Source of the DNA: Tannerellaceae bacterium
GTDB lineage: Bacteria; Bacteroidota; Bacteroidia; Bacteroidales; Tannerellaceae
NCBI GenBank assembly: GCA_031280645.1
Contig: JAITGL010000052.1
Location: 1-51,325 of the forward strand
DNA: 51,325 bases
Direction of reading: 5' to 3'
The notes beneath the pieces were generated by a model. That model searched no databases and was not told where the DNA came from. It saw only the letters and a list, made by a program, of their open reading frames with translations. How positions within the stretch are numbered: position 1 is the first letter of the stretch; each line of letters starts with the position of its first letter. Below, piece by piece: positions 1-51,325 of the stretch. The translations under genes were made by a program, and so were the position numbers.

Positions 1-726
1 GGGATTCGCCCGGCAAGGAATCTGCGCCACTTCGAAAATCTTGCGGCCAAAGTCGTACCAGCTACAAACGCCTTCATTGCTGTAATGATAAATGCCCGGA
101 TGCCAATGTCCAGCTTCCGATTTTGATATGAGTTGGAGAATTACTTCGGCAAGGTCGACTGCATAAGTAGGCGTACCGATTTGATCGAATACAACGTTAA
201 TTTCCTGTTTTTCCTTACCTATACGCAGCATTGTCTTCATAAAATTGCTGCCGAATCCTGAATAAAGCCACGAAGTACGAATGATAATCGAATCCGAGCA
301 AACGGCCCTCAGTAGAAGTTCTCCGCTGAGTTTACTACGTCCGTAAGCCGACATGGGGCAGGCATAATCGGCTTCGAGATAAGGGATACTATTAGTTCCA
401 TCAAAAACATAGTCGGTTGAGATGTGAATTATTTTAGCACCAGATTTTGCAGCAACTTCTCCGATATTTTGCACGGCCTCGCTATTGATGCGCAGGCAAA
501 GCGTTTCTTCTTCTTCGGCTTTATCGACGGCAGTGTAGGCTGCACAATTTACGATATAGTCAACAGTTGCATTTCCGGCGATGAAAGCACTTATCGCTCC
601 CTCGTTACAAATATCAAGAGTATCAACGTCGGTAAATAATATATTAAAGTTTTTAAACATGTGCAACAATGATTGAAGCGTATGTCCAAGCTGTCCGTTA
701 GCTCCGGTTATCAGGATTGTTTTCAT
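1..726 (-). CDS. rfbD: dTDP-4-dehydrorhamnose reductase (partial, 3' end outside window)
   Basis: Catalyses the last step of dTDP-L-rhamnose synthesis, NAD(P)H-dependent reduction of dTDP-4-dehydro-L-rhamnose, in the cytoplasm, supplying O-antigen or capsule sugar. The ATG at 724-726 opens a frame of 242 codons that runs off the left edge. Visible are the Rossmann motif TGANGQLG at residues 7-14, the STDYVFDG segment at 103-110, and the SDR catalytic pair Y128-xxx-K132 in AYGRSKLSGE. DQIGTPTY (181-188) is also typical of the RmlD family. Complete members have about 285-300 residues, so roughly 45 are missing because of the window edge, not a mutation. It lies 12 bp downstream of the DUF4924 gene on the same strand, probably co-transcribed. 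Confidence 0.93.
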   Translation of the reverse strand, partial: MKTILITGANGQLGHTLQSLLHMFKNFNILFTDVDTLDICNEGAISAFIAGNATVDYIVNCAAYTAVDKAEEEETLCLRINSEAVQNIGEVAAKSGAKIIHISTDYVFDGTNSIPYLEADYACPMSAYGRSKLSGELLLRAVCSDSIIIRTSWLYSGFGSNFMKTMLRIGKEKQEINVVFDQIGTPTYAVDLAEVILQLISKSEAGHWHPGIYHYSNEGVCSWYDFGRKIFEVAQIPCRANP

Positions 727-738
727 TGCTGAGTAATT

Positions 739-1278
739 TTAATTTGATGTTATTTTTTGGATTTTCCCATATTCGGAAGTCAACATGGCGATAAAACCAG
801 CAACTTGCCTCATGGCTTCCTCTGTTGATGGACTTATTTCGCAGCTCTGGAGTTTGAGTGTGAGATAGCCGTAAAGGGCGGTGAAGCAAGTTTCTATCTC
901 AGCTATGCGTTCGCTGCCAGCTTTAGCCCGCAGATCAACTATGTGAGGAAGTATAATATAGTAGTTAGATTGATATACGGCTTCGTTGCTTGATTGCAAC
1001 ATGCGGAGATGAAAATCGGAAAGCTCTGCAATGATAGAGGTATTTGCAAGAAGATGACCTTTTTCGGTTACACCTTCGGCAATCATCCTTTGCGCCAAGT
1101 TTTCGTACCAATGCGCAATTTTCTCCCTTTCAAATTCAGAACAATCATATCGCGAAACGATCATTTTACGGATTTGGGCCTCGTCGAAATGAGCGGCCCT
1201 GATAAGGTCTTCTACCTGCCACATGTACAGAATATATTCTGCAATATTTTCTTTTCTTTTTTGCTGCGCTATTATCAT
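739..1278 (-). CDS. DUF4924 family protein
   Basis: A 179-residue soluble, mainly helical protein starting MIIAQQKRKENIAEYILYMW, a beginning I recognise from the Bacteroidetes family DUF4924. No catalytic motif, signal peptide or membrane segment is visible. The function is unknown. It is directly upstream of rfbD on the same strand with a 12-bp gap, so it is probably the first gene of that transcript. The family assignment rests on remembered similarity; no function is inferred from it. Confidence 0.75.
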   Translation of the reverse strand: MIIAQQKRKENIAEYILYMWQVEDLIRAAHFDEAQIRKMIVSRYDCSEFEREKIAHWYENLAQRMIAEGVTEKGHLLANTSIIAELSDFHLRMLQSSNEAVYQSNYYIILPHIVDLRAKAGSERIAEIETCFTALYGYLTLKLQSCEISPSTEEAMRQVAGFIAMLTSEYGKIQKITSN

Positions 1279-1447
1279 AATGTTACGAAGGTAGGTAAAA
1301 AAAATGAGTACAAAGAGGAAACTTTTTTAGGAAGATTGGACCCGATCAATGATCGCCAATACTGAATATTTTCTTATAAGCACTTATTTATAAATCATAT
1401 CATCTTAATAGTTTTCATAAACTCAGATCAATACACGTATTTTCCCG

Positions 1448-1529
1448 TGCGGCTGAAGGGACTCGAACCCCCACGCTGTGAAGCACCAGATCCTAAGTCT
1501 GGCGTGGCTACCAATTACACCACAGCCGC
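1448..1529 (-). tRNA. tRNA-Leu (anticodon TAG)
   Basis: On the minus strand the 82-nt sequence folds as a class II tRNA: acceptor GCGGCTG/CAGCCGC, D arm GTG...CAC, anticodon stem CCAGA/TCTGG with loop CTTAGGA (anticodon TAG), a long variable arm, and a T arm with TTCGAGT. The discriminator base is A and no CCA is encoded (the next bases are CGG). The long variable arm fits leucine. Two G-U pairs lie at the base of the T stem. Confidence 0.95.
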
Positions 1530-1542
1530 CACTTTGCGACAA

Positions 1543-1550
1543 CAAAGATA
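1543..1550 (-). promoter_or_regulatory. -7 element upstream of tRNA-Leu
   Basis: TATCTTTG on the minus strand matches the Bacteroidetes -7 consensus TAnnTTTG and lies 13 bp before the mature tRNA 5' end. A TTTG (complement of 1573-1576) stands 22 bp further upstream, slightly more than the usual 19-21. Confidence 0.6.
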
Positions 1551-1727
1551 CCCTTTCCTATCTAAATAACAACAAAATGAATGAAAAACATTTCTATTTA
1601 ACCAATGCAAAGCTCAACAGAAAAAAGAACTATCTTTTTGTTTGCAATAATGCTTCGGATTTTACATCCTTGTCATACCTTTATTTTTACACGGGTATGA
1701 ATTCCTACTCTTTCGGTCTGAAGACTT

Positions 1728-4532
1728 TTAATACCATTTCAAGCCTTCGCGATAGTTACTCCGGCGATCGTATTTCAGGTCTTTCAGCATGGAGGAGCTT
1801 ACAGATACGGAGAAAGTGTATGATTTATAGTTTCCGACGGGGATGATGCTTGCTGTCATATTAAAGCAATGCAGATTGCGCGAAATGTTACAAGTAAGGT
1901 AAGAGAGACGCTTGGCGTTAACATCGTAAGTAGCGTTAAAATTTAGTTGCCAGTCTTTTGTGGGTTGTACATTGCCGCTGAAGCTTAAGGCGTGGGTAAG
2001 CCGATAGTTATATTCCTTTTTATCGTAGTTGAAATCACCGTAGCCGAGGTTAAGACTGTAATTGAAAGAGAGACTCCATTTGAAGTCGTTTTTGTGATAG
2101 CCGTCAGGATCAATCTCGCTATTATGATCATGTTCGTTTTGGTCTTTGCGAAGGCGACCGCGGGTTTGATCGGGAACGAGTTCGCTAATTTCGCCAAATT
2201 CGTCCATCGTACGAAGATTTTCATCGCCGGCTAAAGATTCGGGCTCGACTGGTTTGCTTTCAGCTCTGATATCTAAGAGGCGTCCGATAAGACCGGTTTT
2301 GTAGAAATCCTGATTGATGGTGTACGAAACGCTGGTTCCGGTGGAGCGGAGGCGTCCGAGGCCTTTTCCGGCAGCGATGCGCATAACGTTTTGTCGGCGG
2401 AAGCTTCGAATTCCGTTTGGTCCTTCGTCAACGCGGTATGTGTATGTTTCGAAAACACCGTTGAGATTTAAGGTATAGCTTTTGGTGAGTTTGAGACGTA
2501 AGCCAACGTTGAGGTCGCTCCAATTGAAAGAGTCGGCCATGATGTTATAGCTCATTCCAAGAGAAAGCTTGTCGATTAGCGATCTCTTCAGTCCTTCACC
2601 TGTAGAATCGTTTATAGAAATATATTTTGCTTCAATATTATTATCGAGGCTAAAGCTAACGTTTCCCTGCTGTCCGCGACCAGGAACACCGAACATTCCA
2701 GTTTCAAACGGAGAGTAGGTAAGATTCTGAACTGCGCCCTGGTTGTCGTAATATTGGTAGTTTTTATAGAAGCCGTACTTAGGATTTCCAAAATCGGGAG
2801 TATACCCAAAGCTTACCGACACATCCATCTTGTGCCGCACGGTTTTGAGATATTTACTCAAGACAGGTATGATAGGTTGGTAGAATCCGTAAACAGTGGT
2901 TGAGGCGGAAATAGAAGTATTGTAGTCGTAAACACGATAGAATCCGTATGTCGTATCAACATTTAATACGGAATTTTTCTGTATGCTGTAACCTTTCTCA
3001 ATCTGGTTTGTGTACCATCTTTCGCGATAGCTTATCGATGGGGAGATATTGATGAAATTAAACATATTATATGTTGCGCTTACCGGGATAGAGTGCTGCA
3101 TTCCATTCTTCCAATCTTTAACAAGACTTGACTGCATGAATTTGTATTCTTTGGTGGATATATTGTTACGCATTGTTCCGGTATAGCTCATTGAAATTTT
3201 CTCATACCATCGTTCGCTACCCACAGCCATTTTTCGTTTAAAGGGATAGATACGGCTCATGTTTATGGAAATATCGGGTAGAGTAACCGAAAGCATCGTG
3301 TCTCGCGAGACCTGGTTAATACTGAAAGCGGTGGAGATATTGAACGGACTGCGGGGGAAGCGTTTGGTATAACTAATGCTTGTGCTTTTTGTATTTTGTG
3401 TTGAAGTAGGAACATACATTCCCTGAATATTGTTTTTATCGTAACCACTTGTTGCAAAGTTCGCACTTATCGAGAAAGTATGATAAGGACTTGATTTGGG
3501 ATCTAAGCTGAAAGATCCGGCAAGCTTGAAGTCTTTCGTCAAGCTATAGTCAGAAAGCCCTTTGTCGCCGAGGGTTGTGACGAGGTATGAGGCATTGAGA
3601 TTGCCGGTGTATTTGTATCGTTTCTTTAATGTGCTACGGGCCGTAACGCCCCAAGAGCCTTTGGTATATAGTTCGCCGGTGACAGCCATATCCATATAAT
3701 CGCTAATTGCCAAATAGTAGCCGCCGTCTCTAAGATAAAATCCGCGTGCGGATTCTTCGCCGAAAGTGGGGAATAGTATTCCAGAGGAATAGCTTTCGGA
3801 GAAAGGGAAGTAACAGAACGGGAGACCGAGAAAGTAGATTGGAACGTCGGCTATTACTAGGTAAACGGGACCGGTCACGATGTTTTTCTTCGGCCGGACT
3901 TTAGCACGCGTCATTTTTATGTAGAAGTGCGGATGTTCAATCTCATCGCAAGTAGTGTATTTACCGTCCTTCATATTAAGGATATCGTCTTCCATTTTCT
4001 TTGTGAGCCCGGCAGTTACGTATCCTTCGCCTTGTTTTGTGATTATATCGGTGCTATAACCCTGCTTTGATTTGAAGTTATAACGCATAGTTTTCGATTC
4101 GTATTCCTGGTCTCCGTCCTTAAATATAGGATAGCCAAATTCGAGCCCCAGAGTGTCGAGCCCAAATTTGGCAAAAACAAGGCTGCTATCAAGGTGCATC
4201 TCCATGTATTCGGATCGCAGCTCTATTCTCTGATACTTAACTTCTCCTTTTCCATAAAGAAATGCACGATTACCCCCTGATATAACGATCGAATCAGAAG
4301 CTATATAGGTTACAACAGCCTCGAGAGAACTTGCTCCAACGGCAACAGTATCGGCTGTATCGTTGTTAAGCGATGAAATGGAATCATATAGCATAACTGT
4401 AGAGTCTGGAACTAAGGCATCGGAAAATACCGAATCAGGCAGTGCGAATGTTTCCTGCCCCCTAATTACCAGCGGGGTTGCGGAAAAAACGGAGATTATA
4501 ATGATACGAACGAACGTGTATTTGGGAAACAT
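1728..4532 (-). CDS. LptD-like outer-membrane LPS assembly protein
   Basis: About 934 residues, resembling the Bacteroidetes LptD/OstA-like proteins that insert lipopolysaccharide into the outer leaflet of the outer membrane. After an N-terminal hydrophobic signal (MFPKYTFVRIIIISVFSAT) comes a periplasmic OstA-like region with the segments IVISGGNRAFLYGKGEVKYQ and IITKQGEGYVTAGLTKK, then CDEIEHPHFYIKM and the conserved GPVYLVIADVPIYFLGLPF. The rest is a long beta-barrel with alternating aromatic strands. The frame is open from 4583, but a -7 promoter element (4560-4567) lies inside that extension and the signal peptide begins at the ATG at 4532, so I chose 4532. The metalloprotease gene ends 60 bp upstream on the same strand, but this gene has its own promoter. 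Confidence 0.85.
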   Translation of the reverse strand: MFPKYTFVRIIIISVFSATPLVIRGQETFALPDSVFSDALVPDSTVMLYDSISSLNNDTADTVAVGASSLEAVVTYIASDSIVISGGNRAFLYGKGEVKYQRIELRSEYMEMHLDSSLVFAKFGLDTLGLEFGYPIFKDGDQEYESKTMRYNFKSKQGYSTDIITKQGEGYVTAGLTKKMEDDILNMKDGKYTTCDEIEHPHFYIKMTRAKVRPKKNIVTGPVYLVIADVPIYFLGLPFCYFPFSESYSSGILFPTFGEESARGFYLRDGGYYLAISDYMDMAVTGELYTKGSWGVTARSTLKKRYKYTGNLNASYLVTTLGDKGLSDYSLTKDFKLAGSFSLDPKSSPYHTFSISANFATSGYDKNNIQGMYVPTSTQNTKSTSISYTKRFPRSPFNISTAFSINQVSRDTMLSVTLPDISINMSRIYPFKRKMAVGSERWYEKISMSYTGTMRNNISTKEYKFMQSSLVKDWKNGMQHSIPVSATYNMFNFINISPSISYRERWYTNQIEKGYSIQKNSVLNVDTTYGFYRVYDYNTSISASTTVYGFYQPIIPVLSKYLKTVRHKMDVSVSFGYTPDFGNPKYGFYKNYQYYDNQGAVQNLTYSPFETGMFGVPGRGQQGNVSFSLDNNIEAKYISINDSTGEGLKRSLIDKLSLGMSYNIMADSFNWSDLNVGLRLKLTKSYTLNLNGVFETYTYRVDEGPNGIRSFRRQNVMRIAAGKGLGRLRSTGTSVSYTINQDFYKTGLIGRLLDIRAESKPVEPESLAGDENLRTMDEFGEISELVPDQTRGRLRKDQNEHDHNSEIDPDGYHKNDFKWSLSFNYSLNLGYGDFNYDKKEYNYRLTHALSFSGNVQPTKDWQLNFNATYDVNAKRLSYLTCNISRNLHCFNMTASIIPVGNYKSYTFSVSVSSSMLKDLKYDRRSNYREGLKWY

Positions 4533-4559
4533 TCTGCCTTTTACTTGTGTTTTATGCGG

Positions 4560-4567
4560 CAAAGATA
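4560..4567 (-). promoter_or_regulatory. -7 element for the lptD-like gene
   Basis: TATCTTTG on the minus strand fits TAnnTTTG. Transcription would begin near 4553, downstream of the alternative start at 4583 and about 20 nt before the ATG at 4532. This decides the start codon. Confidence 0.6.
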
Positions 4568-4592
4568 GAACATTTTCCGACAAATACGTGGT

Positions 4593-5303
4593 TTAAAATA
4601 TATGGGTGCTATATCCTTTTAATTCTTTTCTCAACAAGAAAGCACGATTTTCAGTTACATTGTTCATAAGTTCCCAGAAACGGGCACTGTGATTCATTTC
4701 AACAGTATGGCATAGTTCGTGCAAAATAACATAGTCGATCAAATGATCCGGTAGCAACATCAAGGCGATGGAGATGTTAATTCGCCGTTCTGTGGAGCAG
4801 CTTCCCCAGCGACTTTTAGTATTGGCCAGGCGAAGACTTACGTATTTAAAGCCATATTGCTCGGCAAGATTGCGCAGGCGTCCGGGGAGGATTCGCTTTG
4901 CTTCGTGCTCCAAAGCCGATTCTATAAATCTTTGCAGAAGATTTTGCACTCGCGGGTCGGTGAAATCGGTTTGCTGCGGACAGGATATATGAAAGACTTC
5001 CTCCTCTTTTTTGAGGCGCATATAAAAATCGACACGGTCGGCAAGAGTAATGCTGAGGCGGAAAGTATTGGTTTGCAACTGAATTTCTGGGCCAATGATC
5101 TTCCGAGAAGGAGCGCAGTTAAGGAGTTTCTTTAACTGCGAGCGCTTTTCGTGTATGAAGTTGAGCAAAATTTTCTCGCTCCCGCTGGAAGGCATTACGG
5201 CAAAAATCAGGCCGTTTTTAACGCGGAGCGTATATCGTTTGGCTTGAGCGCTGGTACGAATAATTATGGAACCTAATTCTGCATCGTGATACTGTTTCTC
5301 CAT
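4593..5303 (-). CDS. YgjP-type zinc metalloprotease (DUF45/M48-like)
   Basis: A 236-residue cytoplasmic protein of the YgjP/WTT family, which is related to SprT- and Wss1-type zinc peptidases. The active site is HELCHTVEMNHSARFW at residues 195-210: H195, E196 and H199 form the HExxH motif, and H206 is the likely third ligand in the NHS.RFW segment. RWGSCS (165-170) is the other conserved stretch of the family. No signal peptide is present. It ends 9 bp after the acyl-CoA ligase stop in the same direction (ligase stop 5313, this start 5303), so the two are likely co-transcribed. The substrate is unknown. Confidence 0.88.
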   Translation of the reverse strand: MEKQYHDAELGSIIIRTSAQAKRYTLRVKNGLIFAVMPSSGSEKILLNFIHEKRSQLKKLLNCAPSRKIIGPEIQLQTNTFRLSITLADRVDFYMRLKKEEEVFHISCPQQTDFTDPRVQNLLQRFIESALEHEAKRILPGRLRNLAEQYGFKYVSLRLANTKSRWGSCSTERRINISIALMLLPDHLIDYVILHELCHTVEMNHSARFWELMNNVTENRAFLLRKELKGYSTHIF

Positions 5304-5312
5304 CCAGTCGTA

Positions 5313-6980
5313 CTAATAATTGCTATACAGATAACGTTTGATACTCTTTTTCGGCGTTTTTTCAAACTCAGTTGGATAGAGACAAACGGAAGATACGCTT
5401 TCATATGGAGCAAGAAGCTTGTTCAGCTCCTGCCGATTCTGCTCCATTACGGCAGGAAGATCTTCATGTCGAATACCAACGCCGTCAACCGAATCATAAT
5501 CGGGATACACCAAAGCAACGAGCTTACCGTTTTTTTCCACAACAATACTTTCCATTACAAAAGGAAGATTATTAAGTTTTGATTCAATTTCTTCGGGATA
5601 AATATTCTGTCCGTTCGAACTTAGTATTAATGTTTTGCTTCTTCCGCGAATATAAATGCGCTTCCGCTCGTCTATAGTACCGAGATCGCCGGTTCTAAGC
5701 CAGCCGTCGGGAGTGAAGGCTTGGGATGATGCGTCTTCGTTTTTGTAATATCCGTACATTACATTTTCACCCTTCACTTGTATCTCTCCAACAATGTTGA
5801 AAGGATCAGGCGAGTCAATACGAACGTCCATAATATCATGCAGAACTCTACCACATGAACCTGGAATATAGTCGTTATGATTATCGTAGCTTATAAGCGG
5901 AGCACATTCGGTCATGCCGTATCCAATGGTAAACGGGAATTTTATTTTGTAGAGAAAGTCGGTTACTTCCTGGTTCATCGGGGCTCCCCCAACGATTACT
6001 TCGCGAAAGCTTCCTCCGAGGGCATGTACAAGTTTTTTGCAAACCTGGGCGTAAATACGATTATCGAGCAATGGAATATTCAAGGCCAGACGCATAGTAC
6101 GCTTGGACAACTGCGGGAGTATCGTCTTTTTATAGATCTTTTCAAGAATTAGCGGTACGCTTATAATAAGATGAGGCTTTATTTCCTCAAATGCCTTCAA
6201 CAATATTTTAGGCGTCGGTAACTTTCCGAGTATATAAATATGCGCCCCGAAAGCAATCGGAACTAAATAATTGAAAGCACAACTATAAGCATGGGCAAGC
6301 GGAAGGAAGCAAATCATCCGTTCGCCGCGGAATATTACGTCGAGCCGGCGTGCGTAAGTTACATTACCAGCTAAATTATTGCCTGTAAGCATTACTCCTT
6401 TGCTAAATCCGGTAGTTCCCGACGTATAATTTATCAAAACAACTTCACTGTTATTAACCTCCGAATAGCAAATATTATCGGGCAAGAATCCATCAGGATA
6501 CCTGGCATTAAATTTCTTTTCCATATAATCTGCACCCGGAACAGGAGCCGATTCACCGTAACGATGATAAAGGCATCGAAAGCCAGATATGGAGAATACG
6601 GCGCGAACGGCTACTATTTTTTCTTCCTCAAGGCTATCCCAAATCTTGTCGCTAACGAAAAGAAGGCATGAATCCGAATGATTAATAATATGATGAATAT
6701 CATTCGGATTAAAATCCTGGAGGATTGGAACAACGATTGCACCGTATGTCATCACAGCCAAGTGCGCAATACACCATGCTGAGCAGTCTTTTCCGACAAG
6801 AGCAACTTTGTCGCCTTTTTCAACCTGACATTCTTCAAGAATAATATGAAGCTCGGCTATTTTACGGGCCAGAGCGCCGAAAGTAAAGGTTGTATCCTTG
6901 CCGTAGTCGGTAAGAGCCGGAAGATTCCAATTATCGCGGAAACTCCGTTCGTAAATCTTTATAAAGTTTTCTGTAATCAT
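5313..6980 (-). CDS. Long-chain fatty-acid-CoA ligase (AMP-forming)
   Basis: A 555-residue member of the ANL adenylate-forming superfamily. It would activate a fatty acid with ATP to acyl-AMP and then acyl-CoA. Motifs in order: the P-loop YTSGTTGFSKG (185-195), GYGMTECAP (353-361), WLRTGDLG (427-434), the hinge region IRGRSKTLILSSNGQNIYPE, and the C-terminal catalytic lysine region TPKKSIKRYLY near residue 545. Length and motif order are those of a complete enzyme. The chain length preference cannot be read from sequence. A -7 element lies just upstream at 7004-7011. Confidence 0.9.
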   Translation of the reverse strand: MITENFIKIYERSFRDNWNLPALTDYGKDTTFTFGALARKIAELHIILEECQVEKGDKVALVGKDCSAWCIAHLAVMTYGAIVVPILQDFNPNDIHHIINHSDSCLLFVSDKIWDSLEEEKIVAVRAVFSISGFRCLYHRYGESAPVPGADYMEKKFNARYPDGFLPDNICYSEVNNSEVVLINYTSGTTGFSKGVMLTGNNLAGNVTYARRLDVIFRGERMICFLPLAHAYSCAFNYLVPIAFGAHIYILGKLPTPKILLKAFEEIKPHLIISVPLILEKIYKKTILPQLSKRTMRLALNIPLLDNRIYAQVCKKLVHALGGSFREVIVGGAPMNQEVTDFLYKIKFPFTIGYGMTECAPLISYDNHNDYIPGSCGRVLHDIMDVRIDSPDPFNIVGEIQVKGENVMYGYYKNEDASSQAFTPDGWLRTGDLGTIDERKRIYIRGRSKTLILSSNGQNIYPEEIESKLNNLPFVMESIVVEKNGKLVALVYPDYDSVDGVGIRHEDLPAVMEQNRQELNKLLAPYESVSSVCLYPTEFEKTPKKSIKRYLYSNY

Positions 6981-7003
6981 TGGGAGAATATTTTTTATGA
7001 AGA

Positions 7004-7011
7004 CAAAATTA
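7004..7011 (-). promoter_or_regulatory. -7 element for the acyl-CoA ligase
   Basis: TAATTTTG on the minus strand fits TAnnTTTG and lies 24 bp before the start codon at 6980. No convincing TTTG is seen at the -33 position. Confidence 0.45.
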
Positions 7012-7058
7012 AGATAATCGCCGGAAAGATTTTCCCAACCATTATATTATCATCTCCA

Positions 7059-7433
7059 TTACTCAATATTTTTCCCGAAAGGCGTAAGCGCAAGCCCGGC
7101 AAGCTTAATGTGCTGCAAGCCGAAGGGGATGCCAACAATGGTAATACAAAACAACAAACCGAATAGTAAATGGCTAAGGCAAATCCAAATTCCACCGAAC
7201 AATATCCAAATAACATTCATAACAACCGAAAGGCAGCCGGCGGCCGACCCTTGACGGTCGGTAATATTAGTACCGAAAGGCCACAAAGCCACGCGGGCAA
7301 GCTTAAGAGTTTGCAGTCCGAAGGGGATACCCACGATAGTAACTATCAATATGAGGCTCGCTACAATATATTCTAAAGCAATGATAACTCCACCAAAAAC
7401 GAGCCATATTATATTTCCGAAACAGGAAAACAT
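7059..7433 (-). CDS. YccF family membrane protein
   Basis: A 124-residue protein with two copies of the YccF (DUF307) domain: IVTIVGIPFGLQTLKLARVA in the first half and CITIVGIPFGLQHIKLAGLA in the second, each preceded by hydrophobic transmembrane segments and followed by PFG.NI. Family members are small inner-membrane proteins of unknown function. The length agrees with the family. It follows the small membrane gene at 7523-7693 on the same strand, but a terminator lies between them. Confidence 0.88.
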   Translation of the reverse strand: MFSCFGNIIWLVFGGVIIALEYIVASLILIVTIVGIPFGLQTLKLARVALWPFGTNITDRQGSAAGCLSVVMNVIWILFGGIWICLSHLLFGLLFCITIVGIPFGLQHIKLAGLALTPFGKNIE

Positions 7434-7469
7434 ATTTTTATTATAATAATTAAGATGCGCCCAGAAGTC

Positions 7470-7497
7470 AAAAAAAGGGAAGCCATAGCCTCCCTTT
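7470..7497 (-). terminator. Rho-independent terminator
   Basis: On the minus strand a stem GGGAGGC/GCTTCCC (one G-U pair) around a TATG loop is followed by a run of seven T. It ends the transcript of the 56-residue membrane protein gene. Confidence 0.75.
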
Positions 7498-7522
7498 TGC
7501 TTCTCTTCAATCCGGGCATTGT

Positions 7523-7693
7523 CTATTCAACTCTTCTCCCAAGTATAATATGAGTTAAGTAACCTATAATGATTACTCCCAAGCCTATTAAGAGAATCGA
7601 ATTAGAGAGGCTCCCCGTAAACGTTGGTATCGCAAGAATGAAGAGCCCGACAAGCAGGATACAAGTTCCCAGATATTTAAAAAGATTGTTCAT
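7523..7693 (-). CDS. Small two-segment membrane protein (56 aa)
   Basis: An ATG at 7691-7693 opens a 56-codon frame ending in TAG at 7523-7525. The protein starts MNNLFKYLGTCILLVGLFIL and has two hydrophobic segments, about residues 8-23 and 33-51, separated by a short polar turn and followed by a basic tail (GRRVE). It looks like one of the short two-helix membrane proteins common in Bacteroidetes. I know no function. It has a convincing terminator 26 bp after its stop, which supports it as a real gene. Confidence 0.7.
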   Translation of the reverse strand: MNNLFKYLGTCILLVGLFILAIPTFTGSLSNSILLIGLGVIIIGYLTHIILGRRVE

Positions 7694-7974
7694 GGTGATT
7701 AATATTTAATAGTTATTATTTCCTTCTGCAAATAAAGCAATAATAATTGCGATTGCAAAAATATTACAAGATAAAAAAATCCGTCTACGGCAATTTTCCG
7801 CCCGCCTGCCATCACATATCCGATAAGAAAAACAAAACCACAAACAATTCAAACACCCATAAAGACATTTGCAGCTAAATCTCCCAACAAAAACCAATCG
7901 AAATACTGTGCGGCATTGCAGTATGAAGTAGAAATGCGTACTTTGCGCTTCGTTAATCTAAGTAAATATTAGCC

Positions 7975-9651
7975 ATGCACGAATTAAATGAAATTTTATC
8001 TCTAGTAGATTCCTGGATTGGAGGGTCGCAATGGTTTGTTTTTCTCCTGGTGGGCACAGGTATTTTTTTTACAATATATTTAAAGTTCCCGCAAGTACGC
8101 TTTTTCCGACATGCGATAAGAGTATTGAGCGGAAAATACGATCATGCCGCTCATCCAGGCGACACTTCGCATTTCCAAGCCCTTTCAACGGCTTTATCGG
8201 GAACGATAGGAACGGGGAATATTGCAGGCGTTGCGCTGGCTATTCACCTTGGAGGTCCGCCGGCCATCTTTTGGATGCTGGTAACAGCCTTTGTCGGTAT
8301 GACTACCAAGCTGGTTGAAGTTACTCTTTCGCATAAGTATCGCGAGAAAACAGCCGATGGTACCATGGCCGGCGGACCGATGTATTATATGAAAAACCGT
8401 TTACATCTGCCTTGGCTGGCTTCGCTATTTGCAATTGCCACTATATGCTCGTCGTTCGGCACAGGCAGTTTGCCGCAGATCAACAGCATTTCAAACGCCA
8501 TGTTCGCCAATCTTGGCATTAATCATATTATTACGGGTGCGGTACTATCGGTGGTTATGGGATTAATTATCATCGGAGGCATAAAAAGAATCGCAAAAGT
8601 ATCATCAAGCCTGGTTCCATTCATGTCGGTTATATATGTTATCGGAGCTTTCAGCGTATTGATCTACAATTACGATAATATTATCCCCTCAATATGCGCC
8701 ATTTTCGGAAATATACTTAGCGGAACGGCTGCCACCGGCGGTTTCCTCGGAGCAAGCGTTGCTTTTGCCTTCAATCGCGGCGTTAATCGCGGGCTTTTCT
8801 CAAACGAAGCCGGACAAGGCTCTGCTCCGATTGCCCATGCCGCCGCTCGAACCGAAGAACCTGTATCTGAAGGAATGGTTGCTCTTCTTGAACCGTTTAT
8901 CGACACAATAGTTATATGTTTCTTCACCGGGCTTGTTCTCCTATCCTCCGGAGCTTGGAATGAGAAGCATGAGAATATGTTTCAGCAGTCTGATCTTTAT
9001 GTTCTCAATGGAGTATACGCCGAAAACAACGACTCCGACAGGCAGGCGGTTGCCGATTTTATTCTCAAGAAGCAAGATTTACCCCTCTTTTCGGGAGAAC
9101 TTCCCGTGAGCAACGGTAAAATCGAAAGCGGCAGCGTTACAATTATCCACGCCCGCTCATTTGCCGAATCGGTAATCGTAAAAGAAGCCGGCGAGTTTTT
9201 CAGCGGCAAGCTCTCGGTCGACAAAGGGCGGGTTTTGCTATCAACTCCTCAAGGCGGCAAGCTGCATATTTACGGCAAATCGTTGCTACATTCCGCCCCG
9301 TTATCGTCGGAAGCCTTTAAAAAAGGATTTTTCGGCGATTTGGGAAAGTATGTTATCCCCTTTTCCTTGCTGCTATTTGCTTTTACCACCGCCGTTGCAT
9401 GGTCGTATTACGGCGACCGCGCCGTAACTTACCTTTGGGGCAACAAGTATGTGAAGTATTATCATATAATATATGTAGTAGCATTCTTCATCGCATCTTT
9501 CACTGATACTACAATAATCTGGACATTCTCCGGCATTGCAATCGCAATGATGGCCATTCCCAACCTTATCGGAATCCTCTTCCTTCACAAAGAAATCAAA
9601 TCGCTGGTATCCGAATATTGGGCGAAAGTAAAAATGCTCGACAAGAAATAA
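7975..9651 (+). CDS. AGCS-family sodium/amino-acid (alanine) symporter
   Basis: A 558-residue inner-membrane transporter of the alanine/glycine:cation symporter family, taking up alanine or glycine with sodium. Family segments visible are TALSGTIGTGNIAGVALAIH, GPMYYMKNRLH and the very conserved FNRGVNRGLFSNEAGQGSAP. Around residues 325-440 a hydrophilic stretch of about 110 residues interrupts the usual membrane topology before the last helices (ending FSGIAIAMMAIPNLIGILFL). Such a loop makes the protein longer than the common 450-residue form. The ATG at 7975 starts at a clear N-terminus. plsC follows 2 bp after its stop. Confidence 0.92.
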   Translation: MHELNEILSLVDSWIGGSQWFVFLLVGTGIFFTIYLKFPQVRFFRHAIRVLSGKYDHAAHPGDTSHFQALSTALSGTIGTGNIAGVALAIHLGGPPAIFWMLVTAFVGMTTKLVEVTLSHKYREKTADGTMAGGPMYYMKNRLHLPWLASLFAIATICSSFGTGSLPQINSISNAMFANLGINHIITGAVLSVVMGLIIIGGIKRIAKVSSSLVPFMSVIYVIGAFSVLIYNYDNIIPSICAIFGNILSGTAATGGFLGASVAFAFNRGVNRGLFSNEAGQGSAPIAHAAARTEEPVSEGMVALLEPFIDTIVICFFTGLVLLSSGAWNEKHENMFQQSDLYVLNGVYAENNDSDRQAVADFILKKQDLPLFSGELPVSNGKIESGSVTIIHARSFAESVIVKEAGEFFSGKLSVDKGRVLLSTPQGGKLHIYGKSLLHSAPLSSEAFKKGFFGDLGKYVIPFSLLLFAFTTAVAWSYYGDRAVTYLWGNKYVKYYHIIYVVAFFIASFTDTTIIWTFSGIAIAMMAIPNLIGILFLHKEIKSLVSEYWAKVKMLDKK

Positions 9652-9653
9652 AA

Positions 9654-10394
9654 ATGGCACACATTTTCTATGCAATATACATTCGGCTGATCTTCGCCCC
9701 CATCTTTTTAATCATCACAATGCTTACCGCAATAGTAACCATAGTAGGCTGCATACTCGGAGGCGAACGCATTTTTTCCTATTATCCGGGAATGATATGG
9801 TCGCGGCTAACTTGTTATCTTGCATTCTGTCCGGTAGGTATTCGCGGCAGCGAGCACGTAGTGCGAAATAAGTCCGCCGTTTATGTAGCCAATCACCAAG
9901 GAGCCGTCGACATCTTTCTTATATTCGGATTCCTTGGGGCTCCGGTTAAATGGGTTATGAAGCAAGGGCTTGTAAAGATTCCCTTCGTTGGAGCGGCATG
10001 CCGGGCTGCCGGATTTGTCTTCGTTAATCAAAAATCATCAAAAGCCGCCGCCGGAAGCGTAATTGAAGCCGAACGCCTGATAGAAGAAGGTTCCTCCATA
10101 TTTATATTTCCCGAAGGATCGCGTACAACAAACGGCAAAATGGGCCGCTTCAAGAAAGGAGCTTTCCAAATTGCCGTTAATCAGCGCGTACCGATTGTTC
10201 CTGTTACCCTAAACGGCCCGTTTCACGCCCTCCCGATCGGGAGCCTTAATTTGCGCCGCCAGCCTCTCGAAATAATTATTCATCCTCCGATATTTACCGA
10301 CGAGGCAGACTCTTCAAGCGAATCTGTGCGCAGCTTAGCCGACAAAACCTTCTCCGTGATCGCCTCGTCTCTTTGGGAAGAGTATAAAAATTAG
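9654..10394 (+). CDS. plsC: 1-acyl-sn-glycerol-3-phosphate acyltransferase
   Basis: Transfers an acyl chain to lysophosphatidate to give phosphatidate, at the inner membrane. The start is the ATG at 9654, two bases after the symporter stop; an upstream TTG would extend it into that gene and is less likely. The 246-residue protein has an N-terminal hydrophobic segment, the catalytic NHxxxxD block (NHQGAVDIF, about residues 80-88), and the second PlsC block FPEGSRTTNGKMGRFKKGAF (about 160-180). Length is normal for the family. Confidence 0.92.
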   Translation: MAHIFYAIYIRLIFAPIFLIITMLTAIVTIVGCILGGERIFSYYPGMIWSRLTCYLAFCPVGIRGSEHVVRNKSAVYVANHQGAVDIFLIFGFLGAPVKWVMKQGLVKIPFVGAACRAAGFVFVNQKSSKAAAGSVIEAERLIEEGSSIFIFPEGSRTTNGKMGRFKKGAFQIAVNQRVPIVPVTLNGPFHALPIGSLNLRRQPLEIIIHPPIFTDEADSSSESVRSLADKTFSVIASSLWEEYKN

Positions 10395-10402
10395 CAGCCC
10401 GA

Positions 10403-11872
10403 TTATTTCGGAAGATAACGAACAATGCCGATCGAAGCCCCGATCCCTTTCTTCCGAAGATAATCTCCGCGATCGGCCGCAACGGTTCCGGTAAATGTCC
10501 ATCCGGGTAAGAACGCGGGACTGTATGATAATTCGCCCATACCCGACATTCCCTTTTTAGTATTAAGATAGGGCCTATGATGCGTTCCCCACGTTTCCAT
10601 CACGGTAAACAGCGCCCTGTATCCAAGTTCGGGAAGCAAGCGGCCGGCAATGCCGAAATGAAAATGATGTGTGCGAGTATCCGGGAAGCCGAGCTTGCCG
10701 TCGGCATTATATTCCGGCGAGGTGATAAGAGGCGAGCCCATTGAGCGATTAAAATAAGACAGGCCGGTTACATATTCGCCGTTATTATAGTAATTATCGG
10801 CTCCGCCGCCAATGCCGGGATGCTTCTCATGGTCAAATTCAATGAAATGGAAAGGGCCTGTCTGATGCCTGGTTTCAAGGATTTCTACAACTATTTTGCG
10901 GATCCAGCGAAGCGAAGGAGGCAAATCAAGCTGCAATCCCCAAAGCCCGTCCATCCCATTAAGAAACTCCGTGCCCGATTTATCCTCAAAATACCGCTGA
11001 TGATATGCTGCAACGCCCCAACCGCAAGCCGCATTATAAGACAAACGTAAATCGTAAGCTCCATATTGATTGCCCAAAACATTAATCTGATCCGATTGCG
11101 TTGCATTATCATCGCCCGCCATCCCCATAACCACGCGCAAGAAATCGCCCATTGATCGCGGCTGAACGCCAACCTTCGGATTGGTAGACTCCCCGCCCCA
11201 CTGCGCCCCATGCTGCAAGCCAAACTCAAACGAAAGCGGGAAACTGTTCCATGAATCCTTAAAACGGAAATGCAGCGATTTGTAATGCCAAAGAACATCT
11301 GTAACATAGGTTTGCTTCTCTTTCGTAAAATACTTCAGATAATCGGTATCATACGACCGCCCAACCGAGAAACTTCCCCTTATCTGCATCCAATCTTCTG
11401 CAAACCAAACCGGCGAATAATCCGGGATACCAAGCATAATTTCAGGTACCGGCCTGGCATTTGCAGACCGCGCCATATCGCCCGAACTCAGATCCCGATC
11501 CCAAAGCGACGTATACCGCTCCTTGCTGCCGACAATCAGTTTCAAGCTTCTATATTCCAATTCACCGTAGGCCTGCCGAACAAAAGCATTACGATACCGA
11601 GGGGCCGCCACAGCCACGTCAAGCCCCGCTCCCCATCGCAATCCCCCCGGCAACGATCCGCGGTAGAAAGCCCCGGCGCTTGCGTAACCCCCCGGAGCCT
11701 CCAGCGGAACCATTCCATAGCGATTGCTCGTAATCCAAAACGGCGTATTATCCGTTGAAACCGTACCCAGCATCTCGGCCCGCCACGCAAAGCCGTTATG
11801 ATTATCGGTTTGAGCCACGCCCGCGGTCATTAACAATGCCGCAACTGCTACAATAATATATTTACGTTGCAT
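10403..11872 (-). CDS. Wzi-like capsule assembly outer-membrane protein
   Basis: 489 residues: signal peptide MQRKYIIVAVAALLMTAGVA followed by a beta-barrel-like sequence rich in aromatic, alternating strands. Segments such as FWITSNRYGMVPLE, KERYTSLWDRDLSSG, YYNNGEYVTGLSYFNRSMGSP and THHRPYLNTKKG are typical of the 'capsule assembly Wzi family' proteins of Bacteroidetes. Wzi-type proteins anchor capsular polysaccharide at the outer membrane. Whether this one binds capsule is inference. It converges with plsC (8 bp between the stops). Repeat array A1 lies upstream of it. Confidence 0.78.
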   Translation of the reverse strand: MQRKYIIVAVAALLMTAGVAQTDNHNGFAWRAEMLGTVSTDNTPFWITSNRYGMVPLEAPGGYASAGAFYRGSLPGGLRWGAGLDVAVAAPRYRNAFVRQAYGELEYRSLKLIVGSKERYTSLWDRDLSSGDMARSANARPVPEIMLGIPDYSPVWFAEDWMQIRGSFSVGRSYDTDYLKYFTKEKQTYVTDVLWHYKSLHFRFKDSWNSFPLSFEFGLQHGAQWGGESTNPKVGVQPRSMGDFLRVVMGMAGDDNATQSDQINVLGNQYGAYDLRLSYNAACGWGVAAYHQRYFEDKSGTEFLNGMDGLWGLQLDLPPSLRWIRKIVVEILETRHQTGPFHFIEFDHEKHPGIGGGADNYYNNGEYVTGLSYFNRSMGSPLITSPEYNADGKLGFPDTRTHHFHFGIAGRLLPELGYRALFTVMETWGTHHRPYLNTKKGMSGMGELSYSPAFLPGWTFTGTVAADRGDYLRKKGIGASIGIVRYLPK

Positions 11873-11900
11873 TTTTCCTTATATTTAATATGTTTAGCCG

Positions 11901-11908
11901 CAAAATTA
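11901..11908 (-). promoter_or_regulatory. -7 element for the Wzi-like gene
   Basis: TAATTTTG on the minus strand fits TAnnTTTG and lies 28 bp before the start codon. No TTTG stands at the -33 position. Repeat array A1 begins about 100-140 bp further upstream. Confidence 0.45.
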
Positions 11909-12005
11909 AGATTTTTCGGATAGATCGGAATAAGCGGCGCCTGTCAAAGCTGCTCTGCAACCCTTTAAGTATCCCCCTCGCGCAAGTTTAGCCTCGCCCA
12001 ACAGG

Positions 12006-12522
12006 CAAGTTGGTTAAAACCGATTCGCACATATCCCCGCAAAATCCTTTTAACCTTAAAACGGGTTCCGCAAGTCCACAGCCGAATATTTTGAACGTTA
12101 AAAAAACATCCATGAGCTCCGAACAGAGTCTTTTTAACGTTCAAATAAACCCGTCGAGGCCTCAAGCAAGTGGTTTGAACGTTCAAACGGGCTCAATGAA
12201 GCCTCCAATTTACATTTTTAACATTAAAATGGGTTCCAGAAGGCCCCAACAAGGCTGTTTTAACCTTCAAACGGGTTCAACCAGGGTTCAACGAGGCCGT
12301 TTGAACCTTCAAATTGGGTAAAAAAGGGTCCGAAAAGGTCATTTGAACCTTCAAACGGGTTGCGCGAGACTTCGTCGAGGTTGTTTGAACCTTCAAAATA
12401 CCCCGTAGAGACCTCAAGCAGCCATTTTAATGTTAAAAATGTATACTCCGAATCTTACCAAGACCGTTTTAACCTTCAAATCGCCCCCGCGATACCTTGC
12501 CAAAATCATTTTAACCTTCAAA
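12006..12522 (+). repeat. Array A1: 42-bp phased palindromic repeat array
   Basis: Twelve clear 14-bp near-palindromic cores begin at 12048, 12090, 12132, 12174, 12216, 12258, 12300, 12342, 12384, 12425, 12467 and 12509. All steps are 42 bp except one of 41. A thirteenth, decayed core is in phase at 12006 (right half GGTTAAAA intact). Core variants are TTTTAACCTTCAAA, TTTGAACGTTCAAA, TTTGAACCTTCAAA and TTTTAACATTAAAA. The 28-bp spacers differ strongly. Forty-two bp is four helical turns, so the cores face one side of the helix. Because 42 is divisible by 3 the array reads as an open frame with 14-residue units (FNLQTGS-like), but stops and the 41-bp step break it; I regard it as non-coding. 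It matches array A2 core by core when one is reversed. Confidence 0.92.
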
Positions 12523-12580
12523 TTGATCCGGCAAATATTTTCGCCCCCAAAGCAAATCGTTTCAATCCTTGCCCGGCAGC

Positions 12581-12626
12581 AAAAAGAAAAGGGGCCCCAG
12601 CCTTTTCCCGGCCGTCGACCCCTTTT
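12581..12626 (-). terminator. Rho-independent terminator after mutB
   Basis: On the minus strand AAAAGGGG and CCCCTTTT form the outer stem, with a short GCC/GGC inner stem, followed by CTTTTT. It lies 23 bp after the mutB stop. Confidence 0.65.
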
Positions 12627-12648
12627 ATATTACAACAAAATTATCCTC

Positions 12649-14796
12649 TTAATCGAGCAATATTTCCAGGATCTGCACCGCGGCTTTCGCAACCGATGTT
12701 CCCGGCCCGAAGATTGCGGCTACGCCTGCCTTGTAAAGGAAGTCGTAGTCTTGCGCGGGAATAACTCCGCCGGCAACAACGATGATGTCTGGTCGGCCAA
12801 GTTTGCGAAGTTCGTCGATTACTTGCGGAACAAGGGTTTTGTGTCCGGCGGCGAGCGAGGATACTCCCATTGCGTGCACGTCGTTTTCAACTGCCTGGCG
12901 GGCTGCCTCGGCTGGGGTTTGGAATAGCGGGCCCATGTCTACGTCGAATCCGCAGTCGGCATAGCCGGTGGCAACCACTTTGGCTCCTCTGTCGTGTCCG
13001 TCCTGACCCATTTTAGCGATCATTATACGCGGCTGGCGGCCTTCTTTTTCGGCAAACTTTGCAGCGAGTTCAACTGCCTTGGCAAAGTCTGCATCATTTC
13101 CTGTTTCCGATGAATACACTCCTGATATTGTTCTGATAATTGCTTTATACCGGCCCGCGACAGCTTCGCAGGCGTCTGAAATTTCGCCGAGCGATGCGCG
13201 CAGTCCCGCGGCTTTAACGGCAAGTTCCAAAAGATTGCCCTTCCCGGTTCGGGCGGTTTCCGTTATGTTGGCAAGAGCTTGCTTTACGGCGGATTCGTCG
13301 CGACTTGCGCGAAGAGTTTGCAACCGTTCAACCTGGTCGTGCCGAACGGCGGTGTTGTCGATTTCGAGAATGTCGATAGGATCTTCTTTTTCGAGGCGGT
13401 ATTTATTAACGCCAACTATGGTTTGCGCGCCTGAGTCGATGCGCGCCTGGGTGCGTGCCGCGGCTTCTTCGATGCGCATTTTGGGAAGGCCGGTCTCGAT
13501 GGCTTTAGCCATTCCGCCCATGCTTTCGATTTCCCGGATCAGTTGCCAGCCCCGCTGCGCGAGTTCGTGGGTTAAAGATTCAACGTAGTATGAGCCTGCC
13601 CATGGATCTATCTCCCGGCAGATCTGCGTTTCTTCCTGGATATATATTTGGGTGTTTCTGGCAATACGGGCGGAAAAGTCGGTGGGTAATGCGATGGCTT
13701 CGTCGAGGGCGTTGGTATGTAGCGATTGCGTATGCCCCAAGGCGGCGGCCATTGCTTCAATGCAAGTGCGCCCTACGTTGTTAAACGGATCTTGCTCGGT
13801 AAGCGACCAACCCGAAGTTTGGCTATGCGTGCGCAGCGGTAAGGATTTTGGATTCTTTGCGCCGAAGCTTTTCACTATTTTGGCCCAAAGCATTCGCGCC
13901 GCCCTCATCTTGGCTATCTCCATGAAATGATTCATGCCTATGCCCCAGAAGAACGAAAGCCTGGGAGCAAACGAATCAACGTCGATCCCGGCATTAATTC
14001 CTGCGCGGAGATATTCCATCCCGTCGCAAAGCGTGTAGGCCATCTCGATGTCGGCAGTTGCTCCCGCTTCTTGCATATGGTAGCCGGAGATGGAGATAGA
14101 GTTGAACTTCGGCATCTTTTGCGAGGTATACTCAAAGATGTCGGCAATTATCTTCATCGAAAATTCGGGGGGATATATATAGGTATTGCGTACCATAAAT
14201 TCCTTGAGGATGTCGTTCTGTATCGTCCCGGCCATTTCTTCGAGCTTGGCTCCCTGTTCCAGGCCTGCATTTATATAAAAGGCCATTACGGGCAGCACGG
14301 CTCCGTTCATCGTCATCGAAACAGACATTTTGCCGAGAGGGATACCGTCGAACAGCGTTTTCATATTCTCAAGCGAGCAGATGGAAACGCCGGCTTTGCC
14401 TACGTCGCCTACAACGCGCTCGTGATCGGCGTCGTATCCGCGATGGGTTGCAAGGTCGAAGGCAACGGAGAGGCCTTTTTGCCCCGAGGCAAGGTTGCGG
14501 CGGTAAAAGGCGTTAGATTCCTCGGCGGTAGAGAAGCCGGCGTATTGGCGGATCGTCCAGGGACGCATGGCATACATTCCCGAATATGGCCCGCGCAGAT
14601 ATGGCGGCAATCCGGAGGCGTAGCCGAGGTGCTCCATTCCGTCGAGATCTTCTTTGGTATAAACGGGTTTCACCCGGATGTGTTCGGGAGTTTGCCAGGA
14701 TGCTTCGTCGGAGAAGTTGGCTGCCGTCCATTGAGCGGCGTTGGCGGCGGCAAATCCGGAGTTATGTATATCTATATTATTAAAATTCGGTTTCAT
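12649..14796 (-). CDS. mutB: Methylmalonyl-CoA mutase large (catalytic) subunit
   Basis: With MutA it interconverts (R)-methylmalonyl-CoA and succinyl-CoA, using adenosylcobalamin, in the cytoplasmic succinate-propionate pathway. The 715-residue protein has the complete layout: an N-terminal TIM barrel with [20 protein letters not shown], the segment [13 protein letters not shown] and [12 protein letters not shown], then a C-terminal cobalamin domain with [11 protein letters not shown] (H601 is the base-off cobalt ligand of DxHxxG) and AAIFGPGTS near the end. Length is normal. It starts 9 bp after the mutA stop and shares its promoter. A terminator follows the gene. Confidence 0.96.
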
Positions 14797-14805
14797 GTTG
14801 ATTCA

Positions 14806-16701
14806 TTAATTAATACCAAGTTTCGCATTAAAGCCTTTCAGCGTTTCCAGCACATTGCTCCTTACGTTTACAAATTCGGCGATGCCTGCGGCCTTCAGCT
14901 CGTCTGCACATTCGGGAGCTCCCGCCACAACAAACAGGGCGCGGCCTGCCAGCGCTTTGAAAGCCGGAACGGCAAGGGTTGCATATTCTTCATCGCTCGA
15001 GCATAACACTACTATATCGGCCGCCGCTTTAACGGCTGCTTCAATGCCCGCCTCAACGGTTTCAAACCCAAGATTGTCGATCACCTTGTATCCTGCGCAT
15101 GCAAAGAAGTTGCATGAGAATTGCGATCTCGCCAGGCGCATGGCAAGGTTGCCTGTCGTGAGCATGAAGGCTTTAGGCGTACGGCCGCTCTTTTCGGTTG
15201 CAAGGCGTAAGGCTTCAAACTCGGAAGCTCCGCGGCTGAAGTCGAGGGCGGGGATGGTTGATTCGCGGGAGCAGCCGCAGCCGCAGTTGCAGTTCGATTC
15301 GCTTACTTTCGATGCGGCCGTTTCGGCGAAATTAGGATACTGATTCGTTCCCAATAGTATTTCGCGCCTTGTTGCGATAGCTTTCTTCCGAGCTGCGGAA
15401 GATGCGCCCACGGCTTTCTGAAGCTCGCCCGAACTTACGGCAGTATAAAATCCGCCCCGGCTTTCCGTTTCGAGGAAGAGCTTCCATGCCGCGTCGGCCA
15501 TTGAGCTTGTAAGGCTTTCGATGTAATAGGAGCCTGCGGAGGGGTCGATTACTTTGTCGAAGTGCGATTCTTCTTTCAGAAGCAGTTGCTGGTTGCGGGC
15601 AATACGTTCCGAAAATTCGTCGGGCGAGGCAAACATTTTGTCGAACGGCGCAACCGTTATCGAGTCAACGCCGGCTATGGCGGCCGACATGGCTTCGGTT
15701 TGCGTGCGCAACAGGTTTACATGCGCGTCGTAAATGGTCATATTCCAATCGGAGGTGCGAGCCTGGACCGACATTTTGCAGGCGCACCGGCATACTCCGC
15801 CGGGATCGCTGCTCGGGCAGTCGTGGCGGCACGGAGCTGCGTAAGCTCCCACAATCTCGGCCCAAAGCCAGCGGGCGGCGCGGAATTTAGCTATCTCCAG
15901 GAAGTAATTGGAACTTATTCCGAAGTTAAATCTTATCTTTTTAGCGATTACATCAACAGGAAATTCCGCCTCGGCCAGCTTGTCGATCAATTCGTTGCCC
16001 CATGCCAAGGCATATCCCAGCTCCTGCGAGATGTATGCGCCGGCATTGTTAAGCAGGCAAGCGTCGACGGCCAGCACTTTGTAGCGCGGAACAGCCATGC
16101 CGGCTTTCAATACGGCTGCCGCCTCGGCAACCCAATCATCGTTCAAAGCCCCGTGAACCAGCGGCTTCTTGAAAGGATTATAATCTACCGACCCGAAGCA
16201 TTTGCCCAGATCGGCTCCCCTGTTGATCAGATAGCTGCCAAGGATATGGATAAGCTCTGCCGATTTGGCGTTGCAGGTTTTGAAATTCAGCTCAACCGCT
16301 TCGGGCTCTATTCCTTTCAAAAGGGTTGCGATGTTGGCTTCGCTAACGTCGGCCCCGGCAAAGTGGAAGCCGAGGGAGGTTACGCCTTTCATGAGCAGGT
16401 TAAGGGCTTTCTCGTTGGCGGCTTTAAAGTCGGTTACCTCGATGTCTTGCCGTATCTTCCAGTCGTTATCTTTCCGAACGCCGCGGAGGTAGGGAAATTC
16501 GCCGGGCAGGGAGGCCATGCGCGAAAGTTTTTCAACATCTTCGGCCCTGTAAAAAGGTTTAACGTCAAAGCCCTCGCCGGTTTTCCAAACGAGTTTCTTC
16601 TCAAACGGAGCTCCCTTAAGGTCGGCCGTAATTTTCGCCATCCATTCTTCGGTGGAAACGGGTGGAAATTCGGAGAAAAGTTTTTCTTTTAATTCTACCA
16701 T
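14806..16701 (-). CDS. mutA: Methylmalonyl-CoA mutase small subunit, with two cysteine clusters
   Basis: The non-catalytic partner of MutB. The start is the ATG at 16701 (MVELKEKLFSEFPPV), 42 bp after a good promoter; the frame is open further upstream only by chance. Of 631 residues, the first part is the barrel domain (YLRGVRKDNDWKIRQDI, IDPSAGSYYIESLT) and the end is a degenerate cobalamin domain that lacks DxHxxG, as expected for the small subunit. Unusual features are a cysteine-rich insert at residues 291-308 (C291, C295, C304, C306, C308) and a second cluster C471, C473, C475, C477 in the linker before the C-terminal domain. I do not know these from other small subunits. They could bind a metal. 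Confidence 0.93.
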   Translation of the reverse strand: MVELKEKLFSEFPPVSTEEWMAKITADLKGAPFEKKLVWKTGEGFDVKPFYRAEDVEKLSRMASLPGEFPYLRGVRKDNDWKIRQDIEVTDFKAANEKALNLLMKGVTSLGFHFAGADVSEANIATLLKGIEPEAVELNFKTCNAKSAELIHILGSYLINRGADLGKCFGSVDYNPFKKPLVHGALNDDWVAEAAAVLKAGMAVPRYKVLAVDACLLNNAGAYISQELGYALAWGNELIDKLAEAEFPVDVIAKKIRFNFGISSNYFLEIAKFRAARWLWAEIVGAYAAPCRHDCPSSDPGGVCRCACKMSVQARTSDWNMTIYDAHVNLLRTQTEAMSAAIAGVDSITVAPFDKMFASPDEFSERIARNQQLLLKEESHFDKVIDPSAGSYYIESLTSSMADAAWKLFLETESRGGFYTAVSSGELQKAVGASSAARKKAIATRREILLGTNQYPNFAETAASKVSESNCNCGCGCSRESTIPALDFSRGASEFEALRLATEKSGRTPKAFMLTTGNLAMRLARSQFSCNFFACAGYKVIDNLGFETVEAGIEAAVKAAADIVVLCSSDEEYATLAVPAFKALAGRALFVVAGAPECADELKAAGIAEFVNVRSNVLETLKGFNAKLGIN

Positions 16702-16749
16702 AATATTGTTGTTTATTAAGATTATGTATGCTTTAGAAATGAACGCGGG

Positions 16750-16783
16750 CAAAGGTACGTAATTATTGCGGGGATAAAACAAA
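16750..16783 (-). promoter_or_regulatory. Promoter of mutA-mutB
   Basis: TACCTTTG (complement of 16750-16757) fits the -7 consensus and TTTG (complement of 16780-16783) stands 22 bp upstream. The -33 element overlaps the T-tract of the preceding gene's terminator. Confidence 0.6.
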
Positions 16784-16816
16784 AAAGCCGCCGGCAACAA
16801 ACGTCCGGCGGCTTTT
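16781..16816 (-). terminator. Rho-independent terminator of the 242-aa hypothetical gene
   Basis: On the minus strand a perfect 8-bp stem GCCGCCGG/CCGGCGGC with a 10-nt loop is followed by TTTTTTG. It lies 30 bp after the stop at 16846. Confidence 0.8.
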
Positions 16817-16845
16817 CCAATTTAAACAAAAAGAATAAGCGGAAA

Positions 16846-17574
16846 TTAGCTGATTACAACGCTGAAAACCTGCGTCCAAGGCCCCTTCCCGCCCGTAGTA
16901 TTTTCCCACCGGACGGCAAAGTAAAGAGTTTTGCCGATGAAAGAAGAATAATCGGAAATGATCAGGGGAGAAACGGTTGAGAAGTCTGACCGCGTAAGCT
17001 TGTGCCATTCGCCGTTAGCGATCGGAGAATCGGATATTGCGCTGCGCACTTCAAAGCCGTGGATGGTAGAATCGGGCTTGCCCCGCTTCATGAGCGCATG
17101 AACGTAAATGGCGATAATCCCGATAGCCGGATGCGCAATATCTACTTCGGGAACGTCGTGAGGAGCAGGCGCTTTGGTATGCGTTTTCTTGAGGATCGGG
17201 AATCCCAGCGCCACACGGTCGGCGTCGGTAGCGTCTAAATTGTTGCGGACATAGCCCATGTAAAACTGCCGCAGGTTAGCCACAAAAGCCGCTTCGGCGG
17301 TATAAAACTGCTGGGCGATATACGGAGTGCGCTTTGCGGGGTCGATAAAAAGCGCATAAAGAGCAACATAGGCCTGATAGGAAGGCATAAAAACCTGCAT
17401 GTACCATCCGGCGGCGATACGTAGCTCTCCAACAGAGGGGGGATCGGTTTCCGACGATGAAAGTCCAAGGCGCGCAAGCAATTCGGCGGAAAGATTGGCA
17501 ATCATCGTCACTGCCATTAGATAAAGCTCCTTGTGGCCTGCCGGAAGCCAGTCTTTGTAATGTTTACCTGACAT
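16846..17574 (-). CDS. Conserved hypothetical protein (242 aa)
   Basis: I do not recognise a named family, but the pattern of an N-terminal helical half followed by RNNLDATDADRVALGFPILKKT and APAPHDVPEVDI resembles hypothetical proteins widespread in Bacteroidetes. No signal peptide or membrane segment is seen. Residues about 1-115 look helical with many alanines and aromatics; the C-terminal half (HGFEVRSAIS...YFAVRWENTTGGKGPWTQVFSVVI) looks like a beta-sandwich, perhaps fibronectin type III-like. It is a single-gene transcript: a near-ideal promoter lies 37 bp upstream and a strong terminator 30 bp downstream. Function unknown. Confidence 0.8.
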   Translation of the reverse strand: MSGKHYKDWLPAGHKELYLMAVTMIANLSAELLARLGLSSSETDPPSVGELRIAAGWYMQVFMPSYQAYVALYALFIDPAKRTPYIAQQFYTAEAAFVANLRQFYMGYVRNNLDATDADRVALGFPILKKTHTKAPAPHDVPEVDIAHPAIGIIAIYVHALMKRGKPDSTIHGFEVRSAISDSPIANGEWHKLTRSDFSTVSPLIISDYSSFIGKTLYFAVRWENTTGGKGPWTQVFSVVIS

Positions 17575-17610
17575 AACTTTTAATGATTATATATTATAAA
17601 TACTTTTTCG

Positions 17611-17641
17611 CAAAAGTAAGGATGTTTTTCATATATACAAA
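17611..17641 (-). promoter_or_regulatory. Consensus Bacteroidetes promoter
   Basis: TTTG (complement of 17638-17641), exactly 19 bp, then TACTTTTG (complement of 17611-17618). It drives the 242-aa hypothetical gene, start 17574. Confidence 0.8.
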
Positions 17642-17757
17642 TCTCCGGCGCTTGCAGCTATTTATTTTATTAATTCATTTATCCAAATCCTCCGGTTAGC
17701 TGCCCGAATGGATCAGGCAGCTATGCCAATAGTTTATTTAGCAGGGCGAATTGTTCC

Positions 17758-18164
17758 GGCAGCTTTAAAAGCCGTTTTCCCAGCTGCAAAAACTGTTTTG
17801 GTAGCTACCAAAATCGCTGCGGTAGCTACCGGAACTTTTGCCGTAGCTACCAAAATCGCTGCGGTAGCTACCGGAACTTTTGCCGTAGCTACCAAAATCG
17901 TTGCGGTAGCTACCGGAGCTTTTGCGGTAGCTACCAAAATCGTTGCGGTAGCTACCGGAACTTTTGCCGTAGCTACCAAAATCGTTGCGGTAGCTACCGG
18001 GGCTTTTGCCGTAGCTACCAAAATCGTTGCGGTAGCTACCGGAACTTTTGCCGTAGCTACCAAAACTGTTTTTGCAGCTACCGGAATCGTTGCGGTAGGT
18101 ATGCAATTAATGCCTTTAGCTAAGTAATCGGAAGGTTTACAGCAAGATATGGATTTTGGAGCTG
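17758..18164 (-). repeat. Array B1: leader plus 21-bp phased GTAGCTACC array
   Basis: Thirteen intact cores (GGTAGCTACC or CGTAGCTACC) start at 17800 and recur every 21 bp to 18052 without exception. Decayed units continue in phase at both ends (17758, 17779, 18073, 18094). The 11-bp spacers alternate between AAAATCGTTGC-like and GGAACTTTTGC-like, giving a 42-bp superperiod. Strand is given by the leader, 18115-18164 on the minus strand, which matches that of array B2 at 41 of 50 positions and stands 53 bp from the first intact core in both. Each core contains the palindrome GTAGCTAC. Twenty-one bp is two helical turns. The array is open in several frames on both strands, encoding 7-residue VATxxxx repeats, but lacks a credible gene start. 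Confidence 0.93.
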
Positions 18165-18233
18165 CGGGCCTTGCTTTGGCGGGAGGGTATGGAGGCGGCT
18201 CTTGGGGAATTAAAAATTGAAACAAATAAAGTG

Positions 18234-18241
18234 TATATTTG
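18234..18241 (+). promoter_or_regulatory. -7 element for the lipoprotein gene
   Basis: TATATTTG fits TAnnTTTG and lies 45 bp before the start codon at 18287. There is no good -33 TTTG. Confidence 0.45.
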
Positions 18242-18286
18242 CAACATGCGTTTCAATAAAGGGGCGCATTAAAAAAGTAACTTAAT

Positions 18287-18781
18287 ATGAAAGCAAAGTC
18301 TGTAAAGCATCTTTTTTTATTTGCCGTTATGATTGCCGGTTGCATCAGCGCCTTCCTGAGCTGCGACAGCGCAGGCAGCGAGATCCCCTACGGACCAGAC
18401 AGCCGCCTTTTCTTCGACAGGAACGATTTGGTTTTTGAATCCTCCGCCGTTACAGATTTTATCCAGGTTCAGCGCTTGCATGGCGACGATCTTGTAACTG
18501 CCGGATATTGGGGCGCCAGTTTCGCTGAAATCAAAACGGAAGAGGGCCTCGACACATTATATAATACCACTATACTTGAATCGGACGGGAGAAATATATA
18601 TACGGTACTTGTAAGCCCGTTCGCAGGCGAATGGTTCGAGATAGGAAAGGAAAATGGGAAGCGAGGGGGCAACATAATAATCAAGCTAAAGGAAAATACG
18701 GGCGGCGAGCGTAGTTTGAAAATAGGGATAAGTACCGGGCCGCAAAATGGGGAAATAAGATTAAGCCAGAAGGGGAAATAA
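18287..18781 (+). CDS. Lipoprotein with BACON-like domain (hypothetical)
   Basis: A 164-residue protein with a lipoprotein signal: basic start MKAKSVKHLF, hydrophobic stretch, and lipobox AFLSC with the lipidated Cys near residue 27. The mature part ends in ENTGGERSLKIGISTGPQNGEIRLSQKGK, read as two blocks ENTGGERSLKIGIS and GEIRLSQK; this resembles the last strands of BACON domains, which in Bacteroidetes occur on surface glycan- or mucin-associated proteins. Function is unknown. A terminator follows directly, so it is a single-gene transcript. Confidence 0.75.
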   Translation: MKAKSVKHLFLFAVMIAGCISAFLSCDSAGSEIPYGPDSRLFFDRNDLVFESSAVTDFIQVQRLHGDDLVTAGYWGASFAEIKTEEGLDTLYNTTILESDGRNIYTVLVSPFAGEWFEIGKENGKRGGNIIIKLKENTGGERSLKIGISTGPQNGEIRLSQKGK

Positions 18782-18811
18782 TTTTTTTCTTTTAATCAGT
18801 AATTATGAAGG

Positions 18812-18843
18812 AGAGGGAGAAATAATTCTTCCTCTCTTTTTTT
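18812..18843 (+). terminator. Rho-independent terminator
   Basis: Stem AGAGGGAGAA/TTCTTCCTCT (one G-U pair) with an ATAA loop, followed by C and seven T. It separates the lipoprotein gene from grpE. Confidence 0.8.
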
Positions 18844-18930
18844 GCTTTGGCCCTCTTTTTGCGTTACTTCTTAAAAAACAACAAGCATATTGCTTTGATT
18901 GATATGCCCGAAGTACTGAAAACAAAAAAG

Positions 18931-19503
18931 ATGAACAATAATAAAGATATGGAAACGAAAATCAATGATGAGGAATTGAACAAAGAGGATGCGACATTAT
19001 TGCAGCCCGAGGCAGAAGAACAGTCAGCTGCAGACAAGCGCCCCGACAATGTGGCAGACAATTGCGACCCCGCGCAGAAGCTCGAAGAACTTAACGACGC
19101 CCACCTCCGGCTAAGGGCCGAGTTCGACAATTATCGCAAGCGCACCCTGCGCGAGAAGGCCGAGCTGATAAAAAGCGGCGGAGAGGCCTCGCTTACCGCT
19201 CTCCTGCCCGTAATAGACGACCTGGAGCGAGCCCTGGCCAACATTCGCAAGGCCGAAGACGTTGAATCGGTTAAGGAGGGGGTGGAGCTTATCTATAACA
19301 AATTTGCCGCCTACCTTTCGCAGCAGGGCGTAAAACCCATCGAGGCGGCAGGCCTTGCTTTCGACGCCGACAAGTTTGAGGCCATCGCTATCATCCCGGC
19401 CCCCGAAGCCGAAATGAAAGGAAAGGTTATCGACTGCGTGCAAACGGGGTACACCTTGTACGACAAAATAATCCGCCATGCCAAGGTAGTGGTTGGCGAA
19501 TAA
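18931..19503 (+). CDS. grpE: Nucleotide exchange factor GrpE
   Basis: Releases ADP from DnaK in the Hsp70 cycle. I take the ATG at 18931 (MNNNKDMETKINDEEL), giving 190 residues; ATGs at 18904 and 18949 are possible alternatives. An acidic, disordered N-terminus is followed by the long coiled-coil (LNDAHLRLRAEFDNYRKRTL) and the beta domain ending in GYTLYDKIIRHAKVVVGE, the GrpE C-terminal signature. dnaJ begins 46 bp later on the same strand. dnaK is not in the window. Confidence 0.93.
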   Translation: MNNNKDMETKINDEELNKEDATLLQPEAEEQSAADKRPDNVADNCDPAQKLEELNDAHLRLRAEFDNYRKRTLREKAELIKSGGEASLTALLPVIDDLERALANIRKAEDVESVKEGVELIYNKFAAYLSQQGVKPIEAAGLAFDADKFEAIAIIPAPEAEMKGKVIDCVQTGYTLYDKIIRHAKVVVGE

Positions 19504-19549
19504 GCGCGCATAGAATTACATCATGATATTTTAACAGGAAGAAAACAAT

Positions 19550-20698
19550 ATGTCGAAAAGAGATTACTACGAAGTTCTGGAAGTTAACAGGAATGTTTCG
19601 GCCGACGACTTAAAGAAAGCCTACCGCAAAAAGGCCATCGAATACCACCCCGACAAGAATCCGGGCAACAAAGAAGCTGAAGAGAAATTTAAGGAGGCCG
19701 CCGAAGCATACGACGTTTTAAGCGACCCTCAAAAACGCCAGCGTTACGATCAGTTTGGCCATGCAGGCATGGGAGCCTCGGGAGGCGGCTTTAGCGGCGA
19801 CTTTAACATAGAGGATATTTTTTCACGCTTCGGCGATCTTTTCGGCGGGCATTTTAGCTTTGGCGGCTTTAGCGGCTTCGGCGGAAGCTCATCGGGCGGA
19901 CAAAGGGTTAATCGCGGATCCGACCTGCGGGTTAAGGTAAAGCTTAACCTTGGCGAGATTGCCAAAGGAGTGGAAAAGAAAATCAAGGTAAAGAAATTCG
20001 TTTCGTGCCAAGCCTGCAACGGAAGCGGAGCCGACGGCCCCAACAGTACCAAAACATGCGCCACCTGCAAAGGCCGCGGCGCGGTAACGCAACCCACCTC
20101 AACGCTGTTCGGCGTTATCCAGGCCACCGTTAGTTGCCCCTCGTGCAACGGCGCAGGCAAAATCATAACAAAGAAATGCAACGCCTGCTCCGGCGAAGGA
20201 ATCGTAAAAGACGATGATGTAATCAGCATCCAAATTCCCGCGGGAGTTTACGAAGGGATCCAGCTTTCGATGAGCGGCAAGGGCAACGCCGCGCGCCACG
20301 GAGGCGTTAACGGCGATTTGCTCGTGCTAATCGAGGAAGAAGCTCATCCGGAACTTATCCGCGATGAGAACGACCTGCTTTATAACCTCGTGCTCAGCTT
20401 CCCTCAAGCCGCCCTCGGAGCAAGCGTTGAGGTTCCGACAATCGACGGCAAGGCAAAAGTTACAATCGAGCCCGGAACGCAGGCAGGCAAAGTGCTCCGC
20501 CTGCGCAATAAAGGCTTGCCGTCGATCAACAGCTACGGCACGGGCGACTTGCTCGTTAATGTAAGCGTATATGTTCCCGAAAAACTTTCCGACGCCGAGA
20601 AAACCATTCTTAGTAATCTGGATAAATCGCCCAATTTTCAGCCGGGGAAGTCGATAAAGGATAAGCTCTTCAATAAATTTAGAAAAATATTCGATTAA
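19550..20698 (+). CDS. dnaJ: Chaperone DnaJ
   Basis: Hsp40 co-chaperone that delivers substrates to DnaK and stimulates its ATPase. All domains of type I DnaJ are present in 382 residues: J domain (about 4-66) with HPD at 33-35, a Gly/Phe-rich linker (about 74-118), the zinc domain with four CxxCxGxG-type motifs (C153/C156, C170/C173, C196/C199, C210/C213), then the C-terminal substrate-binding beta domains. Its stop TAA is immediately followed by the ATG of the M64 peptidase gene. Confidence 0.96.
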
Positions 20699-21982
20699 AT
20701 GAAACGTAAAACAGCCTTGGCGTTCCTCCTTTGCGCCCTTACCCTGCCTGCGCTACATGCGCAATTCAACAAGCATTTTGAAAACAAAAGCCTGCGCATT
20801 GATTTTGCCCTTAGCGGCAACGCCGATTCGCAAACAGCCGCCTTGCAGCAGTTAAGGGAGGAACCGTACTGGGGAGGCCCGCGCAATAATTTGATAGAAC
20901 CGTTTAACTACGGAGGATATAACATAAAGGTATACGACAAAGCATCGGGAGAGCTTATCTACTTCAGAAGCTTCAACACCTTGTTTGAAGAATGGCGCAC
21001 AACCAAGCAGGCTGCCGTCGAAACACAGTCGTGGACAAACAGCATCTCCGTTCCATATCCAAAAAACGAAATATCCGTAACCATCAGCGGACGCAGCCGC
21101 GCAACCATGGAGTTTACTCCGCTCCTTAAGCTTGATATCGACCCCGCCAGCATCTATATAAACAGAGACAGGCTGAAAGATAACCGCGTTGGAAAGGTGC
21201 AATACGCCGGCGATCCCTCGAGTAAAGTCGACCTCGTATTCATCGCCGAAGGATATACAAAAGACGAGCAAGGCAAATTCGACGCCGACGTAAAGCGCTT
21301 TGCCGATTCCCTATTCCAAACGCCTCCCTTCAACGCCCGGAAGAACGATTTCAACATATGGTCGGTTGGACTTATCTCCGAAGAATCCGGAACAGACGTA
21401 TCGGGCAAAGGCGTTTTCAGAAATACGGCTCTCAATTCGGGCTTCTACACCTTCGGAGTTGAACGGTACCTGACAACGCCCGACATGAAGTCGATCCGCG
21501 ACGCCGTATGGAACGTTCCCTCCGACGCCGTTTTCATCCTTGTAAACACCGACATTTACGGAGGAGGCGGCATGTATAACTTCTACGCCATCGGAACCTC
21601 AAACCATCCCAAAACGCCTTCGGTATTCGTACACGAATTTGGCCACAGCTTTGGAGGGCTTGCCGACGAGTACTTCTCGTCTGAAGTGGCCTACGACGAG
21701 GAAAACTTTTACAGCCTGAAAGTCGAACCCTGGGAACCCAACATCACAACCCTCGTAAACTTCGACTCCAAATGGAAAGATCTGCTTCCGCCCAACGCCC
21801 CCATCCCAACCTCCGCCGACGATGAACACGCCCATAAAGCCGGAGTATACGAAGGCGCCGGATATCTCGCAAAAGGAATATACCGCCCAATGATACACTG
21901 CATGATGCGCGACTATGCTCCCTTTTGCCCCGCTTGCTCAAGGGCGATAAGCAAAATGATAGACTTCCTTGCAGGAAATTAA
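20699..21982 (+). CDS. M64 family (IgA protease-like) zinc metallopeptidase
   Basis: A 427-residue exported protein with signal peptide MKRKTALAFLLCALTLPALHA. An N-terminal beta-rich M64_N-like domain (about 25-155) is followed by the catalytic domain: DLVFIAEGYTKDE, then HEFGHSFGGLADEY with H312, E313 and H316 of HExxH and the LADEY continuation typical of peptidase family M64. It should act in the periplasm or outside the cell. The family is named after a Clostridium IgA protease, but the substrate here is unknown. The ATG abuts the dnaJ stop, so the two are translationally close, and a strong terminator follows at 22031. Confidence 0.9.
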   Translation: MKRKTALAFLLCALTLPALHAQFNKHFENKSLRIDFALSGNADSQTAALQQLREEPYWGGPRNNLIEPFNYGGYNIKVYDKASGELIYFRSFNTLFEEWRTTKQAAVETQSWTNSISVPYPKNEISVTISGRSRATMEFTPLLKLDIDPASIYINRDRLKDNRVGKVQYAGDPSSKVDLVFIAEGYTKDEQGKFDADVKRFADSLFQTPPFNARKNDFNIWSVGLISEESGTDVSGKGVFRNTALNSGFYTFGVERYLTTPDMKSIRDAVWNVPSDAVFILVNTDIYGGGGMYNFYAIGTSNHPKTPSVFVHEFGHSFGGLADEYFSSEVAYDEENFYSLKVEPWEPNITTLVNFDSKWKDLLPPNAPIPTSADDEHAHKAGVYEGAGYLAKGIYRPMIHCMMRDYAPFCPACSRAISKMIDFLAGN

Positions 21983-22030
21983 AGACAGACTATGTAGACA
22001 TAAAACAAGTATAACTTTTAAGAGCTATTA

Positions 22031-22069
22031 AAAAGGGCGCTGAACTCATCTTTAGTTCAGCGCCCTTTT
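22031..22069. terminator. Bidirectional rho-independent terminator
   Basis: A perfect 16-bp stem (22031-22046 with 22054-22069, containing AGGGCGCTGAACT) with a CATCTTT loop and A/T tracts on both sides. It serves the M64 gene (plus) and the sigma-factor operon (minus, last stop at 22092). Confidence 0.9.
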
Positions 22070-22091
22070 ATCATCAAAAGAGTATCAAATT

Positions 22092-22451
22092 TCAATTTTT
22101 CAACCTCTTTCTGTACGCCCTCACAAAAACATGATCCACTCCAAGCAACAATAACGCCAGTCCGCCGATATAAATATAGAAAGGCATTGACGGAAAGTTC
22201 AGGCTTGGAAATTCAAATTCGGAGAGCGAGAAGCGGTCGAACCAAAGGAAAGCCGCCGCGGCAAGGCCGATAACCCCGATGGAAGCAGCCGCTACAAAGA
22301 GCCAGCCCATTTGCTCGCTACGCTTCTTTTTCCGTTCGGCTTCAGCCATAATTCTGTTCATGATGTTTTCGCGGAACGATTGCGGCAATTCGGGTTCCGG
22401 CAGGCGTTTAAAAATATGTTTTAGGGGGTCGGCGGTTTGATTCGTATTCAT
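22092..22451 (-). CDS. Small membrane protein, likely anti-sigma-type partner
   Basis: A 119-residue protein: a soluble N-terminal part (KHIFKRLPEPELPQSFRENIMNRI, shown here as a start of about 24 residues in blocks PEPELPQSFRENIMNRI), a basic stretch, and two transmembrane segments (about 46-68 and 91-105). Its start overlaps the end of the ECF sigma factor gene by 4 bp (ATGA type), so translation is coupled. Position, coupling and membrane topology suggest it controls the sigma factor, but I see no recognised zinc-binding anti-sigma motif (HxxxCxxC), so this role is inference. Confidence 0.75.
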   Translation of the reverse strand: MNTNQTADPLKHIFKRLPEPELPQSFRENIMNRIMAEAERKKKRSEQMGWLFVAAASIGVIGLAAAAFLWFDRFSLSEFEFPSLNFPSMPFYIYIGGLALLLLGVDHVFVRAYRKRLKN

Positions 22452-23011
22452 CGGTCTGATTCCTCCATTTCATTTAGTATGACAAATAATTTCTTTCTTA
22501 TGCGATGCAAGCGCGTTTTTACATTCGACTGTGACAAGGCGGATATTTGCCCGATTTCTTCAATGCTTTTATCCTCCATATAAAAAAGGAGTATAAGAGC
22601 CTTATCGTCGGGCTGAAGCTTCTCAATGGCAAGCTCAAGCCTTTTAATTTGTTCGTTTTGATCGGTCAGCCCCATGGCCTTTGCTATTTCTTCTTCCGAA
22701 ACGTTCTCTATTTGCGCCTCTTCAATGGCCAGGTATTCCCATTTCTTCTTGCGGATTTCGGATATTGCAGTATTGTATGCAATGCGGTACAGCCAGGTTG
22801 AAAAGCTACTTTCGCCCTTAAACGACTGCAAGTTTCGGAAAGCCTTCATGAATACATCTTGCGAGAGTTCCTCGGCATCTTCCGCAGTACGCACTATTTT
22901 CGATATAAGCGAATAAATTTTCCGCCCGTACCGGTCGACAATGCAAGCGTAACACGAAGTTTCGCCCGCCCGTATGCGCTCTATATAATATTTATCGGAA
23001 TATAGTTCCAT
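22448..23011 (-). CDS. ECF-type RNA polymerase sigma factor
   Basis: A sigma-70 family factor of the extracytoplasmic-function group, 187 residues from the ATG at 23011 (MELYSDKYY); the frame continues to 23029 but the internal start matches family N-termini better. Region 2 is visible as AEELSQDVFMKAFRNLQSF and FSTWLYRIAYNTAISEIRKK; region 4 as LILLFYMEDKSIEEIGQISA followed by LSQSNVKTRLHRIRKKL. The membrane protein gene overlaps its 3' end by 4 bp. Confidence 0.93.
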   Translation of the reverse strand: MELYSDKYYIERIRAGETSCYACIVDRYGRKIYSLISKIVRTAEDAEELSQDVFMKAFRNLQSFKGESSFSTWLYRIAYNTAISEIRKKKWEYLAIEEAQIENVSEEEIAKAMGLTDQNEQIKRLELAIEKLQPDDKALILLFYMEDKSIEEIGQISALSQSNVKTRLHRIRKKLFVILNEMEESDR

Positions 23012-23234
23012 TGTAATCCATTGACGCAATCAGGGCTCATAGGTTACAAGCGCCCGCAAAATATTTCGCGACAAAGCGTCGCGGCTCAACACAGAGGGCT
23101 TATAAGGCTTTTCGCCCGAAAAGGCGATTAACGGAGAGGGCTTCCTTTATTTCTTGGAGCTTGTAACCTTTATATTACCGACGCGTCAAAAGAGCAAAGT
23201 AAATAGAATTATTAACGTTTAATACTTATTTTGT

Positions 23235-23654
23235 ATGTTAGAATTTTTGTTTGTCCCCGTAATAGTCGGGATTTGCGTAGCCGGCGTCTACGGCTTATTT
23301 GAATTGTTTGCCCGCCGTAAAGAGCGGATGATGATTATCGAAAAGCTGGGCGAGAAGATCGACCCTGCCGCCGTAACTGGCAAATTGCAATTATCGAGTT
23401 CGCTTCCTTTCTTTTCGTTCAGCGCGTTAAAGGGCGGTTTTTTGCTTGCGGGTATAGGTTTGGGGTTGCTGATTGGTTTTATTATCAATGCAACATTATG
23501 GTCAAGCGGATTATATACTTCCGATATCGAATATCACAGGCGCTATCTGCACGACATGCCGGAAATTGTTTATGGAGCCTCCGTCCTTTTATTCGGAGGA
23601 ATCGCTCTTATCGCCGCATTTATTGTTGAACTTAAGATGACTAAGAAAGGCTAA
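23235..23654 (+). CDS. DUF6249-like membrane protein
   Basis: A 139-residue protein with three hydrophobic segments (about 2-24, 66-90, 112-133). The cytoplasmic part after the first helix, RRKERMMIIEKLGE, and the overall layout match small Bacteroidetes membrane proteins of the DUF6249 type that often adjoin ECF sigma operons. It is divergent from the sigma gene, with 205 bp between them. That intergenic stretch contains a hairpin (GGCTTTTCG/CGAAAAGGC near 23108-23127) and no other gene. Function unknown. Confidence 0.7.
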   Translation: MLEFLFVPVIVGICVAGVYGLFELFARRKERMMIIEKLGEKIDPAAVTGKLQLSSSLPFFSFSALKGGFLLAGIGLGLLIGFIINATLWSSGLYTSDIEYHRRYLHDMPEIVYGASVLLFGGIALIAAFIVELKMTKKG

Positions 23655-23674
23655 GCCTCATCTGTAAGCGTTGT

Positions 23675-24316
23675 TCAAAAAATGAGTTCGCCAAAGAACT
23701 CAGGCCGGTGGAAATCGGGGGCAGGCGTATGTATCGGGTTCCAACTGATATATCGCGGCAGCTCGGTTCCATCGGCGCAATGATAAAAGTTTGCCAATAT
23801 TTTTTCAGGCAGATTCTCAGGGTCGATATCCATTACCTTGAAAGGGATGCCGACAATAAGTTCCCAGGCATGGAGGCCCTTAATTTCATCAAATGTTTTT
23901 GGGGATAAGGATGAGAATCGAATAATAGATTGATATTCTTCTTTAGATAGAGGCGTTTTTACCGTTCTTGATTCTCTACGGCTCGCATCGCAAACGCCGA
24001 TACAGTTAAACTCGAAATTGCGATAAATCTCCTCCTCGCTGCTTTTCATAAAAAACTCTACGCAACTATCGGTATACACTGCCGAACCGTCTTCGGCACA
24101 AACGGCTTTAAGCGAGATTCCTCTAACAAAGAAACGTATGAACAAGGTTTCATCGCCGCGGGCGATATCAAAAACGGCGAGAGGTCTGTAAGAGAATTCG
24201 CGCCAATTAATCGAATCAATACAGCCCCGGCAAGCTTCTGTTTCCATCACCAAGCCTGCATTTTGCAAATTGAGCTTGTTTAAAACCGGTAAGTAAGGGA
24301 TTTTAATGCTTTTCAT
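23675..24316 (-). CDS. Carbohydrate-binding family 9-like (DOMON-like) protein
   Basis: A 213-residue protein resembling the CBM9_2-type single-domain proteins of Bacteroidetes: INWREFSYRPLAVFDIARGD, FIRFFVRG, the strand block YTDSCVEFFMKS, YRNFEFNCIGVCDASRRESR (20 residues) and a closing NPIHTPAPDFHRPEFFGEL. No signal peptide is visible, so it may be cytoplasmic, and carbohydrate binding is not shown for such proteins. It starts 12 bp after the LysE-family gene stop on the same strand and may be the last gene of that operon. Confidence 0.78.
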   Translation of the reverse strand: MKSIKIPYLPVLNKLNLQNAGLVMETEACRGCIDSINWREFSYRPLAVFDIARGDETLFIRFFVRGISLKAVCAEDGSAVYTDSCVEFFMKSSEEEIYRNFEFNCIGVCDASRRESRTVKTPLSKEEYQSIIRFSSLSPKTFDEIKGLHAWELIVGIPFKVMDIDPENLPEKILANFYHCADGTELPRYISWNPIHTPAPDFHRPEFFGELIF

Positions 24317-24328
24317 ATCTCCGAATAT

Positions 24329-24958
24329 TTATATACATAATGAAATAATACCTGCTATTGAAATAATCATGATAACGACCCCAACCGTACGGTTCACGAT
24401 TCGAATATCGCGAAGGTTAAAGCCAACCCATCGTTTAACGGCTGCCACAATCCAGGTGATAAAAAACCACCACGCGGTTGCGCCGAGGCCGATACAAAGT
24501 ATGGCTCCGGCAAACATCCACAAATTATGTTCTTCTTGCATCACGAAATTAAAACGGGTGTAGAGGCCAATGTAAAGGAGCACGATTAAAGCGTTGCTGA
24601 ATGTTATGAGGAAGCCCGTTATAAGGTCGTAAGTGTATGAAATCTTTTTCTCCCGCTGTTTTTTCATCGTATGCACCGGATTGTAACCAAAGGTATACAG
24701 GCCGAATATTCCAAGGCCTATGCTCCCGGCCCATTGCAGCCAAATCTGGTTGGTTTCTATGAAAGCGGTTACAACGCCAAGCCCAAGGCAACTAACGATT
24801 GCATAAATAACATCCGAAAGCATTGCTCCTATTCCTGTAAAAAATCCATACCACCGGCCTTTACTCAAAGTGCGCTGGAGGCAAAGCACGCCTGTCGGCC
24901 CCATAGGAGCCGACACTAAAAAGCCTATCATAATACCTTTTACTATCAATTCGAGCAT
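24329..24958 (-). CDS. LysE/RhtB family exporter
   Basis: A 209-residue inner-membrane protein with about six hydrophobic segments. GFLVSAPMGPTGVLCLQRTL near the N-terminus and GFLITFSNALIVLLYIGLYT in the middle correspond to the two conserved LysE-family blocks (G-P-G-P and NP-like positions). Members export amino acids or related small molecules; the substrate here is unknown. Only 3 bp separate it from the preceding ABC ATPase gene. Confidence 0.85.
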   Translation of the reverse strand: MLELIVKGIMIGFLVSAPMGPTGVLCLQRTLSKGRWYGFFTGIGAMLSDVIYAIVSCLGLGVVTAFIETNQIWLQWAGSIGLGIFGLYTFGYNPVHTMKKQREKKISYTYDLITGFLITFSNALIVLLYIGLYTRFNFVMQEEHNLWMFAGAILCIGLGATAWWFFITWIVAAVKRWVGFNLRDIRIVNRTVGVVIMIISIAGIISLCI

Positions 24959-24961
24959 CGC

Positions 24962-25957
24962 TTATCTCGTTGGAGGCAAAACACTCAAAAGCTCTGCAAC
25001 AGATGATAATTTCCGGCGGAAGCCATCGGGAAATATAACCACAAATTCATCAGCCCCGATACAATTAACACAAGGATAACCCGGGCCCGGAGGCAATGGA
25101 TTCCGCCCCGTACGGACCAAAGCTTTATTGACCCAATCAACAACCGGGCTATTTCCTACGGTGCCAACAGGATTAGCGTAGCTATTCAAGGCATTTTGAC
25201 CGGCTATCGGATCAAACGTAAGTCCGTTCTTATCGAAAAAAGAGGATAGCGTTCCGTTAAGAATTAAATCTTCAGGTACGCCGCAGGCCGGGGGGTAATT
25301 GCGACGAAGAACCCAAAAGTAATCTGCGGTTTTGATGGCCTGCTCAAGATCGTGCGTAGATAGCAAAACAGCCTTTTGCTGCTCGCGTGCAAGCTTTCGG
25401 AGGAGGATCATCGTTTCGATACGGCTGATAACGTCGAGAAAAGCCGTAGGCTCGTCGAGCAGTATAATGGGGCATTGTTGGGCTATGGCTTTAGCAATCA
25501 TAATCTTTTGCTTTTCGCCATCGCTCATCGCGGCAAGCTGTCGTTTTGCGGCCGAAGCCATCCCTACCGCTTCAAGAGACTGTTCGATTATTTCGCGATC
25601 ATTTTGCTTGAGAGCGCCAAAAAATCCGGTGTGCGGATGCCGGCCGAGAGCTACTATATCAAAGGCGGTTAAGTCGGCAACATAGCGTTTTTCGGTTAGA
25701 ACCACGCCTACCGTTTGCGCAAGGGCGTGAGGAGAGTACTCATGCAAAGGTTTGTTCAGGAGTTTTATTTGGCCTGTGATCGGAGGTTGTAATCCGCAGA
25801 GGGTGCGCATAAGAGTTGATTTGCCGGCTCCGTTTAATCCAAGCAGGCAGGTTAGCGAGCCGGGGAAGAGCTGCAAGTCGAGGCGTTCGTGCAGGATATT
25901 GCCGGCGTAGCCCGTACTTAGGTTACAAGCGATAAGAACAGGAGCGTCAACCTTCAT
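24962..25957 (-). CDS. ABC transporter ATPase, iron-complex/cobalamin type, with C-terminal extension
   Basis: Energises import through the adjacent FecCD-type permease. Walker A is GLNGAGKSTL, the signature is MSDGEKQKIMIAKA and Walker B is IILLDEPTAFLD. The ATPase core ends near residue 250. About 80 further residues follow (including YPCVNCIGADEFVVIFPDGF) that are not in FecE or BtuD, although I recall similar tails on some Bacteroidetes homologues. The gene overlaps the permease gene by 11 bp. No substrate-binding protein or TonB receptor is in the window, so siderophore, heme and cobalamin remain possible substrates. Confidence 0.9.
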   Translation of the reverse strand: MKVDAPVLIACNLSTGYAGNILHERLDLQLFPGSLTCLLGLNGAGKSTLMRTLCGLQPPITGQIKLLNKPLHEYSPHALAQTVGVVLTEKRYVADLTAFDIVALGRHPHTGFFGALKQNDREIIEQSLEAVGMASAAKRQLAAMSDGEKQKIMIAKAIAQQCPIILLDEPTAFLDVISRIETMILLRKLAREQQKAVLLSTHDLEQAIKTADYFWVLRRNYPPACGVPEDLILNGTLSSFFDKNGLTFDPIAGQNALNSYANPVGTVGNSPVVDWVNKALVRTGRNPLPPGPGYPCVNCIGADEFVVIFPDGFRRKLSSVAELLSVLPPTR

Positions 25958-26966
25958 TAAAGTAATGGATATGCTTTTTGCTTGCGATTACATATATAAT
26001 AATCGGAGCCCCGATAAGCGGGGTTACCGCATTGAGCGGCAAAACCGTTCCGCTGCCCGGAACAACCATCAGCATATTGCAAAGCAAAGCCACACAGGCC
26101 CCAGCCAGCAAAGTAACGGGCAATAACCTCCGATGGTCGGACGACCTTAGCGCAAGGCGGGCAACATGAGGCACGGCCAAGCCTATAAACGATACGGGCC
26201 CGCAAAAAGCCGTTGTAACAGCGGCCAGAAAGCCCGTGCATAGCAAAATTAACATCCGCACCCTTGGCACTCTAACTCCAAGATTGGCGGCATAAGTTTC
26301 TCCCAAAAGCAAAGCGTTAAGCGGCTTGATAAGCAAAACCGAAAATACAAGACCGGCAATTGCACATGCGGCAAATAAAGGCAACTGCCCAAGCGATACC
26401 GACGAGAAATTGCCCATCCCCCACATCACATACGAATGTACCCTGTCGGCCGTAGCGTAATAATTCAAAACCGAAATTGCCGACGAGGCCAAATAGCCTA
26501 TCATTATTCCGATGATTAGCAACATAACGCTATTGCGCACCTTCGACGAAAAATAAAGAATAAGAGCCATAACCGCCGTAGCCCCTGCAAAAGCCGCCGG
26601 AATAACGGTCATATATCTCCCAAGAAAATATTGCCCCGAATTGCCTGTTAATAAAATCACGGCTGCCACCCCTAAATTAGCCCCGTCGCTAATTCCAAGA
26701 ATAGAAGGCCCGGCTAAAGGATTACGGAAAAATGTTTGCAACAGCAAGCCGCTCACGGCAAGCGACGATCCTGCAAGTGCGGCAGTCGCCGCCTGAGGTA
26801 AACGCGACTGAATAACTATACTTTGCCAGGCAATACGCTCAATCTCCTTGCCGGACAAAATCTTCACAACGCTGTCGAACGGAATATACACCGCGCCGTA
26901 AACCAAGCTTGAGGCAAAAAGAAGAAGAAGCGCGAGGCCAAGTATGGTGCAAAGGCCTGCTCTCAA
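25947..26966 (-). CDS. FecCD-type ABC transporter permease
   Basis: A 339-residue inner-membrane permease of the BtuC/FecCD family. Conserved segments are LPQAATAALAGSSLAVSGLL, FFRNPLAGPSILGISDGANL and GPVSFIGLAVPHVARLALRS. The start is a TTG at 26966, directly after the pfkA stop (TAATTG); no ATG is available near the expected N-terminus, and the signal-like first helix begins immediately. Its 3' end overlaps the ATPase gene. Direct attachment to pfkA suggests translation reinitiation after that gene. Confidence 0.9.
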   Translation of the reverse strand: MRAGLCTILGLALLLLFASSLVYGAVYIPFDSVVKILSGKEIERIAWQSIVIQSRLPQAATAALAGSSLAVSGLLLQTFFRNPLAGPSILGISDGANLGVAAVILLTGNSGQYFLGRYMTVIPAAFAGATAVMALILYFSSKVRNSVMLLIIGIMIGYLASSAISVLNYYATADRVHSYVMWGMGNFSSVSLGQLPLFAACAIAGLVFSVLLIKPLNALLLGETYAANLGVRVPRVRMLILLCTGFLAAVTTAFCGPVSFIGLAVPHVARLALRSSDHRRLLPVTLLAGACVALLCNMLMVVPGSGTVLPLNAVTPLIGAPIIIYVIASKKHIHYFNEG

Positions 26967-27947
26967 TTAAATGGATGTGATTCGGAGAACGTTTAACAGG
27001 TCGCGATTAATAGGCTTCTCGTTGCGGATAGCTTTTGAGAAAGGAACATAAACAATCTGCTCGTTTTGTATGCCTATCATCACATTCCGCTGATCCTCCA
27101 TCAAGGCGTCGATAGCCGCTGACCCCATACGGGTTGCCATTATGCGATCCTGAGCCGAAGGGGACCCTCCGCGCTGAAGGTGGCCGAGGATGGTTACGCG
27201 AACGTCGAAATTAGGATATTCTTTCTTTACCCTTTCGGCCACTCCCATCGCTCCGCCGGTTACTTCGCTTTCGGCTACAAGTACGATACTGCTGTTTTTC
27301 GATTTACGCAATCCCTGCTCTATCATTTCCGAAAGCTGATCTTTCTCCATCGAGAGTTCGGGAATAATTGCAGCCTCAGCGCCCGACGCAAGCGCGCCGT
27401 TAAGGGCCAGGAAACCTGCATCGCGCCCCATGACTTCAATAAAAAACAAACGCTCGTGCGAGGAGGCCGTGTCCCTAATCTTGTCAACGCACTCCATTAT
27501 GGTGTTAAGCGCGGTATCATATCCGATGGTAACATCGGTGCCGAACAAATCGTTGTCGATAGTTCCCGGAAGACCAACAACGGGCACGTTAAACTCCTGC
27601 GCGAAAATGCGGGCGCCGCTCAAGGTACCGTCGCCGCCTATGGTTACAAGCGCGTCGATACCTTCTTTCAGTAAATTCTCGTAAGCCTGCATGCGACCTT
27701 CGGGAGTTTTAAATTCCATGCAGCGAGCGGTCTTAAGGATTGTTCCGCCGCGCTGAATAATGTTGCTAACGTTCTGCGTTTTGAACTCGACTATCTCTCC
27801 GGATATTAAACCCTTGTAGCCGCGATAAATTCCCTTTACTCTCATTCCGTTATAGATGGCCGATCGAGTCACCGCTCTGATGGCGGCGTTCATTCCGGGG
27901 GCATCGCCGCCCGAGGTTAAAATTCCTATACATTTAATAGCTGACAT
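26967..27947 (-). CDS. pfkA: ATP-dependent 6-phosphofructokinase
   Basis: Phosphorylates fructose 6-phosphate to fructose 1,6-bisphosphate, the committed step of glycolysis. 326 residues from the ATG at 27947; the longer frame to 27977 starts inside the promoter. Motifs: [13 protein letters not shown] (12-24), GGDGT (104-108, the Gly type that marks ATP rather than pyrophosphate as donor), PGTIDND (127-133) with catalytic D131, and MGRDAGF. Length fits the bacterial PfkA group. It leads an apparent operon with transport genes, an unusual pairing. Confidence 0.95.
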
Positions 27948-27974
27948 AATACCTTTTTTTTGTTTTTTTCCTCG

Positions 27975-27982
27975 CAAAGATA
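27975..27982 (-). promoter_or_regulatory. -7 element for pfkA
   Basis: TATCTTTG on the minus strand fits TAnnTTTG and ends 28 bp before the ATG at 27947. It overlaps the alternative start at 27977 and therefore rules that start out. Confidence 0.6.
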
Positions 27983-28116
27983 AGCATTGGGAGATTAGAA
28001 TCCAGCGCCGGGCGTTTTCGTTGCAGCTTTCTACAATGAATAGAAGGTTTAAAGTTGATTTTCCGAAGGAACAGGCGCCAGCCTTTAGCCTTAATCTGCC
28101 GCCCCGTTCTCAATAA

Positions 28117-28153
28117 CAAAAGAGCCGCCGAACTCAATAACAGTCCGGCGGCC
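28117..28153 (-). terminator. Rho-independent terminator of the BspA-like gene
   Basis: On the minus strand GCCGCCGGACT pairs with AGTTCGGCGGC (one mismatch) around GTTATTG, followed by TCTTTTG. It lies 28 bp after the stop at 28181. Confidence 0.75.
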
Positions 28154-28180
28154 CAATTATTAGCTCTGTTAAAGCAATCG

Positions 28181-31099
28181 CTATTTCACAACAGCCTTAA
28201 CCACCCTCTTGCCGGCCGCAACAATAACCGATCCGCGGGCGCTAAGACTAACATACAGCTCTCCGCCGGCAGCTTTACCCTTATATAAAAGCTGCCCCGA
28301 AACATCGTATATGCTCAACTCCTCGCCGGAGGTAAGGCCGGTAATTTGCAAGCCCCCGTTAAGCGGAAGTACAACGAGCGCAACGTTATCGGCAGCCTCC
28401 GCGCCCATCTGCGGCGTAACCGTTACGATAATCGAGGCCGATACGCCGCTGCCGTCGTTGGCCGTAGCCGTGATGGAGGCCGTTCCGATAGCAACGCAGG
28501 TTACGAGACCGCTGGAGCTTACCGTGGCGACGGCGTTGAGGCTCGACGTCCATGTTACGGTGGCGTCGGTGGCGTTGTCGGGGGTTATTGTCGCTGAAAG
28601 TTGAGCCGTAGAGCCGGCCGCGCCGGTTAGCGATCCGGGAGCGATGGCGATGGCCGTTACGGGCGTTACTATCGGATCGGGATCAACAGGGATGTAGGGC
28701 TCGGTTACGGTTACCGGTATCGAGGCCGATTTGCCGCTTCCGTCGTTGGCCGTGGCGGTAACCGTAGCCGTTCCCACGCCGGCGTAGGTTACGAGACCGT
28801 TGGCGTCTACCGTGGCGACCGAGTTGTCGCTCGACGTCCATGTTACCGTTTTATCGGCGGCCGACGCCGGGGTTACCTCAACCGAGAGCTGGGCGGAGCC
28901 GCCTACCTCGCCCGACAGGGAGCCTGGGGTAATGGCGATATTCGATACGGCTACCGAGCGGGTTACTGAGATTGTTACTTTTAACTCGCTTAAGTCGGTG
29001 ATTGGGGATTCGTCGTCAGTATCAAGGTTCTTTAGCGTAAGGTTGAAATCCGAAAGGATTATTTCGTAATCGCCATTCGCTGCCGCATCCGATAATGTGA
29101 AGCCGATGTCAAGTATCCTGGTAATTTGGGTTGCGCTTCTAAGGCTTGGCGTTATTATCTCGTCGGGATCGGCAGTTACGCCGTCGGCGATGGTAAGCAG
29201 CCAGGCGTTGGCTTCGGGAGCTTCTTCAACGGTAATGATATAAGGAGGAGAAAGGGCCTCTACAAGCTTGGTGCGGCTCTCGTCGAGGCTGATTCCTTCG
29301 GGGAACAGCGCTTTAAAGGAGCCCAGTATCGTAGAGTTCGACGGGATGGTTAGCGACAGGGCTATGCCGCCCCCGGCGTCTGTAACTTCGGGTTCGGCCG
29401 TAAGCGTTTCAAGCTCCTCTATCGTAAAGTCTTTCCATATATCGGCCGATGAATACGCCGAGGCGGTTCCGGGAGGAACATGCAGCGTTGCGTCGGCATG
29501 GATGCCGGTAAATGAGCCTTCCCCGGGTATAACGGGGGTTTGCCAGCGCACCGTTACGTCTTTAAGGGAGCTGCAAGCGCTAAACGCCGCCGCCCCTATA
29601 CTGTTAACGGCGGCGGGAATGGTCACGGCCGACAAAGCCGAGCAATTCAGAAACGCCTGCCGATCAATACTCGTCACACTTTCAGGAATATTTATTGCAG
29701 CTAAGGAGGTACAGCGGTAAAACGAGTATTCCCCGATAGCCGTTACTCCCTCCGGGATCGTTACAGAAGTCAGAGAGGAGCAGTTTGCGAACAGGTTGGG
29801 CGGAATAGAAGTTACGCCCACGGGCAGCGTAACCGAAGTTAAACCGCTACCTGCAAAAGCGTATGCCCCCAGAGTCGTAACATTCTTCAAGTCGATTGAA
29901 GCGAGAGACGTGGCGTTATAAAATGCGCTGTATTCTATTTCGGTAAGGCTCTCCGAGCATACTACCGAGGTAAGATAAGCGTCAATACATGAAAACGCGC
30001 TATGCCCGATAACGCTTACTCCTTCGGGAACCGTAAAGCTTGCCATGTTCTTCCCCACCGGATACATTACCAGCTTGCTCCAGTCGCGGGTGTAAAGAAC
30101 ACCCATATATGAATCGTACGCCGTATTGCTATCATCAACCGTAATGGTTTGCAACCGGCTGCAATAGGCTGCAATTCCCTCTCCGATACTTGTAACGCCG
30201 GCCGGTATGTTCAGCGAGTTCAGCGACAGATTGTAGGCAAAGGCGTAATTGCCGATGGTCGTCAAGCTTGAAGGCAGGGTTATGGCGCCTATACTGCTGC
30301 ACATGTAAAACGCCTGGTCGCCAATAGACTCCAGCCCCTCGTTAAGGGTTACCTGGTAAAGCGCTCTACATTCGCTGAAAGCGCCGTTCCCGATGCTTTT
30401 AACGCTTGCCGCGATATGCACCCTCTCTATATACTCATTATGCTCAAAAGCCTCATTGGCGATACGCTCAACGTTCGACACGCTAAAAACGTCGTCGGTT
30501 TTCTTTGCAGGATAGAGAAGCAAGGTTTTGCTGACAGTGTTGCAGAGTACGCCGTTATGCGCCGTATAAACAGTATTCCCCGCTTCCACAGTAACGGTCT
30601 CCAGGTTGACGCACTGGCTAAAAACCGATTCCTCCAGCAAGGTTAACGTTGCCGGAAGCGTAATCGCGGTTAAGCCCCGGCAGCTGTTAAAGGCAGACGA
30701 TTTTATCGTTTCCACCTTGTCGAGGTTAATTGAATTTAATTTCTCGGCATACGAGAAAACGCCCCTCTCGATAACGGTTACGCTCTCGGCAACGGTGGCG
30801 GTAAGGAGCTCCCCACAATCAGCAAAAGCATAGTCCCCGATACTCGTCACCCCCTCGCCGATAACAACCGATTTGATTTCCGATCTGAGATTATTCCACG
30901 GGCATTCTGCCCTGGCAAACATAGACGGCATGGCCTCGGGGCCGCCCGTCGCGCTTACAGTCAACACGCCGTCGGCGTCCAAAACCCATTCGAGCGAAGT
31001 GTTTTCAATTGTTCCTCCGCCAAGGTCGGATTGCCCCCACCCCGTTGCAGCGCCGAGGAAAAGAGCGCATACAGTAAAAAAAGTAATCGTTGATTTCAT
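28181..31099 (-). CDS. BspA-type leucine-rich-repeat surface protein with Ig-like (BIG2) domains
   Basis: A 972-residue exported protein. After a signal peptide (MKSTITFFTVCALFLGAATG) come many LRR_5/BspA-type repeats from about residue 60 to 560, with consensus like SVTSIGDYAFxxCSSLxxVTIP. A linker region follows, then two BIG2-type Ig-like domains (about 712-795 and 808-897; GTATVTATANDGSGKSASI and GTASITATANDGSGVSASI). The last 75 residues (LSIYDVSGQLLYKGKA ... VIVAAGKRVVKAVVK) look like a Por/type IX secretion C-terminal sorting domain. BspA relatives bind host proteins or other bacteria. The two BIG2 coding segments are close DNA duplicates. A terminator follows the gene. Confidence 0.88.
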   Translation of the reverse strand: MKSTITFFTVCALFLGAATGWGQSDLGGGTIENTSLEWVLDADGVLTVSATGGPEAMPSMFARAECPWNNLRSEIKSVVIGEGVTSIGDYAFADCGELLTATVAESVTVIERGVFSYAEKLNSINLDKVETIKSSAFNSCRGLTAITLPATLTLLEESVFSQCVNLETVTVEAGNTVYTAHNGVLCNTVSKTLLLYPAKKTDDVFSVSNVERIANEAFEHNEYIERVHIAASVKSIGNGAFSECRALYQVTLNEGLESIGDQAFYMCSSIGAITLPSSLTTIGNYAFAYNLSLNSLNIPAGVTSIGEGIAAYCSRLQTITVDDSNTAYDSYMGVLYTRDWSKLVMYPVGKNMASFTVPEGVSVIGHSAFSCIDAYLTSVVCSESLTEIEYSAFYNATSLASIDLKNVTTLGAYAFAGSGLTSVTLPVGVTSIPPNLFANCSSLTSVTIPEGVTAIGEYSFYRCTSLAAINIPESVTSIDRQAFLNCSALSAVTIPAAVNSIGAAAFSACSSLKDVTVRWQTPVIPGEGSFTGIHADATLHVPPGTASAYSSADIWKDFTIEELETLTAEPEVTDAGGGIALSLTIPSNSTILGSFKALFPEGISLDESRTKLVEALSPPYIITVEEAPEANAWLLTIADGVTADPDEIITPSLRSATQITRILDIGFTLSDAAANGDYEIILSDFNLTLKNLDTDDESPITDLSELKVTISVTRSVAVSNIAITPGSLSGEVGGSAQLSVEVTPASAADKTVTWTSSDNSVATVDANGLVTYAGVGTATVTATANDGSGKSASIPVTVTEPYIPVDPDPIVTPVTAIAIAPGSLTGAAGSTAQLSATITPDNATDATVTWTSSLNAVATVSSSGLVTCVAIGTASITATANDGSGVSASIIVTVTPQMGAEAADNVALVVLPLNGGLQITGLTSGEELSIYDVSGQLLYKGKAAGGELYVSLSARGSVIVAAGKRVVKAVVK

Positions 31100-31159
31100 T
31101 GAAAAATTATTTTTAAAGAATTATACAATAAGAAAATTAGCCGTTAATACATATAAGAC

Positions 31160-31180
31160 AAGCAGCGCGTTCAGCTGCTT
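31160..31180. repeat. Inverted repeat between array A2 and the BspA-like gene
   Basis: A perfect 7-bp stem AAGCAGC/GCTGCTT with a 7-nt loop. It has no T-tract, so it is not a standard terminator. It would lie in the leader of the BspA-like transcript if that starts beyond array A2. Confidence 0.4.
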
Positions 31181-31190
31181 TGAAAAGCGA

Positions 31191-31666
31191 TTTGAAGGTT
31201 AAAACAGCCCCTGCGCGCCCTGCGCTTTACATTTTTAACATTAAAACGGGGCGCCATGGGTCTCCCCCAGGTTTTTTGAACGTTCAAACAGGTTGAATGA
31301 AGCCTCCGGCAACCCGTTTGAACGTTCAAACGGCCTCTCGCAACCCTTTTTCGACCTGTTTGAAGGTTCAAACGGGCTTTTACAGGGCTCATCGAGGCCG
31401 TTTGAAGGTTAAAACCGGCTTTCGGAGGGCTCTTGGGAGCCGTTTTAATGTTAAAAATGTAAATTGAGAGGCTCGTTGAGCCCGTTTGAACGTTCAAACA
31501 GGTTGAACGAGGTCTCATTGAGGTTTTTTGAACGTTCAAAAGATCCGGTTGAGAGTTTGCCGGCGTTTTTTGAACGTTCAAAATATCCGTCTGGAAGCTG
31601 TACGGATCGTTTTGAAGGTTAAAACCGCTTTGCGCAGGTACGGGCGAACCGGTTTGAAGGTTAAAA
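31191..31666 (-). repeat. Array A2: 42-bp phased palindromic repeat array
   Basis: Twelve 14-bp cores start at 31191, 31233, 31275, 31317, 31359, 31401, 31443, 31485, 31527, 31569, 31611 and 31653, every step exactly 42 bp. Read on the minus strand, their variants follow the same order as array A1: of eleven aligned positions six are identical and five differ by one base. Both special AT-type cores, one in each orientation and five units apart, coincide. The 28-bp spacers share little with those of A1. The minus strand is open through the array as 14-residue units (FNLQTGS, LNVQKTS), a by-product of the period. Beyond 31666 only a decayed unit (near 31695) is seen. Confidence 0.92.
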
Positions 31667-32077
31667 CCGGCTCGCGGGGGTCGGTCGGGCCGCAGCGATT
31701 TGCAGCGGCGCAAAAAAATACGCTTCGCGGCCTGGCCGGAGCGTTTATCTGAAGTGAAATAAGGCGGATTGGAGAGGGAATAATTAACGTTTATCCCGCA
31801 TAGTGGATATGTTGAGGGGGGGTAGCGCCCAAGCGTCCCGCCGGGATGGGGGAGAGGGCTGATTTATCGCGGTATTGTTGCTTTAAGGATAACATCTTAT
31901 TCGTTTAAATATTTATCGGATGCAAATATAAGGGAATATTTGCGAGTGCAAGTTTTTTGTGCACAACATTGCGTTTTTTTTGAGCGAGGATACAGTTAAT
32001 GCAGGTAATCAAGCCGCGGCTTATTTTACGCCGACAGTTATCATCTATTGTAACAAGGCGGTTTTTAGCCCCCGCTT
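31667..32077. other. Intergenic stretch between array A2 and the MalY-type gene
   Basis: No gene is seen. It contains a minus-strand -7 box (31923-31930), an inverted repeat GCAAATAT/AATATTTGC around it (31922-31943), a run of seven G (TGAGGGGGGGTA near 31813) that recurs near 43828, and GC-rich sequence from 31667 to 31860. Confidence 0.6.
31923..31930 (-). promoter_or_regulatory. Possible -7 element reading toward array A2 and the BspA-like gene
   Basis: TATATTTG on the minus strand fits TAnnTTTG, with CTTG (complement of 31949-31952) 18 bp upstream. No gene lies between it and array A2, so a transcript from here would carry the array in its leader. Confidence 0.4.
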
Positions 32078-32107
32078 TTTGCGTTTAAAATAAAAGGCAT
32101 ACCTTTG
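32078..32107 (+). promoter_or_regulatory. Promoter of the MalY-type gene
   Basis: TTTG at 32078-32081, 18 bp, then TACCTTTG at 32100-32107. The start codon is 28 bp downstream at 32136. Confidence 0.7.
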
Positions 32108-32135
32108 ACGCTATTCAATGAAAAAATTATAAAGA

Positions 32136-33323
32136 ATGAAGATGGAACACACCCAATATAATTTTGACGAACCAACCGACAGGCGCGGTACCGACTCGCT
32201 TAAGGTCGACTTAATGGAGGCTCGCTTCGGAAAGGCGGGCCTCATACCGTTATGGGTGGCCGATATGGAGTTCCGCTCCCCTCCGTTTATTGTAGAAGCG
32301 CTTCGCCGGCGCTGCGACCATTCGATATTCGGTTACACTTTTGCTTCCGACGCCTATTACGAAAGCATAACAGGGTGGCTTGAGCGCCGCTACTCGCTCA
32401 GGGTAGATAAAGAATGGTTAAGTTATATTCCCGGCATTGTAAAAGGCATAGCTTTCGTTATAGATTGCTTTACCCGGCCGGGCGACAAGGTGATAATACA
32501 GCCTCCGGTATATACTCCGTTCCGCAGTATACCCGAAATGCAAGGCCGGGTTATTGTCGAGAACCCGCTTCGCCTCGACAACGGCCGGTATGAGATGGAT
32601 TTCAACCATCTTGAAAGCATTATCGACAGCGCCTGCAAAGTATTTATCCTTTGCAGCCCCCACAATCCGGGCGGCATGGTGTGGAGCCGCTCAACCTTGT
32701 CGAAACTGGCCGAAATATGCTCCCGCCGCGGCGTGCTTATAATATCCGACGAGATACACGCCGAAATGGCATGGCCGGGCGCCTCGCACACGCCCTTCCT
32801 CTGCGCGTCGGCCGAGGCGGCCTCCTGCTCGATAACCTTCATGTCGCCCAGCAAGACGTTTAACATTGCGGGGATAGTAAGCTCGTACGCCATTGCGCCC
32901 GACGACGCCCTCCGCTCGCGCTTCTTTTCATGGCTCAAGGCCCGCGAGCTCGACCAGGGCAACTTATTTGCCTACGAAGCCACCAAGGCGGCCTACGCCG
33001 AAGGCGAAGACTGGCTGCGCCAGATGTGCGATTATGTTACAGGCAACGTAAACTACATCGACAAGTATTGCAGGGAGGAGATTAAGCCGATAAAGGTATA
33101 CATGCCCCAGGCATCCTTCCTGGTATGGCTTGATTGCCGCGGCCTCGGCCTCGGCCAGAAAGACCTTGTAAGCCTCTTCCGCGACCGCGCAGGCCTTGCG
33201 CTTAACGACGGCGCCATGTTCGGAACCGGCGGCGAAGGCTTTATGCGCCTCAATGCAGGATGCCGGCGCCAAATAATAGCGCAGGCCATGGAGCAATTGA
33301 AAGAAGCGGTTAAAGGGCTTTGA
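32136..33323 (+). CDS. MalY/PatB-family PLP aminotransferase (cystathionine beta-lyase type)
   Basis: A 395-residue fold-type I PLP enzyme of aminotransferase class I/II. MalY/PatB features are the N-terminal PLWVADMEFRSPP (about 38-50), IQPPVYTPF, CSPHNPGGMVWS and SDEIHAE (204-210), with the Schiff-base lysine K240 in MSPSKTFNIAG. Such enzymes cleave cystathionine or cysteine to pyruvate, ammonia and a thiol; some instead act as regulators. The exact substrate is not readable. An in-frame ATG at 32142 is an alternative start. The SlyD-like gene follows after 58 bp. Confidence 0.9.
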   Translation: MKMEHTQYNFDEPTDRRGTDSLKVDLMEARFGKAGLIPLWVADMEFRSPPFIVEALRRRCDHSIFGYTFASDAYYESITGWLERRYSLRVDKEWLSYIPGIVKGIAFVIDCFTRPGDKVIIQPPVYTPFRSIPEMQGRVIVENPLRLDNGRYEMDFNHLESIIDSACKVFILCSPHNPGGMVWSRSTLSKLAEICSRRGVLIISDEIHAEMAWPGASHTPFLCASAEAASCSITFMSPSKTFNIAGIVSSYAIAPDDALRSRFFSWLKARELDQGNLFAYEATKAAYAEGEDWLRQMCDYVTGNVNYIDKYCREEIKPIKVYMPQASFLVWLDCRGLGLGQKDLVSLFRDRAGLALNDGAMFGTGGEGFMRLNAGCRRQIIAQAMEQLKEAVKGL

Positions 33324-33381
33324 AAATAAAGGCAAGCACATATCCATCCATATAAATATTAATTCATAAAACTCGAACTTA

Positions 33382-33930
33382 ATGAGAATTACAGCAAATA
33401 AATTCGTATCGGTCATATACGACCTTCACGTAGGCGAGGGCCTGGAGCGCGAGCTTATGGAAAGAGCTACGCGCGAAGCCCCCATGAGCTTCATTTCGGG
33501 GAGCGACATGCTAATTCCGGCATTTGAAGAGAAGCTTGAAGGGCTGAAAGTGGGCGATAAGTTTAAATTCACGCTCATCCCCGCCCAGGCATACGGCGAA
33601 TATAATGAAGAGCATTTCATGGAAATCCCCAAATCGGCCTTCGAGGTAGGCGGACAGTTCCGCGCCGACGTTGTACAGGAGGGCAAGATCGTTCCCATGT
33701 ACGACGATAAAGGCAGCAGGCTAAACGGCTCTGTAATGGAAGTGAGAGAAAACACCGTAATGGTAGACTTCAACCACCCCCTCGCCGGCGAAACCCTCCA
33801 CTTCAACGGCGAAGTAATCGACGTGCATATCCCCACCCAGACAGAGATCGACGAGCTTGCAGCCGAGGGCAGCGAATTTGGCGACAGCTGCGGCGACGGC
33901 TGCGGAGGAGGCTGCGACTGTTGTAACTAA
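33382..33930 (+). CDS. SlyD-like FKBP-type peptidyl-prolyl isomerase
   Basis: A 182-residue cytoplasmic FKBP with a SlyD-type inserted chaperone flap. The start YDLHVGEGLERELMERA (17 residues) and LIPAQAYGEYNEEHFMEIPK, with VMVDFNHPLAGETLHFNGEV, are typical. The C-terminus, about residues 168-182, is rich in cysteine and glycine (CGDGCGGGCDCCN), a metal-binding tail comparable in position to the His/Cys tail of E. coli SlyD, which binds nickel. aroC starts 3 bp after its stop. Confidence 0.9.
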   Translation: MRITANKFVSVIYDLHVGEGLERELMERATREAPMSFISGSDMLIPAFEEKLEGLKVGDKFKFTLIPAQAYGEYNEEHFMEIPKSAFEVGGQFRADVVQEGKIVPMYDDKGSRLNGSVMEVRENTVMVDFNHPLAGETLHFNGEVIDVHIPTQTEIDELAAEGSEFGDSCGDGCGGGCDCCN

Positions 33931-33933
33931 GCG

Positions 33934-35004
33934 ATGCAAAACACTTTTGGCAACATATTTCGGCTCACAACCTTCGGCGAGTCTCACGGCCCCGCCATCG
34001 GAGGCGTTATCGACGGATGCCCGCCCGGCATAGCCGTCGACTACGACTTCATACGGCGCGAGCTCGACCGCCGCAAGCCCGGCCAATCGGCAATAACCAC
34101 CTCCCGTAAAGAAAGCGACGCGGTTACGTTCCTTTCAGGCATATACGAAGACCAAACCACAGGCGCCCCGATAGGCTTTACCATTGCCAACGAAAACACG
34201 CGTCCGCAAGATTACGACGACATCCAAAGCGCCTATCGCCCGTCGCACTCCGATTACACCTATCAGATGAAATACGGCATCCGCGACCCTCGCGGAGGAG
34301 GCCGGTCGTCGGCCCGCGAAACGGCGGCCCGCTGCGTAGGCGGCAGCATTGCAAAGCTGGGCCTTAAAGCCCGCGACATACACGTATGCGCATACACCTC
34401 CCAAATAGGCCATATCCGCCTTGAAGGATCATGGTTCGACCACGAGCTTTGCTTGACCGACGAAAACTCCGTACGCTGCCCCGACGCCGACACAGCCGCC
34501 GAGATGGAAGCCCTGATCCGCAAAGTAAAATCGAAAGGCGACAGCATAGGAGGCATAGTAAGCTGCGTAATCTACGGCGTTCCGCCCGGCATCGGCGAAC
34601 CGATATACGGCAAGCTCCACGCCGCATTGGCCCACGCCATGCTATCAATCAACGCCGCCAAAGGCTTTGAGTACGGCGACGGATTTGACGCCGCCCTCTA
34701 CAAAGGCTCGGAGCACAACGATGCGTTTTACTCAAGCAACGGTCATATCGGCACAAGCACAAATTATTCGGGAGGAATCCAAGGCGGAATATCAAACGGC
34801 GGGGAGATATATTTCCGCGTAGCCTTTAAAGCCGCCCCCACCATATTAATGGATCAGCAAACGGTGGATATTGACGGCAATAGCAAAATATTGAAAGCAA
34901 AAGGGCGGCACGACGCCTGCGTGGTTCCGCGGGCGACGCCGGTTGTGGAAGCTATGGCGGCGATGACTGTTTTTGATTATTTGCTGCTTCAGCGGATGCG
35001 GTAG
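33934..35004 (+). CDS. aroC: Chorismate synthase
   Basis: Converts 5-enolpyruvylshikimate 3-phosphate to chorismate, the last step of the shikimate pathway, using reduced FMN. 356 residues with the signatures [20 protein letters not shown] near the N-terminus, [15 protein letters not shown], and [27 protein letters not shown] occurs in the C-terminal part, as in the family. Length is normal. It is close behind the SlyD-like gene (3 bp), so the two share a transcript. Confidence 0.96.
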
Positions 35005-35019
35005 TTTATCGCAAATATA

Positions 35020-35027
35020 TATCTTTG
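35020..35027 (+). promoter_or_regulatory. -7 element for parA-parB
   Basis: TATCTTTG fits TAnnTTTG just after the aroC stop, about 134 bp before parA. No TTTG stands at -33. Confidence 0.4.
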
Positions 35028-35160
35028 CAAATATCAGCTACCAAAATATACCTGTAACATAGGATAGATACCGCTGGCGGCACAAAGATGCAAAGAGAGA
35101 GATTAAGGACAATCGGAATATGTGTAGCTTTATACGAAACAATAATATTAAAATTATTTT

Positions 35161-35925
35161 ATGGGAAAGATTATCGCAATAGCAAACCAGAAAGGCGGAG
35201 TTGGTAAGACCACCACCGCAATCAATTTAGCTGCATCGTTAGCTGTTCTTGAAAAGAAAGTATTAGTTGTGGATGCCGACCCCCAGGCCAACGCCTCGTC
35301 GGGACTAAGCGTTGACATCCGCAATGTTAAACGCTCCATATACGAATGTTTGATTAACAGCGACGACGCCCTTGGCGCCATCGTCTCGACCGAAGTAGAA
35401 CGCCTTGACATCATCCCGTCGCATATCGACCTGGTAGGCGCCGAAATAGAGATGCTTAACATGGAGAACCGGGAGCAATTACTGAAACAAATACTTACGC
35501 CGCTCAAAGCCCGCTACGACTTCATACTGATTGACTGCTCGCCGTCGCTCGGCCTTATCACCGTCAACGCCCTTACGGCCGCCGACTCGGTGATGATACC
35601 GGTGCAATGCGAGTACTTTGCCCTTGAAGGGATAAGCAAGCTTTTAAACACGATAAAGATTATAAAGGCCAAGCTCAACCCGAAGCTTGAGATTGAAGGC
35701 TTCCTTCTCACGATGTACGATTCGCGGCTGCGTTTGGCAAATCAGATATATGAAGAGGTGAAGCGGCCGTTTCAAGATTTGGTTTTTACCACCGTTATTC
35801 AGCGAAACATAAAACTTAGCGAAGCATCGAGTTACGGCAAGCCGGTACTACTTTACGACGCCGAGTCGAAAGGCTCGTTCAATCACATCCAGCTTGCACA
35901 AGAGCTAATAGATAAAAACAAGTAA
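35161..35925 (+). CDS. parA: Chromosome-partitioning ATPase ParA (Soj)
   Basis: A 254-residue Walker-type ATPase that, with ParB and parS, segregates the chromosome origin. The deviant Walker A motif KGGVGKTTTAINLA is at about residues 10-23, followed by VVDADPQANASSGL, and the Walker B region DFILIDCSPSLGLITVNAL. Length is that of the short chromosomal Soj type, without an N-terminal DNA-binding domain. parB begins 2 bp after its stop. Confidence 0.95.
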   Translation: MGKIIAIANQKGGVGKTTTAINLAASLAVLEKKVLVVDADPQANASSGLSVDIRNVKRSIYECLINSDDALGAIVSTEVERLDIIPSHIDLVGAEIEMLNMENREQLLKQILTPLKARYDFILIDCSPSLGLITVNALTAADSVMIPVQCEYFALEGISKLLNTIKIIKAKLNPKLEIEGFLLTMYDSRLRLANQIYEEVKRPFQDLVFTTVIQRNIKLSEASSYGKPVLLYDAESKGSFNHIQLAQELIDKNK

Positions 35926-35927
35926 AT

Positions 35928-36836
35928 ATGGCAATAGGGAAAAAACCCCCTTTGGGACGAGGGCTAAGCGCATTAATTGAGATAGAGGAGCCTCAAACGA
36001 AAGGATCTTCTACAATTCATGAAATAGAGCTTGTCAAAATTCAGCCCAACCCGGACCAGCCCCGTTCTATCTTTGACGAAGAAACTCTGGAGGAACTCGC
36101 AGTTTCTATTCGCCATGTCGGCATCATCCAGCCTATCACTTTAAAGGAAGCAGGCCCCGATCAATATGTTATCATCTCAGGAGAACGACGCTATCGCGCC
36201 TCGCTTAAAGTTGGGCTTACACGTATACCGGCATACATTAAAACAGCAGCCGATGAAGATATAATGGAGGAAATGGCGCTGATTGAAAACATCCAAAGAG
36301 AGGATCTCAACGCCATTGAAATTGCTTTAGCCTACAAAAAACTCATGGACAGCTACGAGCTGACCCAAGAGAAACTGAGCGAACGAGTAGGCAAGAAACG
36401 CACAACCATTGCCAACTATCTCCGCCTGTTAAAGCTTCCCGCCGAGATACAAATGGGGCTTAAGAACAAAAAAATCGACATGGGTCACGCCCGCGCTCTC
36501 ATCCCGATTCCCGACCCCGAAGTTCAACTTGCCTTATACGAACAGATACTTAACGATTCGCTCTCGGTAAGAACAGTAGAAGACATGGTCCGCGCCGTAG
36601 TATCCGGCGACGATATTCAAAAAAATGAAGCGGTGCAGGAAACCGCTAAAAAAGCGCATGCGCCCAAACTTCCGGAAGAATACAAGATGCTTAAAGATCA
36701 TCTTTCGCGAGTATTCAGCGCCAAAGTTCAATTAACTTACAGCGCAGACGGCAAAGGGAAAATCAGCATTCCCTTCTCTTCGGAAGATGACCTGGAGCGC
36801 GTGATAGGACTTTTCGACAAGTTGATGAATAAATAA
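35928..36836 (+). CDS. parB: Chromosome-partitioning protein ParB (Spo0J)
   Basis: A 302-residue CTP-dependent clamp that loads at parS. Order: short basic N-terminus with LGRGLSALI, the CTPase block IQPNPDQPRSIFDEETLEEL and VISGERRYRASLKVGL with GERRYRA, then the helix-turn-helix region LSERVGKKRTTIANYLRLLK and a C-terminal dimerisation domain. It is in one tight operon with parA upstream and a DUF5683 gene 6 bp downstream. I looked for parS (TGTTTCACGTGAAACA-like) around this operon and saw none. Confidence 0.95.
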   Translation: MAIGKKPPLGRGLSALIEIEEPQTKGSSTIHEIELVKIQPNPDQPRSIFDEETLEELAVSIRHVGIIQPITLKEAGPDQYVIISGERRYRASLKVGLTRIPAYIKTAADEDIMEEMALIENIQREDLNAIEIALAYKKLMDSYELTQEKLSERVGKKRTTIANYLRLLKLPAEIQMGLKNKKIDMGHARALIPIPDPEVQLALYEQILNDSLSVRTVEDMVRAVVSGDDIQKNEAVQETAKKAHAPKLPEEYKMLKDHLSRVFSAKVQLTYSADGKGKISIPFSSEDDLERVIGLFDKLMNK

Positions 36837-36842
36837 TGCAGA

Positions 36843-37574
36843 ATGCAGCCCATAAATAAAACATGCAGTACGATACTTCTAATTTCCGGTCTATTATGCC
36901 ATTCAATCGCAGGACGTTCTCAGGAAATTATACAGGATACTACCGCATTGGTTGTGGGCGGTTCGGAATTTAATTCTACGCTTGTCAATACAGATTCGGC
37001 ATTAGTGCGGATAGGAGAACCGGGGGAAAAAACGTTTAAATCTAATTCCACAAAAGCCGTCTTATTGTCATTCGTTCCCGGTTTGGGACAAATCTACAAC
37101 CGGAAGTATTGGAAGTTGCCCATTGTCTACGGCGGATATATGGGCTTTTTATATGCCGTTACCTGGAATAACAAGAATTACCAGGATTATTGGGGAGCCT
37201 ATCGAAGCATAATACACGATTCGGAAGAATACAATCGGCTATTGAAAGAATCCGGAGGCGCCGACGTGGACTATACGTTCAACAAAGGATGGACTGATTT
37301 TGTTTCGACGACCGACTATAAAACAGCCGTCAGCAATACGTCGTATCACAATTTATTTAAAAGCAGAAAAGATTTTTTCCGTAGAAACAGAGATTTATCC
37401 ATAATCCTCACTGTCGGCTGGTTTGCCCTGTGCATGGTGGATGCTTATGTGGATGCCGAGCTATTTGATTTTGATATTTCACCCTCCCTGTCGATGCGTG
37501 TTGAACCCATGGTTATACCTGCAACACAAGGCGGCTCAAGGAGTGTAGGAGTAAATTGCAGTATAACATTCTAA
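36843..37574 (+). CDS. DUF5683 domain membrane protein
   Basis: A 243-residue protein with an N-terminal signal or anchor (ILLISGLLCHSIAGRSQ). The conserved core is SFVPGLGQIYNRKYWKLPIVYG (given as SFVPGLGQIYNRKYWKLPI), a membrane segment, and RRNRDLSIILTVGWFALCMVDAYVDAEL (blocks RRNRDLSIILTVGWFALC and VDAYVDAELFDFDIS). This is the Bacteroidetes DUF5683 family, found regularly after parAB. Function is unknown; location between parB and mltD suggests a cell-envelope role. Confidence 0.85.
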   Translation: MQPINKTCSTILLISGLLCHSIAGRSQEIIQDTTALVVGGSEFNSTLVNTDSALVRIGEPGEKTFKSNSTKAVLLSFVPGLGQIYNRKYWKLPIVYGGYMGFLYAVTWNNKNYQDYWGAYRSIIHDSEEYNRLLKESGGADVDYTFNKGWTDFVSTTDYKTAVSNTSYHNLFKSRKDFFRRNRDLSIILTVGWFALCMVDAYVDAELFDFDISPSLSMRVEPMVIPATQGGSRSVGVNCSITF

Positions 37575-37586
37575 CTATATTTTCGC

Positions 37587-39146
37587 ATGATAACACGTTA
37601 TTTTCTTTTCATAATTACACTTTGTTTGTCGTTCCCTTTTTATGCCCAGGACAACATATCCGAAAAAGAATTGTATGAGATTTCAAAAAGAGATTCTTTC
37701 CCTGATGAAATAGGGTTAATTCCCGAAAGCTTAGACGCGGATGTAGACAGCTTGCTTCACACATGGCATGCGCAATACTTTACCAAATCGGAAAATCACT
37801 GTCATGATGATGATGCTAATGTTTATTTCAGCGAAGAAGTTATACGCGACCGTTTAAACAGGCTACCCCATATCATCCCGATGAGCTATAACAATCTGGT
37901 ACGGAAAAGTATTGATTTTTATATGAACAAGAGACGTAATTTAATTCGGTATATGCTAGGTATGGCCGATTACTATTTTCCGCTCATCGAACCCGTACTT
38001 GAAGAACACGGATTACCGCTTGAGTTTAAATACTTAGCCGTAGTTGAAAGCGCCCTCAATCCAGTAGCCGTTTCAAGAGTAGGAGCATGCGGCCTATGGC
38101 AATTCATGCTGCCCACTGGTAAAAGCTACGGATTGGATATCAACAGTCTGATCGACGAACGTCGTGATCCTATCAGATCCACTCATGCAGCAAGCTCTTA
38201 CTTTAAAGACATGTACAACCTCTTTAACGGCGATTGGAATCTTGTTATAGCCTCCTACAACTGCGGCCCAGGCAATGTAAGCAAAGCCATTAGACGAGCC
38301 GGCGGTGAAACCGATTTCTGGAAGATTTATCCATATTTGCCGAGAGAGACTCGCTCTTATGTTCCTCTATTCATTGCAGCTTGCTATGTTATGAATTACT
38401 ACTGCGAACATAATCTTTGCCCTATGCAAACCGCCCTGCCTTTGGCTACTGATACCGTAATGCTGGCTAAGGCTGTGTCGTTTCAAACAATTGCAGGGTT
38501 GATTGATATTGATGTTGATTTGCTCAGAACCCTTAATCCTCAATACAGACGCGACATTGTTCCGGGCAATATAAAACCCCTCCCGTTAAAGCTTCCGGCA
38601 TCATATGCTTATGCTTTTATAGATAAAACCGACGACATCTATAATTCCTCCATTGATGAACTTCTACTCGCCACAGCTCCGAAGCAACAACAAATTATTC
38701 ATACCGTACAGAAAGGAGAAAACATAGTAACCATTGCCGACAAATACGGCATTACCGCAAGAGATATCAGAAGATTAAACGGGCTAAGTTCAAACAAAGT
38801 GGCCGCAGGAAAGCAACTCCGACTTAAAGTAAATAACGGCGGAATAGCCTTTGCTTCAACTAAAACAACCACTGCCGCCCCATCCTCTGCAAGCACAACG
38901 AAGCAGCAAACCTCAATAGCCGCATCCTCGAAAACTCAAGGAGCTCCTATAACCACTCCGAAATTGCCCACAACCAATGAGACCATGGGAGGAACCGCTA
39001 TAACAACATACATAGTAAAATCCGGAGACTCCCTATATTCCATCTCCAGAAATGCCGGGACTACCGTTGCTATTTTACAGAAGGCAAACAACCTAACGGG
39101 AACAAACATTCGTCCGGGTCAGAAATTAATCATACCTAAAGGATAA
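37587..39146 (+). CDS. MltD-like lytic transglycosylase with two LysM domains
   Basis: A 519-residue exported enzyme that cleaves peptidoglycan glycan strands. Signal peptide: MITRYFLFIITLCLSFPFYA. The SLT domain (about 135-290) contains the catalytic glutamate in KYLAVVESALNPVAVSRVGA, then CGLWQFMLPTGKSYGL and IASYNCGPGNVSKAI. Two LysM domains follow: about 373-418 (HTVQKGENIVTIADKYGI) and about 471-519 (YIVKSGDSLYSISRNAGTT), joined by a Thr/Ser-rich linker. It lies 12 bp after the DUF5683 gene and 6 bp before the rel gene. Confidence 0.92.
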   Translation: MITRYFLFIITLCLSFPFYAQDNISEKELYEISKRDSFPDEIGLIPESLDADVDSLLHTWHAQYFTKSENHCHDDDANVYFSEEVIRDRLNRLPHIIPMSYNNLVRKSIDFYMNKRRNLIRYMLGMADYYFPLIEPVLEEHGLPLEFKYLAVVESALNPVAVSRVGACGLWQFMLPTGKSYGLDINSLIDERRDPIRSTHAASSYFKDMYNLFNGDWNLVIASYNCGPGNVSKAIRRAGGETDFWKIYPYLPRETRSYVPLFIAACYVMNYYCEHNLCPMQTALPLATDTVMLAKAVSFQTIAGLIDIDVDLLRTLNPQYRRDIVPGNIKPLPLKLPASYAYAFIDKTDDIYNSSIDELLLATAPKQQQIIHTVQKGENIVTIADKYGITARDIRRLNGLSSNKVAAGKQLRLKVNNGGIAFASTKTTTAAPSSASTTKQQTSIAASSKTQGAPITTPKLPTTNETMGGTAITTYIVKSGDSLYSISRNAGTTVAILQKANNLTGTNIRPGQKLIIPKG

Positions 39147-39152
39147 ACCGCC

Positions 39153-41384
39153 ATGGACGAAATACAGGTAACAAGAACTCCGGAAGAAGAAGAAAGGATG
39201 ATTAAAGAAGAATTTGACAGCCTTCTAAATGAATACAAGAACTCTAATCATCGCGGCAAAACCGAAATAATTACAACTGCTTTTAATTTCGCCAAAGAAG
39301 CCCACGCGGGAGTAAAAAGGCAAAACGGCGATCCTTACATAATGCACCCCTTGGCTGTTGCCCGTATCGCATGCCACGAAATGGGTTTAGGATCTACCTC
39401 AATTTGCGCTGCCTTGCTGCACGATGTAGTTGAAGATACCGACTATGGTGAAGAAGACATTCGCAACATGTTCGGCGACAAAATTGCACAGATTGTTATG
39501 GGGTTAACCAAAATAATTCCAAACGTGGGAAACGCCTCCCCCCAAGCTGAAAATTTCAGAAAACTACTCCTTACAGGTAGCGAGGACATACGAGTTTTAC
39601 TGATAAAAATTGCCGATCGCTTGCATAATATGCGCACTTTAGAGCATATGAGGCCCGACCAGCAATTCAGAAATACAGGAGAAACTCTCGCAAATTATGT
39701 TCCCTTGGCTCACAGACTTGGTTTTTTTGAAATCAAAAGCCAGCTTGAGGATCTTTGTTTCAAATATGAACAACCTGAGGCCTATAAGACAATCCAGGAA
39801 CAACTGGCAGCTAAGGAAACTTCCCATATACAGTTGTTTGAAGCGTTTGCTGCACCGATAAGAGAAGAACTCGACAAGCTGGCAGGAGTAGAATTCCAGT
39901 CGTATACAATGGTACTCCGTATAAAATCAGCCTATTCCATCTGGAAAAAAATGCAAACTAAAAAAATTGGTTTCAATGATGTTTACGACAAATACGCCGG
40001 CCGTATAGTTTTTGATCCGTGGCCTAATATATCGGCAACGGATGAAAAGCATTTATGCTGGAAAATATATACTACTGTAACCGACCAACATAGACTTAAT
40101 CCAGACAGAATCCGCGACTGGGTAAGCAATCCGAAATCCAATGGCTACCAATCATTGCATGTAACCGTTATGATGGAAGGCCCAGGCAAATGGTTTGAAG
40201 TACAAATCAGAAGCAAGCGTATGCATGAAATTGCAGAAAAAGGCGTGGCTGCTCATTGGAGGTACAAAGCATCCGATGTTAAAGAAAATAAGGAGATTGA
40301 GAAAGGGATACTAGCCATTGCAAATATACTTGAAAAGTCCGGCTCTGATCCCAACGCATTAGATTTACTCGATACGATTAAACTCAACCTTGCCGAACCC
40401 GACATCTTGGTTTTTACTCCAAAGGGCGATATCATAAATCTCCCACAAGGAGCAACCGTTCTCGACTTTGCCTACAGCCTTCATTCCAATATCGGCAATA
40501 AGTGCATAGGCGCTAAAGTGAACAAAGCGCTGGCGCCGCTTAGCTATAAATTAGCAAGCGCAGATCAGGTAGATATCCTGACATCACAATCACAGGAAGC
40601 CCAAGAGGAATGGTTCAATTATGCAATTACCTTAAACGCTAAGACTAAAATCCAAGCAAGTATTGAACGCAGATGGAAAGAAGATGCCAGAATAGGCGAA
40701 GAAATGGTGCTGAAAGCATTTCAAAAAGCTAACCTTGAAACTGACTCCTCTAAAATCGACAAATTAGCCAACTATTGTAATTACCGGCAACGCAAAGATT
40801 TTTACCATGCACTTGGAACAGGAAAAACAACTCTTCCTGAGAAAATAAAGAAAATCGTAAAAAGCAAACGCTCTAAAACAAATCCATCCGATTCTTCCTT
40901 GCCGAATCAACCTAAGAAAATCGACAAATCAAAAATATTCATCCTGAAAGAAGATGATCTTAATACAGGTTATAAACCCGCAACTTGCTGCAAACCTATC
41001 CCCGGCGATGATGCTTTTGGATTTATTGATGATGACGGGAAAACCGTTATTGTGCACAAACACGCTTGTCTCTGTTCGCCGCGGCTGAAAAGCAACTCAG
41101 CCAACCGTGTCCTCGCAATTAAATGGAAAAACCACAAAGTTGCTTTATTTGAAGTAACAATAACGCTAAAAGGAATTGATTCATCAGGCGTTTTGCACGA
41201 AATGACTAAAATAATATCCGACGAGTTTAACGTGAATATCCAAGAACTGTTCGTTAAAGCGGAAGACGGAGTATTCAACGGTAGAATAAAACTCAAGGTA
41301 CATGATACAAACGATATCAACAAGCTCGTAAAGAGGCTATCCAAAATAAACAATATAAAAGCGGTATCCCGCACCGACGACTAA
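39153..41384 (+). CDS. Bifunctional (p)ppGpp synthetase/hydrolase RelA/SpoT
   Basis: A 743-residue Rel protein governing the stringent response. Domains in order: HD hydrolase with HPLAVARIACHE and LLHDVVEDTDYGE (intact HD and ED, so hydrolysis is likely retained), the synthetase domain with RIKSAYSIWKKM, KYAGRIVFDPW and GYQSLHVTVMM, a TGS domain (ILVFTPKGDIINLPQGATVL), a helical region, a zinc-finger-like stretch (CCKPIPGDDAFGF), and a C-terminal ACT domain (KGIDSSGVLHEMTKIIS). Length matches full-length Rel. It is in the par-mltD operon. Confidence 0.95.
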   Translation: MDEIQVTRTPEEEERMIKEEFDSLLNEYKNSNHRGKTEIITTAFNFAKEAHAGVKRQNGDPYIMHPLAVARIACHEMGLGSTSICAALLHDVVEDTDYGEEDIRNMFGDKIAQIVMGLTKIIPNVGNASPQAENFRKLLLTGSEDIRVLLIKIADRLHNMRTLEHMRPDQQFRNTGETLANYVPLAHRLGFFEIKSQLEDLCFKYEQPEAYKTIQEQLAAKETSHIQLFEAFAAPIREELDKLAGVEFQSYTMVLRIKSAYSIWKKMQTKKIGFNDVYDKYAGRIVFDPWPNISATDEKHLCWKIYTTVTDQHRLNPDRIRDWVSNPKSNGYQSLHVTVMMEGPGKWFEVQIRSKRMHEIAEKGVAAHWRYKASDVKENKEIEKGILAIANILEKSGSDPNALDLLDTIKLNLAEPDILVFTPKGDIINLPQGATVLDFAYSLHSNIGNKCIGAKVNKALAPLSYKLASADQVDILTSQSQEAQEEWFNYAITLNAKTKIQASIERRWKEDARIGEEMVLKAFQKANLETDSSKIDKLANYCNYRQRKDFYHALGTGKTTLPEKIKKIVKSKRSKTNPSDSSLPNQPKKIDKSKIFILKEDDLNTGYKPATCCKPIPGDDAFGFIDDDGKTVIVHKHACLCSPRLKSNSANRVLAIKWKNHKVALFEVTITLKGIDSSGVLHEMTKIISDEFNVNIQELFVKAEDGVFNGRIKLKVHDTNDINKLVKRLSKINNIKAVSRTDD

Positions 41385-41393
41385 TACCTCCGG

Positions 41394-42410
41394 ATGAGAA
41401 TAGGCTCAATTGATTTCGGCAGCCACCCCGTTTTCCTCGCCCCCATGGAAGACGTTACCGACATCTCTTTTCGCCTTATGTGCAAGCGCCTTGGCGCAGA
41501 TATGGTTTATACCGAATTCATCTCGTCTGACGCGCTTATACGGCATGTAAGCAAGACAAAACTAAAGCTGGAAATTGCCGACGACGAACGCCCCGTAGCA
41601 ATTCAGATATACGGCAGAGACGTTGCCGCCATGAAAGAAGCCGCACAAATATGCGAAGAAGCCAAGCCCGACATTATCGACCTTAATTTCGGATGTCCCG
41701 TAAAAAAAATAGCCGGCAAAGGCGCCGGATCAGGCCTTCTACGAAACATTCCCCTCATGCTCGAAATAACAAGAGCAGTTGCCGATGCGGTCAAAACGCC
41801 TGTAACGGTCAAAACCCGTCTGGGTTGGGATACTGAGAACCAAATAATAGTTGATCTGGCCGAAATGCTGCAAGACTGCGGCATCGCCGCCCTTTGCATC
41901 CACGGACGCACGCGCAGCCAAATGTACGCCGGAAACGCCGACTGGACGCTTATCCGAAAGGTCAAAGAAAATCCTCGCATGAAAATTCCCATCATAGGCA
42001 ACGGCGATATCGTTTCAGCCGAAATATGTATGGAACGATTCGAATCATGCGGCGTCGACGCTGTAATGATCGGCCGAGGAAGCATTGGCAGACCATGGAT
42101 ATTCCGCGAAGTCAAACACGCGCTTACAACCGGCCAACAACTACCAAAAGAGCCGTTTTCATGGTATCTAAATCTCTTAAAAGAACAAGTTATACAAAGC
42201 GTTGAGAAATTAGACGAGCGGCGTGGAATCCTGCACAGCCGCCGGCATATTGCAGCAACTCCGCTGTTTAAAAACATTCCCAACTTTCGCCAAACCCGTA
42301 TCGACATGCTGCGCGCAGATACCGTTGCCGGATTATTCGCAATAATGGACAAGGTTGCTCCGGAGTACTTCACAAATGATACCGATACTGAAAAGCCGGA
42401 GCTACCGTAG
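41394..42410 (+). CDS. dusB: tRNA-dihydrouridine synthase, DusB type
   Basis: An FMN-dependent enzyme that reduces uridine to dihydrouridine in the D loop of tRNAs. 338 residues: the start PVFLAPMEDVTDISFRLMCK, FNFGCPVKKIAGKGAGSGLL with the catalytic Cys in NFGCP, KTRLGWD, CIHGRTRSQMYAG, and DAVMIGRGSIGRPWIF. These are the standard Dus signatures, and the overall form is nearest DusB. It starts 9 bp after rel and ends before a short CMD-family gene. Confidence 0.94.
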   Translation: MRIGSIDFGSHPVFLAPMEDVTDISFRLMCKRLGADMVYTEFISSDALIRHVSKTKLKLEIADDERPVAIQIYGRDVAAMKEAAQICEEAKPDIIDLNFGCPVKKIAGKGAGSGLLRNIPLMLEITRAVADAVKTPVTVKTRLGWDTENQIIVDLAEMLQDCGIAALCIHGRTRSQMYAGNADWTLIRKVKENPRMKIPIIGNGDIVSAEICMERFESCGVDAVMIGRGSIGRPWIFREVKHALTTGQQLPKEPFSWYLNLLKEQVIQSVEKLDERRGILHSRRHIAATPLFKNIPNFRQTRIDMLRADTVAGLFAIMDKVAPEYFTNDTDTEKPELP

Positions 42411-42439
42411 AACATGAATACAAAAAAGAATCTTACTAT

Positions 42440-42796
42440 ATGGAAAATCCAGACAGGGAAAAGATCGAGCAGATAATCAAACTGCGAAAGCAAGCCCACA
42501 GTTTTTACCTGCAAAAATCAAAGGTCTATCAAGCTTTTGTGAATATGGAAGCAGCCGCTTTTAAAGACAGTGCATTAAGCAAATTGCAGAAAGAATTAAT
42601 CGCTATCGGCATTTCAATCGTAATAAATTGCGAATCCTGCATGGAATGGCACGTCAAGCAGGCGCTCGACAGTGGAGCAACGGAAGCTGAAATTATCGAA
42701 GCCATCGAAGTAGGTATCGAAATGGGAGGCGGCCCGGCCACAGTTTCCGCCCGCTTTGCAATGAATGTGCTTGCCTGTTATCAAGCGGCAAAATGA
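42440..42796 (+). CDS. AhpD-like carboxymuconolactone decarboxylase family protein
   Basis: A 118-residue alpha-helical protein. The AhpD-type active site is INCESCMEWHVKQALDSGAT, with the CxxC pair and a following His, and EAIEVGIEMGGGPA completes the family block. Members with CxxC act as alkylhydroperoxidase-like thiol reductases. This one is probably a peroxide- or thiol-handling enzyme, though the substrate is not determined. It starts 29 bp after the dusB stop and probably ends that operon. Confidence 0.9.
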   Translation: MENPDREKIEQIIKLRKQAHSFYLQKSKVYQAFVNMEAAAFKDSALSKLQKELIAIGISIVINCESCMEWHVKQALDSGATEAEIIEAIEVGIEMGGGPATVSARFAMNVLACYQAAK

Positions 42797-43059
42797 CCCG
42801 GAAAGCCGAAGATAAATACAAACCGGATGTACGGATGCCCTTCGCTATATTGACGGGCAACGTGATTCCCGAATCGGATAATCGGCATACTGAGGCGTGC
42901 GTCCTCAATATACGCCATAAATTTCGTTTAAACCCGACGAACTGATCTCTCCAAAAATCAACATCTTTCATGATTTGATTGCCCACATTATCGGTAATGC
43001 GCACCCCGGCATTGTATGATATGTATGTCTTTCGCATTCCTTTACCCAAGCAAATTCCA

Positions 43060-43361
43060 CAGCCCCAAAGCCCATATCTTGCTGTAAAACTGCCGTTTAT
43101 TTAGATAGATACAAAACCGTTGCCGTGAAAAACGTCGTTTTGGCAACTACGAAAACTGTTTTGGTAGCTACCGGAACGTTTTTCGTAGCTACCGGAACAG
43201 TTGCCGTAGCTACCGGAACGTTTTTCGTAGCTACCAAAACAGTTGCCGTAGCTACCGGAACGTTTTTCGTAGCTACCAAAACAGTTGCCGTAGCTACCAG
43301 AACATTTTTCGTAGCTACCAAAACAGTTGCCGTAGCTACCAAAACAGTTTTCGTAGCTACC
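43060..43361 (+). repeat. Array B2: leader plus 21-bp phased GTAGCTACC array
   Basis: Ten intact cores (GGTAGCTACC or CGTAGCTACC) start at 43163, 43184, 43205, 43226, 43247, 43268, 43289, 43310, 43331 and 43352, each step exactly 21 bp. Decayed units stay in phase at 43142 and 43373. Spacers alternate between GGAACGTTTTT-like and AAAACAGTTGC-like. The leader 43060-43109 (with CCATATCTTGCTGTAAA) matches that of B1 at 41 of 50 positions and ends 53 bp before the first intact core, as in B1. The orientation is opposite to B1. Flanking similarity may continue some 20 bp further upstream with a small gap. Confidence 0.93.
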
Positions 43362-43420
43362 AAAAACGTTTTCTCAACTACTTAAATCGCATGTATTTTA
43401 GACCGGATAATTGGGCCGGG

Positions 43421-43642
43421 TTACAACATTAGATTCTTCAGGTTGTTCTTCCAAAATCGGAAGTGGAAGCCGAGGTGCATCATTAAGATCTTAAAAGCTA
43501 ATCTCACAATAATCTTGCAACCGGCGTTTGTACGCAACAATATAATTGCCAAAGTAAACGGTTCAAGTAAAAACAATGCAATCGAACAAAGAATTATAAG
43601 TTTTGTAACTGAAACAGGAACAGTTTTTATCGACACTTTCAT
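43421..43642 (-). CDS. Possible small membrane protein (73 aa)
   Basis: An ATG at 43642 gives 73 residues with one hydrophobic stretch (TKLIILCSIALFLLEPFTLA) and a basic tail ending FRFWKNNLKNLML. A minus-strand -7 box (TATCTTTG, complement of 43935-43942) lies about 290 bp upstream. There is no recognised family and no operon partner. The stretch from 42797 to 44053 otherwise holds only array B2 and short inverted repeats, for example CTGCCG/CGGCAG at 43853-43870. Treat as uncertain. Confidence 0.3.
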   Translation of the reverse strand: MKVSIKTVPVSVTKLIILCSIALFLLEPFTLAIILLRTNAGCKIIVRLAFKILMMHLGFHFRFWKNNLKNLML

Positions 43643-43988
43643 GATAAGTTGATTTTTTTTATTATTAGCAGGAAACAGTTTAACGCCTAATTTTATGAGT
43701 GATTCGGACTTGCCAAGGGTTTGGAAAGATAAAAAAATAGCCCTTCCCGTTTTTTTGGAAGAGCATGACATCAAGTTTAAGAAAAGAAGGAGAGGTTTGA
43801 TCTATACAATCAACCCGTAATTTACATGAGGGGGGGTAATTTGTAAAGGTTCCCTGCCGTTAATCCGGCAGTGAGTTGAGAGGGATAATATATTTGATAC
43901 GTATGCGTTCATTCACTCTATTATTTCACTTGGGCAAAGATATGTAATATATCAGGAATTGAAAAAATCTAATTGAATTGTGCTGAAA

Positions 43989-44019
43989 TTTGATTTGCTC
44001 CCAAAAGGTATTACTTTTG
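43989..44019 (+). promoter_or_regulatory. Consensus promoter of sufC-sufD
   Basis: TTTG at 43989-43992, exactly 19 bp, then TACTTTTG at 44012-44019. The sufC start is 34 bp downstream, so sufC is the first gene of its transcript. Confidence 0.8.
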
Positions 44020-44053
44020 CCTCTATAACAATGCACAACTACTTAATTAATTT

Positions 44054-44806
44054 ATGTTGAATATAAAAAACCTGCACGTTTCCATCAACGGAAAAAAAAT
44101 ACTTAAAGGAGTTGATCTTTCCGTAAGCAAAGGAAAAGTTCACGCAGTTATGGGCCCAAACGGATCGGGCAAAAGTACTCTAAGCAACGTATTAGTCGGG
44201 CATCCGGGATACGAAGTAACAAAAGGAAGCATCGTTTTCAACGGTAAAAACCTCATGGATCTTTCACCTGAAGATCGCAGCCGGGAAGGCTTGTTCCTTA
44301 GTTTTCAATATCCGGTTGAAATACCCGGAGTAAGCATGGTAAGCTTTATGAGAGCCGCCATAAATGAACATCGCAAATACAGAGGACTGGAGCCCATATC
44401 GGCAACCGGATTCCTCAAGCTCATGCGCGAAAAGCAAGCTTTCGTTGAATTGGACAGTAAGTTAACCGGACGGAGCGTTAACGAAGGATTTTCCGGCGGT
44501 GAAAAGAAGCGTAACGAAATATTCCAGATGGCAATGCTTGAGCCATCTCTCGCCATTCTCGATGAAACCGATAGCGGACTCGACATTGACGCTCTGCGCA
44601 TTGTTGCCGCAGGTGTTAACAAATTACGAACCGCTGATAACTCAATGATCGTTATCACACACTACCAGCGGCTACTCCACTATCTAAAGCCCGACGTAGT
44701 ACACGTTTTGTATAATGGAAGGATAATAAAAACGGCAGGCCCCGAACTTGCTCTTGAACTTGAGGCCAAAGGCTACGACTGGATTAAGGAAGAAACAGGA
44801 GAATAG
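44054..44806 (+). CDS. sufC: Fe-S cluster assembly ATPase SufC
   Basis: The ABC-type ATPase of the SufBCD iron-sulfur scaffold, cytoplasmic. 250 residues with Walker A GPNGSGKSTLSNVL, the Suf-specific LFLSFQYPVEIPGVSM, the signature FSGGEKKRNEIFQM and Walker B LAILDETDSGLDIDAL. The gene directly follows a consensus promoter. sufD follows 8 bp later. The usual upstream neighbour sufB is not in the window. Confidence 0.96.
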   Translation: MLNIKNLHVSINGKKILKGVDLSVSKGKVHAVMGPNGSGKSTLSNVLVGHPGYEVTKGSIVFNGKNLMDLSPEDRSREGLFLSFQYPVEIPGVSMVSFMRAAINEHRKYRGLEPISATGFLKLMREKQAFVELDSKLTGRSVNEGFSGGEKKRNEIFQMAMLEPSLAILDETDSGLDIDALRIVAAGVNKLRTADNSMIVITHYQRLLHYLKPDVVHVLYNGRIIKTAGPELALELEAKGYDWIKEETGE

Positions 44807-44814
44807 AGCAAAGC

Positions 44815-46155
44815 ATGAAAACCGAGCAAGAATATATCGACCTTTTCACCCACAACGAAAGCCTTATAGCCCAACATTCCTCCACGCTGATGAATACGCA
44901 TCGCCCGGAGGCATTTGCCTCCTTCAAACGCTTGGGCTTCCCTCCGGCGAGAAGCGAAGATTATAGCTGTACCGACGTTGTAAAGGCATTTTCACCCAAC
45001 TTTGGCCTAAACATTAATCAAATCAACATACCCGTAAATCCCTACAATGTATTCCGCTGCAATGTTCCGCATTTAAGCTCCGCGCTATATTTCACCATAA
45101 ACGATTCCTTTTACAGCCAGCAGCAGCCGGAGGAAGAACTACCTCCAGGCGTTTTCATCGGAAGTCTGCGAGAGTTTACAGATAAACATCCGGACATTGC
45201 AAAGCGATATTACGGACAAAACGCGCTATCCGGTCACAACGGTATTATCGCCCTGAACTCAATGTTCGCTCAAGACGGATTTGCCGTTTATATTCCCAAA
45301 GGAACGGTTGTAGATCTTCCCATACAGCTTATTCACATCAACAGGAGCGATGTTGATACAATGTCGAACCGTCGCACTCTTGTTATAATGGAAGAGCGAT
45401 CGGAAGTCAAGCTATTGGTATGTACGCATAGCGTAGACCCGGTGCGCTTCCTTTCAAACGAAGTTGTCGAGATTTTTGCCGGCGAAGGCGCGCATCTTGA
45501 CTATTACGACCTTGAAGAATCATCAGAAAATACAACCCGCTTCACTTCGCTTTATGCCACACAGGAAGCCTCCAGCAACGTTTCTATGAACAGCATAACA
45601 TTGAACAACGGCTTGTCGCGAAACAATTATCATGTAAGCCTGAACGGTGAATACGCCGAATCAAATCTTGGCGGACTATCTATTCTCGACGGACGGCAAC
45701 AGGTAGACACTTTTGCCCGCGTAACTCATGCCGCTCCTCGCTGCAACAGCAACGAGCTTTTCAAAAATGTACTGAACGGACGCTCAACAGCCGTTTTCCA
45801 AGGCAAAGTACTCGTAAAGGAAGGCGCATTCAAAACGTCGGCATCGCAGGTAAATCGAAATCTTTGCTCAACGCGCGAAGCTCGTGTTTACGGCAAGCCG
45901 CAACTTGAAATCTACGCCGACGATGTAAAATGCTCTCATGGCATGACCACCGGCCAATTAGATGAAAACGTGTTATTCTATCTCCAAAGCCGAGGCATTC
46001 CCCGAAGCGAAGCACGCACATTGTTAAGCATCGCCTTCACCGCCGATGTTTTAGATAATATCCGCATCGACGGACTCAAAGATCGTCTATATACTTTGAT
46101 CCAAAAGCGTTTTCGCGGCGAACTCGTTCATTGCGCCGGATGCGGCGCGAACTAA
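44815..46155 (+). CDS. sufD: Fe-S cluster assembly protein SufD
   Basis: Partner of SufB and SufC in the scaffold complex. 446 residues: helical N-terminus (SFKRLGFPPARSEDYSCTDV), beta-helix core with GVFIGSLREF and YIPKGTVVDLPIQLIHINRS, and the C-terminal SufB/D block VLVKEGAFKTSASQVNRNL, then AEDDVKCSHG-like IYADDVKCSHGMTTGQLDEN and LLSIAFTADVLDNI. It ends in VHCAGCGAN; SufD proteins often end in such a Cys pair. The start is shorter and more helical than SufB, so SufD is the better call. Confidence 0.94.
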   Translation: MKTEQEYIDLFTHNESLIAQHSSTLMNTHRPEAFASFKRLGFPPARSEDYSCTDVVKAFSPNFGLNINQINIPVNPYNVFRCNVPHLSSALYFTINDSFYSQQQPEEELPPGVFIGSLREFTDKHPDIAKRYYGQNALSGHNGIIALNSMFAQDGFAVYIPKGTVVDLPIQLIHINRSDVDTMSNRRTLVIMEERSEVKLLVCTHSVDPVRFLSNEVVEIFAGEGAHLDYYDLEESSENTTRFTSLYATQEASSNVSMNSITLNNGLSRNNYHVSLNGEYAESNLGGLSILDGRQQVDTFARVTHAAPRCNSNELFKNVLNGRSTAVFQGKVLVKEGAFKTSASQVNRNLCSTREARVYGKPQLEIYADDVKCSHGMTTGQLDENVLFYLQSRGIPRSEARTLLSIAFTADVLDNIRIDGLKDRLYTLIQKRFRGELVHCAGCGAN

Positions 46156-46164
46156 GATTCCTGC

Positions 46165-47391
46165 ATGAATTATTACGTACATACTTTCCAAAACGGTCTC
46201 CGCGCCATTCATCTGCCGTTAGATTCGCCCGTATCTTACTGCGGATTCGGAATAAAAGCCGGAGCGCGTAATGAAAATGCAGATGAGTTTGGCTTAGCGC
46301 ACTTTGTTGAGCATATGCTTTTTAAAGGAACTCAGAAAAGAAAAGCCTGGCATATTCTTAATCGAATGGAAAACGTAGGGGGCGAGCTTAACGCTTTTAC
46401 ATCAAAGGAAGAAACCTTCGTTTATTCCGTATTCCCGGCAGAATATTTCCAGCGCGCACTAGAGTTACTTATCGACATTGTTTTCAATTCAAAGTTTCCT
46501 CAAAATGAAATAGAGAAAGAAACAGAGGTCATCCTCGACGAAATTAATTCATACAAGGATAGCCCATCCGAACTTATTTTTGATGAATTTGAAAACATCC
46601 TCTTCCGCAATCACGCCCTCGGTCATAACATACTCGGCGATGAAAGCTCGCTTACACGCTTCAATACCGAATTAGCCGCATCTTTCACCCGCTGCTGGTA
46701 TCTTCCGGGCAATATGATTTTCTTCTCAATGGGGAATATACCATTTAGCCGCATAATACGAATGTTAGACAATGTTCCTGACAGAACGGACGTGTCGGCG
46801 CCGCTTTTCCAAAAGCTTCCACCGGAAAGATTCGCCGGAGGATACGAGCGAATTAATCGCAATACCCATCAAGCTCATGTAATAATCGGCGGACGTTCGT
46901 ACGGCATGTTTGAGAGCAGCCAAAAACGCGCGCCTCTCCTCCTGTTAAACAATCTGCTTGGCGGGCCGGGAATGAACAGCCGTCTAAACCTTAGCCTAAG
47001 AGAAAAAAACGGCTTGGCATATACCGTAGAATCCAGCGTCGCAACTTATACCGACACCGGCATGGCTTCAATCTATTTCGGCACACACGCAAAATCCGTT
47101 GAACGAGCCGTTGGTTTAGTCAGGAAAGAATTGGAAGTATTACGTTCCGGCAAATTAACGGCCCTGCAATTATCTGCCATAAAAAAACAGTTTACAGGAC
47201 AAATGCTCGTTGGAATGGAAAATCGAGAAAGCCTTTTCCTCCATGCAGGCAAACATTTCCTCCATCACAACCGATATTACACCCTTGCCGAAAGGATCAG
47301 CGGTATAGAAAAAGTAACCGGAGAAGAAATCCTTGCCGCAGCAAACGAGATTTTCTCCCCCGGTGATCTTTTTACGCTGGTGTACGAATAA
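46165..47391 (+). CDS. M16 family zinc metallopeptidase
   Basis: A 408-residue pitrilysin-type peptidase. The inverted zinc motif is HFVEH (H46, E49, H50), in EFGLAHFVEHMLFKGTQKRK, and ILDEINSYKDSPSE supplies the distal glutamate region. ENVGGELNAFTSKEETFVY is typical of the processing-peptidase subgroup. The C-terminal half (LNNLLGGPGMNSRLNLSLRE) is the inactive partner domain. No signal peptide is visible. It starts 9 bp after sufD and appears co-transcribed, where sufS would often stand. The substrate is unknown. Confidence 0.93.
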   Translation: MNYYVHTFQNGLRAIHLPLDSPVSYCGFGIKAGARNENADEFGLAHFVEHMLFKGTQKRKAWHILNRMENVGGELNAFTSKEETFVYSVFPAEYFQRALELLIDIVFNSKFPQNEIEKETEVILDEINSYKDSPSELIFDEFENILFRNHALGHNILGDESSLTRFNTELAASFTRCWYLPGNMIFFSMGNIPFSRIIRMLDNVPDRTDVSAPLFQKLPPERFAGGYERINRNTHQAHVIIGGRSYGMFESSQKRAPLLLLNNLLGGPGMNSRLNLSLREKNGLAYTVESSVATYTDTGMASIYFGTHAKSVERAVGLVRKELEVLRSGKLTALQLSAIKKQFTGQMLVGMENRESLFLHAGKHFLHHNRYYTLAERISGIEKVTGEEILAAANEIFSPGDLFTLVYE

Positions 47392-48240
47392 TCAAATATA
47401 ATCGCAAACAGCTTTGAAATATCCTATTGACTCGGCTATCCCGATGAAAGGATCTTTCATGTCCTTTTCATATTCCAGACTACACGACCCGGTATAATTA
47501 ACCTGCCTCAAAGCCTTCACAAAGGAAGGGAAGTCGATCAAACCGCGCCCAAACTCAATAGATCGCCCGGCTTTAGTCGAATCGGTCACATCCTTAATAT
47601 GAATGTCAAAAACACGGGAATGATACTTGAGCAGGTCGGCCACAGGGTCGCAGCCGTTACGCAAATCATGACCGATGTCGAGGCACATTCCCATGCGAGC
47701 ATCCAAATTTTTCGTATTTTCCCATACATCCGTTGCATCAGGATAAGTTTTAATGTCAGGACCATGCAGATGAATGGCTATACGGAAATCATATGCCTTG
47801 ACTTTTTTATCGACATACGGAAGCAACTCGTAATTCGGCACAGCAACGATCAATTTAACGCCAACTCGCTTTGCATATTCAAACGCATTATCAACATCGG
47901 CTTCGCTTCTCATATAAATTGGCCCAACAGCGTAGCCCGTCACATTAAAAGATGCGCATTTATCGTGAAACGCTTTGATTTGCTCCTCGTTGCTGTTTAG
48001 AGGAAGATGAAAATCCTTGATGCACAAATAGCGAACATCAAGCCTTTGCATCGTTTTCAACGTTGTGTCCAAATCAAAATTAACGAATGTATAACCTGCC
48101 ATTCCAATCATAAACGGATTTTTCTGCGTCGGTGATTTCGCGTTAATAGTATCAGGCATAGCATTCAGTAACGGTGCAGCTCCTATTGCAAGCGCTCCGC
48201 CTAATCCCTTTTTAAAAAATGTTCTTCTGTTCTGTTTCAT
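47392..48240 (-). CDS. Exported sugar phosphate isomerase/epimerase-like TIM-barrel protein
   Basis: A 282-residue protein starting at the ATG at 48240 (MKQNRRTFFKKGLGGALAIG); the longer frame to 48282 begins inside the promoter. The RRTFFKKG start is twin-arginine-like. The rest is an AP-endonuclease-2/xylose isomerase-like barrel: GMAGYTFVNFDLDTTLKTMQ, HLHGPDIKTYPDATDVWENT, GMCLDIGHDLRNGCDPV, FDIHIKDVTDS and SLEYEKDMKDP, which contain the expected acidic and His metal ligands. Such proteins act on sugars or inositol derivatives; the substrate is unknown. It converges with the M16 gene (stops adjacent). Confidence 0.88.
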   Translation of the reverse strand: MKQNRRTFFKKGLGGALAIGAAPLLNAMPDTINAKSPTQKNPFMIGMAGYTFVNFDLDTTLKTMQRLDVRYLCIKDFHLPLNSNEEQIKAFHDKCASFNVTGYAVGPIYMRSEADVDNAFEYAKRVGVKLIVAVPNYELLPYVDKKVKAYDFRIAIHLHGPDIKTYPDATDVWENTKNLDARMGMCLDIGHDLRNGCDPVADLLKYHSRVFDIHIKDVTDSTKAGRSIEFGRGLIDFPSFVKALRQVNYTGSCSLEYEKDMKDPFIGIAESIGYFKAVCDYI

Positions 48241-48279
48241 AATCTGTGAATAAAAAATTAGTATTTCGTTGACTTTGCG

Positions 48280-48287
48280 CAAATATA
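48280..48287 (-). promoter_or_regulatory. -7 element for the TIM-barrel gene
   Basis: TATATTTG on the minus strand fits TAnnTTTG, 39 bp before the ATG at 48240. It excludes the longer start at 48282. Confidence 0.5.
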
Positions 48288-48358
48288 CATTATTTTATTC
48301 GGAACTCTTTCCCGCAATAAGTTTCTCAATCTCCAATGATTTCAGATTTTCCTTGTCT

Positions 48359-48452
48359 GAGACCTCGGATTTCCAGCCGGAATTTCCTTGAAGCCTTCGG
48401 AGACCTCGGATTCCTTGCCGGGATTTCCGGGAGACTTTCCGAGACCTCGGAT
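48359..48452 (+). repeat. Repeat C: 41-bp imperfect tandem repeat
   Basis: GAGACCTCGGAT recurs at 48359, 48400 and 48441, both steps 41 bp. The first two units also share a second block, GCCGGAATTTCC versus GCCGGGATTTCC. About 2.3 units are recognisable, and a decayed one may precede (CAGATTTTCC at 48343). It lies between the divergent TIM-barrel gene and murF, just upstream of the murF -7 box. Confidence 0.7.
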
Positions 48453-48488
48453 AACTTTCAAAAAACAGCGGCAAGAAGCAGTAAATGT

Positions 48489-48496
48489 TATCTTTG
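48489..48496 (+). promoter_or_regulatory. -7 element for murF
   Basis: TATCTTTG fits TAnnTTTG, 22 bp before the murF start. There is no TTTG at -33. Confidence 0.5.
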
Positions 48497-48518
48497 ATCA
48501 TCATTAAACTATTTAAAT

Positions 48519-49805
48519 ATGGATATTTCAGAATTATACAACTTATTTCTCCATTCCACCGGCGTTTCGATAGACAGCAGAAACGTTTCACAAGGCTCGT
48601 TGTTTTTTGCACTGAAGGGTGCAACTTTCAACGGCAACAAATTTGCCGCTCAGGCTTTAGCCAATGGAGCTTCTTACGCGGTGATTGATGATCAGGCATT
48701 TTTATTGGATAACGGTAGAACCGTTTTGATGGATAACGCTCTCGTTAGTTTGCAGTCGTTAGCCTCTTTGCATCGCCAACAATTGCAAACTCCGCTAATT
48801 GGCATTACCGGAACCAACGGAAAAACCACTACCAAGGAACTCATTGCAACCGTGCTTTCCTCTAAATTCACAACGCTGCATACCTTGGGAAATTACAACA
48901 ATCAGATAGGCCTGCCGCTTACTCTCCTCAGGCTAACAAGAGAACACCAAGTTGCAGTCGTTGAAATGGGGGCAAGCCGTCCCGGCGATATTCGAGAGTT
49001 AGCCGCAATAGCACAACCTAATTTCGGAATCATCACCAACGTTGGTCGCGCACATCTTGAGGGCTTCGGATCATTTGCAAATTTGGTGCAAACCAAAGGA
49101 GAGCTTTTCGATTTTATACGTAATACTCAAGGCATTGTTTTTCTAAAAAAGGAAAATGAAATAATCAGGGAGCTTGCCGAAGGAATAAAGCAAGTTACTT
49201 ACAGCGTCGGATCAGATGCCTTCGTATCAGGCAATATAATCGACAGCGACCCAACGCTCCGCTTTTGCTGGAAAAAAAATGGCGAGAGGCATACGGTGGA
49301 AACGCAACTTGTGGGCAACTATAATATCGACAATGTGATGGCGGCCGTTGCCATTGGGAGCTATTTCGGCCTTTCTTCCGACGATATCAACAGAGCCATA
49401 GCCGCCTACCGTCCTTCGAATCATCGCTCGCAACTCGTTGCAACGCCGCATAATCGTCTTATCGTCGACGCCTACAATGCTAATCCCGACAGCATGAGGG
49501 CTGCAATTCAAAATTTTCGACAAATGAAAGCTTCGCCCAAGGCAATAATTTTAGGAGATATGAAAGAGCTGGGAGAATCGGCCGTCGTATTGCACGAAGA
49601 AATAGCTACCGCAGCATCCGAAGCCAAATTCGATAAAGTATTCCTATGCGGCGAATTATTCAGACAAACAAGCTTCGGATTTCCCACTTTTCCAGAAACA
49701 ACCGATCTTATCGCTCATCTAAAAGCCCATCCGCTGCAAGGATATTGCATACTGCTAAAAGCGTCGCACAGTATGGGCTTTGAAAGGATAATAGAAGTGT
49801 TATAG
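48519..49805 (+). CDS. murF: UDP-N-acetylmuramoyl-tripeptide--D-alanyl-D-alanine ligase
   Basis: Adds D-Ala-D-Ala to the UDP-MurNAc-tripeptide, the last cytoplasmic step of the peptidoglycan precursor. 428 residues. SIDSRNVSQGSLFFALKGAT is the N-terminal substrate region; GITGTNGKTTTKELIA (95-110) is the ATP loop with K102; VVEMGASRPGDIRELAAIAQ, IITNVGRAHLEGFGS, and DAYNANPDSMRAAI are the other Mur ligase signatures. Length is normal. It stands alone, convergent with the TPR gene. Confidence 0.95.
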   Translation: MDISELYNLFLHSTGVSIDSRNVSQGSLFFALKGATFNGNKFAAQALANGASYAVIDDQAFLLDNGRTVLMDNALVSLQSLASLHRQQLQTPLIGITGTNGKTTTKELIATVLSSKFTTLHTLGNYNNQIGLPLTLLRLTREHQVAVVEMGASRPGDIRELAAIAQPNFGIITNVGRAHLEGFGSFANLVQTKGELFDFIRNTQGIVFLKKENEIIRELAEGIKQVTYSVGSDAFVSGNIIDSDPTLRFCWKKNGERHTVETQLVGNYNIDNVMAAVAIGSYFGLSSDDINRAIAAYRPSNHRSQLVATPHNRLIVDAYNANPDSMRAAIQNFRQMKASPKAIILGDMKELGESAVVLHEEIATAASEAKFDKVFLCGELFRQTSFGFPTFPETTDLIAHLKAHPLQGYCILLKASHSMGFERIIEVL

Positions 49806-49807
49806 AG

Positions 49808-50644
49808 TTAGCGAGAAATGCGGAGGAGCTTGTCGATCATTTGGGCGTCATAACCCATTTCTTTCGCCTTCAAAAAATCTTTTGTTGCCGACGATCGCTC
49901 ATGCTGAGCAAGTTTTACCCTTCCTCTGAGAACAAAAAGTTCGGCATCGGGAACGGTTTCCAAAAATAATCGGTTTACATCGGCCATTGCTCGTCCGTTT
50001 TTGTTCATAAAAATATAGAGTTCGGCGCGACCTTTGTAGAGTTGCCATTCGCGCGGCATTTTCTCGATAAGATAGTTGTAGATACGTTCACTTTCATCGT
50101 AATTGCCTCGCATTTTATCAAGCACTGCATAGCCAAGGCGACCATAGAAAGTGGCTTCGTTTAGCTCAAGAATCTTATTGAAATCATATTCTGCCCACAG
50201 GAAATTTTTCTTCTGTACATGGATCATACCACGGTTGTAGAGAGCGTCTTGATTGGTAGAATCGCGAAGAAGAAGCAGATTGTAATCGTTTAAAGCCTTA
50301 TCGGACTCCTTCATTTCTATGTATAACGTCGCCCTGTTTGCCAGAATCATAGTATTTTGCGGATCACGATTCAAAGCCGTAGTATAAGAGAGGAGGGCCT
50401 CTTCAAGCTTTCCTTGCCGACGTTGAATAGTACCAAGATTGGTGAGCAAAGCATAGTTGCCGGGGTTGGCCGGCTCCATTCGCAAGGCTTCTTTCAAGCT
50501 CATTTCGGCAGCGAATAAATCGTCTTTCTCAAGATAATCATAGCTTTTGGCAACAAACTCTTCATAGGTTTGAGCATATAATGATCCTCCCCAAAAGAGG
50601 AGGATCATTAAGAGTACAAATGTTTGAAGTTTAAAAACTCCCAT
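49808..50644 (-). CDS. Exported TPR-repeat protein
   Basis: A 278-residue protein with signal peptide (MGVFKLQTFVLLMILLFWGG, cleaved near SLYA). It consists of about six tetratricopeptide repeats, such as NYALLTNLGTIQRRQGKLEE, SYTTALNRDPQNTMILANRA and DALYNRGMIHVQKKNFLWAE. TPR proteins hold complexes together; the partner is not readable. It starts 3 bp after the glutamate synthase small subunit gene stop on the same strand and may be co-transcribed. Confidence 0.88.
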   Translation of the reverse strand: MGVFKLQTFVLLMILLFWGGSLYAQTYEEFVAKSYDYLEKDDLFAAEMSLKEALRMEPANPGNYALLTNLGTIQRRQGKLEEALLSYTTALNRDPQNTMILANRATLYIEMKESDKALNDYNLLLLRDSTNQDALYNRGMIHVQKKNFLWAEYDFNKILELNEATFYGRLGYAVLDKMRGNYDESERIYNYLIEKMPREWQLYKGRAELYIFMNKNGRAMADVNRLFLETVPDAELFVLRGRVKLAQHERSSATKDFLKAKEMGYDAQMIDKLLRISR

Positions 50645-50647
50645 AGC

Positions 50648-51325
50648 CTATTTTCCGAAAGCCTCATTCATTGCCGCGGCTGCCCGTCGCCCGTCGCCCA
50701 TTGCGAGAATAACAGTAGCGCCACCTCTAACAATATCGCCGCCTGCATATACATCGCTCAGGGCAGAGCGCATAGTTGATTCGTCAACCACTATCGTACC
50801 CCATTTTGTCACCTCCAAACCTTTGAAGGAACTCGGGATAAGAGGATTCGGCGAAACTCCAACGCTAACGATAACTTCGTCGATTTCGATCGTCTCAATA
50901 GCGCCATCAATAGGCGCCGGACGACGGCGACCGGATGCATCCGGCTCCCCGAGAGCCATCTTTTGAAGTCGCATACGACAAACACGGCCGCTTTCATCGC
51001 CAACGTACTCAAGCGGGTTATGAAGAGTAAGAAATTCGATGCCTTCCTCTTTTGCATGTTTGACCTCCTCAATTCGGGCCGGCATCTCTTCCTCGCTACG
51101 GCGATAAACAATCATTGCCCGCTCGGCGCCAAGTCGGCGAGCCGTGCGAACCGAATCCATTGCAGTATTACCGCCACCGATAACGGCCACTTTCTTACCG
51201 ATAAATACGGGAGTATCGCTGCTCTCGCCGGCCGCATCCATCAGGTTTACGCGAGTCAAATATTCGTTAGACGACATTACTCCGATAAGGCTCTCGCCAG
51301 GAATATTCATGAAGTTTGGCAATCC
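50648..51325 (-). CDS. gltD: Glutamate synthase (NADPH) small subunit (partial, 5' end outside window)
   Basis: The C-terminal 225 residues of an NADPH-binding flavoprotein of the GltD/SudA group; the reading frame continues across the right edge. Visible are GLPNFMNIPGE at the edge, the NADPH-binding loop KVAVIGGGNTAMDSVRTARR, VYRRSEEEMPARIEEVKHAK, and the FAD-binding end YAGGDIVRGGATVILAMGDG followed by RRAAAAMNE. The oxidoreductase donates electrons for glutamate formation or, as NfnA/SudA, in other complexes; the large subunit is not in the window, so the name is by family. Confidence 0.85.
   Translation of the reverse strand, partial: GLPNFMNIPGESLIGVMSSNEYLTRVNLMDAAGESSDTPVFIGKKVAVIGGGNTAMDSVRTARRLGAERAMIVYRRSEEEMPARIEEVKHAKEEGIEFLTLHNPLEYVGDESGRVCRMRLQKMALGEPDASGRRRPAPIDGAIETIEIDEVIVSVGVSPNPLIPSSFKGLEVTKWGTIVVDESTMRSALSDVYAGGDIVRGGATVILAMGDGRRAAAAMNEAFGK

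Follow-up and report, generated by a model that had tools for sequence, protein, structure and literature searches.

Ordered ladders of palindromes in intergenic DNA of a Tannerellaceae bacterium suggest either a scaffold that binds DNA or duplication in two-turn steps

Introduction

Among described repeats, the REP and BIME elements are nearest in habit to the arrays reported here. According to one account (PMC2817692), they are extragenic, dispersed palindromic units, some of which form regularly spaced clusters, and BIME-1 binds IHF, whereas BIME-2 binds gyrase; a second account describes a GTAG motif in REPs (PMC3733652). PARCELs are tandem coding repeats of 75 nt with dyad symmetry (PMC2996958). 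The ladders described below share with REP and BIME elements the extragenic location, the dispersal, the palindromic units, and the regular spacing of clusters. In contrast to them, however, the ladders keep a strict step of 21 or 42 bp, their palindromes have no loop, and their core sequence differs by genome.

Two of these ladders, A1 and A2, lie in the 51,325-bp stretch of Tannerellaceae DNA that was analysed (contig JAITGL010000052.1, hereafter the window). Like PARCELs, A1 and A2 are tandem repeats with dyad symmetry, but PARCELs are coding and A1 and A2 lack a codon phase.

Arrays at about two helical turns are also formed by plasmid iterons and by some centromere-like sites, and plasmid iterons and phased operators of the Lrp or MetJ type present dimer sites at integral turns, which are bound cooperatively. 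Such iterons and operators serve one or few promoters or origins, whereas the ladders here are many, dispersed, and intergenic. For Porphyromonas gingivalis, which belongs to a related family, the genome literature reportedly records direct repeats about 22 and 41 bp long. These possibly fall into the same period classes, and we know of no explanation for them; if they are identical in kind, part of what follows is already known as sequence. A description of such ladders was not found in the open-licence literature, a body that leaves most subscription journals outside. The ladders suggest either a DNA-binding scaffold or a process of two-turn duplication.

Results and Discussion

Two palindrome arrays in the window

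The coordinates of the arrays are collected in Table 1. The pattern TTTKAANNTTMAAA matches the window 25 times, compared to 0.09 matches expected from shuffling, and 24 of these matches are within A1 or A2; the remaining one, at 50623, is outside both. Exact copies of the rare cores TTTTAACATTAAAA and TTTTAATGTTAAAA number only four in the window (12216, 12425, 31233, and 31443). A1 is neighboured by a Wzi-like gene and a methylmalonyl-CoA mutase gene. A2 has a gene for a BspA-like leucine-rich protein on one side and an aminotransferase gene on the other, and these two are transcribed divergently. By eye, the outer flanks of A1 and A2 have no likeness to each other. At half the period, A1 has a weak second dyad, and A2 has none. 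The A2 region had zero matches in a plasmid collection, and the A pattern had none in viral contigs.

Table 1. Coordinates of the arrays, their rare cores, and further ladders (window positions unless a locus of another genome is named).
Feature	Position	Strand	Description
A1	12048..12522	+	12 palindromic 14-bp cores; steps 10 x 42 bp and 1 x 41 bp (12384 to 12425)
A2	31191..31666	-	12 palindromic 14-bp cores; all steps 42 bp; minus strand corresponds to A1 sense
A1 rare core TTTTAACATTAAAA	12216..12229		exact match
A1 rare core TTTTAATGTTAAAA	12425..12438		209 bp from A1 TTTTAACATTAAAA
A2 rare core TTTTAACATTAAAA	31233..31246		TTTACAT directly before
A2 rare core TTTTAATGTTAAAA	31443..31456		ATGTAAA directly after; inverted copy of TTTTAACATTAAAA, 210 bp away
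B1	17760..18098		second ladder family: GTAGCTAC palindromes each 21 bp, 42-bp higher repeat
B2	43147..43373		further copy of the GTAGCTAC 21/42-bp ladder
C	48359..48452		third ladder, short; 41-bp spacing of three imperfect TCNGAGACCTCGGA dyads
CATCGATG element of G275/G136	L137 9040-9430, L138 8640-9010, L139 4560-4930, L141 4110-4300

Two known classes of repeat were considered and do not fit. The differences between A1 and A2 in eight paired units (95 in all) are distributed over the codon phases as 31/28/36, which makes the arrays unlike coding sequence, and a PARCEL or other coding palindromic repeat would be expected to show a codon constraint that is absent from this distribution. CRISPR arrays have repeats of 24-48 bp and unique spacers of even length, whereas the core here is 14 bp and, in register, each A1 spacer has its homologue in A2.

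A1 and A2 descend from one ordered array

A preliminary description of this DNA had claimed a core-by-core match between A2 (minus strand) and A1 (plus strand), and this was reproduced with all 24 cores where they had been placed. At a shift of one unit, six of the eleven core pairs are identical and five have a single mismatch (0.45 mismatches per core), compared to 1.00 mismatch per core over eight pairs in the runner-up alignment (shift -4). The two rare cores also occur once per array, five units apart and at matching places, as had been reported. When the order of the cores was shuffled, the calculation proposed in that description, 24 of 20000 orders were as good as the observed one with either orientation and any tested shift permitted; with the rare cores excluded and the register fixed, 178 of 20000 shuffles matched the observed agreement.

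Because the rare cores are inverted copies of one another, the pair cannot by itself fix the orientation of the arrays, but the spacers do. In the shift-1 register 160 of 280 spacer positions are identical, whereas over 20000 shuffled orders the mean was 112.6 and the highest value 151, such that none was as high. Spacer identity at the remaining shifts from -4 to 4 is 0.35-0.44, and in reverse orientation it is at most 0.44. The spacer register is a test independent of the cores, and therefore the shared ancestry first proposed from the cores is supported: A1 and A2 are descendants of one ordered array, today in opposite orientation. Since their divergence, the cores have come to differ at 5 of 154 positions (97% identity) and the equal-length spacers at 107 of 252 (identity down to 57%). 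This position-wise conservation of the cores can reflect slow descent, rather than a separate function for each position.

Family A arrays in a related genome

Further copies of family A were sought by scanning 84,980 species, at one genome each, for a pair of neighbouring cores whose centre is C or G. Two stretches were identified, one in a Flavobacterium MAG and one in G001, the draft genome of Tannerellaceae bacterium Pc512_bin25. With a looser core centre, only one of the 123 genomes of the family was positive, again G001. By one protein, methylmalonyl-CoA mutase (96%), G001 is also the closest of these 123 genomes to the window, and its aminotransferase is 79% identical. The Flavobacterium locus (MAG17, L001 7700-8000) is a homogeneous 42-bp repeat that contains TTTTAACCTTAAAA and a clear second dyad, ACTCAACAAGATGAGT, at half the period.

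All 47 matches to TTYKAACGTTMRAA in G001 are in ten chains of 4 to 15 units, and the reversed control has a single match; no match to TTYKAACGTTMRAA was found in G007, G123, G006, or G077. No A core that could serve as an ordinary operator was found in G001 outside the chains. Its cores mix the half-sites TTTGAAC and TTCTAAC. Each of the ten loci is a single unbroken chain rather than two out-of-phase pieces, although the chain finder accepted steps of 40-44 bp only, such that larger steps could appear only as split arrays. In 12 arrays with end units trimmed (those of L051, L054, and L055 being degenerate), 104 of the 120 steps are 42 bp, 13 are 41 bp, two are 43 bp, and one is 40 bp.

Nine of the ten chains were compared further, the 4-unit chain L158 being excluded from the tests of self-complementarity, register, and deviant cores. 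The best spacer registers among these nine arrays have identities of 0.48-0.94, but the runner-up is usually near the best (for instance, 0.57 versus 0.56 for L027 and L157, and a tie at 0.52 for L159 and L160), and thus a common order is clear from the spacers for L157 and L162 only (0.94 versus 0.62). Between A1 or A2 and the nine G001 arrays, spacer identity is 0.41-0.47, which is not above the runner-up register of A1 and A2 themselves (0.46), and no spacer order is therefore demonstrated across the two species. The placement of deviant cores, a class defined after the arrays had been seen and including degenerate array ends, was also compared. In eleven arrays, 13 and 11 pairs of deviant cores are at lags 4 and 5, compared to 6.0 and 5.2 expected; of 5000 shuffles, 3 and 4, respectively, gave as many. 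In G001 alone, with L162 left out as a near copy of L157, the sum for the two lags is reached by 0 of 10000 shuffles. Layout, unlike spacer sequence, thus looks alike in the window species and G001.

In four older pairs of G001 arrays, core divergence is 17-21% versus 39-44% for the spacers. In the recent pair L157 and L162, the two are comparable (6 of 140 core and 13 of 251 spacer positions differ), and thus no selection on the cores is visible at short range. Relative to a single consensus that we chose as reference, the orientation of the spacers flips near the middle in nine of nine G001 arrays, with single exceptions within L027, L051, L157, and L162; A1 and A2 have no clear pattern.

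Ladders at syntenic sites

Positions 32071-51325 of the window are syntenic with a contig of G001 (C78). At the A2 site, G001 has a different ladder of about 41 bp, composed of ATTTACATGTGTAAAT with GCGATAATTATCG between, and at the C site (window 48359) it has an A-family array of 12 units. At the B2 site, inspection by eye showed longer hairpins in a cluster, with no ladder, in G001. A further site lies between window positions 21971 and 22098, in a second syntenic stretch; there Tandem Repeats Finder (TRF) detected no array in the window but an array of 8.3 units with a 42-bp period in G001. Ladders are therefore found in both genomes, with differing sequences, at two of the four testable sites; at the A1 and B1 sites, the neighbours differ in G001. 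The B2-syntenic locus (L188 8930-9240) has long hairpins, ACCGAAGCT..AGCTTCGGT and TATTAAC..GTTAATA, and is BIME-like in appearance.

A period rule across unrelated arrays

In 589,702 bp of G001, TRF, which does not require palindromes, identified 116 arrays that are 60 bp or longer and equal 4.1% of the sequence; these and the following counts exclude loci fetched for A arrays, arrays <60 bp, and periods <12. The periods of 114 of the 116 are in the bins 20-23, 39-44, 80-86, 120-127, and 160-168; the bins, which also included 60-65, were set after the data had been seen and take up about one fifth of the range between periods 12 and 200. The arrays belong to 52 sequence families, and in 50 of these every period is in the bins, which are near multiples of 20.5-21. 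The same bins hold 39 of 49 arrays in G007, 16 of 18 in G275, and five of five in the window. Control genomes of the family (400 kb) have arrays at lower density, 14 in total, of which 12 are in the bins, often at 22 bp. The period rule thus seems to be wider than G001, and abundance seems to be special to certain genomes. Eight other Bacteroidales, in contigs totalling 81 kb, had 0 arrays, a sample too small for exclusion. Since the commonest period in G001 is 41 and the controls often have 22, the ruler departs from an exact 10.5 bp per turn; the periods 21, 22, 41, and 42 approximate two or four turns of the helix but share no single pitch.

The longest perfect stem per G001 unit is 5.72 pairs versus 4.21 after shuffling, and stems of at least 7 pairs are found in 39 of 116 arrays. 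In 25 sequences that had been chosen because they are arrays, the dyad autocorrelation has its top lag at 21 or 42 in 22 cases and at 63 or 84 in the remaining three. Overlap with open reading frames is below 20% for 91 of 116 arrays in G001, 33 of 49 in G007, 16 of 18 in G275, and four of five in the window, and the non-ORF share of G001 is 17% (ORFs mostly inside an array being dropped). The genes beside 64 G001 arrays are co-oriented, divergent, and convergent in 30, 23, and 11 cases versus 94, 44, and 37 for gaps >60 bp; as divergent gaps may be longer, no promoter or terminator role is read from these counts. Some MAG contigs (L065, L075, L076, and L140) start or end within a ladder; because contigs break there, draft genomes give only minimum numbers of ladders.

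Ordered blocks in other ladder families

The palindrome of B1 and B2, GTAGCTAC, is found as a triple in six of the 123 family genomes, with differing spacers, and in 0 of 393 genomes across the order; the loci of G095, G092, G116, G090, G088, and G112 were selected because they hold such arrays. One viral contig that matched GTAGCTAC contains a coding repeat and was dismissed. The second dyad half a period off is clear in the 21-bp families. The reversed control of GTAGCTAC is itself a palindrome, CATCGATG, with 39 matches in G275, two in G482, and one in G136.

Ordered arrays recur among these unrelated sequences. In G275, four arrays have a similar ordered series of spacers; three of them keep both flanks, and the fourth ends at a contig end. 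In G007, the blocks GCACCGGTGC, GAGCTAGCTC, and a third unit are in a consistent order in L075, L081, and L071 (reversed), and L070 lacks the middle block. These blocks have a strict 21-bp step, and the 9-bp spacer stays similar as the palindrome varies between blocks. In G095, L113 and L114 have three block types in identical order. The expectation of the preliminary description that additional copies would keep an inherited order was thus borne out in part: the deviant-core spacing of 4 or 5 units recurs in G001, and ordered blocks recur in G007, G275, and G095 with other sequences, but a spacer register shared with G001 was not found. Among the other families listed, many look homogenised rather than core-conserved.

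The CATCGATG ladders of G275 and G136 (Table 1) are part of an interspersed element with a kept left flank, the ladder, and a right flank ending in the hairpin ACGATAGCTTGCGACTATCGT with T runs. The G136 ladder has three units only. The element may encode a small RNA or be mobile.

A proposed phased ladder and its rivals

A1 and A2 are two copies of one ordered, non-coding, intergenic ladder of palindromes four helical turns apart. We tentatively propose, with a confidence that falls somewhat short of even, that these palindromes are bound by dimers on one face of the DNA. As in phased dimer operators, the sites are dyad-symmetric and are spaced by integral helical turns. In favour of this reading, cores diverge less than spacers both between A1 and A2 and in the four older G001 pairs, and most steps in the trimmed arrays are exactly 42 bp. 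Each palindrome would be bound by a putative dimeric protein, with one TTYKAAC-like half-site per subunit, and the integral spacing would put the dimers on one face and so permit cooperative binding. The predicted product is a straight or bridged nucleoprotein structure, which may act as a nucleoid scaffold or in long-range repression through ladder-ladder bridging. Recombination or copying would carry ladders, as complete ordered blocks, from one intergenic site to another, after which their sequence would be rewritten and their spacing kept. Counting against a ladder of dimer sites are the lack of any A core found outside the G001 chains that could be an ordinary operator, the cores of L157 and L162, which are not favoured over spacers, the many homogenised families, the inexact pitch, and the G007 blocks, in which palindromes change while the 9-bp spacer stays. 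The main rival, and a strong one, is a mutational ruler, in which minisatellites arise from duplication steps of about two turns, are spread by ectopic recombination, and are passively kept; hairpin-aided slippage or recombination, acting between points on one face of the DNA, would set the step. We regard it as possible, although with clearly less than even confidence. It accounts for the period rule, which spans unrelated families in G001 and extends to the control arrays, and it agrees with the recent copies that lack a difference between core and spacer and with the two of four syntenic sites at which the window and G001 have differing arrays. However, it does not account for the conserved cores: the contrast between A1/A2 cores and spacers, the surviving 42-bp step, and the order of the cores are left unexplained. 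The duplication ruler and the dimer ladder may also act together, one creating ladders and the other keeping some of them.

Three further explanations are far less probable. Movement of REP/BIME-like palindromic repeats by a Y1 tyrosine transposase (RAYT) would suit ladders that are extragenic, dispersed, palindromic, and regularly spaced, with a GTAG motif within GTAGCTAC, and three of the six genomes with GTAGCTAC arrays have one Y1_Tnp match each (G090, G092, where it is partial, and G116, where it has an internal stop). We nevertheless consider it very unlikely, because the Y1_Tnp profile (PF01797) was unmatched in five array-bearing draft genomes (G001, G007, G088, G095, and G112) and is present in genomes without a palindrome ladder in 20-40 kb samples. 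Overall, the profile matched 12 of 22 genomes, with four matches each in G275 and G136. The step is also fixed and the cores are loop-less; where a REP or BIME palindrome is 20-40 bp, tagged, and often solitary, the A site is 14 bp and, in G001, arrayed in 47 of 47 cases. An array acting as transcribed RNA, or a coding repeat, is highly improbable. The A2 minus frame is open for 180 codons, and the G275 ladders are inside a repeated element with a terminator-like hairpin, but the differences between A1 and A2 have no codon-phase bias, the A1 frame stops after unit 7, and Rfam matches in the window and ten loci are to tRNA only. Array-level self-complementarity, too, is mostly at chance, and a hairpin at this level is unsupported overall, since the score at the best centre is often equalled by shuffles (of 300, 209 for A1, 48 for A2, 15 for L027, 202 for L051, 243 for L054, 268 for L055, 26 for L157, 62 for L159, 232 for L160, 42 for L161, and 16 for L162). 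The least probable explanation is an integrated partition, origin, or iteron-like site, such as a parS array or plasmid iterons. The period of about two turns is in its favour, but G001 sequence has ten chains, the neighbours in the window are housekeeping genes, the plasmid collection gave no match, and neither a rep or par gene directly beside A1 or A2 nor a restriction to few copies per replicon was seen.

Returning to the phased ladder, a broader version is that intergenic DNA of one Tannerellaceae clade follows a two-turn ruler, with a nucleoid lattice that selects phase over sequence and family-specific proteins that read the dyads. We consider this unlikely on present comparisons. If true, dozens of unrelated ladder families, amounting to about 4% of one genome's sample, would keep their spacing and often their dyads while their letters turn over, some syntenic sites would exchange ladders, and ladders would be dispersed as ordered blocks. 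If bacterial tandem repeats can keep to multiples of about two turns in dozens of unrelated sequences, DNA would be measured genome-wide, whether by a protein lattice or by mutational machinery. Ordered arrays are, in addition, a means to trace the copying of such elements between intergenic sites.

Minor ladders were also seen at other loci. Short tandem repeats of 22 bp, in about 2-4 copies and some of them palindromic, are found among the control loci (L030, L041, L043, L102, L106, L109, and L190, among others). Finally, L062 11580-11960 and L127 14846-15026 have ladders that repeat at 40 and 41 bp, with unrelated palindromes, CGTTTAAACG and AACCAACGCGTTGGTT.
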